Source of the DNA: Halichondria panicea
Taxonomy: Eukaryota > Porifera > Demospongiae > Suberitida > Halichondriidae
Length of the DNA: 64,000 nucleotides
Assembly (NCBI RefSeq): GCF_963675165.1
Contig: NC_087377.1
Span: 3,812,978-3,876,977 of the forward strand
Reading direction: 5' to 3'
Of this stretch, positions 1 to 64,000 are shown one piece after another; the first letter of the stretch is position 1, and the number at the start of each line of letters is the position of its first letter. The notes beneath the pieces were generated by a model that was not told the origin of the DNA, did no database searches, and saw only the letters and a list, made by a program, of their open reading frames with translations. Both the position numbers and the translations under genes were made by a program.

Positions 1-540
1 TAAAATGGTTGTATTAAATATCATACCTGCAACGTCATTGAATACTGGTACTTCTCCACTGTTGTTCAACCCATATTTCAATGATGAATGGTCTCCTTCA
101 GCTTGTAGAAGCTTTTTGCTAGACATAGACATAATTAATAAACTTGGTAAAGATCGGTACATCTATAAAGTGCAGAACAGCCACAACATGCCATTAATAG
201 TCTAAAGGTCAAAGTAGATAATAACTTATTAAGAGACAAGATCCGTTAGTCTACTCACTTTCCTTCCTAGGCCCTAGCCCTGCCTCTGATCTAAAACAAA
301 CTAGACAAGAACGCCAGCTCAAGATCAAGAATAGGTAAAAAACTACTAGACTACAGTCTACTATACACTATACTAGCACTAGCTAGCTTTTTAGTATAGC
401 CTATATGTTAAACCATTCAATAACTATGTAGCTATGTACGTACATACAGCAGCTAGGAAAGAGTTGAATGATTGATCACATGTACACCTCCCAGCCCCTC
501 CCACACAAACCCCCCCCCCCCCACACACACACACAGAGCA
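1..540. other. 5' flank with no recognised gene
   Basis: No coding exon can be supported here. A poly-C run followed by a short CA repeat (about 511-535) lies immediately before the ATG of the CARD/Death gene, so it belongs to its 5' UTR or core promoter. The short open frame at 5-205 has no recognisable domain. Confidence 0.5.
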
Positions 541-1927
541 ATGGCTAGTCCGGAGTATACCACAATGATAGAATGTACAGTGGAGCTCACAGAGGACTTT
601 GGGAACAATCTACAAGAGATAGCGAGCCTCCTCCACTCGAAACATCTCATCTCCCCCTCAGTCAAGGAACAAGCACTTCACTCGAACCACGAACTACCGA
701 CTATGAGAGCAAACAAACTGGTATCAGTATTGACAAGCAGAGTTCAGATACAGCCTGAGGCATTCGAGCAAATCATAGAACTCATGGATCCGAGATACTT
801 CAGTTTGTCTCTGGCCGCTCTTAAAAGACAGTACAAACAAAATAGTAAGTATTATTTAAGTGTTATTAAGTTTATAATAATACATAATTTATTATTATAT
901 AGTTTATTAAAGTGAAGTTTGATTACGAAACGAGATACAGAAGTTTTATAACACCGTGTAGTGTAGTGTATGTGCATTCCCTAACAAATGCTTGCAGTGT
1001 GTAAGAATACATACAGGCCCTCAGGGGGGTTGTGTATAAGTACATTGCAGTATGTATAGACTGGGGAGTTTCCCAGGAAGACTCCCTAAAACACGCTTGC
1101 AGTAAACAAACAATCTTGTACTTGTACAGTGTCCCGTGTACATGTGTAATGCTGAGTGTATAATTATGGTATGTTACTGTTACTGTTTTTTGAAATTGCA
1201 GCCATTGATCATGACTCATCTCTGTGTATTTTTCACAGGTGGTAAGGACCTAAAGCTGCCAACTGCACCAAGCAACCCCACCACCCCACAAAATGGCTAC
1301 CACCACCAAGCACCACCTGGAACTGCACCTGAAATGCATCCCCCCCACCACCCAACGTACCACAATCAGACTAATGCCTACGAAGTCGCTAATAATGCAA
1401 AACAAGTTCTCAAACGCACAGATTTTTATAACGACGTACCTGGAGGACAAGGCTCAAGTAACTTTTTAAATCCTCGTTTTGAAGACGGGACAACGTACCA
1501 GCACGACCAATTATCACATTACACGACCCCTGCAACCACACGTCCGACAGAGTACCACACCGCGAGGGAGACTAACACACCCTCAGGGGATACTACGAAT
1601 ACCGCCCCCACTCTCGACTCAGTACCAGATGCAGATGAACTATTGTGGCTCGAGGGGAACGGTATATCTGTGCGACTAATCGCTCGAGTGGCTTCCGAGT
1701 GGGAAGATGTTGCACTCAACCTCGGAATACAGCGATACGTATTGAGGGCTATAAAACGTGATTATACAAAGTGTGAAGATGCGTGTACGAACATGTTTCA
1801 GCGATGGCTATTGGGAGATGGGAAGGGACCTCGTACCTGGGGGCGGGTGTTGACGGCACTCGAGGGGATTAACGACAATGAAACGGCGTACTTGATTAGA
1901 CAAGTGCTCGGGGAACACTCTCACTGA
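541..1927 (+). CDS. CARD-like plus Death-domain adaptor, two exons
   Basis: Two exons, 541-844 and 1239-1927, joined by a GTAAGT donor at 845 and a TTTCACAG acceptor ending at 1238. They keep frame (993 nt, 330 aa). The N-terminal ~100 residues look like a CARD/DED-type helical bundle: the segment MRANKLVSVL followed by PEAFEQIIELM resembles the second half of a CARD. A low-complexity Pro/Thr/His linker (about residues 103-225) follows. The C-terminal ~85 residues resemble a Death domain, with the W-E-D-V-A-L-N-L-G pattern, a C-x3-MFQRWL helix and TWGRVLTAL. Adaptors with two death-fold domains usually bridge receptors to caspases, kinases or NF-kB complexes, so a cytosolic signalling role is inferred. 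It is transcribed away from the minus-strand genes that follow. ATG 541 was chosen because the domain begins directly after it. The DED-versus-CARD assignment is uncertain. Confidence 0.75.
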
Positions 1928-2709
1928 TGGATTGATGTCAACTGTCGACTGTTTTAGTGTCGTTTGTGCTCATTTTGTCCGATTTTGATGTACAGTGCTC
2001 GGTATAATTATAGTATTAATGGCCGATCATACACGCGTGCAGGGATATGTACCGGACTATAATAAGACATGCAAGCTCAATCCTAGACTTTATAATTATA
2101 GTCAAGAGTTATAGTCTATACCACATTTTAGGCTATAATAATTATAAATAATTATAATAAGATTGGGGATTGAATAATAGCTAGCCACCACACCAGTAAA
2201 AAACATCCCATAGATGATTAATTCTGCAGTTGCTATAATTATATGATTATGGTCAAATAAACACCACAAACGTGGTAACCACGGAGATTGTTTAGTTAGC
2301 ATGCAGTATCACCTGATAAGGATAATTATATCACCCCATGCATGCACAGTATATACCTGTCGATCTCCAGAGGAACACATGCACACATGCACACATGCAC
2401 ACATGCACGACGTACCATTGTTGCCGTACGGTATGGTGCATGTGTTATAGTTTTATAAATTGTGACACAAGGCATTTCAGCAACAGCAGATCGAGTCTGA
2501 GACTATTATAATCTCGTTACGACAAGCCATGACGTAATGACCGTGAGTTTCTCTATAATAATTATTAATATAATATTATGAGTGAAGTATCAACAATGAG
2601 TATAGAGCTAGTGCAGCTATTATATCATTTTTTAAAAAGCAGTGAAGATTTACATTTCTAGCTCATTGTCAGCTATACAATAATTATGTCATAGTCTAAG
2701 GCAACTTGT
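1928..2709. other. intergenic, convergent gene ends
   Basis: The Death-domain gene (plus) and the hydroxylase gene (minus) converge here. An AATAAA at 2256-2261, 330 bp past the stop, is a possible polyadenylation signal for the plus-strand gene. A short tandem ACATGCAC repeat sits at about 2381-2408. No coding exon seen. Confidence 0.5.
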
Positions 2710-5700
2710 TCACTTCTTTTCTCGCCCCTTCCCCCAGAAGACGTCTTCCCCGTATTCTCTGTTAGATTGTCTCAGAGTCCCGTGGATCCTGTCAAACAGA
2801 GTAGAGTTGAATCCAAAGTTCACGTGAAAGTATCTGCAGAGAGAGGTTGAGGTAAGATATAGAGTGGTATGAGGTATGGTTAATAATAAATGTACATGTA
2901 GTGATCTAATTAAAAGAGGATATAGGTAGACCACTTTTCAATGGGTAGACCAACAGTGACTGTTATAAAGAGGTGGCCTGCTAACACAGGTCTAAACACA
3001 TAATTTTTATGTTATAATTATAATTATGAAGAGAAGTTTACACAAACGTACTTGTGGTGGTCGTCATGGAACATTGTATCGGGTTGCCATGGGAACCAAG
3101 ACGTCATTTTGATACCCGAGTGGTCCATCATTCCAAAGTAGTAGACATACACCAGTACAGACACGTACGGTAGACCATGGACTGCATGTGTGCATGTGTG
3201 TGTGTGTGTGTGTGTGTGGTGTGGGTGTGTAGTGTGGGTGTGTGGTGTGGGTGTGCGCATTTGTCATTAGCTACTATTAAATGCCATACATTCACGGCCT
3301 GTGCAGCATAATAATAATTTGCTCAATGTTGTGAAGGTGTAGGAAGCAATTTCTCAATGGGGGGGGGGGGCTCTAGTTTTTTAGATGGAAAAAGAGTAAG
3401 GCTATCTACATAGTGCAGCTTAGATAGTCATATCTACTTAATAACCTAGAAATAATGATGAGAGGGCTCCAGCCCCTGGAGCCTACCCCCCTTCCTACGC
3501 CACTGCAAGCTTAACAAATGGAACGAGACAGTAACACACTAACTTGGGAAACAATAGCTATACATGTACCACACAATAGAGCTTTTAAATTATTAGCAGT
3601 GTAACAGCTATTAATAGCATAATTATACATTGTACTTGCTCAGTGCTGTACAAGCTATATAGCTATTCAAACAATATTTTGATTTTTTGGAATGAAATGA
3701 GACAGCTATAGTAACTGACTTGGGAACAGGAAGAGTGGAGAGAGGATGAGGCTGTCATAGAATACCAGTTCAAATGGGCTCAGGGCAACCACGGAGTAGG
3801 CCGTGGGAGAGTGGTACCTGTGAAGTGTGCATGTGGGTATAGGGGGTGGGAGTGTGGGTGTGTGTGTGGGGGGGAGGTGTGTGTGTGTGTGTGTGGGTGG
3901 GGATAGCTAGGTCAATCGTTATTATGACAGAGAAGGGACACTACAAACAATGAAGCTATACTTACAAGGCATCATACATTATTTTAGCCAGCTAATAATA
4001 ATAATGCAAAGGCTCAGCTATTAATCGGTGCCTCAACATGTGTACTGTACTATATACACCTAGTATAACAGCACCAGTCCACATGCACAAATTAAAGAGC
4101 TTAACCGATATAACAGAGAGATCAACGGACTTGATCATTCGATCACAATGCAATACAGTACAAATGCACCAAAAGCATTATGTGTGCACTGCATGATTAC
4201 CTGTGATGTTGTTTGTGGCAGTTTCTATAAAACCAGGGCGTGTGCAGTAGAGCGTGTGAGTAGAAGGCCATGGCCTCAATCCACAGGAATATGATAACAA
4301 AGGACGAGAAGAAGTAGAGGTAGCCATATTCACTAATATCGAAATAGACAGTCGAGTAGTTTCCTACAAAATTAATTATGAGTGCATCGGTAATAATGAC
4401 AACACAACATTGGCTAAGATGACTAAATTGTAGTGTATTATTTGTAAGATTATTTATTTGTTCATTTGTAAGACTTACTGTATGGAATATAAATTATGTA
4501 GTTTGCATACCGCTCTATAAGAGGTAAGTGCAAAACACTTCCAGGAATTGTAGCAGATAATGTAGGAACTGAAAGATCGACACTGATAATTTCTAAGTCA
4601 CACAATCATCGTTAAAATAGTTTCTTATATCCAATAATTATATGTTCGATGTGCCCCTATACACACATTACTATAGTAAAGCTCTCACCATTGACCACCC
4701 AGCATGTTATAAAACCAGATATCGTGCCCGCTATCGTCATGTTGGTTGTCCCGACAACTATCTCGTGAATCTCATTGGACCGTGTGAGGAACCTGTGTGG
4801 CTGGCATTTCCACTCCTCGGGACTGTCTCTCTTCAAGGTGTAGAAATAGAGCTGAAAAAATCCGCACACCGCCTGCATAAGAAAGAATCATTGTCTCTCT
4901 AATTAATTTTACTCTCACTTGTAATGCTACTCTAATTGGTGTATAGCATATCACTAGAATATTTTGCTGGTGCATGAAAGAAAGAGCTAAAAAATCAGCA
5001 GACACGTTACGATATAACTATTGCAGTTTGGCAAGGATTTTACCGACTAATTTACGTTTTGCGATTTTATTGTTGCGAAGTGATCAACCCTCGCAAAGTT
5101 CGCATGTGTTTGATGCTTGCCTAGTAATAATTATGTGGCCCCCATGCACACTGTACACAGTGTAGCTACCGTAAAAATGTCTTATTAAGGCGCCACTCTA
5201 ATCTTAGCGCCAACTTGAACAATCTAATTTCCGTGGTTCTAATTGGCGCCAAATGAAGCCATCAAAGCTATTTATCCTGCAATGTCAACGTGGCAGCCAC
5301 TCTACATGCATGAGGCGCTAGGTTTTAGTTTCTCTGTTCTATTGTGAAAGAAAATCAAATTAATTGTTTATGGCGCCTTTATTACACTTTTTACGATAAT
5401 TATTGCTTGACTTATGTTTTCTCTGATGAGGTTTGCATTTCAAACATTAACAGTTGTATAGTAGTTGCATGGACTGGTAGTGTACTGTAAAGCAGTATTA
5501 TAATTTATAGTGTAACCTGTCTCTATTGTGGTGTCCCTATAAGCAGGTCACCCTCTGTAATACAGCCAGGTTAATGGCCTCAAAGTCTCCATAGCATGTG
5601 TTTGGACCTGTGTTAGCAGACCACCCTCTATATAATACAGCCAGGTTAATGGCCTCAAAGTATCATAGCATGTGGTAATTTGGACCTGTGTTAGCAGGTC

Positions 5701-7299
5701 ACCTCTTTATTACAGCCTATTGTTGTTGCTAGAGACCCTAAACATATATAGGTGTATGCTTCTTTAATTATTCATAGAGTGGACGTGACAAGAATAATTA
5801 ATGATTAAAACATACTCATTGTGCATGTGACATTGAATATTGCACCTAAACTGGTTGAGCTGATATTCATAGCTGGAATGATACAAGTAAACACAGTAAT
5901 TGCCTATTGTGGTTAAGAGTATGTATAGCGTATAACCATACAAAAAGGGGTGACCTTTCTGTGTACAAACGCTAGTTTATTTTGTTCTTTACTGCATGGT
6001 TGTACAATCATGTGCATGTCATATAGAGGGTGGCCACAATAATTATTATATAGACAGTTTTCACTTCCAGGCTATAATACAGAACTCTGCAATACTAAAC
6101 TTGCAAATAAATTAATATCTGCAAATAATTACCTGATACATGATTTGTGAAGAGGTGACAGCAATTCCAACAAAAAACAGCAGGTCCTTCATGTTATAAC
6201 TATCGGGCAGTTGCAGATAGTCAGGCAGTAGTGGGTCATACTTCCCTATCCTGAGGGACGTTGCTGTCATGGTAACTGACTCGTTAGCAGTGTCGTTGGC
6301 GTTGTCTAGGGGTGATTGGTCAATGGTGGGGTCCACTGTTGTTAAGTAGCTCTTGTATAGAAATATAGCCACCAGAGCCAAATCTCCTGTACAGAGTGTG
6401 TGTGTGTGAGGGGGAGTACAGTTCGTATAGGGTGGTTAGTGAAAATTAATGATAAAAACTGCAATTTACAACTTTGGTAGGTGTGTAAATCAACTCTCTC
6501 TTAATTTGCTCCAGGTGCAGCAGAGGGATAGAGTCAATACTCTGATAGATGCATAGGCCAGCTACAAGAACCACAAGCGCCCATCATGCATTACAAAGAA
6601 CTGTTATGCAGTATTGATGGACTGATTAGCGTACTAAATGGAGAGTGGAATTTTTTTCTTAAGGTAAACATCAATTGTAACACAGATAACACACTTAGCT
6701 AACATGCACACTCTCAGCAAGACAAAGAAACATATCTACAGAAATAATGGAGAGTGAATTTTGCTGTCCAAGACAAACAACAACTCTATCACACTCTCAG
6801 CTACACCAACTCCAAAGAGAGAGACATGTTCACACACGTTCCTCACATGCACCGTACCTCTCAGGGAACAGGCCATGATGACGGCTGCAGCAGTGAGGGA
6901 GATGACAGCCACATGACGAAGGTAATCCTGGAAATGCTTGAACACTCGACTAACCAGTGACGATGATTTGACTGTAACGTGTAAGGCAAGGAAATAGACA
7001 AGTGCAAATCTAACTATGACAGGCTGAGGATTCAGACTTACTACATTGTATATAGACATTGTAGCTAGTCTTAAGTATTTACTATATAGTCTTGTGTCAA
7101 TGCATAATTTCTGTCCTCTATAGACAGCTAAAGATCTAGATCTACCTTGTTTTGGTAAACTTCCAGATGCCAGCTTGTGGTCAGCCTCCTTTGACTTTGT
7201 TTCACCACACAGGCCCTTCTCTTTGCCACTCACTCTCCTGCTGGCTTTGGAGGTCTCCAACTCAATCAAGCCTACGACCTTGCTGCTTCTTAGCATCAT
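2710..7299 (-). CDS. fatty acid hydroxylase / sterol desaturase family enzyme, 8 exons
   Basis: Reading down the minus strand the exons are 7299-7146, 6971-6858, 6386-6133, 4872-4689, 4363-4201, 3817-3720, 3181-3052 and 2833-2710. All have GT-AG introns and they total 1221 nt (406 aa). The three histidine boxes of the di-iron membrane hydroxylase family are visible: HALLH (about residues 272-276), HKQHH (285-289) and HDDHH (361-365). The last is followed by KYFHVNFGFN and FDRIHGTLR, the usual C-terminal block. Hydrophobic segments around residues 70-95, 155-170 and 255-270 fit an ER multi-pass protein that oxidises a lipid or sterol substrate. The exact substrate cannot be read from the sequence. 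The Met-Met start at 7299 is the first in the exon. A GTGCAG just upstream could instead be an acceptor for a 5' UTR exon. It lies downstream of the zinc-finger gene on the same strand. Confidence 0.85.
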
Positions 7300-7375
7300 A
7301 TCTGCACCGTGTGGGTATATATAGCTTGTAGACTCACACCAAGGCACGTCCACAGTATAGATCTAGTCTAGAATT

Positions 7376-7387
7376 TTTATTTTTATT
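7376..7387 (-). terminator. putative polyadenylation signals of the UBAN/zinc-finger gene
   Basis: Two overlapping-spaced AATAAA hexamers on the minus strand (7376-7381 and 7382-7387) lie about 130 bp past the stop at 7516. They lie before the next minus-strand gene starts at 7299. Position fits 3'-end formation; this is inferred from the motif alone. Confidence 0.45.
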
Positions 7388-7515
7388 TGCATGAAGTGGA
7401 AGTTCCACACCCACACAATCATTTGAACATAATTATGGATTTCACAATAATAACAGTCACACAATAATGAAGGCACATTATATATAGTTCTAGTCTACTG
7501 GACATATTAATTTGT

Positions 7516-10500
7516 CTACTGTCCATTACAAGTGTTCACATGTTTCCTATACTTCTGAATCTCCCCCACTCTAAAGTTACGCCTACATAGAGGACAGATT
7601 AGGTTCGGGTCAAACGGAGCATCGGGTGCCATCGATTCCAACTCATCCCCTTCATGGATAAGAAACTTGGCAGCGTCTTTGATGTCTTGGTCTATGCCTT
7701 GAAGCAAAGTGTGTTCATTCGCTACTTGTTTGGGCCGTTGTGTCTTTGGTTTAGAGTTTTTTCGTGGTCGGGGTATTGGTTGAAATTTTAAAGCTGGTTG
7801 ACCTGTAAGGGTTGACTGACCCCTTCCAGTGAGTGGAGGGATTTCTTGATGAGAATTCTTTAGCTCTTGACCACTTTCAGGTTGACCACTTTCAGGTTGG
7901 CTCTCCCTCTGCAGTAAAGTGAAAATAAGTGTAGTGGAGGCCATACAAATATACTCAAATGACACTAAGGTGACAGCCAATTAATACAGACAGCATGTTA
8001 CTGAGACTATACACTGCATGGACAATGAATGAATTAACAATCAATACATGCATGACAGGGTGTCATACAGGATTTTGAAGTAGATGGGGAAATAAGAATT
8101 TAAGTAACCAAAACATTTTGCTAAAAAAAAGGTCAACTATTATTTCAATACACTGTTATATAAAATTGCCAGCTATGGACAAATTTTAGGGGGGAGGAAT
8201 TGGAGCTAGAGGGGGATATCCCCCTTTCCCCCTGTATATGACACTCTGTATGAGAACACTCACCATATAAACAGGAGAGACTGGTTGTCGGTGTTGCGGG
8301 GACTCCAGTCGACTGTTGATGGACTGATGTGGTAGCACTGGGATCTATATATACAGTAATCACAGACATAACGCTCGCATTAGCTTGCTCAATCTGTATA
8401 ACCAACAACATAGATGTTAACACGCCGAGGCAATCAACAATGTGCAATATGTAACTACATCGATTCTACTGTGATGCACTAGCATGTAATAGGGGGTGTG
8501 GTCAAACATTTTGACGCGTGCCCAAACATTTAATCCTAGATGAAACCCTGCATACATACGTACATTGAACTGTTGAACGTTATGAAGTAAGACTGACATC
8601 CGAAATGCAAAATGTCCCATACATTGATTAATGGGGCAAACAACAATAATACCTTGTCAATGCTGAAAAGAGGAATTGCTATCGAGTGCTGTGCGAGTGT
8701 TCCCTTCAGCTTCTCAATGGCTTGGTAGCAGGTCTGTACAGGAATAAGAAAATTACGATCACAGCATGCAGTGGTAGACTAATGTACATGCATGTAGTAC
8801 ATGTGCATGTACACGTATGTATCTAAGGTAAAACTCCTCGACACAAATTTACACAAGAAACGTACGTTGCATTTGTCCATTAGCTCACTGCATTTTGATT
8901 CGGCTGCTAGTAGTTTTTGTTCCACCTCTATTCGTCTGTCAACCTCGATCATCACAGCCTTGGGAATTTCCCCACCGTATCTAAGTTCCTGTAGTTCTCT
9001 TTCAAACGCTTCAACTCGTCTTTGAGATTGGATTAAATCCGTACTAGCAGCAAGCTTATCGCTCTCTGCAGTTGCTTTGGCTTGCTCAATCTATGTAACC
9101 AAAAACACATGTGTATTGCTCTAAAATCATGGCTCAAAAATATGAAATCAGTTTGTGTACAACGTTCATTTAACACTGTTACAGTAGAACCTCGATCCAA
9201 ACACCTTGGTGTGCAGGCCGGATAACTGCATGAATATGCCGGATAATCGAATAGATAAACCACGCCTTCATCCACCAACTTTATTGATAAACAGCAGTGC
9301 CACATGGTTGTCTGTGCATGCGCAGAAGATAAGCATGCCTGTCTCCATAGTAATAGCTACAACGCGCGCATGTGCATTTAAGGGATACGCCATTTTCTGA
9401 ATTATTCATTAAAAAGAAAATTGCCAAGCCGGATAATCGAGGTTCTACTATAATACTGTTGTTAAACGTTGATACATGTACAGCGTACTTATAATACCCT
9501 TGATTGCATATGAAGCACACATACATGTAAATAATGCACACCTACATGCAGTGTTAGAAATAATTTTTATTGACTGTATATGGTCAAATGTCATTCCTGG
9601 TCATACTGACCGGACACATGCAGGAATGCATGGTCATTCTAATTAAACGTCCAGTCAATTATGACCGCGATAGCAGTGAGAAATTTCTAACACTGACATG
9701 TACAGTGTATAGATGATTACTGTTACATGCAGTAGTAAATTTACCTGATACTGATTGTCCTCTTCCATGGTTTTAATGAGCTCAAGGCGTCGCTGCAGCT
9801 CCTGCTGTGTCTTCAATAGTTTAGTATTGGCCTCCTCCACTTTGGCTTTGAAACTGTCCGTCTGTTTCTTGTACTGCTTCACTTGAGCCGTCTTTGCCAT
9901 GACCTCATCGTGAAGCTTTGCTGAGTCAGCGAGGGACACTTCCAGCCTCTGGCGAGCATCTTGTAGTTTGGCTATCACAGCTTGTTTTTCTCGTTTCTCT
10001 GTCTCAGCTTCTGCCATATATTTTCTGAGTTGATCAGACAGAGCATCGTTTGTACCAAAAGTTTGTTCTCGAGCAGCACGTTCTTCTTCAAAGTCTTGTT
10101 GGTACTGAAATGCCTGCATTTACAGTTGAGCCTCGGTTATCCGAACACCTTTGTCCCCGGGCCCATTTGGATAAGTGAAATATTCGGATAATCAAAACAT
10201 GCCAGCTGGCTTCTTTTTGCCAGCCACGTGGGCAATTTCCTACTGCGCATGCTCAGATTGCACTATGCTCTAGCATTCGGATAATCGAGGATTCGGATAA
10301 CCGGGATTCGGATAACCGAGGCTCAACTGTAGTAGAAATGTTAGTAGAAATTGCCTAGACTTAGCAGTAGTACAACGATTATAAGGCTGGTTTCTATAAA
10401 CTCTGACGGACTTGTAATTATAATTTAATGACAACCATACATTTATATTTACATTGAGTGCCCTCCCCCCTCACAGTATGAAGGTACTATATGTACATGT

Positions 10501-13500
10501 ACCTCCCCGGATGCATTTGTCTTTTAAAGAAAACTATAAGACATCTAAAATTGTGGGAAACACAAAATGTATACACCCACTTGGATCACATTGTGTGAAG
10601 ATCAATTCTTCAGTATCCAATTAGATTCACTAAAACTACATGACTGCATTCGACTGCATTTGAAACCAGGGGTCTCAATTGTATTCCCCAAGGGCCAGGG
10701 CACAGCCTAGTCGGGCGCCGCCGCCCTCTACCGTTGCCCGGAAGGAGGTCGGGAATCAAGCCTATATATCCACAGTTTTGTTTTGTTGGTGGAATTCCAC
10801 CAGATTGCAGTATATCAAGTGGATTGATCACACCCACTCAACTTTACCACGTGTGATTTTTCACACATGGGATTGACTGAGAGGCGTGACCAACACCCAC
10901 CGTTATTCGCTAGCACCCACACATAATGAATGATTTCATGATACTATTGCGTAACAGGCCAGAACAAAACTGTGGATAGGCTTGATTCCCGACCTCGGCA
11001 CCTGACTAGGCACAGCCGAGGGAATAGAGGTTAGTACAAACAATACACACAGCAGATGTCCACCACATACAGATACATGATGCACTATGAACACCTACAT
11101 ATATATAGAAGCTGTTAATCTAACCCATTTACAACTGAGTACCAGTATTAGTAAACACTCTTTGATCCCTGCTGTGCATTTTCACTGTGCATGTTTTGTG
11201 TGCTTGTGCGTGCTTGCACTTGATAAACATAAAACTGCCCTCACACCCTTGATATTCAGGGTACAAACATGTACATAATTATAATTTATGTGTTGCTTTA
11301 CAAAATAGGCATGTGCACAGTTCCTTTAAAAAATTAATTACTGTACAAGTCATGTGCTATAGCTATAGAGCACTGAAGTGCTACCCTCGGCTGTTGATAT
11401 GAATAAATCTATAAAAATCAGCGAAGTGTTCAGAATATTAATAAAGATGCAATTCTACTTTTAGTAGCCAAAACATCATATCCGGCTGTACATTGAAAAC
11501 CTAGTTCTGGGCAGCCATCACTGGCCAGTATACGGGATATAGCGAGTGGCTGTACTTCAGGGTGAGTTTTGTGCAGTAAACATCTAGCTAGCAATCGTGT
11601 AGCAAACTAAATGGCCGGTATATCGAGGTGGTCGTACTTCAGAGGGCTGGAATAGCGAGAGTCTATTGTATACCCGTGGCCGCCCACGCACGCCTCGGGT
11701 AATTATGCACAAGCAAATAAATAAAGGACTTACTTTCTCCAACTGTCCTTTGTAGCTGTGTTTAGAAGCACGCAACTCGACACTTTGTAGAGCCAAAACA
11801 TCACGTTCTTCATTGGAATCTCTCAATCTTCTCTTCAGTGATAGATTCGCTTTACCAAGCTCAGTGATTCTGTTGTTGAGTCTCTCCACTCTTTTCTCAT
11901 GTTCTTTAAGTTCAATCTGTGGAGCAATTGACATAATTATACATTTCTAATTAGCAAGAATGTACATTTACGGGGGAACATACAGAGTGCATGTACATGC
12001 AGTATAATGATTATTATGTTACAACATAATTATAACATGGTCTGTAGATCGAGTACAATGCATGCATGCATGTACATGAGAGGTCAATACACAATGTAAC
12101 AACAAGACTTCAATTATTAATGGACTCATCAATAACGAACTCATCATACTTTAAACAGATTCACTTCAGCCGTGAGTAGCTGTATCTCTTGTGGATCTTC
12201 TTCTGCTCCCATTTGAACAGTTGACTTATCTTTAAGAGATGATACAATACTTTGGGACCTTGCAAGGTCTCTCTATAGGGATCCAGTGATAAAACAACGA
12301 TGATCAAATGCTAACTGCCATTGAATTAGCCAATATTTTTACAGACACATGCATGAGTATTATACATGTATACTATAATAAGTCAGGAGCTACAGCATGG
12401 CATAAACAATATACATGCATGCATGTATACCTTCACAGAATTATGGTTTGTTTGCTCAGCCTCAAACTCCAGCTTTAGAAGATTCAAGTCATCTTCAACC
12501 CCTGTCTTCTCTTTCTGAAAATCAGCAATGGTATATAAAACACACATTAATTAGTGTATACATAATTATGTTATAGTTATAACACGGGCACGAGGGATGT
12601 ATGGAATATATTGCACTGAAGCACGAGGGTGTAAGCCCCGAGGGCTGAGTGCAATATATTCCATACATCCCGAGTGCACGTGTTATAACTAATTTATATC
12701 CTGAGGGCATAGCAACATAACACTGGCTTAGTAACACAATATGAACAGCACAAAAAAATGACAAAGACAACTCTAGACACAGCTCCATCTCTTCTCTCTT
12801 CTAGACGCCAGTATATGCAGCGTATAAGATTGGCATGACCGACGAATGGCTTGATACAAAATTGTTGGAGTTCCAACGCTGAAACCACTGCAAAACAGCC
12901 CCACCCCACTACTGCTGCAAAGAAACAGCCGCACCCTACTTACTACTGCTGTGAAGAAACAGCCCCACCCCACTACTCAGTGTAACTGCTGCTTGAACAG
13001 CCCTCCACTATCCTCGGCATCACAATCAAGCCAAAGAAGCTCGCCTCTACACTGCTGCAAAACAGCTCAAGCCCCCAGCAAAAAGAGCCGCTTCTAGTGC
13101 TATGGTGAAGCAGAATTGACATGCATCATGAATTAAGTCGAGGACTAGGTCTAGGAACACAGAATCTTCCACAAAATGAGCCTTGGACAATTTTAAAACC
13201 TGCATGGTTGCAAAGAAGAAACTCCAGCAGTGTTGAACATGCATTCCTGCATGGCTGGACTTACTTTGATACTTGTTATTTCTCATGATACAATTTAATT
13301 GTCTGTCTAATGCCAGAGGGGCGTTTTGTGGTTAGTGCATTATTAGTGCATTGACTTTCAGCAGTGCATTATGCTGCATAATTATTGCACTTGGCAACAA
13401 TAACGTAGCAAGGGGATATAAATATATATATAGTTACAGTGCAATGTACCCTGAGGTCTCTAAGCTCTTCATTGCACATGACTATCGCCTGATGGAGCTC

Positions 13501-14752
13501 TCTAATTTTTCTTGCAACTTCTGACATGTCCCTGACTACTCGAAGTTCCTCCTGAGTCAGAAAATAGAATATAATAGTGGGTATTATGTGGAAATTTTCT
13601 TAAATATTAGCGTATATAGTGGGTAACATAAAACCTCAAGCATAGGAATGAGGTGCAAGTTCAGCAGCAAGATTGTGACAGTATAAGTATCGTTTATCTC
13701 TTCAATTGTCTCCAGCCTAGATTTTCTTTGAAGATAGCTTCGAGTAAAACCGGGGCAACACGGATGGTATTTGAGGTCAATTCCGTTGCCAATCCTTTAT
13801 CTATTACGGTGGGCAGCCTTCTCCAAAAAATCATGTGGCTATATACGCCTCGAGGCATGCATAAATATAAAACGCGCTTACATTTTGCAGAGCGGTCTCT
13901 AAAACAAATCGTTATTACCGGAAATTTATACACAAACAGATTTGTTTTTGTGGTCTAGCTCATACGAAACTACACGTATTATTACAGTCCTGTATGTCGT
14001 GAATACAGCAAAAATTAAGGACCTTAAAAAATAATTATCATGTGTACCTGAGCTGCCGCAAGCTCCTTCTTGAGTTGTACCACAACAGTGTTCTGTATTT
14101 TACTGTGTTCTTGTAACTGCTGTCGCTGAGACGCCACTTGTTGGAACGTTTGTAACTGAATACTAAGGGACTGAATTTCTTTATCCTTTGTTCTGAGAGC
14201 CGCTTTCATTTCTGCAATGGATGTGGACTCCTCATCTTCATCAGCATCATCGACACTAGAAGTAGGGGGAAGGCTAACTCTGGAGCAGTTGCTACATCGT
14301 GGTGCTTTCAACTGGCAATCTTTCTCGTGGACTTTATCTGTTAGCTCACTCATTTTTCTGTCAAATCGATGTTTCATCTGATCCTTTTCTGTTCGATTTT
14401 CTTGTTTCAAATCGGCAATTTCTGTAACCTTTTCAAGGTATTTGTCTCTAATATGTTGCAGTATTTTGGCACCATCACCTTCATCACCAGCTTGAATACC
14501 GTCGGCAGAGGGTGGAGCTTGCTCATTAGTAATTTTAATGACTTCTTGGAGGTCCTTAATTGATGCAGATATTTTGTTTAGCCTCTGAGTGAGGTCCTCC
14601 ACCTGGGCTTGAAGGTTTATGGCCTCTCTTTGAAGATATTCCGCTTCTTGGCGATGAGTTAGAGCATCTTTTTCAGCTTTTCTAGTCAGCTCCTCCAGCT
14701 CAACACGAAGTTTCTCAGCATCTGTCCTGTTGTCCTTTTGATCAACTAGCTC
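7516..14752 (-). CDS. NEMO/optineurin-like coiled-coil protein with UBAN motif and C2HC zinc finger, 10 exons (5' end open)
   Basis: Exons in reading order: 14752-14048, 13551-13450, 12514-12431, 12272-12150, 11916-11734, 10113-9745, 9090-8866, 8733-8653, 8344-8264 and 7908-7516. Every intron is phase 0 with GT-AG ends; together they encode 781 residues. Residues 1-620 are nearly continuous coiled coil. Residues 400-418 read AFQYQQDFEEERAAREQTF, matching the D-F-x2-E-R-x2-R-E core of UBAN domains (NEMO, optineurin, ABIN), which bind linear ubiquitin. The C-terminus carries C756-x2-C759-x14-H774-x3-C778, like the ubiquitin-binding finger that ends NEMO and optineurin. A CxxC pair (CSNC) sits in the first exon. 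This suggests a ubiquitin-reading scaffold in NF-kB/TBK1-type signalling or selective autophagy. The first exon begins at an acceptor and has no start codon, so an upstream exon is missing; the nearest in-phase candidate is the kinase exon at 16882-17790. Confidence 0.78.
9182..9450. mobile_element. pogo/Tigger-like MITE
   Basis: Inverted ends CAGTAGAACCTCGAT and ATCGAGGTTCTACTA flank 269 bp, next to TA dinucleotides (9180-9181 and 9451-9452). This end sequence and TA target are typical of pogo-type Tc1/mariner MITEs. It lies in an intron of the UBAN/zinc-finger gene and has no coding capacity. Confidence 0.7.
9549..9695. mobile_element. short hAT-like MITE, CAGTGTTAGAAAT ends
   Basis: Inverted termini CAGTGTTAGAAA and TTTCTAACACTG bound a 147-bp unit. 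ACATG flanks both sides (full duplication length unclear). It is intronic in the UBAN/zinc-finger gene, 50 bp beyond the donor of the UBAN exon. Confidence 0.55.
10123..10329. mobile_element. pogo-like MITE abutting the UBAN exon
   Basis: Termini CAGTTGAGCCTCGGTTATCC and its complement enclose 207 bp, with TA on both sides (10121-10122 and 10330-10331). Internally it repeats TTCGGATAA units. Its left end lies 9 bp from the minus-strand exon start at 10113, so it forms the branch-point region of that exon's acceptor. Confidence 0.75.
12563..13440. repeat. ~0.88-kb dispersed repeat with internal hairpin, copy 1
   Basis: This block is repeated at about 46628-47510 with the same internal order. 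It starts with a palindromic segment (TGGAATATATTGCACT paired with AGTGCAATATATTCCA) that includes TTATAACACGGGCAC / GTGCACGTGTTATAA. A GC-richer part with repeated CAGCCCCACCCCACT follows, then a tail ending near GGGATATAAATA. No protein is encoded. It fills most of the intron between two short exons of the UBAN/zinc-finger gene. Confidence 0.7.
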
Positions 14753-15572
14753 CTGTAAGAATGGTAATATACATGGTTTACATACACGTACAGTAATATC
14801 TAGAATGTTCTTTCACAGAAAAACCATTTGTAAATGCGATCTAACTTTTGTGCACTCTGGCAAGAATCATGATGCCATAAAAGTACTGGTATATAGGTGC
14901 GTGCAATGAGAAGTTATCAAAACTTGCAAAACCGCATAGCTTTGATGCTCGCTAAAAATTCTAGTACTCAATACACAGGGTGTCATACGGGGGGAGAAAG
15001 GAGGGATACCCCCCCCCCCTTTCAAGTACTATAGTTGTATGACTGAGTGTCCATAGCTGAGTATTTAAATAACAGTTTACCTTTTTTTAGCAACATTTTC
15101 TGGTTACTTCTCTCATTTCCCCCCTCTACTTCAAAATCCTGTACGACACCCTGATATAGTACACATGTACACCAATAAGCATACTCCTTTAACAACGAGT
15201 GGTGCATGCAAGCTGCCAGCTAGTGCTAAAGCTTCTCGCCATGTTTTGCAAAGAGACTTTACATGGTTGACAATGAACCCCCACAGTAAGGGTTTCATTT
15301 AGTGGGGGGAAGGGGGCAGGAGTGAACTTTCCCCCTCCCAAAATATTAATAATGACATCATTACATTAGTATAAATACTAATGTAATGATGCACATGTGC
15401 AATATGTAGACTCGCAAGCCGTCACTGTTGTACGGCAAACAGTAGACTGCATGGTCAACTCCAACGTTTGCCACAATAATTATTTGTGGCCATTTAAATT
15501 ACTAGACCGCATGCGGTTACCACAATAATCATTGATAGTGACGTAGCACTAGAAAACTCATCTAAGTATCAC

Positions 15573-16749
15573 CATAGCTAGATCGAAGAAGGAAAGGGAT
15601 TAGAAACATATCACATGATGCTCTATCAATTGTACGTGTGATGTCATAACATGATTTTAGAGGCTAGTTGCGCTTGTTGAGCTACTGGAAACTCGCCCAC
15701 TGTCTGAAGCATTGAGTTTTATGGGAAATTTGGGTATATTCAACACCCCTGGGGTTATGCTGAGCCATACCAAACTACCTATACAGACTCTTAGCTACTG
15801 AGTTATACAAGGAGTTTTCTCTTGGATTTCAGCTATATTGTAAGTTTTGTTCCTACATCATCACCCCTGGTTTGTGTAATAGGTTGTATTTAGTATGAGG
15901 AGAAAGCCTATATGGTGCATGTATAGAATGGGAATAGCTACTTTGTAGATTTTTCCTAGGTACTTTGGCAAACATAAGTAAAAACGGAACAGCATGTTTC
16001 CGTTCCTCTTACCTTATCCAGCGATGAGCAATAGGCACTATAGTTTTACAGTATCATGCGTTATTACCAGTAGAATGGGAATAGAACATTTACATTTTTT
16101 TTATGAAGGCTCAATCACTTGTTTTAGTATAATACAATTGTGGTTTATACATAATTATTGTGGCATTTGTTATACCCATATAAGTACTGTATTACAGTGA
16201 AGAGAGTATACTCTTGATACAGTCCATTGCTAGTAAATACTATCAGCAGTTCAAACACAGGACATGGGGAACCTAAAGAGGGAGTATGAAATGCTATAGA
16301 CAAAGATAGAAGTAGTGTCCTTTCAAGTCAAGACCAATGAGAAACAAATGTTCTGTAGAGGAGTAGATCTATAGATAGGAATTTACCAGCATGCACGTGC
16401 TAAGTAAGCATTGTTCAATGTCACAATGACGGATTGTTGTATAATTATAGTGATCATGATTGGTGTCTTCTTTTATGGTGTGTTTATTGTTTATCATAGC
16501 TCTAGAAGACTCCCAGAAGCTTTCAGGGAGTCTGGACCATCTTTCTGGCAGTCAACTTTTTCTAATACAAACTTGATAGAACTATCCGTTGCCGCTTCTT
16601 GTATAGATTGTGTTATTACCTTTGTTTGTTCTTAGAAGTTTTCATGTGAACCAGGTTAAATTATGGTGTTATTAGGTTATGGCATTTCCTATCACATGCC
16701 GCAGTTATACAATAGGATTTCTACTGCGTTTCCAATCCTTTTATCTATG
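15573..16749. mobile_element. CATAG-ended inverted-repeat element, copy a (1177 bp)
   Basis: Starts CATAGCTAGATCGAAGAAGG and ends CCAATCCTTTTATCTATG, with the 7-bp duplication GTATCAC at 15566-15572 and 16750-16756. No transposase is recognisable inside, so it looks non-autonomous. It sits between the kinase exon at 16882 and the first coiled-coil exon at 14752. Confidence 0.7.
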
Positions 16750-16881
16750 GTATCACGTGTAGTAGACTGACGTCACAAAACCACAGCCACTTAGAATCTT
16801 ATCTGATATGCTGACTATGCAACACAAGATCCTACATGAATAGCTCATAATGTGTCACGCGTACCCAACATACGAACTTAC

Positions 16882-17790
16882 CTCTTCGAGGATGGATGCA
16901 ACATCCCCTGGGGACTTTGGGTGCTTTGTACTGAGCTGATTGAGAGTCTTGTTCAGGTCAGCTGTTGAGGGTCGAAGCTTCGGCTCATCTTGCAGACAGT
17001 TGATAGCAAGTTCGTAGAGAGGGTGACTTTTCTTCATTTGTTCTTCAAGGACATACTTTCTCTCAGCAATCTCCATTTTACCAGGCTCCACTTTGCGAAA
17101 ATTGGTGACTCGAAAAATTTTTGGCCAACTTTGAATCGAGGTGTGGAGTACAAGATGTCCAAATGAGAAAATGTCCATACTTGTATTATACTGAGGATCC
17201 TTGATTTTGGTTTCTGGAGCCATGTAGGATAAATTTCCAGGGGCCATTGTTTGCTTGATAATATGCGGGTCAGTGAGAAACTTCGATACTCCCAAATCAG
17301 CAATTTTGGCTCGACAATCTTCAGTCAGGAGAATATTCGGTGCTGTCAGATCACGATGTATGAGAGGTGGAGTTTGATTGTGGAGGTACAGTAGACCGTA
17401 AGAAATGTCAAGCAAAGTAGATACCTTGATTGATATCGGGATGTTTTTACGTTTTTCAACGAATGTAGCAAGATCACTCTTCAATCGCTCCATAACAAGC
17501 ATCAGATCGCTCTTGGATTTTCCATAACACACCCCCACAAAATGTACGATATTGGGGTGGGACAACTTGCTCAAAAGGACACACTCATTGTAAAATTTCC
17601 CCTGTATACATTTTCGATCATCAGCAGATACTTCTTTGTTGGTCAGGATTCGGTGTAGCTTCTTAGCCATGCAAGGCAAGCCAGCAACACTCACTTTGAA
17701 GACAAATCCATAAGCTCCAGAGTCAAGATCATCCACATCTTTATCTCCTTCTTCAAGACCTTGAACATCTTGCAGCAAGTGCGCTTTTAG
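16882..17790 (-). CDS. TKL-type kinase cassette K1 (single exon, no own start codon)
   Basis: A 909-nt open exon encodes a complete kinase domain. It shows a glycine loop GAYGFVFKV, the ATP lysine in CMAKK, helix-C Glu in FYNECVLL, a HRDLTAPNILL catalytic loop, DLG in place of DFG, and MAPE. It resembles tyrosine-kinase-like serine/threonine kinases. All catalytic residues are present, so it should be active. It ends SILEE at a GTAAGT donor (minus strand, 16881), phase 0. There is no ATG. Compared with K3, about 25 bp containing the acceptor and the start codon are missing, leaving TTATCTCAAG directly before codon CTA (17790-17788). Either that AG is used as an acceptor from an upstream exon, or the copy is dead. 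Downstream, the phase-0 donor fits the coiled-coil exon at 14752. Confidence 0.7.
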
Positions 17791-17966
17791 CTTGAGATAA
17801 TTACAAGCCCCTCCCCTTTTTTGAGGAAGTGGATTTTGCTTAGCCTCGATCCCAAGTCCTTTGGAGCGGCCTGAGATCGAAGCTTCCTATTAGCTAGCAC
17901 AAGGTGCCACAACAAAGTGAGCCACCCCACAAATCAGCTTGAGGGCTTTTCAGATGGTATACAGAT

Positions 17967-18065
17967 CTACAATAATTTTATTCTAGGTCTTGAATTATTA
18001 TCTTGCAGCAAGTACGCTTTCAGCTCGTCCAACTTTTCAGCCGTGTTTGCAAAAAAGCTAAGATG
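17967..18065 (-). pseudogene. truncated kinase N-terminal fragment (arm 1)
   Basis: The minus strand encodes AEKLDELKAYLLQD, the first residues of the K3 kinase exon, then diverges after ten or so codons. The expected start codon is ACG instead of ATG. A second, inverted copy lies at about 23516-23590. It is a relic, not a gene. Confidence 0.65.
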
Positions 18066-18310
18066 ACAACAACCTCCCCTCTCAACAACCTTTATTTTAC
18101 TATAATAAAACCAAGACCTCCCAAAATGATTACAGTACACAAAATCAAAGGCACACATGTATAATATGTAAACACGAACAGTGTTCGATCTGCAAAAAGG
18201 TAGAGGTTATATCTACTACATGTATACAGATCTATAATTACATGATCATTATAATACTTTGTCATGGATTGGAAGTGGAATGGGTGGAGCCGTGGGTTTC
18301 TGGAGAATAA
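17985..18310. repeat. inverted duplication, arm 1
   Basis: This ~325-bp stretch is found again in reverse orientation at 21838-21996 plus 23322-23600. The second arm is split by the element at 21997-23314 and its duplicated target site. Here the uninterrupted target reads TTTTTGCAGATCGAACACTG on the minus strand. The arms enclose kinase cassettes K2 and K3. Confidence 0.75.
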
Positions 18311-18864
18311 GAATTAAAAAATTGTATAATTATGTCGTGCAAATGTATAATGTATATATAATTATATATATACCGTATATGCTTGATCAGGCCGCGGCTA
18401 CTAAATGTTTCATTTTGCTGGAAGAGGAGGCTACAATTCAAGAGGGGCCACTGTTCAAGAGCGGCGTTTATTAGCTCCAGATAATTTAGTTTGTCATCAA
18501 AAGTTGTTTTCACCTGCATAAACTTGAACTCTGCCATGAGAAAGTCTTTGTGAAGCACTAACAAGCTGCTACTCATAGCTACGTACATGTAGCTAGCTGC
18601 TAGTAATAATTTTTTTGGCTGCCACGTGTAGAAATGCTAGAGTCAAAGTTCACTGAGGCTACTATTTGAGAGCGGCTACTAAATGTTTCATTTTGCTAGC
18701 AAGGGAGGCTACTATTTGAGTGCGGCCTTTATACAAGAGCGGCCTCTGATCGAGCATATACGGTATACATAGCTATATACGAACTCTTCACAATAAACAC
18801 AAAATTCTGTCGAAGTCTGATATGCTATAGTAGATCAATTTTAAAATTGTAACTACAAACTCAC

Positions 18865-19773
18865 TGAGTTCCTTTGCATTTCAATAGTATCCACGAATGG
18901 CTTCGGGAACTGCTTTGCAAACTGAATCAGAGTTGAGTTGAGCTCTTGAGATAATGGTCGTCTTTGAGGCTCGTCTTGAAGACAACGGCAGATTAGTTGT
19001 CTCATTAGATCTTCTGGAGATAGTTTGCCAATCCATTTCATTCGCTTTTGTATCTGAACTTCCTTCCGTTGAATACCAGTGGCTGTCACTAGATTCTCAT
19101 AGTGCATAAATTGTGGATACTCTTGTAGAAGAACATAAAGAATTAGTACACCAAAAGAGAAGACGTCCAAAGCATAGCCATATTTCGGATTCTCAGTCAG
19201 TGCCTCAGGGGGCATATATCCGAGTGCGCCGGGACCCCTTATCTGTTTAGAGGTAGGGTGGGCATCAATGATTTGTGAAACAGCAAGGTCAGCAATTTTA
19301 GCATGGAAGCTAGTAGTGAGGAGAGTGGTGTGAGCTGCCAGATCACAGTGAACAATACCCCGAGAATGAAGGTGTAGCATGCCTTGGGAGATGTCCAGAA
19401 GAATCGATACTTTTAACCACATTTCAATATTTTTATATTGCTCCAGGCAGATCTCGAGATTCATGTACAGACGCTCTATAACTAGTGTGAGCTCTCTCCC
19501 GTAATCTCTCTGTGGCCCATAGTGCACACCCATAAACTGGACAATGTTGGGGTGACGCATTCGACTCAGTAACACACACTCAGAATAGAACTTCTGGTAG
19601 AAAGCTCGTCTGTCTTCTTTATTCTCTATCAAGTTGACATGAGATTGCTTAGCAATGCAATTCATCCCATTCAAATGGATGTGGTAGAGAGATCCGTACG
19701 ACCCAGCGCCATGTTGCTCACCGAGCTCAGGGAGATGTGGTAGGATGTAGGGAGTCAGCTCATCAGAGCTTGT
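18865..19773 (-). CDS. TKL-type kinase cassette K2, probable pseudokinase
   Basis: A 909-nt exon runs from a CATACAG acceptor (first codon ACA, 19773) to a GTGAGT donor (18864), phase 0 at both ends. It aligns over its whole length with K1 and K3, but is much more diverged. The glycine loop is GAGSYGSLYHI and the lysine is kept in CIAKQ. The catalytic loop is HCDLAAHTTLL: the HRD arginine and the Mg-binding asparagine are both replaced. The DFG equivalent is DLA and the APE motif is PPE. By analogy with other pseudokinases it may bind nucleotide poorly or serve as an allosteric partner. It has no start codon, so it depends on an upstream exon; K3, about 570 bp upstream, has a matching phase-0 donor. 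Confidence 0.68.
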
Positions 19774-20341
19774 CTGTATGTGAAATAAGGAAACTGCACA
19801 GTCAGTATAATATATTTGAAAAGACTATAGGCATGTATAATAATTATATGTATACGTATGTATATATGATGTCCAACCAGATTGGTGTATGTGTCAGGAT
19901 AAAGGTCAAATTGACATAATCTCGGTCCCGTACGTGTTCATGAATACATGCAGTTAATTAGCTAAAACTATGTTGATTAGTGTAACTGTATGTATTTTAC
20001 AAAATAATTGCAATGGGAAAGTTGCTATAATTGGTGGGGGGAAACACCAAAAAGCGCAGAAACAAGAAATCCGGCGAGAGCATAACTCCAATTTCTAGAA
20101 TCTTTTCCTCCTTGTACAAGGATCATCATGAAATTTTGCAACCATGCACTTTCCAAACAACTATACAATTAACTTGGACCATGGGCATTTTTCTCAGATT
20201 TGCGATTGGTTTCACGAGGCACATGACCTCTCAAACCCAGGCAAATGCTGTTACTATCAGTTCAACACTCTAATATCTACTCAACCTATACCATAAAAGG
20301 TGCATGTGAGTGTCACGCGTATACCCAACATATGAACTTAC

Positions 20342-21615
20342 CTCTTCGAGGATGGATGCAACATCCCCTGGGGACTTTGGGTGCTTCGTACTGAGCTGAT
20401 TGAGAGTCTTGTTCAGGTAAGCTGTTGAGGGTCGAAGCTTCGGCTCATCTTGCAGACAGTTGATCGCAAGTTGGTAGAGAGGGTGACTCTTAGTCATTTG
20501 TTCTTCAAGGACATCTTTTCTCTCAGCAATCTCCATTTTACCAGGCTCCACTTTACGAAAATTGGTGACTCGAAACGTTTCTGGCCAACTTTGAATCGAG
20601 GTGTGGAGTACAAGATGACCAAATGAGAAAATGTCCATACTTGTATTATACTGAGGATTCTTGATTTTGGTTTCCGGAGCCATGTAGGATAAATTTCCAG
20701 GGGCCATTGTTTGCTTGATAATATGAGGGTCAGTGAGAAACTTCGATACTCCCAAATCAGCAATTTTGGCTCGACAATCTTCAGTCAGGAGAATATTCGG
20801 TGCTGTCAGATCACGATGTATAAGAGGTGGAGTTTGATTGTGGAGGTACAGTAGACCGTAAGAAATGTCGAGCAAAATGGATACCTTGATTGATATCGGG
20901 ATGTTTTTACGTTTCTCAACGAACGTAGCAAGATCACTTTTCAATCGCTCCATAACAAGCATCAGATCACTCTTGGATTTTCCATAACACACACCCACAA
21001 AATGTACGATATTGGTTTCCGGAGCCATGTAGGATAAATTTCCAGGGGCCATTGTTTGCTTGATAATATGAGGGTCAGTGAGAAACTTCGATACTCCCAA
21101 ATCAGCAATTTTGGCTCGACAATCTTCAGTCAGGAGAATATTCGGTGCTGTCAGATCACGATGTATAAGAGGTGGAGTTTGATTGTGGAGGTACAGTAGA
21201 CCGTAAGAAATGTCGAGCAAAATGGATACCTTGATTGATATCGGGATGTTTTTACGTTTCTCAACGAACTAGCAAGATCACTTTTCAATCGCTCCATAAC
21301 AAGCATCAGATCACTCTTGGATTTTCCATAACACACACCCACAAAATGTACGATATTGGGGTGGGACAACTTGCTCAAAAGGACACACTCATCGTAAAAT
21401 TTCCCCTGTATACATTTTCGATCATCAGCAGATACTTCTTTGTTGGTCAGGATTCGGTGTAGCTTCTTAGCCATGCAAGGCAAGCCAGCAACGCTTACTT
21501 TGAAGACAAATCCATATGCTCCAGAGTCAAGATCATCCACATCTTTATCTCCTTCTTCAAGACCTTGAACATCTTGCAGCAAGTGCGCTTTTAGCTCGTC
21601 CAACTTTTCAGCCAT
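20342..21615 (-). CDS. TKL-type kinase cassette K3 with internal 345-bp duplication and frameshift
   Basis: It begins MAEKLDELKAHLLQD at an ATG (21615) just after a TTTGCAG acceptor-like site. It ends SILEE at a GTAAGT donor (20341), phase 0. The kinase is nearly identical to K1 (GAYGFVFKV, CMAKK, HRDLTAPNILL, DLG, MAPE). Sequence 20671-21015 is repeated directly at 21016-21359, so the region from NIVHFVGV to SYMAPET occurs twice. The unit is 345 bp, a multiple of three, but the N-terminal copy has lost one base (GAACGTAG to GAACTAG, near 21270), which shifts the frame and truncates the protein. Without the duplication the exon encodes 310 residues. Either this allele is broken or the assembly contains an error. 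Confidence 0.7.
20671..21359. repeat. 345-bp direct tandem duplication inside K3
   Basis: Copies 20671-21015 and 21016-21359 are identical in every base I compared except for one deleted G. The junction fuses MAPET to NIVHFVGV. Such identity implies a very recent event or an assembly artefact. Confidence 0.85.
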
Positions 21616-21759
21616 GTTTCTGCAAACAATTACAAGCCCCTCCCCTTTTTGGATTATGCTTTGCCTCGATTCCAAGTCCTTTGGAGCGGCCTGGGATCGA
21701 AGCTTCCTATTAGAAGGCCAAGGAGCCACAAAAAGTGAGCCACCCCAGGCCCACAAATC

Positions 21760-21812
21760 TAGACTCGCAAGCCGTCACTGTTGCAGGCGAACAGTGACGG
21801 CTTGCGAGTCTA
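21760..21812. mobile_element. 53-bp perfect-hairpin micro-element with 8-bp target duplication
   Basis: Two 23-bp perfect complementary arms (TAGACTCGCAAGCCGTCACTGTT and its complement) surround a 7-base loop. CACAAATC is duplicated on both sides (21752-21759 and 21813-21820). The homologous K1 flank at about 17921-17945 has one CACAAATC and no hairpin. A single arm recurs at about 15408-15430. Confidence 0.8.
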
Positions 21813-21996
21813 CACAAATCAGCTTGAGGGCTTTTCAGCAAGTTGTCCCACATACGTTATTCTCCAGAAACCCACGGCTCCACCCATTCCACTTCCAATC
21901 CACGACAAGGTATAATAATATTATAATGATCATGCAATTATAGATCTGCATGTATACTTGTAGTAGATATAACCTTTACCTTTTTGCAGATTGAAC

Positions 21997-22978
21997 CATA
22001 GATTAAGGAGGGAGAGGGATTGGAAAAACGCAATAGAACCGGATGAAACCATCCGTGTTACGGTTGACGTCATGTATATGATCAGGCCTCGAAACCAGGC
22101 CACCAGGCTTGAATCGAGGCTATACCAAAGGTGGCTGGCTATGAGTAGCAAAAAGACAGAAGACAGGGCTGATGAGCAGCAAATGTGATCGTTCCTGCAT
22201 ACATGCTGTAGGGGAGAGCTTGTAGCATCAGCCAGATTGAGCAAAACTCTCCCCTGGATCTCACCTAAGACACTATAGGCTCTATAAAGACAAAATTGTA
22301 TATTATTATGCCTGTTGGCCATTTGGAAATATCAACTGTCTATTGGCCATTATTATTGTGATATTTATGACATTTTTGTGAAATATAAACTGAAATGAAG
22401 CTTGTATGGAAAAGTTACAAAAACAAAAAAAAATACGAAAAAACTTTCTTGTTCTTTTATGACTTTTTAACTTATATATAAGGATCCCATAATCTTTCTG
22501 AAGTTATTTCTTTCTTGTATTTGCCTGATGATGTTGGAATTTGGGTCTTCAAGGCATATCTGCATACACAAACGGTCGACATGTTCAACGTTTACCTACT
22601 AAATTGAGCAAGGTGTAACTTCTCACAAGAATGCATTCAGGTCATAGAAATAAGCCATTACGATGAACCTATTCCTATGCTTGGCCTATAACTAAAAATT
22701 GTGAAATTATAACCTCTTCACCTCTGCATAGAGGTACAAATAAACACATAAATTAATTAGCGTAGTTGATAGATCTACTTGAAATCAGCAACACATGTTT
22801 TTAAATCAACACCATTGTGGCTCATTACAATCACTAATGGAAACACTATATACTTTTTCTAGGTTAAAGATTATTTAAACTCTGGTTCTAGGGAGAAAAA
22901 GCATATAAAAACTCACAAAAGTGTTGTAGGGTCGTCTTGAAGCTCAAACTTGGACAAATTCACAACTAATGTGACCAA

Positions 22979-23015
<37 letters not shown>

Positions 23016-23314
23016 TTTCAGTAGTGCTGAACAAAAATGAATAAAGAACTGAGTATACTAGTAAGGAATAGAGCACACTGCCAGTCTTTGACTTCTTAAA
23101 AGTCTAGCTAAATGATGAACACTAGAGATTTATAGGCTGGGTACTTAGAAGCTGGAGAAGAGGAGTTTTAGCATGGTTTTAGTTGCTGCTGGAGGTTAAC
23201 GCCCACTGCCTATTGCACTCTGAACCGTAACACGGATGGTTTCAAGAGGCAACGTTGGAGTCATTGTCGCACGTGATCCCGTTTCCAATCTATTAACTAT
23301 GTACTCAATCTATG
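21997..23314. mobile_element. CATAG-ended inverted-repeat element, copy b (1318 bp)
   Basis: Starts CATAGATTAAGGAGGGAGAG and ends CCAATCTATTAACTATG...CAATCTATG, with duplicated ATTGAAC at 21990-21996 and 23315-23321. Contains a TTA microsatellite at about 22980-23011. No transposase seen. It splits arm 2 of the inverted duplication, so it inserted after that duplication formed. Confidence 0.78.
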
Positions 23315-23515
23315 ATTGAACACTGTTTGTGTTTACCGGTACATGTACATGCATGTGTGCCTTTGATATTGAGAGGGAGAGGATTTACTGTAATCAATTT
23401 TGTGAGGTCTCGGTTTTATTATAGTAAAATAATTGCTATTGGCCATCCATTGGTGTTCTGGTATCCATTGAATTTCCTCAAAAGAGGGGGTTGTAGTCAT
23501 CTTAGCTTGTTTGCA

Positions 23516-23590
23516 AACACGGCTGAAAAGTTGGACGAGCTGAAAGCGTACTTGCTGCAAGATGTTCAAAGCCTCGAAGAAAATTATTGT
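23516..23590 (+). pseudogene. truncated kinase N-terminal fragment (arm 2)
   Basis: Encodes AEKLDELKAYLLQDVQSLEE then stops. It is the first part of the K3-type kinase exon in the opposite orientation, with ACG in place of the start codon. It is an inverted copy of the relic at 17967-18065. Confidence 0.65.
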
Positions 23591-23654
23591 AGATCTACCT
23601 GAAAGCACATGTGATGTCACGTGATTATTGTGATACAGCAACTGAACTGCAGAA

Positions 23655-23905
23655 GCGAAGAACTGTAAAAATGAACTGCAGAACTGAAAAACTGAACTGC
23701 AGAAGCAAACTGCAAAAGTGAACTGCAAAGTGAACTACAAAGTGAACTGAAAAGTGAACTGCAAAGTGAACTGAAAAGTGAACTGAAAAGTGAACTGCAA
23801 AGTGAACTGCAAAGTGAACTGAAAAGTGAACTGCAAAGTGAACTGAAAAGTGAACTGCAAAGTGAACTGAAAAGTGAACTGCAAAGTGAACTGCAGAAGC
23901 GTAGT
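23655..23905. repeat. 12-bp minisatellite
   Basis: About 15-20 units of GTGAACTGCAAA / GTGAACTGAAAA in direct array. The two variants alternate irregularly. It begins about 50 bp after arm 2 of the inverted duplication ends. Confidence 0.85.
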
Positions 23906-24169
23906 TGAACTGCGAAATGAACCGCAAATGAAAAATGGAGTAGGTGTGTACCTCAGGGCCACCGTAGGAAAGGGATAAGCAGCTTACATCTGTAGTTGAC
24001 AGGAGTTGTTGGGTGTCATCATTATGAATCTCATTATATAATTATGAAAACAATGTTTTTGTGATGTCATCCTTATGAAACCATTAAATACTTGTGGTAT
24101 GTATTTCCTGTCTTGTCTTGCAAAGTTGGGGGTCTTAGGGCAGACTGAAGGGATAATACAATTATTCAC

Positions 24170-24770
24170 AGCATAATTTATCAGGGCCTAGTTATAATTT
24201 AGGTCATGCAGGGATTGATTTTGAATCAGAATGGTCCCCCCTTTTTTTTTTACCCCTCGTCCTGCATGGCCTTGTGGTTTAATCTCCTGTATAGTAGATC
24301 TATAGACATTTTAGTGCTGTTCACTGACTGATACAGCTTAATTAGCCTTAGGCCTATTTTCATCAATGGATATTAGGTCTACCACACAGAGTGAGTGGGA
24401 TTATGTTGTGTATAATTATGTATATGGTGTACTGTATTGCGTTGTATCCTTTGCTATAGCTTGTAGTTCTCATGTTGGTAATTTAATTTGTCTTGGGTGT
24501 TTCTCCCTTACATGTGGATTGTTCTGGGGCGTTACTATAGTCTACATGCAGTTATTGGCAAGAGCGTGAAGAAACCAGTTAATTGGCATCAAGATGAGGT
24601 GAACTATTGGTAAAAGTTACTCGGCGCCTATCAGATTGTTTGCGGAGTCAGTAGAGCTAGCTTACTTAGGTGCACTATAAGCTAGTTGATGGACTTGCAG
24701 TACCTATAGCTTGCAATTGCGTACATTGTTCTTATAATTGTTTCACATGTCTAGCATGTATGTATACAGT
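24170..24770. repeat. orphan copy of RTK 3' flank (start of tandem unit A)
   Basis: This stretch (TTATCAGGGC, TGCATGGCCTTGTGGTTTAATCTCC, GTTCTGGGGCGTTACT) matches 62220-62820 behind RTK gene B and, in part, 43120-43345 behind gene A. Here no kinase gene precedes it. It marks the left edge of the tandem duplication unit or the remains of a lost upstream copy. Confidence 0.75.
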
Positions 24771-27191
24771 TGTACCATGGCATGGATATCAAGGGTGTAT
24801 TGGATTTGTACTACCAGGGAATACATACACAGAACTGCACCAGCAAACAATATACACAAGCAGATGTCCACCAGTGGCTTGTACTAAACTATGAACACCT
24901 ATTGATTAGAAGCTGTTTATCCAACCCATTTACAACTGAGTAGTAGTAAACACTCCTTGGATCTGTGCTGTGCATATATGCACTTGTAGTACAAGTGCGA
25001 GTGTCAAGTGCAAGCACACGCACACAAAACATACACAAGTACAACTTGTATACTTGTGTACGTTTGTGCATGTGCGTGTGAAGTTGTACTTGACGTGTAC
25101 GTTTTGTATGCGTGTGCTTGCACTTGACAAACCACATTTACAACTTCAGACACGGTTTCGAATGCGGTGTAGTTTTAGTGAATCTGATTGGATACTAAAG
25201 AATTGATTTTCACAATGTGATTCGAGTGGTTTTTCATTTTTGTGCTTTCCACAATTTTTGTCAAGGTAGTGTTCCTTTAAAAGAGAGGGTCCTTAAAGGG
25301 TGGAGGGAGGGCTTCAGACTGATCACAACCATGTACCCTATAGGGTGCATCAAGTTGAACATGGGATTTGTACCCTGTCATGGAGTGTCCTGAGAGTTTC
25401 AATGGATATATCCTTAGTGTCCAGAGGAGGTACGACAGGCGCGGTGCAGCTCAGGCAATTAGCCATTGATTGAGCAATAATTATTCGCCCACGTCGTATG
25501 TTTTTGCTGAGAGTAATCAGTGGCTAATTGCTTGAGCTGCACCGCGCCTGTCGTACCTCCTCTGCTAGTCATTTGGGAAGGAAGCCATTAAGATCAAAGA
25601 GTTCATAAAATTCCGATAAAGCAGTCTGTATAAGACAGGAAGTGCTACAAAGTTGCCTCATACATGAATAATATTAATGAGAACAGTTTTCTGATAAAGT
25701 TGAAATATGTAATAAGAAGACAGTTTAACGTGCGATAAACACTTTAAATTTATGAATTTGGGTCAAACTAGCATAAATGATTGCGGAAAGTTTGTTTTTG
25801 AGCAAGCTGTTCACTATCGACGTAGCAAGCTAAAAATTGGTTGAACAATTAAAAACGATCTAAATAACAACATATTCAAGGTAAATGCCATACAAATGAA
25901 TGGTGTTTGCAAAGCAGTTACACAAACTTTGACATAAACACAAAACTTGGTAATAGCTAGCATAGAACACATCATGAATGATTTCAAGCCTAGATTGCTG
26001 CAAAGCATGCACATGCATCAGATGCACTAGTTGATATACTTTAGGCAGTCACTGGTTCCTTTCACATCTGGAGATATATGCAACCACACCCAATTTTAGC
26101 CCCATATGTCGTATGGCTTCTTAGTACGAGCCCTTGAAAATTCACAAAAATTTAGAAATTTCGGTGACCCATGGCATAGCACCACGCACTTTAGAGCATA
26201 ACTTCTGCCATGACAGTATACCATGCACTGTATACTCCTTACGATATCGTAAGAATGTATCCTTACGATATCGCCTTTCAGGTGACGTACTTAAAGGGGG
26301 TGGGCACTCTTAAAAGGGTCAAAGGTCATTATCGTAACTTTTAATTAATAAAAGTGACGTCTTAATTTTTTGCTTTTTTTTACCAAACTAGTCTTTCCCC
26401 GCCTAAGTTTGTGATGGGATCTTCATGGGATCAGAAGATATGGACTTTGCAACACAAGTTGGTGCAGTTATTGACATGCCTGTGGGCCATTCCATACGAA
26501 TTCAACATTACCTAAACAGGTGACTTCTCAGAATTGTAGAGTACCGTGAGGCAAAAACACAATAAGAATTTAATTGTATGGCTTCTGAGGTATGGCCACC
26601 TGAGTAACAGCAGTCCAAGCAGTGGACATCATGAGCAACCATGACTTGTAAACCTGTGTGTAAGTGAAGAAAACATTTCCCAGGAAAAGAGCGTCTGCCG
26701 ATACAACCTCATAGACAAGTTTCTGCAGATCCTGATTGAACATTTATTTAGTGCCTTTAGTCACTTTGTGCCTTCATACAATATTGTTTGTGTATATATA
26801 ATTGTGAATGTTTTTGTAAACAATCGCTAATTAGTTGGGGGTGGTCTGTTGCTAGGTAACAATGATGGTGTCAAGATACCCCCGGGGTCTGGGCTACCTG
26901 TATAGGAAATAGTTACGAGTGATTCAATATATGGTTCATGAGATACCATTTTTAAAGAAAAATGTGTATTTATTATGTTAAAGCTGCATGGAAAGGGTGT
27001 GGTATATGTATTTCCTGCAAATACTGAAAACTTGGGGGTATTATATCTAGTTGGGCGGAGTCCAACCAATTGCAACCAACTAGGGTCTTAGGGCAGATAT
27101 TGGATATATTATAGATTCTATATATCCTGTGATGTAGTACAAACTGAGTCAACAAATTATTCTAGGTAGTGAGGAGTTAACAATCTATGTG
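24771..27191. other. upstream region of RTK gene A, repeats only
   Basis: A repeat block (24771-25570) containing a long palindromic CA/TG-rich section (about 25003-25134) and a MITE interrupts sequence otherwise shared with the gene C upstream region: GAAGCCATTAAGATCAAAGAG occurs at about 25579 and 62930. From 25600 to 27191 I see no coding exon. The proximal promoter should lie just before 27192. Confidence 0.5.
25422..25564. mobile_element. MITE with ~44-bp inverted ends, copy 1
   Basis: Ends CAGAGGAGGTACGACAGGCG and the complement, continuing as GGTGCAGCTCA.GCAATTAGCCA on both sides, around a ~55-bp centre. A second copy is at 28057-28210. Confidence 0.8.
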
Positions 27192-30100
27192 ATGTACAAG
27201 CTTATTGCATGTGTAGTGATTCTGTCTGCACTGATACAAGAGTCAGTACAAGATGGCAACTGTCCAGTCTGTGGAGCACCCACTGCTGAGGCTTCAATTA
27301 CAAACACCTTTGCCGGCAGCTTCAGTAACACCAGACGGAGAAGACAAGCCGCTATAAATCCAGAGCCTGGTATGTGCATGAGGTCTATTTCACTACATAT
27401 ATATATACACGTGTTTTCGGTGTCAGAGAATTGTGCTTGTGATGTTATCATACGTACTTATAGTGTCATGTTCATATTATAGAGAATCAGAAGATTCATC
27501 ATTTTATTCACTTAGGTATACATGCATGTGAGTATACGTACATTGACTACTAGTACTATAGTGAAACCAGGAGCCCATAAATAACAGAAGGAGCGGCTGA
27601 CTACGGGATCACGTTTCGTAAGTGGTTATGACCGCATTTCCATATACTGTATAGCGGGTGTATTTCGAGGGCATAAGGTTTTCGCGGATTAAGCATGTAC
27701 CGCGAACATTTATAACCGCGAATTTAATATTGCATGCATGCATGCATGCTGCAAAAAGGCTGCTAATCCACGAAAATTAAATCTGCGAAAACCTTTCTAA
27801 AGGCATTTCTTTGAAAATGTATACCCTCAAAATATACCCGCTATACGGTATGCAGAGTCACTAAGTGGTTGAATCCCTACACGTGTTATACGCAATACAT
27901 GACTGCGGTTTGCAAGCACTTAGTCGCTTCCATAAAAGGAAGTGTGGTTTCACCAGCAATACAAAATATGATTCTCGAGCCCCTCCTTCTCTTATTTATG
28001 GGCTCCTGGTGAACCAGTGGAAATATCTTAGCAAGTTTGTGCTTTGTTCTATAGATCAGAGGAAGTCCGACAGGTGCGGTGCAGCTCAAGTAATTAGCCT
28101 TTGATTACTCTCAGCAAAATCATACGACGTGGGTCGGGCGTGGGCGGATAATTATTGCTCAATCAATGGCTAATTGCTTGAGCTGCACCGCGCCTGTCGT
28201 ACCTCCTCTGGTTCTATAGATATAGTGATAACTGTCACACGTTATTTCAGGGGGCAATTAATTGATGTGCGACGTGCTACAGTCATTGTTTTTTAGTAGC
28301 CTTAATTAAATCAATTTAAACTTGAGATCTTTTCTACAGATTCCAATGCTCCTACAACACGAGGTAATGAGTTTGCCCTTGCATTTATGAGACATGCTGT
28401 TGAACAAGCTGAAATAACGCTGTATATTACGACTGAACAAAATGTGTCTAATTTCACTATTGAAACGAAGTTTTCAGGTCTAATAGGATTCAACGAGACA
28501 TCATCTGACAGTGGATTGTACTCTCATACTGGCACAGCTCAGAGGGGAGAGTTTACTTTCATTCAATTGCAAGCTATTGATGGACTGCCAGGCCTATCAG
28601 TACAGAGTGACGGTAATAATACTGCAAGTGATAGACAAAAGGGACTGATCTTAACTGCAGATAATCCAAAGCATGAGCTCACAGTATATGCTCTATACAG
28701 CAGTGATGGTATTAGCAGTGATTTTGGTTCCTCCACTGATACCTTCATGGCTATTAACTGTGTTAATTTTCCAACGGCGAGAAATTATCAGTATTTCATA
28801 TTCACAGTATATATTAATGGTGGTGGTGGTAGTAGCCAGTTTCTCATGACACCCTGTCAAGATAATACAACTATTCGTGTTAGACCATCACAACCATACA
28901 CTCATCCCTCCTGGGTAAATTCAAGCGTGCAGCGTACAACTCCGGGTACCTTGTCTGAGGAAGAAGCAATCTATGGACGACGTTTCAATCGCTTTGATAC
29001 TCTCTTGTTTAGCAATGATGGTGATTTAACCGGGACCATAATTACATCTGACAAGCCATTGTCTGTTTTCAGTGGCTACAGCGACTTTTCGTTTTTTCTC
29101 GTGGAGCAAATTCCACCACACCCAACATACGGCAATTTATTCTTTCTCTCATCAATTTTTAACAGAGTGATATTTCAAATAGGCTCTGTCAGTGATGAAG
29201 CCTCCATACAAGTCAACTGTCCATGTAGGCCAAACTCTGTGAGTAATAGTAGATTGCGCATATCCCTCACAGGTTCTGGGAGATTTTTTACTGCTGTTAT
29301 GAATCAAGGCCAATACGTTGAATGTTCGTTATTTAGCAATCCAACAACAGCTTGCAGTATCCAGTCGATACGTCCAGTTACGGTTATGAGTTACCAATTG
29401 ATTAACTCTTTCTCGATGGTGTATATACCACCTGTTGATTCTTATCTGACTCAGTATAGTCTCACAAGTCTGGGTGATTCTTCTGTATCCCTGAGCTACT
29501 CTCTCCAGGATCTAAACTTTCCGGGATTACTAGTCAATGGAAGTATATTCCCACCGTCCGATGGTTTCACTACCATCGACTGTAGGTCGGACTGTTCTAA
29601 GTCAATAGTGTGTGGGCGGGGAGCTACTGGTCGCTTAGGCCGCCAAGGAACCTTTGATATACAATTTTCTGGTGATGTACCATTCTGGGGGTTTGCAGGT
29701 TCTGCTGGAGAATTTACTTACTCTCTACCATTTGAGATGAGACCAATAGGATGTAAGTTCAAACATAGATAGAGTAGAAGAGGGATTGGAAACGGAAGTA
29801 CCCTCGAAGTACCATCCGTGTATCTCCGCGGTTTTAATCGAGGCTTACTTTTTAACACGAGGGCTAAACATGAATAATTCATGAGAATTGTTTTTGCTCT
29901 CTGTAAGAAGTCCACGAGCAGTTCTGCTGCTAAACATCAATTTTCTCTAATACTTGAGGCCATTTGGGACACAGGACACTATTTAGTTACAAAGCCTTAG
30001 CTATATCAAAGGTACTATAGGAACACAAGCATGAAAAAGCGCTGTGTACCTCTAGCTACTTCACGACAATCGAGATTATATTTTCTTTGTTTCCAATTGA

Positions 30101-33100
30101 TACCTACTATCAGGAGGCATGTGATTCAGTAATGGGGGTAGCTCTGAGATGTATGCTTTGGACACAATAAGTTTCCCGGGCTTTTGCGGGAGTTATGAGG
30201 AGATACACGGATGGTCCAGAGCCACTATGTAGACTTCATTGTAAAACATCACGTGAATCACTTCCGTTTCCAATCCCTCTTCTACTCTATCTATGGTTCA
30301 AATAAGGTCCATTGTTATTAATATTTACTTCACTTCTTTCCTCCAGTGGCCTGGATTGAAGCTCAAGACATTGTTGTTGTGGAAACAGTGGGTCTAGTAG
30401 ATGTGGAGTTCATGATAACAAGAGGTGATCGTTCGATAATAACAAGAGCTTTTGTTGTCACTAGAAGTTTGTCTGCAACAGAAGGTGAGATGAGTGCTAT
30501 ATATGAACTTGTTCTTATAGGGCAATCACTGTTTTTAATTATTGCCCAATACGCACTGGATGACATTGGATGACATAATGCCCGAGGGCCGCAGGCCCCA
30601 ATGGCATTATGTTGCTCCAGTGCAATATATGACATGTTGCACGAGGGCGCCTGCAATAACTAACTTGTTGCCCAATGACGTCAAACTCTTATAATTGGTC
30701 AATTTTTCCCTTATAAATTGTAATAAAAGATGTGTTTTGAGTTAATGAATTCATTAGTTTTGCTGAATTTCATAGTAAGGTTTTCTTCCTTCTCTTTGTC
30801 TGGTAAATTTACCACAGGAACCGTAAGTGTCTCACTAGTGTTTCACTATGATTATACAGTTTGGGTGGGAGGGGGCACTTCACTGAAAGGTCACATTTTT
30901 GTATGCCATATACAGAACTGACCACAGTACAATATGCCATATATTGGCACTGCTATTCCTTTAATCTCAGAGGTCAAAAGGCAACAAGTATTAGTTATTG
31001 CCCAGCACGAGTGCAACATGCCATATATTGCTCCAGTGCAATATATGGCATGTTGCACGAGGGCGCCTGCAATAACTAACTTGTTGCCCAATGACGTCAA
31101 ATTCTTCTGATTGGTCAAGTTTTTTCCCTATATATTGTAATAAATGACATGTGTTTTTAGTGTATATATATAGTAAATTCTTATTTGTTGAATTCCATAG
31201 TAAATTCTTAAGTTTTGTTCCCACAACTAATGGAAAAGGTAGTAGCCTATAAAACGGACCAAATGAGTTATTGGGTGCAGGGGCGTAGGCAGGGGGGGCT
31301 CATGGTGCTCAAGCACCCCCTTTCTATCTGAGATTGTACACAAAGTGTACCTGATTGTCTAGCTGAGCACCCCCTTCTCTTACAGATCTAGCTAGTAGGC
31401 AAGCAAAACGAACTGGTCTTTAAACTGTTAGCTATTCTGGCTTAGATCTATAGACTAGTTCTCTTTCGTAGCAAAATAGACTTCTCTATGCAAATAGAAG
31501 ATTGGGCCACGCCCAACTATTAATTATTACGTCATTAATAAGAGGTGTGGCTTCCGTTCAACTAAATTTCGGCGCTGTGCGGCTCAAAATCGGGCACTTC
31601 GCGCCCTCTTTCGTCATAGTAGCACCCCCTTCCTCAAAATCCTGGCTACGCCCCTGGGGTGGGATGGTGGGGCATAAGTCTACTGTATCTACACCCAGTG
31701 CAAGTGCATACAATCCCAGTGCATTGTGCCATATAATGCAGTGCAATATATGGTTGCTATGGTAGTGATGCAACATGCCATATACAGAGCACTGGATTGC
31801 TTTGATCTGCCCACTCACTGGGTAACAATGATAAATAAATTATGTGTTCACTCTGTTTCTTTAGTCTCCTTTAGTGCCTAACTAACACATAATTATTATA
31901 CCACACTTACATCACCACTAATTGATCTCATTGGTCAACAGCTGTAGGATATATATAGAATATTAGCATACAGCCCTAGGCATGCACAGTTTTCAAGTTG
32001 TTTTTTTAGTTTTTTTGTTCAAGAAAGTAAGCAAAGAAAAAAGAGCCATGCTTGATGGTACTAAGACTCAAAGCGACGGCAGAAACATGGAAGCTGCTCT
32101 CCAGCAAGATGGCTAAGCTTCCATGGGTCCATGGGCCTGGTTTAGATACATTTTATCCAAGAAAAGCTTGCAACTCTAGTAAAGGACGTCGAATGGTCAA
32201 CGCTTGGACCAAGGAATCTCTTCAGCATTTGTAGGAGTCGACGTGTTGCTCAACTAGCTCTTTGGCAGCTGAAAAATCCGGCATACAATCTGCATCGTGG
32301 ATTGAATTGTTGCTATGGGAGGTCCTTTTATAGTGCTGCGGTCACGTGGTATAAGCAGAGATTGAAGAGAGAGGGATATGAAACTTGATGACGTGTACAT
32401 ACAATCCGTGTTGCCCAAAATGGGCGTGGCACGTTGTCTTTACTGCAAAAAATCATGTAAAATACTTTGTGGGACTGTATCTCTGGACTTGCTGCTACAT
32501 ATAGAACAAAGTTGATATTAAATGCAAGAGTGGACTGTTGGGAAGTGCAATAGCTCCTCAGCTAAAAGCCAAGAGACAGCTTGTTCGATCATTTCAACTT
32601 TTTTTACCTCTTGTACTTGTCCTGGAGCAAAATTTTGCAAAATTGTACACTAAAAATCGATTATACTTTCAGCATCAGAGCGACCTAGCCTTTGAGAAAG
32701 GCACCAGTTCATAGAATTAATACATAGCTAAAATAAAAACTCATCACTGAATCATCTTATGAAAAAACCAACTTGCTTTCTGCTACAGTCCCACAAGGCT
32801 AGTATAGCCAATAAACCAGGGAATCTGGCGTTTTGGATTTTATTTCCACCAAATATATTTTAAAAGCAATCTGTGGCTAGTCAATTATATTCTAATTTAA
32901 GTGAGTCATCCAGCTTCCCATGGGCCTGTTGTGTTTTATTTACAAATTAAACCGCATTTTTATAGCTAAATTTTTACTCTGTTTTACATTGAGCACATAA
33001 GTTCACGTTATCTAGTTTCATATCCCCTTTTCTTCAATCTCTGGTATAAATCAGATATACCAAACCTACTCGGAGGATATGCACCCTATATATCCTCCGC

Positions 33101-36100
33101 TACCATTGTTACATACCCCTCAGCTCCGCCTCAGAATAACCACGGTAGCGGAGGATATATGGGTGCATATCCTCCTCTTAGGTGTGTGGTATATCTTATA
33201 CTTATTTACTTTCAGGAGAGGACTACACTTCAACTGGTTTGCTCCGAGGTACAGGCAATAGTGCTAACTTAGAATGGAGACCTGGTAATTCACTTCCCAA
33301 TGATCGATTTATCGTACCTATAATTGATGATGACATTCCGGAACCAGTTGAAGTATTAGAGATTGTAGTTGAATGTGAAGATAAGGGAAACTGCTATTTA
33401 CCACAACAAACTTACACCATCACCATTATAGACGATCAAGGTACGTACAGCTGCATGTTATGCTTATATATATAGTAGATAAAGCGTGTCTATACAATCA
33501 TTGGCATGTATATGTGTCACAACGTCGTTTTGCGGCAAACCATGCATTACCAGAATGGGCTAAGTTAGCAGAAAATTTGACACTTTGCGATCTAGCAATC
33601 AGGCAAGGATCATGATCGATGTCCTACATGTACTGCATGGTTTTATTTTTGCGAGGCCATGCATGCGCATTAGCACTATGTCTTAATTGCTAGTTTGCAA
33701 GTATTTACGTTTTATGCTCGTAAAACAGCGTTGTAGTAAGTAGTGAAATTTGATCAGTCATGCATGTCCATTTCCTAGGCAACTGTAGGGAAGTAAGGTA
33801 TAATTATTAACACCCGGGCTAATAAAACTGAGACATATCTCGTTTATTGTAGCTATTTGCTCTGACCTGCCTGAAATTGGATTTGGTACCTTGGAAAATA
33901 GAGTCTTGGAAAATAGTATCTTGGAATATGATATGGAGGAAGATATGATTAGTGGCACTAGACCAAATGGAACTGTTGCAACGTACACTTGTGATGATGG
34001 ATTCAGGCTGGATGGAAATGCCACTCGGATATGTGACACTGGAAATTGGGCAGGCACGGTACCTGTGTGCATAGAAAGTAAGTCATGCATGAGTAATAAT
34101 TTGTACCATGATGTGCTCTGACACTAAGGAATATCCATTGAAACTCTCAGGATACTCCAGGGTACAAATCTCATGTACCCTAGGGTACATTGGCTGTGGT
34201 AAGCCTAAAGCCCACCCTCCATCCTTAAAGCCAGTCTTTTATAGAACACTACTGTGACACACTAGGATCACATTGTGAAGATCAATTCTTCAGTATCCAA
34301 TCAGATTCACTAAAACTACCGGACCACATTGGAACTGGGTTGTAAATGTGGTTTGTCAAGTGCAAGCACACCACACAAAGTGTGCACAGTGCATGCACGG
34401 CAGGGATCAAAGAGTGTTTACTACTACTCAGTTGTAAATGGGTTGGATAACAGCTTGTAATTGCTTCTAATCAATACGTGTTCATAGTACAAGCTACCTG
34501 TACCATGAATATCTGCGGGTGTATTGTTATAGTACAAATCCAATACACCCGCAGATATCCATGGTACAACTATTACATGTGTGTACGTGTATATATATGG
34601 TACTGAATATCAACATATGTATAGATAATAGTTATAGACTGAGTTCAAGGGATTATGAGACCCCGAGGGCCCGAGTCTGTAGCGCCCCCGAGCGCAGTGA
34701 GGGCGCTATATACTAAGGGCCTGAGGGCCTCATAATCCCATAGTGACCGTTGGACGAGGCCTATAACTGATTTAGAATAGTGCTAAGCTATGGCTAAGCA
34801 AGCTAAGCTATATTAACACAAAGAAGACTCTGCAACCAAGAGTTTCTACAAGCCTCAAGCAACGTTAAAGCTTTGCTCTGGCTAAGTCTACATAAAAAAA
34901 CTTCAGTGAAGGCCATTTCCGTCTGTTGAGAATCATGCATAGCAAAAACTGCTAATAGAAAGTTGCTATTCTACTTAACAATTAGCTCTGCACTAGAGCA
35001 CTAGCTATTGGTAGCTGCAAGAGTGAGATAAAGGCTGCAAAGCTGCACTGTTAACACAAAAAAATTAATTTTTAATGATGCACTGCATCATCGTTACTAT
35101 GACTTCAACATAAATTTCCATAGGCAAGTACATATAATGAACCTCTGTAGAAGACCTCTACTGAAGTCTCTAAGTGAAATAAGGGACCTCTCAGTAACCA
35201 ATCAGATTGCACCATTTGTGACAAGTATTTTCTAATAGCTCTGCCTATATAGTCAAACTGATCTGTATTAACTCTTTACTTTCATGTCAGGTTTAGGGCA
35301 CTCTCTCATTATATATACAATATATATCTCGGTGTGCATGCATGGTACGTATATTGTGTGTGCCATTTCCTGACAGATTCCCTATAGATTTTCTTCAAAT
35401 GTTCAATTTTACACTGAGGCATCAGCACCCACAGTGCTTTCATTGAGTCTGTTTTTGAAGTTATACTACTGCATGCATGTTGTATATATAATTATGTCAT
35501 AATTATACTGTGTTAGCCTCGATCCCAGGCCGCACTATCATCAGGGAAGTGGGCCTGGTATCGACATGCTTGCGCATGCGCTAACCATCTGCCAGTATAT
35601 ATCTGACGGCGACGGATAAAAACGTTTATGGTAAAAAACGATGACGTCACAACGAACGGAAGTGGATTGAAGAAAATTGATAAAAAGTTTGATTGAAGGT
35701 TTCTAACCCATCAGATATAGCATTCTTATAGCTACCATTATCCTCGGGGCCGTAGACAGCGGGGGGGGGAGGGGGGGGGCAAGATCTGCCAAAACTATTG
35801 ATCTGCACATGCCCAATGAGAGTGGGCAGGGCTATCTGATGCACATGCTGACTGCTGAGAATAAGTTATGACCTTTTTTTATGTAAATTCTGAGCTCCAC
35901 TGCACCTCTGGGAAGCAGGCACCTTCCTAGTTTAAGCATAGATTGAAGAGTTAGAGGGATAGGAAACGGAGTGGTGCACGTGATGATTTTACATTGAATC
36001 TGCAGTGGAGCCTCGAAAATTATCTGCGCTACGCCCTATGAACGAGGCTATTAACCACATTTTTGCCGGGTAACTCCCAAAGCTGTGTTTCCTCGAGACA

Positions 36101-39100
36101 TCATCTCTTTCAGCAACTTATAACACGCCTAGTCCATGAGCCACGTGTAGTACTTGCTAATGACTGACCACACCCAGTAAAAAGAGACTTTCCAATAAAG
36201 TTATAATTATGTTCCCAAGTCTGTTTTAGAGCTATATATTGGAACATGTAACGTGTAAGCGTGCTGGTTATGACTACTACAATAGGTATAGACTTTGAAA
36301 TATAAGTGAGTTGCACGGACTAAGCACAGTTACTTGTAGTTTATTATGCACTGAGTGTAGAAATAGATATTGTTGTGATGGCCTCGATTAAACCGCAGCG
36401 TAGCGCGGATGTTACTCGAGATACCAACCGTTTCCTATCCCTCTAACTCTTCAATCTATGGTTTAAGCTACCTTGTTTTAGTTGCTCTAAGTTGGTGCCA
36501 CAGCAAGTTGGAAGATGCCATACTCAAAGGATATGAAATAACAGTTGAACTTTTTTTAGTAAACATTTTCAGCTGGTATTTTGCCACCCCTGGCTGCAAA
36601 TTACTTAAGCTATCTATACGACCCTGATCCTGCTATGTTAACAAAAGACTCACAGCCTGCAACAGTGTGGATAACATAGCCTCGAGACCAGCCGTTCGTT
36701 ATCTGAAAGAACGCCTGGTCAAGTTCCAATGTAGAACTCGTTTAGCTGAGTCAGCGAGTGGTTAAGCTTGAGTAGTTGTGAACGGGATTGCGGTAACCGC
36801 AAACACAACAATACTATAGCCAGCTGCACGTTACTGTAAGCCGTAGTGTCATAATGATATTCACGGGCAAGTATGGTTGTTGCGGGCAATTACCTATCCG
36901 AGAAATTCTTGGACCAATTTGACGAGTTCTACCAGGCGTTCTTTCAGATAACGAACAGCTGGTCTCGAGGCTATGGATGACTATCGTCTGAATGGAGTGA
37001 AAGCTGTATGGTAACAGCCTATATGCATGGACAAGCCACATCCATTTACTACTAACCTTGGTGGAAGTTACAATCAGAAAGAAAATAGCTGTGCAACAAA
37101 CGTACATGCTCTGCTAGCTATATAGCTCTGTGTATGACTTTGTCTTTGTGTTTATTATTTCTGATAAAATTGCAGTATATAGCTATAATGGGAAATTTTA
37201 CTGAAAATGTCCAATAATTTTGCGCATGCGCAAGCAGTCAGTATCAGGCCTTCTTTTCTCTGTTGAAGGCCTGCGAAGGAGGCGTGTGTGCACAAATTGC
37301 TATTCTATTGACATTGTGATTTCCGAACAACCCTGATTATAATGTAATGCATTATTGCAGTCTTTTGCTCTGACCTTCTTCAAATTGACAATGGTACACT
37401 AAGTTTCAATGGCTTTCCCTTGAATGGCACTAAACCGAATGGTACTGTTGCAACGTACACTTGTGATGATGGATTCAACCTTGATGGAGATGCCACTAGG
37501 ATATGCTTCGATGAATATTGGACGGGTACTGAACCTGTATGCACAACAAGTAAGCCCTGCATGCTGCATGGGTATATATAATTATACCGTATATATAGCG
37601 GGTATATTTCGAGGGTATACATTTTCGAAAATGCCTTTAGAAAGGTTTTCGCGGATTTAATTTTTGTGGATTAGCAGCCTTTTTGCAGCATGCATGCATG
37701 CGATATTAAATTCGCGGTACATTGCTTAATCCGCGAAAACCACGAACATTTATACCCTCGAAATATACCCGCTTACATACGGTATAATTATATATAGCTA
37801 TAATTATAATACGTGTGTATGCATGGGTCGGTGTAGTCTAGTCTAGTTTTTGAGTGTCTCTCTACATTACCGCCCGCAGGTAATAGTTGACTTCTTTTGG
37901 CAAGGAAATTAGGTATATAAGCCGAAGGTATGTACGTATGTATGATAATTATGACGCCCACTTTAATTAATTGATGTGAATTTTGAATATCAAATTTATG
38001 TTTTACATTTCATTACCGGGTACGGTGTAGTCTATATATAGTCTATAATTTTTGAGTGTCAAAATTAATGTCATATTCATTTCATTATTAGGGTATATTC
38101 AACCTTTTTTTATTAACTATAGCTTCAACCAATATACATGTAGTACTGGAGATAATTTGCTGTCCTTGTGTATTTATGTGCACAAGTTTTGTAAGGTTGA
38201 GGCAATACAAAAAAGCAACATTTTTCAGTATTCATGCAGGGCCCAGGAATCCTTAAAACAACTGTGTCCCCCCCCAAGTGACTAATTAACCTGTGTTGGT
38301 TTTTAAGATGTTGGTTTAGCATAGACAGTGGTCAAACTTTCAATACTGACATATTCAGGCCCAGAAATCCTATATACTCAGCTTTAGTGTCCCCGGCCTG
38401 TCAGTCCTAATTATACTATAATATACCATGCAATGTTGACATACTAGTTATTTATCTGATCATTTCCCTCTGTGTTTAGACCTAACAATGTCGACTATCC
38501 AGCCAACCAATCAGGGAGGAGGTGTGTCTGACCCAGTGATTATCAGCATCATCGTTGTCGTGGTTGTGGCTGCTCTTGCTATACTGGCAATAATTTGCTG
38601 TCTCTGTTTTTTAAGGTTGAGACGAAACAAACAAGAGATACTAAGAGTGTCTACTATAAGGTGAGGCCTTTATGATGGCGAGCTATATACATGCAGTACT
38701 AAGAGGTAAAAGATGTGCCCCAACAGTGTCAATTGTGTTGTGTATAATTATTGTTGATTGGACTCCTTTTTTATAGAATGAGGAAGCTGTCTGATCGAAG
38801 TACTCTTAAGGGTATGTATCAGTATGCATGTACTATCAATAATTGTATCTCAATCTGCAGATTATCAAATGCGAGAGATCGTGAAGTATGTTCCAGAATC
38901 GATGAGAATTCCCAGCTCCAATCTGAAACTTCAAGATGCAGTCGGTCAAGGTGACTGACTATTGTACATGCATACAAAATTAGTATCTCTGGTAGTTTAA
39001 TTTGCATGGACTATAATTCCAGGAGCCTTTGGGATTGTGTACAAAGGTCTACTAATGGACTGGAACAACGTTGCCATGAGGGGTGTGGCTTTGAAGACTC

Positions 39101-42100
39101 TGAAAGGTATAATTATAGCTGATCTATTCATACATTATAAGATTTGCGTGTCATAGAGAATTCCAGAAAAATATTTTGCTTTATTTCTTGCTTAAACAGT
39201 GTATGTCAGTTTCCTAGATGATTAGACACTAGCTAGTTAATTGTCTATATACATAGGAATTACGTGGGAAAAGTGCCTCAGAGGATGTATACCTACAACT
39301 TACTTTCTGTTGTTGAGTAATTGTAGTGTAGCCAGGGGCAGAGTTTGCGCCGGCATGAGTACTAGCTAGTCAAATGAGTTAGACACAATTTAGCGGTGTT
39401 CATGTGATTTAGAATCTTTCAAGTACTTAATTGTAGTACCCTCACTACGCTAAAGCAGTGCCTTTGGGTTTCTAAATCCGATATAATTATATAGACACCT
39501 CCAAAACAGTGTGTACCCCCCTCTACCTCCCTAAGGTCTGTTCACTCTGAGTGATGTACAGAGCATGGTGAGTGAGATCACTAAGATGCAAGAGTTCCAC
39601 CACCCTCACGTCATGTCCCTGATTGGGGTGTGTCTCGATGCTGGATCCGGTGTTTCCATAGTGATGCCGTACATGACCAACGGGAGTCTATTAGACTACT
39701 TGAAGAAAGAGAGGTCTACCCTAGAGTTGGCAAAGGGAGAGGACTCTGAGAAGGTATATTTTGAACTCTATGGCATGAAATTTGTTTTTAGCATGCATGC
39801 TAAAAACAAATTTCATGCCAATCTTATTTGACTGGAAAATAGGGAGCAAGTGTTGCACAGTGAAACCTGTCTCAATACATGCAGCCATGCAGGTTAATAT
39901 ATGGCCCCTAAAGTCTTCATATCTAAAAAGCATGCATATGTTTGAACGTGTGTTAGCAGGCCACCTCTTTATTACAGCCACTGTATATATATATATATAT
40001 ATAGACAGGTTGCACATACCGCGCTAGGATACATCTTTTGACGTCTGGCCATGGTAGCTATAATACCTTCGAGGATCAATAACTTGCATTAGGAATGTCC
40101 AATTACAAACGTATATGAAGGGTGCATTTAAAGGATTTTAGGCCTATCAATTGAATTAGCGATTGCTCATTCAGATCCAAATTTTGGGGTTTCGTGAAAA
40201 CATTATGCACCGTTTGTAGGTGTTAGCTGTGAGGAAGCTACTGTTGAAGATATGTCATCAGATAGCTCTTGGAATGGCGTATCTTGCTCAGCACAAGTTC
40301 GTCCATCGAGACCTGGCTGCCAGGAACTGCATGTGAGGCACAGAATTGGTCTTACGTGCTGTACCCAGATGTGTGAATATCATCACGTATTAGCTAATGC
40401 GTGGTACACAAAATAAAGTTCACAGTATTTTAATTTCGTATCTTCTCTCCTGAACAAAAAAGCCAGCCTCGACCTGTCATCACATACATATTCAAGCAGT
40501 TATGATTTAGTTGTTCACTGATAATAATTTTATCCTTGTATATACGTTCAAGTAATTGCAACTTAAAGGATTGTTCTGTCCTCATATGTAGGTTGGATTC
40601 AAATGGTGACGTCAAAGTTGGTGATTTTGGTCTGGCCGAGGACACGTATGCGCAAGGATACTTCAGACAGGGTGAAGCTGAGGGAGTCAAACTGCCGTAC
40701 AAATGGTTGGCAATGGAGAGTCTAAATGATGCTATCTTCAACGAGAAGACAGATGTGGTAGGTTGCTAGTTGCCGAGTGGGAAGCGAGGCGAATAATATT
40801 GCTACCTGATTCTGGCCCACGTAGATATATAATATATATGTCTGTAACGGATGTGGGTTGGGCTCCCCCCGGGGGCGCTATAAGGCAAAAAAAAGCAAAC
40901 GATGCACTTGCCTATATGGGCGTGGCCACCTCGTACTGCAACTCTATGCAGTGCAACTTTCTCTGCATAGGCTAGCTGCATATCTCTATATAGCTGTCTG
41001 TGCATCAAACACAAGGGAGGGACAGAAGAGCCAGAGCTAGGCGACAGTAGGCAGATCAGCAGAGGTCAGCTCATAGAGGTATCACAAAGTAGATCTATAT
41101 ACTAAAACGGTGTCGATCATGCCTGACATGACGTTTTTAGTTCCTACTGTACAGAGAGAAAGTAAAAGTACAATGTATAATAATAATAATGATATTATCC
41201 TATGGATACTAGCACAGACGAGTGATAATCATCAGTATCCATAGGATAATGCATCTATTGCTTAGCAACCAAAATGCAGGTTGAATCTGCGCATGTGCGA
41301 CATGTGGTTGCTTTGTCAACCAGAAGGATGCGTAGCAACTACATTGAGTTTTCTCAGTTGAAGACGAGTTTAAGAGAAAGAAAACGGCTAAAAGACAAAG
41401 AAATAAGACTCTAGAACATCAGGAGAGCTTGCAGAAGGCTACTAAAAGATTTTGTAGAGAACAGACAAGAAAAATGTTGACAACCAGCAACCCGTTTTGA
41501 AAATTGTAGGTTAAACAGTGTGTGCTTGCTTTCTATCATGCTTGGACCGCAGTGTGACAACTGTTTTGAAGCAAAAACGACTTACAAGAGCCTGAACAGG
41601 CTTAAATGGTGGTGCAGTACACTTCTACATGTGCAATATTCCGCTCAAAGCACTCATTCTCAACACTGATGCCTGTTAGATGCATTGAATATGACTGCTA
41701 AACTGAACACTGACAACCTCCTGACCCTCAGCCTCACTGCAAAAAAGCAAAGAAGTTATACAGAGCATCAGAGAGCATCAGAAAAACATGAAAAGAGACT
41801 GATAAACATTGCATTGCATGACTATAATTATTAAGTGTGTAAATTATTGTTTTTCTTGATCTCTCTGCTGAAAAACGTTTCATTCCAATTAAGAATCACT
41901 TCCTAGTGTGCAATATAACAAGTGTGCAATAATACTTCCGGGTGTGCGATATGGAAAAATATCTGCACACTGAGTCGCTTCCTGTGCAATTTTAATGTAA
42001 AACGCTGATGTCAGCACTTATTAAAAAGCAATAATATGTTTTATAAGCTCACAACAAACGTGGATCTGATACTAGACCTAACACTACACATCACACTTCC

Positions 42101-43077
42101 ACAAGTTGACTGCATGTCTGATCCTACAGTTATTTTCTTCACTATTCATTTAGCTATTATTATCAAACATAAAACAAAATCAGAGCTTCCCGCGAGGCGC
42201 CTGCGTATGCATGTATGTATACGAATGCCCTAGTTAAATAGTTAACCCTATATAGGACTTAATTTTTGAGTTCTCGAAAATTTGTTTTGCTTGACATTAT
42301 ACTTATATAGCCTTGTTTATTGTCTCCCACATGCAGTGGTCGTATGGTGTGACTGTGTGGGAGGTCTTCAGTAGTGGCCGGACCCCCTACCCTGGAGTGA
42401 ATCCAATGTCCCTAGTGGCTCTACTCAGAGAGGGCAAGAGATTGGAACCTCCCCAGAATAGCACCTGCTCTACAGAGATGTGAGTATATACACTTAGATT
42501 GCAGGTGCAGCACTTATCAAGCTATTCATGTGCATGAATAGTTGAGTCATTGGCATAGCTGATTGTGTTACTACAGGGTCTCGCTGATGACCACATGTTG
42601 GTACGAGGACTGTGAAGAGAGGCCATCCTTCAATGAGCTAGCAGCCGAGTTGGAGAAAGTTCTGAGCACCATGGTGGGCTATGTGGAACTGAACATGGAG
42701 CTAGTTGCCATCACTGAAGATGAACACAGTACGTATTATGCCTAGCTCACTCTGAGATAGGAGACACTGTATTGAATGTATCATTTGTGGTATGATTTTG
42801 TGATCACATACTTTTATTTTATTTTTCTGCAGAGTATGATCACGTCCTCTCACTCGAAGAGCAGAGGAAACTTGCCGAGGCCACTACTGAGGAAGTTTCT
42901 ATAGAAACAAACGCTGCATACGAGTTAGAATCCGAAGACGTCCTCTCTCTCAAAGTGCAGAGGAAACTCGCTGAGGCCTATGAACTGCGTAATGGGAATC
43001 GAGAACTAAGGCCGGTCGACACCACCAGATATGCTAATGCACTGTGCAGGCAATCTTCACACGACACTTCCGTTTAG
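27192..43077 (+). CDS. receptor tyrosine kinase A: IgGFc-binding-like, Calx-beta, 2x CCP, TM, kinase (16 exons)
   Basis: Exons: 27192-27369, 28340-29752, 30347-30484, 33216-33440, 33853-34077, 37361-37549, 38480-38660, 38777-38811, 38861-38950, 39023-39106, 39536-39753, 40220-40332, 40592-40757, 42337-42479, 42577-42728, 42833-43077. Total 3795 nt, 1264 aa. Signal peptide residues 1-20; a CxxC and a furin-like RRRR (48-51) follow. Residues 60-530 include an IgGFc-binding-like domain ([33 protein letters not shown]). A Calx-beta domain (about 531-651) has ATEGEDY and IIDDDIPE. Two CCP modules (652-726, 727-789) are followed by a TM helix (809-832) and a basic stop-transfer. The kinase has GQGAFG, Lys916, HRDLAARN (1021) and DFG (1041), so should be active. 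The tail holds ETNAAY, an NxxY motif. The ligand is unknown; Calx-beta/CCP ectodomains suggest adhesion or self/non-self sensing (inference). Introns carry many insertions absent from paralogue B. Confidence 0.85.
27645..27850. mobile_element. foldback MITE, TATAGCGGG family, copy 1
   Basis: Complementary ends (about TACTGTATAGCGGGT and ACCCGCTATACGGTA) with CGCGGATTAAG / CTTAATCCGCG type inner repeats. It lies in intron 1 of RTK A. Copies 2 and 3 are at 37585-37784 and 58502-58691. Confidence 0.7.
28057..28210. mobile_element. MITE with ~44-bp inverted ends, copy 2
   Basis: Same ends as the element at 25422-25564. An 11-bp direct repeat GTTCTATAGAT flanks it (28046-28056 and 28211-28221), longer than hAT duplications and closer to Mutator-like ones. 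It is in intron 1 of RTK A. Confidence 0.8.
29764..30295. mobile_element. CATAG-ended inverted-repeat element, copy c (532 bp)
   Basis: Starts CATAGATAGAGTAGAAGAGG and ends with its complement; the paired ends span about 36 bp. GTTCAAA is duplicated at 29757-29763 and 30296-30302. It sits 11 bp after the donor of RTK A exon 2. The same intron in gene B is only 54 nt and lacks it, giving an empty site. Confidence 0.88.
31278..31656. mobile_element. hAT-like MITE, CAGGGGCGTAG ends
   Basis: Termini CAGGGGCGTAGGCAGG and CCTGGCTACGCCCCTG enclose 379 bp with no coding capacity. Such ends are typical of hAT-derived MITEs in animals. It is in intron 4-side sequence of RTK A (between exons 3 and 4). 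Confidence 0.65.
32356..33043. mobile_element. CAGAG-ended member of the CATAG family, copy d (688 bp)
   Basis: Starts CAGAGATTGAAGAGAGAGGG and ends CTTTTCTTCAATCTCTG, flanked by GTATAAG (32349-32355) and GTATAAA (33044-33050). It lies between exons 3 and 4 of RTK A. Confidence 0.7.
35937..36460. mobile_element. CATAG-ended inverted-repeat element, copy e (524 bp)
   Basis: Starts CATAGATTGAAGAGTTAGAG and ends with its complement; perfect pairing for about 33 bp. GTTTAAG is duplicated at 35930-35936 and 36461-36467. It is in the intron between the two CCP exons of RTK A. Confidence 0.88.
36676..36971. mobile_element. inverted-repeat MITE, CATAGCCTCGAGACCAG ends
   Basis: Left end CATAGCCTCGAGACCAGC with GTTCGTTATCTGAAAGAACG next to it, and the complement on the right. 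It interrupts sequence that is continuous in gene B (GTGTGGATGACT at about 56562), so B shows the empty site. Confidence 0.7.
37585..37784. mobile_element. foldback MITE, TATAGCGGG family, copy 2
   Basis: Inverted ends around GCGGGTATATTTCGAGGGTA and TACCCTCGAAATATACCCGC. It starts 36 bp after the donor of the second CCP exon of RTK A. Confidence 0.75.
39771..39820. repeat. perfect 50-bp palindrome
   Basis: 25 bases from TGGCATGAAATTTG are followed directly by their exact complement, with no loop, centred on GCATGCATGC. It lies 18 bp after the donor of kinase exon 11 of RTK A and is absent from the same intron in B. Confidence 0.95.
40758..42336. other. insertion-bearing intron 13 of RTK A
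   Basis: This intron is 1579 bp; the equivalent intron of gene B (60601-60763) is 163 bp. The extra sequence contains an inverted pair (ATTATCCTATGGATACT at about 41194 and its complement at about 41234). I recognise no coding sequence in it. Confidence 0.55.
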
Positions 43078-43418
43078 CTAGAGCAAGAAAAATTGCTATT
43101 AAGACCATATTATTATAATTATATATATGCTCGTTCACTGATAACAGTTTAGCCTTATAGGCCTATATTATTTTCATCAATGGATATGTCTACCACACAG
43201 AGTGGTGGGATTATGTTGTGTATATCTACTGTATAATTATGTTGTACTGTATCCTTTGCTGGCTTGTAGTTTCATTTTGATACATTTGGGATTAGGGTGT
43301 TTCTCCCTTACACTTGATTGTTCTGGGGCGTTACTGTAGTCTACTTTAAAGCTGTGATTGTACAGCTGAAATTGGTAACTTATTCTATACAAGGGTGGCA
43401 TTAACAAAGTAGGAGTAT

Positions 43419-43742
43419 CTATAAGGCATTGATACTTGATTGAAGAATAAAAAGATTATGAGAGTTTGATCTGAGGTTACCCTTGTTCTGTTTGAAATAG
43501 TCTTTAAAATGAATGCAGTCCAAACTATTGAATGTCTGATAAAAGTCCAAGTATGTCCTTCTGTTTACGAGTGATAGCCATCCAAGTTTGAGGCATGTTG
43601 TGTTGTATGATTCTGTCCAGCTTTTAGTCGAGCTATCCCAGCGAACACCACCCACCCACCTTGCAGCTCGCTTCTGTACCTTTTCTAGTTCTTGGATGTA
43701 TTTCTTTTGGTGGGGATTCCAGACTGGTGAGCAGTACTCCAA
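43419..43742 (-). pseudogene. non-LTR retrotransposon (LINE) ORF2 C-terminal fragment
   Basis: The 107-residue frame begins EYCSPVWNPHQKKYI and continues with LEKVQKRAARWV. This is the conserved block downstream of the reverse transcriptase domain in CR1/jockey-like LINE ORF2 proteins. There is no reverse transcriptase core and no upstream extension, so it is a 5'-truncated dead copy. Confidence 0.75.
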
Positions 43743-43921
43743 ACGAAATTTAAAACGTGACGTCTTCAGAATTGCACAAAACTTGGTATAATATTATGTG
43801 TGAGAAATGGTATGATAACATCTCAGAAAACATTTTGGGTTTGTAAACAATAATTATGGCTTCTGAGATTGAGTTAATTAAAAAATGCAGAAATTCTCCA
43901 CTTTTAGAAACTGGCTGCTGT

Positions 43922-45473
43922 TAGTTAAATTGTAACTTTCTAACCATTAACATTCAAGACTAAGAATGTATAATTATCATCTTGTTGCCTAAGAAATTCA
44001 GCATCATTTGGTATGTTGTATGGCTTCACTTGATACATTTTAGGTATTGTATCTAATTAGTATCCTTTGAACTCTGACTTCTCAAAAAGCGCTGTTTTTT
44101 CCCTGTAATTTTTTGTGTATCATGTTCCTCATACCATTCTCTTGAAGTGTGACAAGTTTGGTTCTGGGATTACAATGGGATCATGAGATATGTTGTGGGA
44201 TGTAGTGTGATTTGGGCAATATTTGCATGTGGTTACAGAGAATAAACAGTCCTTCTTTGTTGTGTAATGTACCTAAAACATGTGAGCCAACTTTCCTGAA
44301 CTTATGTTATCACAAGGAAGAATTCGAACTTTCGGCCGAGTGACATTTTCAGCCGAGGAACTGTAACACGACTGATAGCTAAAACAAGATTACAGCAACC
44401 ATACGAACAGCAAAATAATACTGACACCACGCCAGCTATTTGATTGAGCGGCGACAAGCATATCAGCCATTTGAGTACTGGCACTACAGAAGACTATGAG
44501 AGAGAGAGTAACATCATCTTGAACAATAATTTTTTGTTTTCTCAAACGATTCCAGACACATGCAAACTACACACATTATATTATTTGCTAACTACTGATA
44601 CAGTATAGTACTGCAGTCAGAAGGTGGACATAATCTCAGTAGAAACTGAAATGCCACCAAAGAATATTTTGTGATTGGTTTGCAAAAAAATGGTGGTTAG
44701 CTAGGGTGTTTTCCAAGTAAAACCACACAACTCACTAGTTTGTATACAATTTCTCTACCCTCACAGGCCATGGATGCAGCTCCAGAAATAGATAAATTTA
44801 TACGTTGCCTACATGATTTTATTTTTTTAAACGATTGATCATCAAATCAGAACAGGCCGAATTTATCCAAAAAGGAGATTAAAGCTGCATCAGAAATACT
44901 GACCAAACATTTGGCCTAGGCTTGTTAATGTTTTTAAATGTTAATGCTAATGTTTTATACTGCTCAACTTTTATGAAATTACCATTGCTACAACTATAAA
45001 ACGTGCTTGAACATAGGTAATGTCGCTCATCAACTTAAAACCTACGATATATTGCTAATTGCAATATTGCCACAACAAAGGACCTCACACACAGCTTACT
45101 TACTAAGGAAAAGTGCACAGTAACAATTGGGAATGCAGAAATGTTTTGCAAAAAATAATGTTTAAGGACTGTTTATTTTCAAATATTGCCCACATCACAC
45201 CTCATCCCACAACATATCTCATAATCCCATTGGAATCCCAGAATCAAACTTGTCACACTTCAAGAGAATGGTATAAGGAACATGATACTCAAAAAAGTGC
45301 AGAAAAAAATAGCATTTTTTGAGAAGCCAGACTTCAAAGAACACTAGCAATACCCAAACTTTATCGAGTGAAGCCACACAACATGCCAAATGATGCGAAA
45401 TTTCTTAAGCAACAAGATGATATACAATCTTAGTCTTGATGGTTAGAAAGTTACAGTTTAATTAAACTTCCAA
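43922..45473. repeat. long inverted repeat, ~320-bp arms and ~0.9-kb spacer
   Basis: Arm 1 (about 43922-44254) and arm 2 (about 45164-45473) are reverse complements at roughly 85 percent by eye. Shared blocks include TGTAACTTTCTAACCAT, CATCATTTGG.ATGTTGT, ATTCTCTTGAAGTGTGACAAG and AATAAACAGTCCTT. I saw no target duplication or coding sequence. Confidence 0.82.
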
Positions 45474-46627
45474 AAACACTTCTAGCTCTGTGTTCTTGGT
45501 CTTATATGATGCTTCTTACCATTCTGGAGGGCGGGTGGAAGCGTTTTTTTCTTTCCAGGCCAACAAACTCTCACAAAATAATAATATGTAGACTAACTCC
45601 ACTTAAAATGGCGGCCAGAGCCAAGGAAAACAGCCTCTTGTGAGCTTTCAGTAGCCTTTTTTCGAAATATCTCTTCGACCCGCCCTGCATATAGTGAAGC
45701 TACAGTAGACTGTACCTAAGCTTTATAGTAAAAATGTCTATTCGAGCCATGAAATGACTACTGCATGCGTTTCAGCTGGACTTCCAGCTCATTCTAGCTG
45801 GAAAAGATCACTAGATCTAGCTCATGAATAATTAATGAGCAAACGGTTGACCGGCATTGCTGCCATTTCCTGGTAATTTTTGTGGTTTCCCCCTGGCCAT
45901 GTCCTTGGACTTGACACTGTACATGTACTATAACAGTCATTTGGCAAGAATAATTATAATACCGTATAGCTTTTGAGGGGCTTAATTTTCGCTGATTTCG
46001 TGGGTTAACAATCCCACACGAAAGCACTCCAGTGTATATCCCTAGTTAAGTTGAATAATGCTTGTGCTTGTACATGTTTACCAATAATGAATTGTGAACT
46101 GATTGCCTGTCAGTGGAAGTCACAAGATATGCACGCCAGGCCTTATTCCAAGCGAAGCGAGGTTATGCTTGGGTCCTATTCAGTATTGAGATTTTCCGTG
46201 GCGGTGGTGGTGGTGCATGGTGTAGCTGGGCTTGGTCCGGCACCCGTTCCCTAACGGGTGCTGGGTGACACGCTTATGTAGGATTTGTGTACTGCTGTCT
46301 TATGCAATAGTGCTCCGTAAACATCATGAATAAAATTATAAACCGCATGTCCGGTTATGAATATCAATATTTGAGTCATGAATATCGTTATCTCAGAAAT
46401 ACTGAATCTGATTGGGCTGCACTACTCAGTGCAGCAGTACAAATCCTATGTAAGCGTGTCCCCCGACCTCCCATCAGGGACGGTCGAGCCACGCTCAACT
46501 AGTGGTGGTGGTGGTGGTTGACGTCGAGGCAAAAGGAGCTCTACCTAGACTTCTGGTGAACAAGCCTCGATTCCAGGCCACACTGAAGATGGTATCAACA
46601 TGTAGTTATGCATGTACCTCATATGCA

Positions 46628-47510
46628 TTATGTTATAGTTATAACACGGGCACAAGGGATGTATGGAATATATTGCACTGAAGCACGAGGGCGCCAGCCC
46701 CGAGGGCTGAGTGCAATATATGCCATGCAGCCCGAGTGCACGTGTTATAACTAGTTTATATCCCGAGGGCATAGCAACATAACACTGTCCTAGTAACACA
46801 ATATAAACAGCATAAAAAAAGACAGAGACAACTCTAGACACAGCTCCATCTCTTCTCTCTTCTAGACGCCAGTATCTGCAGCGTATAAGATTGGCATGAC
46901 CGACGAATGGCTTGACACAAAATTGTTGGAGTTTTAATTAACTGAAATCTGCAAAACAGCCCCACCCCACTTCTGGTGCTGCAAAACAGCCCCGCCCCAC
47001 TTACTGCTGCAAAGAAACAGCCCCACCCCACTACTCAGTGAATACTAGCTGCTGGTCTACGCTCGGCCTCATAACCAAGCCAAGAAAGCTCGCTTCTACA
47101 CTGCTGCAAAACAGCTCATGCCCCCAGCAAAAAGAGCCACTTCTTATGAGTGCTACGGTGAAGCAGAATTGACATGCATCACGATGTCGAGGACTAGGTC
47201 GATCTAGGAACACAGAATCTTCCACAAAATAAATCTTAGACAATTTTAAAACCTGCACGGTTGCAAGAAGAAACTCCAGCAGTGCTGAACATTCATTCCT
47301 GCATGGCTGGACATACTTTGATACTTGTTATTTCTCATGTGTATTAATTTAATTTTAATTTAATTGTCTGTCTAATTGCCAGAGGGGCGTTTTGCGGTCA
47401 GTGCAATATGACTTTGCGGTCAGTGCAATATGACTTTCAGCAGTGCAATATGCTTCATATTGCACTTGGCAACAACGTAGCAACGGGATATAAATACGAA
47501 TATGACACTG
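46628..47510. repeat. ~0.88-kb dispersed repeat with internal hairpin, copy 2
   Basis: Same order and orientation as 12563-13440, including the TTATAACACGGGCAC hairpin, CAGCCCCACCCCACT repeats and the GGGATATAAATA tail. Differences are scattered substitutions and short indels. Confidence 0.7.
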
Positions 47511-47627
47511 TAATAGTTAATGTACCATGCACTAGTTAAGTTAAGGTATTTATGACAAGGATATGGTGGAAGCAAAGCCCACTAGTTCAACAATGCTAAT
47601 GCACTTGCATGACCTCATTCCTGGAAT

Positions 47628-48873
47628 CATAGATACTGTACACTCCGTGGATGTGAAACGTACGTAGTATACGGGTAGATTACGGAGTATTCGTGTTCAC
47701 TCACTGCAACGGCACCCAGCTGCAGAAATGGACACTTTTAGTGTTGTTTTTCTTCCACAGCTGCGCACTTGTGGCTTCAGTTGAGGAGAAGGTCTGCTGT
47801 ACTCGTAGGTGGGAGGTAAGTCTATCATAGAGCATGTATATTGAGCCTGCATTATTAGTGGATAGCCTTTTGGAGCTCATTTTTGTCTGTAACTTACTAA
47901 GTGACAAGTTTGTGGTTAGGCGATCTTTGGTTGGGTTTATGGTTGGAACATTTCACTTTGCTTTCCTGTTAGTCTATGAAGTGAAGTACTGGGAGAATGT
48001 GTTCAGCACTTAAAGAAATGTATAAGGCTAGCAGCAAACTGAATGATAGGTCAAAATTAGGTGTTCAACAGTACCTATCTTGTGGTTAGGCGATCTTGCC
48101 AACAAAAAGCTCCATCACTTAAATGATGTGGTCATTCAATAATATAGATGTCCTTATACCAGGAGAATCTATTTTGACCCTCAGTAAATGTTTTGTTATT
48201 TCAGGAAAGCGTGTCTTTTTGTGGTGAACATGTTTACTCATACAAATGTACTGTATGATGATAATGCATACATGATCGTACAGCGGCCGGAGTAAATTAT
48301 TATGTGCATTCTAACATACTTTTTTAATTTAGGTAATGCTCTATCACCAAAGGAAGCGGAAAGGAGCATAATTATTCCCTGATGCAAGACTAACAAACAA
48401 GTGTACGAGCACAAGTAGCGATAAGACGAAGAAGAATCCTCCTTCAACTTTAAATCAGTTTTAGTTGTCCATTTAGTTGTCTATTACTAAGTCTATCTCT
48501 GTGCATGGCCTGCCTATATATATTCTGTGTGCATACATGCTGTGCTATATACAATGTCATCACAAAAATTAAGTCAGCAGAGTACATGTAGCTAGATCTA
48601 GATTTGTCAGGTTCCAATATGATTTCTGCATTTCCACTTTCATTCATGAACATCTCTCTTGGCTCTCCCTGCGCAGAGAATCAGTTAGCACTGGAAGAAC
48701 TTGGACTGGGAGCTTCAGTTATCCGATCACTCACACGTAGTTACTGTATCCATGCAGTAGATTCCGTATAGAATTCCGGATACTCCGTCCGTGTCATCCG
48801 TTGCAATGAGTGTTTCAGGACTTTTGGTAGTGGGCGGAAGTGTTTCACATCCACGGAGTGTACAGTATCTATG
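47628..48873. mobile_element. CATAG-ended inverted-repeat element, copy f (1246 bp)
   Basis: Ends CATAGATACTGTACACTCCG and its complement pair for about 32 bp. CTGGAAT is duplicated at 47621-47627 and 48874-48880. It is the longest-armed member apart from copies c and e; no transposase is recognisable. Confidence 0.88.
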
Positions 48874-48890
48874 CTGGAATAGACCCTATA

Positions 48891-50133
48891 CAGTGGCGTT
48901 CTGGGAATATTAGTAGGAGGGTGCTAAGGTCGCTCGACAGCGCGAAAATTTTTGGAATACGCCCACGCACAGGAAGCCACGTCCACCATGGAAGCCACGC
49001 CTGCATTAGTGTTACTGCGCATGACAACACGCCTTGATTTAGGACAAAGACAATCAATCTTCAAGCAGATCTACCATCTCCATCCTTCTTGGATGACGCC
49101 TACAAAACTCATCTATAGCTACATCAATATTTACAGGTATGTCAGGTGTATGTGTAGAAGTGATAGTCCAGTTAGTCGTTCTGTTGTCATAGATGATCGC
49201 ACTGCCGTCTTAATTCTTTTTAGACCACTGAAAGACCTCTCTGCTGAGCAGCTAGTGACAGGCAGAGTGCACAATATACTAACCAAGGCTCTGATATTGG
49301 GGAACATGGTCGTGGCGTGCTTGAGAGTAACAGTAGGACTTCGTGGAAGGCTACTATCTCCATGGTCCTTACAGTATTGCTCCCACTTCATCTGCCAGCA
49401 GTGTAGCTCACTCTCGATACAGGTTGGTGATGGGAGATCATCCTTGTACAGGTCAACTAGTTGGCTGACTTTGGAGCTGTAATCTTCTGCCGAGAGGCCC
49501 ACCATAATTGATGGAACTATGGAGAGACCTTGTAGAGCTGTTTTCTGATGGGCGCTGAAGCGAGATTTCATCTCTGTGAGCAGATGGTCGAGTACCAGGA
49601 TCGATATCGAACGACAGTAGAACTGTGATGGAGTATCAGCAGGAACATTGCTTCGATGGATTTGTCGACCACATCTCCTCGGTTCTCATCAAAGCTCTTA
49701 CCAAGGCTCTCGTCGAGGCTAGTGCAATCACCAAGAACATCATTCTGTATCGAAACCATATTATAGACGATTAGTTTAATTATTTAGGGATTCTTATTAT
49801 AATTATTGTAAAGTATTTTTACCCGGTAGAGTGTGATCAGATTTGTCCTCTGATGGTGGTTGGTTCACTGTCTTGAAATACTTTAATGATTTTGCAGTAT
49901 AGAATCATATATCATACTGCCCATGTCCAGGAAACTTATTTGACCTTATGCATACTTGAAGGTGTGGTCTCCAATCATCGTGTATAAAAGCTCTTGCTTC
50001 TGCTAGCTTAGCTTCAGTTTAGCTCGCTCTGCTAGTACTGCTCAGCTCCCAGGTAACCAGTAAGTTAAAGTAATTAATGTCCAGCTTAGGGGGGTGCTTG
50101 AGCACCCTGAACCCCTAGCTGGATACGCCACTG
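48891..50133 (-). mobile_element. hAT transposon remnant
   Basis: Possible terminal repeats CAGTGGCGT (48891) and ACGCCACTG (ending 50133) enclose a degenerate transposase. Frame 49131-49571 (minus) encodes FPNIRALVSILCTLPVTSC and CSAERSFSGLKRIK, the C-terminal hAT dimerisation block. The upstream part continues in another frame (49568-49759). The flanks match poorly as a target duplication, so this is old and inactive. Confidence 0.72.
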
Positions 50134-50241
50134 CAGTATACTCTAGCACTCCTGTTTATAGCAGTATAGCCACAATACAGTCAGTAACTTATCCTACAAT
50201 TATAATCTAGGCTGAGGAGGAGTTGATAATCTATAGCTGTG

Positions 50242-53200
50242 ATGTACAAGCTTATTGCATGTGCCCTGATTGTGTCTGCACTGATACAAGAGTCAATACA
50301 AGATGGCAACTGTCTAGCCTGTGGAGCACCCACTGCTGAAGCTTCAATTACAAGCACATTTGCCGGCAGCAGCTTCAGTAAAACCAGACGGAGAAGACAA
50401 GTTGCTATAAACTCAGAGCAGCCTGGTATGTGCATTCTATAAGTACATGCAATGCATTTGTTTTCGGTTTCAGAGAATTGTGCTTGTGATACTTCGCATT
50501 ATAATTATATACCTATATAGTGTCATATTCGTATATAATGCATGTGAGGTACATGCATGACTACTTGTTGATATAGTGCTAGTGAAACAGTGGTAGTCTT
50601 TAGTCTTTAGTTGCTTCTAAGGTCACGGTATTGCAATGCAAGTTTTTTTGTGCTTTGTTCTCGATATAATAAGTAGTTCTGATGTTAACTGTCACCCACA
50701 AAGGGGCAATTAATTGAAGTGATAATGTGCTGCATGATGTTCCTCACGTATTACGCATTAGTTATACTGCCCAGCACGAGTGCAACATGCCATATATTGC
50801 ATGTTGCGTGAGGGCGCCTGCAATAACTAAATTGTTGCCCAATGACGTCAAACTCTTCTGATTGGTCAAGTTTTTCTCTAATAAAAGACATTTGTTGCCT
50901 TTTGACTTCTGAGATCAAAGGAATAGCAGTGCCAATAATGGCATATTGCACTGTGGTCAGTCTGTAATATGCATGGCATTCAGAAAATTGACCTTTCAGT
51001 GAAGTCTCCCACCTAAACTGTCAAATCATTGCTTTTATAGTGCACACTGAATGAGACACTTATGGTTCCTGTGGTATACCAGACAGCATATAAAATTATG
51101 CATGGTTTCGATGCAGTTACTATTTACAGAACAAAAACGACCAAATGTCTTTGTATCTACGCTATGATTCTATGCAGATTTCTATATGCAGAAAATGGTT
51201 TCCAAGGCAGTTATTACATGGCAATTCGTGCCACAAGCTGTTTATTGGCCCAGTAGTAGACTGTGGTCAAGCACCTTTAGCCATGTAAGAACTATTACGT
51301 GTTTTGAGTAAATTTTAGTGGATTCATGAATTCCATAGTAAATTCTTAGGTTTTGTTCCCACAACTAATTAATGAGTATTGGGTGGGAGGGTGGCGTATA
51401 AGTCCCAAAAGTAGCTACTGTATTTACACACAGTGCAAGTGCATATAATCCCAGTGCATTATGCAGTGCAATATATGGTTGCTATGGTAGTGATACAACA
51501 TGCTATATACTTGCTTCGATCTGCCCACTCACTAGGCAACAAATGCAGTTAGCATAGTAGCCTTAGCCTGTTGTATATAATTATAGGTCAAAAAAGATAC
51601 AACACTTGAAAAAGGGCAAATTTAGACAATGTTCATGGACCAACTAATGTTTATATAGGGACCAACTATATAATTGCCCTCAGGTTATATCTATACGTTG
51701 TTCCCATTATGTGGTCAATAATGTGTCTAATTACTGTGGAGGTGAAACACTTCCAAGAAATGTGTACAATTAACCTATAATAGGTTCAACAGTATATGGT
51801 ACATGTCAAGGCCGTAGCAAGCGGTCAGGCTGGTCAGGTTTTGGCCTGATCACTTTTTATAGCCGAATGGTCGTCATTTGAAGACCTTTTTTATGTAAAT
51901 TGCACCGCTGTATGCGAAAGTTCTAAGACAAAAAAACTGGTTGATCTTTAAGTGTAAGTTGGCCTGCATGCATGACCGAATTAAACTTGTTTACTACTCC
52001 CTGCATGTCATGTAGTAATTGATATCTCTATTTTCTACAGATTCCAATGCTCCTACAACACGAGGCAATGAATTTGCTCTTGCATTTATTGCTTTTGAAG
52101 GAGCTGAAATTACGCTACATATTATGACCCAACAAAATGTGTCTAATTTCACTATTGAAACAAAGTTTTCTGGCCTACTTGGATTCAACGAGACATCACC
52201 TGATAGTGGATTGTACTCTCGTACTGGCACAGCTCGGAGGGGAGAGTTTACTGTCATTCAATTGCAAGCTATTGATGGACTGCCAGGCCTATCAGTAGAG
52301 AGTGACGGTAATAATACTGCAAGTGATAGACAAAAGGGACTGATCTTAACTGCAGATAATCCAAAGCATGAGCTCACAGTATATGCTCTAATCAGCAGTG
52401 ATGGTATTAGCAGACATTTTGGTTTCTCCACTGATACCTTCATGGCTATTAACTGTGTTAATTTTCCAACGGCGAGAAATTATCAGTATTTTATATTCTC
52501 ATTATATATTAATGGTGGTGGTGGTGGTAGTAGCCAGTTTCTCATGACACCCTGTCAAGATAATACAACTATTCGTGTTAGACCATCTCAACCATACACT
52601 CATCCCTCCTGGGTAAATTCAAGCGTGCAGCGTACAACTCCGGGTACCTTGTCTGAGGAAGAAGCAATCTATGAACGACGTTTCGATCGCTTTGATACTC
52701 TCTTGTTTAGCAATGATGGTGATTTAACCGGGACCATAATTACATCTGACAAGCCATTGTCTGTTTTCAGTGGCTACAGCGACTTTTCGTTTTTTCTCGT
52801 GGAGCAAATTCCACCACACCCAACATACGGCAATTTATTCTTTCTCTCAGCAATTAACTCATTGTTACTTCGAATAGGCTCTGTCAGTGATGAAGTCTCT
52901 ATACAAGTCAACTGCCCATGTGAGCTAGGTGACTCTGTGAGTAATAATAGATTGCCCCTTTCAGGTTCTGGGAGATTTTTCACTGCTGTCATAAACCGAG
53001 GTCAATATATCGAATGTTCTTGTTTGTACTTAGGAGACACAATATTTTGCAGCGTCCAGTCGTCACGTTCGGTTACAGTTATGAATTACCAACTGGAAAG
53101 AATATTCTCGATGGTATATATACCACCTGTTGATTCTTATCTGACTCGGTACAGTCTCACAAGTCTGAGTAATATTCCTGTGTCCTTGAGCTACACTCTC

Positions 53201-56200
53201 CAGGATCTAGATCTAAACTCTCCAGGATTACTTGTCAATGGAAATGTATTCCGACAGTCTGATGGTGTCACTACCATCGATTGTAGGTCAGACTGTTTTG
53301 AGTCATTAGTTTGTGGGCGGGGAGCTACTGGAGTAGTCTTAGGCAAAGGAACCTTTGATATACAATTTTCTGGTGATGTACCATTCTGGGGGTTTGCATA
53401 CGGTTTTGATTATTATACTACTAGAGGATTTATTAACCCTCTCCCATTTGAGATGAGACCAATAGGATGTAAGTTCAATACTATAAATGTCTATTGTAAT
53501 TTACTTCACTTCTTTCCTCCAGTGGCCTGGATTGAAGCTCAAGACATTGTTGTTGTGGAAACAGTGGGTCGAGTGGATATGGAGTTCATGATAACAAGAG
53601 GTGATCGTTCGGTAATAACAAGAGCTTTTGTTGTCACTAAAAGTTTGTCTGCAACAGAAGGTGAGATGAGTGTCTATATGTATAATTATACAAACTTATT
53701 ATGCCTCGAGGCGTAGCCGCACGAGGGATACGGTAAAGCTGATTATGTGTGTCTGTGTGTCTGTGTGTCTGTTCCAGCTGTAACTGCTCAACGGTTGCAA
53801 TGCGACGAAAACTAAAATAGGCTTCTAGCCACGTTCTCTTGGATTTTGATTTGTGGATTAGCAAACTAAAGCTTCTTTCTCGAGTTATGGCTAGTTTGAC
53901 TCACATTGAAGGCTGTTGCAGTCTTTTCAGAATCTTTCATCCATTTGCACAAACTTTCTATTCAACATAGTTATGGGTACACACCCTTTATTAACTAGGG
54001 ATACACTGGAGTGCAAACCTTGCTACGTATGCTTGTCTATGGCCATGATCTGGACCTAATAATTGTCAGATAAGAAAGCTAGGTGTATGTGCATTCAATC
54101 TGGTAAAGACGTCATAATGGTCGACACACAAGAAAGCTAGATTTAAGTTCGACCGTCCAGGGTCCGGTTTAGCCACTCTTGGCTGTTGCTGAGGTCTAAG
54201 ACTGTGAGCCGACGTCCCTCAGCATCTACCAAGACTCTACGCCAAGTATCGAAGCCTACATGTTCACCAGAAGTCCATCAGGTAGAGGTCCTTTTGCCTC
54301 GACGTCAACCACCACCACCGCCACAGAAAATCTTGATAAGACCCGAACATAACCTCGCTTCGCTCGGAATCATTTCTCTGGATGTAATACACATGCGCGC
54401 TCATCCCACATGTTAGAATCATGATCCAGTGGCAACTTACTTCTTTTTTTTGAGGTCCTGGTATACATGTACCGGTAAGCCACATATAGAATAGATAACA
54501 ATAGATGAATGTACACAAGTCTGGTAACAATAGATACATATGCATGCATGTACACAAGTCTTTTTTCTGCCTGTTTAGATATACTACTGTCTGTGCTATA
54601 CTGCTGTCTGCATGTGCTTCTATGCCTTTGACAAAGGTTTGCTCCCACTGTTTGGCTACAGGCCATTTAAATAACATGCAATTGCTTCAGTATCGTTGAA
54701 GATTATTCACCAAGCCATCAGATAGGCTTCTGCCATTCAGCTCCTCTCTTCAATTCTGTCAATAATTGCAACTGATCAATCACTGCTTTAAAATGACAAT
54801 GTGTTCACTCTGTTTCTTTAGTCTCCATAATTATTATTTTTGTTAGTGCCTAAACACATAAATTATTATTTACTTGCAGGAGAGGACTACAAGTCAACTG
54901 ATTTGCTCCGAGGTACAGACAACAGTGCTATCTTAGAATGGAGACCTGGTAATTCAGTTCCAAATGTTCGATTTATCGTACCTATAATTGATGATGACAT
55001 TCCGGAACCAGTTGAAGTATTAGAAATTGTAGTTGAATGTGAAGATAATGGAAACTGCTATCTACCACGACGATCTTACACCATCACCATTATAGACGAT
55101 CAAGGTACAGACAGCTGTCACGCTTATAGTAGGTATAGTGTGCCTACAATCAATAGCATGTAATATCGTTTAGCGGCAAACCATGCATTACCGGAATGGG
55201 CTAAGTTAGCAGAAAATTTGACACTTTGTGATCTAGTTTTTGCAATCAGGTAAGGATCATGCATGATGTCATACATGTACTGGTATTATTTTTGCAAGGC
55301 CACGCATTAGAACTATATCTTCCTATAGTTTGCAAGTATTACGTTTTATGCTCATAAAACAACATTGTATACGTATAGTAAGTAATCAAATTTGGTCAGT
55401 TATGCATATCCGTTTCCTAGGCAACTGTAGGGAAGTATATATAAGGTAACACCCGGGCCCGAACTTCTAATATTAAAACTAAGACATATTTCGTCATTAT
55501 TGTAGCTTTTTGCTCTGACCTGCGTGAAATTGGAAGTGGTACCTTGGAATACAATATGGAAGAAGATGTGTTTAATGGCACTAGACCGAATGGAACTGCT
55601 GCAACGTACACTTGTGATGATGGATTCAGACTGGATGGAAATGCCACTAGGACATGTGACACTGGAAATTGGACAGGCACGGTACCTGTGTGCATAGAAA
55701 GTAAGTCATGCATGAGTATAGTACATGTTTGTATGTATGTATGGTACTGTTTAGCGTTCAGAATAGCGTATTACTAGAATATTTTGCGGGTAAAAACCTT
55801 TGCGAATGAGCCAAATTAGCAAAAAATTTGACCCTTTGCGATCTAACTATTGCATTCTGGTAAGAATCGTGTGTATTTACTAGTAGGTTTTGCGGATTTT
55901 ATTGATGCGAATGGATCAACCCTCGCAAAATTCTGATACTTGCAAAACATTCTAGTAATACGGTATCAGGTACAAACATTATTGGGTATATATATAGCTT
56001 AGCCTCGATTCCAGGCCGATTAAAATACAGCCTGGTACCTATTACATGGTGTTAGTGCGCATGCGTTAGTTTATTTCCAGAATCTGGGGAATCCCCTTTT
56101 TTCTTTTTCTCATCTATATTCTATCAGCTTAGCGCATTGTTCCAGAAGGCTTTCACACTAGTCTGAAGCCAGAAGAAGCTCAGATCTACCTCTATGACGG

Positions 56201-59200
56201 TTGTATGGTCAGGATGTCTTACCTTGGATCTGTACAGGCTATGGGAAGTGTGCATGGTGCCTCAAACTGCTACTTGCGAAGACAACCAGGCCGCACTATC
56301 ATCAGGGAAGTGGACCTGGTATCGACTGCTTGCACATGCACTAACAATCCGCCGGTATATATCTGGCGGCTACGGATTAAAACGTTTTATGGTCAAAAAC
56401 AATGACGTCAGAGTCACAGCGAACGGAAGTTGATTGAAGGAAGTATAGAAAGTTTGATTAAAGGTTTCTAACCTATCTGATAGCATTCTTATAGCTACCA
56501 TTGCTTGTCCATACAGGCTATTGCCATGCACACAGCCACACAGCTTTCACAGCCTGCAACAGTGTGGATGACTCCAGCCATCCACACTGTTGCAGGCTGT
56601 GAAAGCTGTGTGGCAATAGCCTGTATGGACAAGCCACGCCCATTTACTACTACCGTTACTTAACGTAACAATCAGAAAGAAAATAGCTGTGCAACAAACA
56701 TACAGCTCTGCTAGCTATAGCTCTGTGTACGACTTTAATATGACATTCTATTATAGTATTTATTCAGGATGCAGTATATAGCTAGCTATAATGGGAAATT
56801 TTACGGGAATATACATGTATACAATAATTTTGCGCATGCGCAAGCAGTCAGTAGCAGGCCGCCTTCTTTTCTCTGTTGAAGGCCTGCAAACTAGGCTAAT
56901 ACTGTGTGTGCACAAATTGCTATTCTGTTGACATAGTGTGATAATCATTTCCGAACAACCCTGATTATAATGTAATGCATTATTGCAGTCTTTTGCTCTC
57001 ACCTGCTTCAAATTGACAACGGTACACTAAGTTTCAATGGCTTTCCCATGAATGGCACTAAACCGAATGGAACTGTTGCAACGTACACTTGTGATGATGG
57101 ATTCAACCTGTCAGGAGATGCCACTAGGATATGCTTCGATGGATATTGGACGGGTACCGAACCTGTGTGCACAACAAGTAAGCCCTGGGTATATAAATGT
57201 ATGCGTGTGTATGGTATACAGTGTAGTAGACTTTTTGAGTCTTCCCTTTCCCCTTACCAATTATATAACTACAGTACTGCATGGTGATAATTTGCTGTCC
57301 TTATGTGCACATAATTATTAAAAAGAGTGCCGTATAGAAAATGTAGAACACTGCTTAATTTACCCGTCTCTTTTTCAGAGGATCCTATATACTCTACAGA
57401 ATTCTGTTGACATAGTATTTACCTGATCATTTCCCTCTGTGCATGTTTAGACCCAACAATGTCGACTATCCAGCCAACCAATCAAGGAGGAGGTGTGTCT
57501 GACCCAGTGATTATCAGCATCGTTGTTGTTGTGGTTGTGGCTGCTCTTGCTATACTGGCAATAATTTGCTGTCTCTGTTTTTTAAGGTTGAGACGAAACA
57601 AACAAAAGATACTAAGAATGTCTACTATAAGGTGAGGCCTTTATGATGGCGAGCTATATACAGTACTATAATAGGTAAAAGATGTGCCCCAGCAGTGTTT
57701 GCAGTATTTGAAACTATAGCTAGCTACCAAGACAATCTTGTTGTGTATTGTTGATTGGATTTAATCTCTCTCATTATAGAATGAGGAGGCTGTCTGATCG
57801 AAGTAGTACTCTTAAGGGTATGTATCAGTATGTACTGTAACAGGAGCAGATGAGGGGATGGAGCGTCTTACTATAAATTATTATGCATAGTATTGCGGAT
57901 CCACTATCATCTGCCACACTCCTTATAATGTGCTATGTGCTGTACATGTGTGATTTAATATCATGAGCAGCACTTAGCAATTTGTATATGGCATGATTTG
58001 TATACATATAGGTAGACGATACAGAATCCGCGTAGTAAGACACTCCATCTGCTTCTGTATAATAAATTATGCTCAATCTGCATGCAGATTATCAAATGCG
58101 AGAAATCGTAAAGTATGTTCCAGAATCAATGAGAATTCCCAGCTCTAATCTGAAACTGCAAGATGCAGTCGGTCAAGGTAACTATTTGTAGATTAAAAAA
58201 ATTGGTTCTCTTGATCGAACTTATTCCAGGAGCCTTTGGGATTGTATACAAAGGACTACTAATGGACTGGAACAACGTTGCCATAAGGGGTGTGGCTTTG
58301 AAGACTCTGAAAGGTATAATTATATAGCTGATCTATTTATGCATGCGTCTGTCAAAAAAAGATTTGAGACTTCCAGAAAATATTTTTGTTCTTTCTTTAT
58401 TTCTTATTTCTTGCTTAAAATTAATAGTTGTCAGTTTGCTGTAGTATTACACACTAGTTGATACATGGGAACTATACATGGGAAAGGTTCCTCAGAGGAT
58501 ATACCGTGTAGCAGTTATATAATTATTTCAAGGGTATAAAATTTCACGGAATGACCGTTAGAAAAGATTTGCAGATTTAATTTTTGCAGCATGCGATATT
58601 AAATTCGTGGGTATAATTGTTTGCGGTATATTCTAAATCAGCGAAAACCGCGAACATTTACAGCCTCGAAATATAACTGCTATATACAGTACCAAGGGTG
58701 TATGAAGAGAAGAGGGCATGCAGCTACAATCTATCGTATTATAAATGGGCGGGGGGTTATGTTAAAGAATGTATTGCAGTGCACTTTATACTCTGACTAG
58801 CCTTTATTCCCTAGTGGGCGGTTGGCTAAATCATGGCTAAATATAGCATATCCTGCTGACTCATCAATAATACGACACATACACAGTATACATTGTTAGT
58901 TGCATGCCCTCTTCTCTTCATACGCCCTTGACAGTACTATATGTAGCATAGTATACTGATAACTTACTTCCCATGTCTAGTGATTGAATTGTAGCCAGGG
59001 CAGGGTTTACCCATGAGCACCATAGTATCAAATGAGTTAAACACTATTTTGTCGGTGTTTATGTGACTTAGAATCTTTCAAGCACTTGTATATAGTGTCC
59101 TCACTATACACTCGGGATACTAAAGCAGTGCCTTTGGGCTTCTAAATTAGACACTTTCAAACAGTGTCTATACCCCCTCCACCTCCCTCCAGGTTTGTTT

Positions 59201-61715
59201 ACTCAGAGTGACGTACAGAGCATGGTGAGTGAGATCACTAAGATGCAAGAGTTCCACCACCCTCACGTCATGCCCCTGATTGGGGTGTGTCTCGACGCTG
59301 GACCCGGTGTTTCCATGGTGATGCCGTATATGGCCAACGGGAGTCTACTAGACTACTTGAAGAAAGAAAGATCTGCGCTAGAATTGGCAGAGGGAGAGGA
59401 TTCTGAGAAGGTATTTTGAACTCTATATCACATCATAATTATTTTGACTGTACTGTGAAGCCTAGCTGTCTCCTGTCTATTATGGCTACAGCATACAGTG
59501 AAACATGTCTATTGTGCATGGTAATTCTGTACAGTTTGTTGTGATCACCCTATGTTACTGTAAGCAGGATATAATTATAATACAGCCCTATAGGCCCCAA
59601 AATCTCAATAATAGCATGACTGTGTTTGGACATGTTTGGACGTTAGAATGGAAACCACTCTCTTCACTACGCTCTGGGGACTGGCAAGCTGCCGTGTTGA
59701 GAGTTGCCCCGTTGTAGAACAAACCACAAAATGCGTAATGTGTGGGTAATAGTGCTTCAGCCTCAAGAACAGATGATGTACTTATACTCAAGGATAATGT
59801 TTTGTGCAGCAGTGCACAGTGACGTTTGCATTCTTGTGGGAGCGTACGTGGCATTCTTCACACACTAGGACAACTCTCAACACGGCAGCTTGCCCGTCCC
59901 CAGATCGCATGTGAAGGGAGTGGTTTCCAGTCTATTTGGACGTGTGTTAGCTGACCACCTCTTTTTACAGCATGTTAGTCTATCAAAGATGACAGCTATA
60001 TATAGATAATTATGCTGGGATACACCTTTTGTGTTTCTACTGAAAATTGTGATTGGGGTGTGTCTTCTTTGAGCATCGATAACTTGAGTTTGGAATGTCC
60101 AATTATACAAAAGCATTTTACAGCTTTTAAAAGTCCTAGGGTGTGTTTAAATTATCGGTTGCTTTTTCGTATCCAAATCTTTTGTTTTCGGTTCTTGCTA
60201 CAAATTGTAGGTGTTAGCTGTGAGGAAGCTGCTGTTGAAAATTTGTCATCAGATAGCTCTTGGAATGGCGTATCTTGCTCAGCACAAGTTTGTCCATCGA
60301 GACCTGGCTGCCAGGAACTGCATGTGAGGCACTGAATTGATTTGAATTGATTGCTGCATGCACGAGTGCACACAGTAACGTGAAGCATAATGTTTTCAGG
60401 TCAGCAAATGTTCATGAAATATTAATTCTCGTAGGTTGGATTCAAATGGCGACGTCAAAGTTGGTGATTTTGGTCTGGCCGAGGACACGTATGCGCAAGG
60501 ATACTTTAGACAGAGTGAAGCTGAGGGAGTCAAACTGCCGTACAAATGGATGGCAATGGAGAGTCTAAATGATGCTATCTTCAACGAGAAGACAGATGTA
60601 GTATGTTAATTACTATAACAATCAGTGCATGTGTAATGCGTGCACTATACTCCAGTTAGGTATGAATTGATGGTCATGCATATTTCAGCTTTGTTCTCTC
60701 GAAGCTTGATGTGTTATTTTACGACTATAATTATATAGAGCCATGTGAAATTTGTTAATGCAGTGGTCGTATGGTGTGACTGTATGGGAGGTCTTCAGTA
60801 GTGGCCGGACCCCCTACCCTGGAGTGGACCCAATGTCCCTAGTGGCTCTACTCAGAGACGGCAAGAGATTGGAACCTCCCCAGAATATTGCCTGCTCTAC
60901 AGAGATGTTAGTGTATACACATTGAGTAACGAGTGCATGCATGAGACGATTCTGTATGAAAACATGTCACTTCACAACTTTTAGCATTTATATAGTTGAC
61001 TACAGGGTCTCGCTGATGACTAGCTGTTGGTACGAGGATTCTGAAGAGAGGCCATCCTTCGATGAGCTAGCAACCGAGTTGGAGAAAGTTCTGAGCATCA
61101 TGGTGGGCTACGTGGAACTGAACATGGAGCTAGTCGCCATCACTGAGGATGAACATGGTAAGCACAGTGATATAGTTCACTCTGAGTTAGGAGACACTGT
61201 TTTGTAGTTTAAAACGCATTTTGGAATCATTATGTTTAAAAAAAAATTCAAGCAGAAACTGTTTGTGCGTTAGTATACATGCATGCAGTACAGCTAATGG
61301 AGTGTCTGCTGATTGAGAGTATAAATTATTAGCATGTATAATTATGATTGTGGTTTTAGTAGTGATATTTTGACAGTTGAGAGTGAATGTGCTCTATTCT
61401 GCAGAGGTTGATCACGTTCTCTTGCTTAAAGAGCAGACGAAACTTGCCGAGACCGCTACTGAAGAGGTTGCCATAGAAACAAACACTGCATACGGGTTAA
61501 AAACCGAAGACCAGTTACAAGCTAAACAAGTTCCCACGGAGACCAATCTCGCTTATGGGATAAGACGTGAACAAGAGTTACAGAAAAATCCAGCCGAACA
61601 AGTTACTGACTCAGCTCACCATTTAAACAGTGACCCACAACTTCCAGAGCACGACCCTGAAGGTTACAGTGACTATCGAGACACCACTGGATATGCTAAA
61701 ATACTGCACAGATGA
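50242..61715 (+). CDS. receptor tyrosine kinase B: paralogue of A (16 exons)
   Basis: Exons: 50242-50425, 52041-53468, 53523-53660, 54880-55104, 55506-55700, 56989-57177, 57451-57631, 57780-57817, 58088-58177, 58230-58313, 59193-59410, 60211-60323, 60435-60600, 60764-60906, 61006-61157, 61405-61715. Total 3855 nt, 1284 aa. Exon phases match gene A throughout. Layout: signal peptide (1-20), CxxC, RRRR site, IgGFc-binding-like region (62-537), Calx-beta (538-658), CCP1 (659-723), CCP2 (724-786), TM (about 806-829), kinase with Lys914, HRDLAARN (1019) and DFG (1039). CCP1 is 10 residues shorter than in A. The cytoplasmic tail is longer and carries two NxxY motifs (ETNTAY, ETNLAY) plus several other tyrosines, possible adaptor docking sites. 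Intron 2 is only 54 nt and has no stop. It should be a type I plasma-membrane receptor; ligand unknown. Confidence 0.86.
53690..54380. repeat. dispersed repeats in intron 3 of RTK B
   Basis: Contains a GTGTGTCTGTGTGTCT tract next to CAGCTGTAACTGCTCAA; similar sequence in reverse disrupts the end of exon 1 of gene C. The part at about 54100-54370 matches 46140-46560 in reverse orientation (CCGTGGCGGTGGTGGTGGT block). No coding sequence. Confidence 0.55.
55771..55963. mobile_element. MITE, ACTAGAATATTTTGC ends
   Basis: Left end TTACTAGAATATTTTGCGGG and right end TTGCAAAACATTCTAGTAAT are near complements. Related fragments occur at about 4948-5115. It lies in the intron between the two CCP exons of RTK B. 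Confidence 0.6.
56504..56633. repeat. long near-perfect hairpin in RTK B intron
   Basis: Inner arms 56535-56570 and 56579-56614 pair perfectly over 36 bp around an 8-base loop. The stem continues outward after an 8-base bulge (56504-56526 with 56611-56633). Gene A retains parts of both arms but is split by a MITE. Confidence 0.92.
58502..58691. mobile_element. foldback MITE, TATAGCGGG family, copy 3 (degenerate)
   Basis: More diverged copy with GCGATATTAAATTCG, CAGCGAAAACCGCGAACATT and CTCGAAATATA blocks. It lies in the intron between kinase exons 10 and 11 of RTK B. Confidence 0.6.
59649..59925. mobile_element. inverted-repeat MITE, GGAAACCACTC ends
   Basis: Left GGAAACCACTCTCTTCAC plus CAAGCTGCCGTGTTGAGAGTTG, and the complement on the right (CAACTCTCAACACGGCAGCTTG, GAAGGGAGTGGTTTCC). 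It interrupts a copy of the TTTGGACGTGTGTTAGC repeat in the intron before kinase exon 12 of RTK B. Confidence 0.72.
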
Positions 61716-63092
61716 TCTTCGTATGAAACTTTTGTTTAATAGTTAGTATCTGTAGGAAGAAATTTTATGTACTTTAATAATGACTCTGTATATAAATTTA
61801 TTAGCGAAACTTTGCAAAAGCAGCCGACCCTTTTACTGCATGCATGCATGCGCTCTTGGCCTATACCTTGTGGGCTATACATGGTGTATTATCATTATGC
61901 ACCATGTATGATGGAGTATAATTATAATAATATTTACGTTTTTGTGCATGTAACCTGTTAGATTAGGCCCTAATAACTTATTCTCATTATAATTATTCTT
62001 CTTGAAAAATGTGCTATTAAAAGATTACCCAAAAATAAGAAACGTAGACATAAACCAGCACACAACTGACACAAGACACATGATTCTCAGTGTTATGTTG
62101 CTGACTTGAACTGATCTGTAATATCCACATTTGCCATGAGAACCTCTCTATAGTATGCAAAACTTAATGTAATGATCTTTACCAAAAATGAACACTGTGT
62201 TGCTAAGATGGTTATTCCCAGCATAATTTATCAGGGCTTTTTAGATCCAGTGAATGATTTTGAATTGGAATGGTTGGGGCCACGGCCACCGTTCATTACT
62301 CTCATCTTGCAGTGCATGGCCTTGTGGTTTAATCTCCTGTATAGTAGATCTATAGACATTTTAGTGCTCGTTCACTGACTGATACAGCTTAATTAGCCTT
62401 ACGTCTATTTTGGATATGTCTATACCACACAGAGTGAGTGGGATGATTTTGTGTGTATAATATACTGTATGCTGTGCTGTATTGCATTGTATATCCATTG
62501 CTATAGCTTATTCTAGTTCTCATTTGGGATTAGGGTGTTTCTCCCTTATACACTGATGTGATTGTTCTGGGGCGTTACTGTAGTCTACATGCAGTTATTG
62601 GCAAGAGCGTGAACAAACAATATAGTTAATTGGCATCAAGATGAGGTGAACTATTGGTAAAAGTTACTCGGCGCATCTCCGACTATCAGATTGTTTGCAG
62701 AGTCCGCAGTAGAGCTAGCTTACTCAGTTAGGTGCACTATAATCTAGTTTTAAAGTTGAATAATGCTTGAACTTGCATGTATACCTATAGCTTGTGTACA
62801 TTGTTCTTATGAATGTCAATAGATACTTGAATTGTGTCACAAGATTTGTATGTCTAGCATGTAGACTCTATATAATGAATTATTATAGCTTCCACAATAA
62901 TTAAGGGATAGTCATTTGGGGTAAGAAGCCATTAAGATCAAAGAGGTCACTTGAAGTTCCTAGAAATGATGAAGTTCACCAAAACAACATCAGTATTAGG
63001 CAAGCTATATAGATTCTATATCATCTGATGTAGTACAAACTTACTATAGGCAGTGAGGAGTTGACAATCTATATTATAGTTATATAGCTGTG
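61716..63092. other. spacer between RTK B and gene C
   Basis: From about 62220 it is the shared 3'-flank sequence also seen at 24170 and 43120. The last 200 bp match the upstream regions of genes A and B, including GAAGCCATTAAGATCAAAGAG. No exon seen. Confidence 0.6.
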
Positions 63093-64000
63093 ATGTACAA
63101 GCTTATTGCATGTGTTGTGATTCTGTCTGCACTGTCACAAGAGTCAGTACAAGATGGCAACTGTCCTGACTGTCCTGACTGTCCAGTCTGTGGAGCACCC
63201 ACTGCTGAGGCTTCAATTACAAGCACCTTTGCCGGCAGCAGTAAAACAGCAACATCCTTGAGCAGCTGTAGCAGTCTACACAGACACACAGACATGCAGA
63301 CAGACACACAAACACGCTATATACCGACTACCTCATTAGCGATTCCATTGTAAATAACACTGTAATGAAACTGAACATTTTTGTAGCATTTTGCTCTGAC
63401 CTGCTTGATGACACTATCAATGGTGGTTTGTGGGAGTACAATACGGATCAGTTAAATAATCGCACTCGATCGAATGGAACTGTTGCAAAGTACATTTGTA
63501 ACGTTGGTTTGAGCCCATTAGGTGGCATTCTGACATGTGACACGGTCAATGGACGGGGTATAATCCAGTGTGCTCAATAAGTAAGTCCTGAGTATGTATA
63601 CACGAACGGTGACTGTGTAGTCTATTTTAGATGCAGATATTCAACATAATTATTGTCGGGTAGTAGCCTGATCATGATACATGGGGACCGACATGCACTG
63701 TATTAAATACCTTCCCTACAAAGGGCAATGTTTTCACGAAGTATAATAACGTAGTACGGGTTTAGGCACTCTTTTAATACAATGTCTCCAAATGATAGGT
63801 TTTCAGAAATTCCCACTATAATGTGATGTGCCTTCTCCGTAGTTACGTGAACATTTCTCCCATGTTTAGGCCTGGCATCGACAATCGCCATCTACACTCC
63901 GGCTGCTCTTGTTCTATTGATGATAATGGTCAGTCCCTGTATATGTGCTTGTATATGTTATGCAAGGATGAGACGCTACAAAAAAAAGAGGTCAAGAGTA
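63093..64000 (+). pseudogene. third tandem receptor copy C, apparently disrupted (runs off the window)
   Basis: Exon 1 starts at ATG 63093 with the same signal peptide ([14 protein letters not shown]) and [10 protein letters not shown] stretch as A and B. A short Asp-Cys-Pro duplication lies before the CxxC. After FAGSSKT it departs into sequence resembling the repeat at 53740-53790 and loses the RRRR site. The IgGFc-like and Calx-beta exons are absent. A CCP exon begins at 63387 (TGTAG acceptor), with FCSDL and cysteines preserved, but reaches TAA at 63578-63580 just before a GTAAGT donor. A TM exon follows from about 63870 (ALVLLMIMVSPCICACIC, then RMRRYKKKR). The stop and changed phase mean the CCP cannot be joined to the TM exon in frame, so it is either a small secreted CCP protein or a pseudogene. 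The kinase part, if any, lies beyond the window. Confidence 0.6.

Follow-up and report, generated by a model that had tools for sequence, protein, structure and literature searches.

A probable animal gene family joining TKL-type kinases to NEMO/optineurin/ABIN-like scaffolds, with a rearranged member in the analysed DNA

In well-studied animals, ubiquitin readers such as NEMO, optineurin and ABIN and the kinases IKK and TBK1 are separate proteins, and IKK and TBK1 are governed by ubiquitin-reading coiled-coil scaffolds. The C-terminal finger of NEMO and optineurin has a spacing of x12, and we know of no ABIN with a kinase domain. RIPK-type and other TKL adaptor kinases carry C-terminal interaction modules. 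The locus described here lies in a 64,000-nucleotide stretch of Halichondria panicea DNA (the window), and it was analysed together with related loci of the same genome. Our main reading, to which we give a probability of roughly 0.6, is that the window holds a rearranged member of a tandemly expanded animal gene family in which TKL-type kinases are joined to NEMO/optineurin/ABIN-like scaffolds as single polypeptides. Searches of an open-access library turned up no kinase-UBAN family of this kind. Searches of GTDB genomes gave 132 pattern matches and no relatives by tblastn, and viral contigs gave six pattern matches and no relatives.

As the first-pass annotation had described, three kinase exons are followed in the same order on the minus strand by ten scaffold exons, C1 to C10 (14752-7516). 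The features, in the direction of transcription, are:

20342..21615, minus strand: K1, kinase exon with ATG, good donor, tandem repeat and frameshift
18865..19773, minus strand: K2, intact conserved exon of a presumed pseudokinase (HCD, T for the catalytic-loop Asn, DLA)
18249..18299, minus strand: T, predicted terminal exon after K2, KPTAPPIPLPIHDKVL then stop
16882..17790, minus strand: K3, a copy of kinase exon K1 that lacks the ATG; it retains the catalytic motifs and has a phase-0 donor and a poor acceptor
14753..16881, minus strand: K3-C1 intron, K1-like at its start, then pieces like paralogue E
14048..14752, minus strand: C1, coiled-coil exon, good phase-0 acceptor, 5' end without a start codon
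13450..13551, minus strand: C2, coiled coil
12431..12514, minus strand: C3, coiled coil
12150..12272, minus strand: C4, coiled coil
11734..11916, minus strand: C5, coiled coil
9745..10113, minus strand: C6, UBAN motif YQQDFEEERAARE followed by coiled coil
8866..9090, minus strand: C7, coiled coil
8653..8733, minus strand: C8, coiled coil
8264..8344, minus strand: C9, phase 0, start corrected to 8344 from 8393
7516..7908, minus strand: C10, linker, C-terminal C2HC zinc finger CPLCRRNFRVGEIQKYRKHVNTC and stop

Kinases and ubiquitin readers in the gene family

The proposal that kinase and ubiquitin reader form one polypeptide, made originally for the window, is carried by the paralogues. Reading of the genome gave two complete models, paralogue F (kinase-coiled coil-UBAN-zinc finger, 7 exons, 889 aa) and paralogue H (kinase-coiled coil-zinc finger, 4 exons, 673 aa), together with the 3' end of gene A (4 exons, 535 aa), in which a UBAN is joined to a C-terminal kinase across introns of 49, 102 and 82 bp. 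All three are free of internal stops and have GT donors and AG acceptors. The predicted junctions that would link the two parts are 5183337-5182410 in F, 5189043-5188993 in H and 5020643-5020746 in A. At least two layouts occur in the family, with the kinase first (F, H) or last (A). Because F and H are complete and the UBAN-to-kinase end of A could be read, a kinase and a UBAN/zinc-finger reader can be placed in one polypeptide, and we regard the kinase-UBAN fusion in the family as very likely real. Genes C and D represent adjacency of matches only, and the kinase of gene D carries one stop. In gene B, one putative exon between UBAN and kinase ends in a stop, and the link between the two is putative. 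Gene G has exons for a kinase, a coiled coil, ZU5 and Death.

The UBAN motif, DFxxERxxRE within a coiled coil, is present as YQQDFEEERAARE in the window and as YRDDFQSERKDRE in F, and in gene A an N replaces the second R. The earlier UBAN call was borne out by profile searches of the PDB, where the best 19 of 28 matches were to NEMO, optineurin, ABIN-1 or ABIN-2 (best E 0.001), and the UBAN of F alone had ABIN-2 as its best single match (E 1.3e-4). Over the whole genome, CC2-LZ (NEMO) gave 25 matches at E <= 0.01, with 22 in the family (21 in two C1 clusters and one at window C6) and three elsewhere; the curated Pfam cut-off for CC2-LZ, 35.3 bits, was not reached by the best match in the genome (33.3) or by F (19.6). 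At a threshold of 0.05, Pfam gave no match on the joined C1-C10, read with C9 in the wrong frame, and the NEMO model for the N-terminal IKK-binding domain matched neither C1 nor the same joined reading.

The zinc finger follows the pattern C-x2-C-x14-H-x3-C, and a beta-beta-alpha model was predicted for it from sequence alone. Its top PDB profile match, to Pol kappa, is weak (best E 0.0033), and by fold NDP52 and TAX1BP1 came out on top, none of them significant (best E 0.93). As for the kinase, the F domain matched only CTR1 and TNNI3K in the PDB at E <= 1e-20, both of which we take to be TKL kinases; for the kinase part, the earlier idea of an IKK/NEMO-like module is not supported. Glycine loop, Lys, HRD...N, DFG-type and APE-type motifs are kept in K3, F, H and A, with DLG or DFG and APE or PPE as variants. 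Two Pfam kinase models hit K2 and K3 in the window, with E values from 9e-37 to 2.7e-30.

Kinase exons of the window

Position, ATG and donor agree with the earlier reading of K1 as a kinase exon; the exon is not intact. A 344-bp stretch occurs in it twice in tandem (21357-21014 and 21013-20669); the copies agree throughout save for a single base that the first one lacks. The frame from the ATG is shifted and runs into stops. K2 shares 78% identity with the kinase at the C-terminal end of gene A and, going by the roles of its changed residues, is presumably a pseudokinase. The first half of T has homologues in the terminal exons of genes A and B. Additional 5' kinase fragments with ACG in place of ATG lie near 18045 and 23550.

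These features bear on the chain of three kinases and scaffold that the first-pass annotation had envisaged. A literal polypeptide K1-K2-K3-C1-C10 with three kinase domains would draw on donors and acceptors that are in phase 0 throughout, but a stop-bearing terminal exon follows K2, K1 is frameshifted, and K3 has no start and a poor putative acceptor (score -5.7 vs 3.4 to 11.6 for 23 family acceptors). No three-kinase paralogue occurs among the loci read, and the chain was rejected as highly improbable. Kinase transcripts ending before 14752 had been named as the observation that would speak against the fusion, and the predicted T exon with its stop (18299-18249) comes close to it.

The repeat copies of K1, identical over 344 bp bar one base, could also mean that the exact repeat with its missing base, and perhaps even the pairing of K1 and K3, are assembly errors, in which case the true locus would have one intact ATG-bearing kinase exon before K2 or C1. 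Very recent mutation accounts for K1 equally well. With the second repeat copy of K1 as reference, K3 and K1 differ at 30 of 909 nt (96.7% identity), and their flanks differ too; they are therefore not one locus assembled twice, and we consider such errors improbable.

A breakpoint between kinase and scaffold

What is left of the fusion claim in the window, K3 joined to C1-C10, is partly supported by the intron breakpoint and by selection on both parts; no start was found for it. C9 begun at 8393 ends in phase 1, and the homologous exon of paralogue E, a plain scaffold without a kinase, points to 8344, which is in phase 0. With this change C1-C10 form one open phase-0 frame, and all junctions from K3 to C10 are in phase 0, as had been stated of every placed boundary; the joined frame comprises 1084 aa without an internal stop. 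As annotated before, C1 begins with an acceptor, a good one, and lacks a start.

K3 lacks the ATG of K1 and the next six codons, and its donor is strong (score 10.5). Past this donor the K1-like sequence stops about 30 bp into the intron, and from 16836, about 46 bp past the donor, the sequence is homologous to the S2-C1 intron of E, where S2 donor and C1 acceptor are both in phase 0. The E-like pieces match that intron at 94%, 75% and 72%. Of the three genome matches to the E-type start exon S1 at E <= 0.1, none falls in or near the window. Because the intron turns E-like just past the K3 donor and the E-type start exon is gone, the kinase exon was therefore, in our reading, shuffled onto the scaffold.

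The same intron is where a scaffold gene of its own would have to start, at a short, overlooked 5' exon within 16881-14753. K1-K2-T (ending at 18249) would then be a separate gene and K3 a bystander copy, and only paralogues like F, H and A would be fused. The stop-bearing exon after K2, the missing ATG and poor acceptor of K3, and the existence of kinase-less scaffolds (E, and a second one at 4925567-4929877) are in keeping with such an arrangement. A mechanical scan found two ATG-to-donor candidates in the intron, but 200 shuffles gave a mean of 1.7, so that the scan yields no start-exon signal; a short 5' exon may still exist, and to that extent the earlier statement that no other credible start exon lies here holds in part. 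The loss of the E-type start exon from the window, the conservation of K3 relative to K1 and its strong donor favour a coding exon joined downstream, and we judge separate genes unlikely.

Selection was assessed on both parts. Of the changes between K3 and K1, 20 are silent and 10 alter the amino acid (dN/dS 0.13; P = 0.0003 with one copy assumed neutral), with seven of each in the last third. On the window branch, K2 has 44.5 silent changes to 20.5, and C1 has 8 to 10 (P = 0.02 under neutrality), much like the branch of E (7 to 10). Across 590 codons, with C6 and most of C10 outside the comparison, scaffold and E give a dN/dS of 0.45 (P = 0.036 with only the window copy assumed neutral); the C6 of E was left out because E has two C6-like exons. 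By exon the ratio is 1.9 in C4 (7 changes), 1.0 in C7 (15) and 0.7 in C2 (13), and all three changes in C9 alter the amino acid.

Ratios near or above 1 in some scaffold exons would suit a decaying, 5'-truncated pseudogene, made of an E-like scaffold minus S1-S2 plus a kinase fragment, as would the frameshift and repeat of K1, the lost ATG of K3, the absence of S1 and the ACG-for-ATG kinase fragments. Against decay, the scaffold runs for 2346 nt without stop or frameshift at dS 0.14, the strong silent-site bias is kept in K2 and in the K1/K3 pair, and the C1 branch resembles that of E; we consider a pseudogene rather unlikely. Judged by sequence, the signal in K3 and C1-C10 exceeds chance, with 2346 nt of intact frames, fewer amino-acid changes than neutral and a UBAN profile match. 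Splicing of K3 to C1 in the window is, on balance, slightly favoured, and production of a full-length functional protein from this locus is somewhat doubtful.

A possible origin, and comparison with known systems

To account for the K3-C1 fusion, we propose that K3 is a duplicate of a kinase cassette of the first-exon type, complete with a phase-0 donor, and that it was inserted into the phase-0 intron preceding C1, in an E-like scaffold gene now without its start exon. Such an insertion would yield the kinase-coiled coil-UBAN-zinc finger frame. The sister copy K1 lies just upstream, ahead of K2, the presumed pseudokinase, and the terminal exon that belongs to K2. By analogy with UBAN proteins, UBAN dimers and the zinc finger would bind polyubiquitin, which would bring the attached kinase domains together for trans-phosphorylation, and ubiquitin chains would switch the kinase on with no need for IKK or TBK1 to be recruited as separate proteins. 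Tentatively, at a little under even odds, the family may form a combinatorial repertoire built from two sets of phase-0 modules, TKL kinase exons on one side and exons of ubiquitin-reading scaffolds (UBAN, UBZ-like finger, also ZU5-Death) on the other. Shuffling of these modules within tandem clusters, with the 5' cassette K1/K3 as a duplicating shuttle, would give self-contained kinases switched by ubiquitin, with the kinase domain at either end of the chain, as one-piece analogues of IKK-NEMO or TBK1-optineurin.

If true, phase-0 exon shuffling would be in progress; the window keeps an intron breakpoint between kinase cassette and scaffold gene. A lineage with repeated fusion would offer a natural one-chain test of kinase activation by ubiquitin-driven clustering alone, and it would support recruitment as the core role of NEMO-like scaffolds.

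Like NEMO and optineurin (IKBKG, OPTN), the family has a coiled-coil scaffold, a UBAN and a C-terminal C-C-H-C finger, and structures of both proteins match the UBAN profile; unlike there, each of the genes F, H and A also encodes a kinase domain, the finger spacing is x14, and the scaffolds score below the Pfam CC2-LZ cut-off. ABIN-1 and ABIN-2 (TNIP1/2) are close in that ABIN-2 is the best single match of the F UBAN. Zinc finger profile and model point, through the weak matches given above, to the ubiquitin-binding UBZ fingers of TAX1BP1, NDP52 and Pol kappa. With IKK and TBK1 the analogy is functional, whereas the F kinase is of another family by sequence and kinase and reader share a gene. 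Gene G, with kinase, coiled coil, ZU5 and Death, resembles RIPK-type and other TKL adaptor kinases, from which the family differs in that the attached module is a predicted ubiquitin reader, a UBAN with a UBZ-like finger.

Kinase and scaffold exons in the window

The minus-strand layout from which the first-pass annotation had proposed a single kinase and UBAN scaffold polypeptide was present in the window; its exons, with T now added, are (window coordinates):

21615-20342, minus: K1, kinase exon
19773-18865, minus: K2, kinase exon
18299-18249, minus: T, short stop-containing exon 3' of K2
17790-16882, minus: K3, kinase exon
14752-7516, minus: C1-C10, scaffold exons encoding a coiled coil, a UBAN motif YQQDFEEERAARE and a C-terminal C2HC zinc finger

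K2 and K3 were identified as protein kinases with Pfam. The catalytic motifs are retained in K3; in K2 their positions are occupied by HCD, T and DLA, and K2 therefore reads as a pseudokinase, given the roles of these motifs. The position of pseudokinase K2 beside K1 suggests that the two may form a regulatory pair. K1 itself does not read through; it carries a 344-bp stretch twice in tandem, the sole difference being one base missing from the first copy. The first half of T matches the last exons of the paralogous genes A and B. K3 differs from K1 at 30 of 909 sites and is missing the ATG and six codons. Its putative acceptor scored -5.7, versus 3.4 to 11.6 for 23 family acceptors, and its donor (10.5) scored higher than all 21 family donors (5.0 to 9.9). 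The assignment of phase 0 to every junction failed for C9 as first read, which ends in phase 1. The homologous exon of the scaffold paralogue E uses a different frame, for which the window acceptor lies at 8344; with this acceptor, the K3-to-C10 junctions are in phase 0.

Further 5' kinase-cassette fragments, with ACG at the position of the K1 ATG, lie at about 18045 (minus) and about 23550 (plus), and the start of T has an inverted copy at 21868 (plus). Elsewhere in the window, two paralogous long ORFs (28306-29772 and 52019-53716, plus) matched IgGFc_binding at 1e-21 and 2.7e-21. Kinase-like ORFs were recognized by eye at 39535 and 59096, which suggests two tandem receptor-kinase genes. In and around these candidate genes, 35514-37283 and 53696-56860 (plus) match pieces of the S2-C1 intron of E (contig C1:5158505-5159533) at 66-94%. 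A hAT transposase C-terminal fragment lies at 49131-49685 (minus).

Identity of the UBAN segment and the finger

Five UBAN segments of this genome were combined into a profile, which returned 28 matches among PDB sequences at E <= 10. The first 19 (E 0.001 to 0.5) were NEMO, optineurin, ABIN-1 or ABIN-2, bearing out the earlier UBAN identification, and the twentieth was a catenin. The UBAN segment of paralogue F by itself matched ABIN-2 in the PDB at 1.3e-4 and the NEMO family model CC2-LZ in Pfam at 0.0012, below the cut-off; for the segment of the plain, kinase-less scaffold listed below, Snapin_Pallidin (0.00063) outranked CC2-LZ (0.018). The top match of the finger profile was Pol kappa region 776-804 (0.0033), with further weak matches including RNF126, NDP52 and TAX1BP1. 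AlphaFold2 predicted a beta-beta-alpha finger from the single window sequence (pLDDT near 90); Foldseek returned nothing for this model at 0.001, its leading rows being NDP52, TAX1BP1 and RAD18 fingers (E 0.9 to 4). The UBAN call is thus well supported, and the finger is likely UBZ-like.

A repeated family on contig C1

The genome searched comprised 131 Mb in 39 contigs, with the window at contig C1:3812978-3876977, and the following paralogues were identified.

Paralogous genes on contig C1
5184245-5178505, minus: F, 7 exons, 889 aa, without internal stop
5190032-5187727, minus: H, 4 exons (introns 49, 146 and 89 bp), 673 aa
5019986-5021826, plus: A, UBAN exon, coiled coil, K2-type kinase, terminal exon
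about 5022416-5031187, plus: J, partial model with start exon, coiled coil, UBAN, kinase
5156747 to 5168861, plus: E, first exons S1 and S2, then C1-C10
4925567-4929877: plain kinase-less scaffold
5176042 to about 5169374, minus: G, kinase, C6-like (UBAN-like), ZU5 and Death exons

F runs from an ATG-bearing kinase exon through a coiled coil, UBAN YRDDFQSERKDRE, a second coiled coil and a long linker to the finger, with four of six junctions in phase 0 and two in phase 2. The H model (673 aa) encodes kinase, coiled coil and finger, and the UBAN motif is absent from it. The modelled part of A has introns of 49, 102 and 82 bp, and coiled-coil exons upstream of it also match the family. By eye, the J start exon resembles S1, and the J kinase ends in a stop shortly ahead of the start exon of the following gene. 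Genes B, C and D are UBAN segments paired by position, rather than by full model, with a downstream K2-type kinase; the D kinase contains a stop. The pieces of E that were read gave no kinase match. Just upstream of E lies a 958-aa ORF with a MULE transposase domain (contig C1:5151911-5154784, plus).

Close relatives of exon C1 (61-88% identity) were found at contig C1:5018251, 5033682, 5106885 and 5160365, and exon C6 has relatives at several places in the same region. The finger gave 24 matches at E <= 1, exclusively on contig C1: 20 at 4.86-5.19 Mb, three at 3.13-3.16 Mb and the one in the window. K2-type kinases gave at least 15 matches at E <= 1e-60, those listed all on contig C1; match lists for such large families are lower bounds. 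CC2-LZ had 25 matches genome-wide at E <= 0.01 (16 in the 4.85-5.19 Mb cluster, five at 3.13-3.22 Mb, C6 in the window, two at 1.06-1.07 Mb and one on contig C10), none of which passed the curated cut-off; matches, also below cut-off, occurred in 2 of 14 control genomes. The isolated matches at contig C10:4219775 and contig C1:1058952 and 1073665 are candidate single-copy NEMO/optineurin/ABIN orthologues. Large kinase-exon arrays occur at contig C3:0.87-2.46 Mb and on contigs C10, C12 and C17; some of those on contigs C10 and C17 share about 50% identity with K3 and start with an ATG in a comparable location.

Origin, constraint and possible function

The K3-C1 intron is still K1-like for about 30 bp at its start; from 46 bp past the donor it shows piecewise homology to the S2-C1 intron of E (94% over 87 bp, 75% over 444 columns and 72% adjoining exon C1), which is phase 0 at donor and acceptor. 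S1 has three genome matches (5031611, 5104352 and 5156747) and is absent from the window by this genome-wide list; S2 has only weak coiled-coil-like matches there. The simplest account is exon shuffling: a kinase exon, bringing its own donor, entered the phase-0 intron in an E-like gene, and that gene's first exons were lost.

Between K3 and K1, 20 silent and 10 amino-acid changes were counted (dN/dS 0.13; P = 0.0003 on the assumption of one neutral copy and one at 0.1), with seven of each in the last third alone. Silent to amino-acid changes were 44.5 to 20.5 for K2 on the window branch, and for exon C1 8 to 10 on the window branch and 7 to 10 on the E branch (neutral P 0.023). The window and E scaffolds differ by 47 silent to 82 amino-acid changes (dN/dS 0.45; 590 codons, with C6 and the bulk of C10 left out), with variation among exons (C4 1.9, C7 1.0) and P 0.036 with only the window copy neutral. 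The kinase and scaffold parts were retained through most of their past; a very recent loss may have occurred.

In UBAN proteins, a dimeric coiled coil bearing the UBAN recognizes linear or K63 ubiquitin chains. If a kinase forms part of the same polypeptide, ubiquitin-chain binding would gather kinases, which could then trans-phosphorylate. No kinase-UBAN family was found in the open-access literature searched. NEMO and optineurin are treated as scaffolds in passages of PMC10694592, and NEMO goes unmentioned (term count 0) in the main text of PMC13042239, which reviewed early-animal NF-kB in 2026. Altogether, the domains themselves are known, and it is their joining, in a repeated family, that is apparently new.
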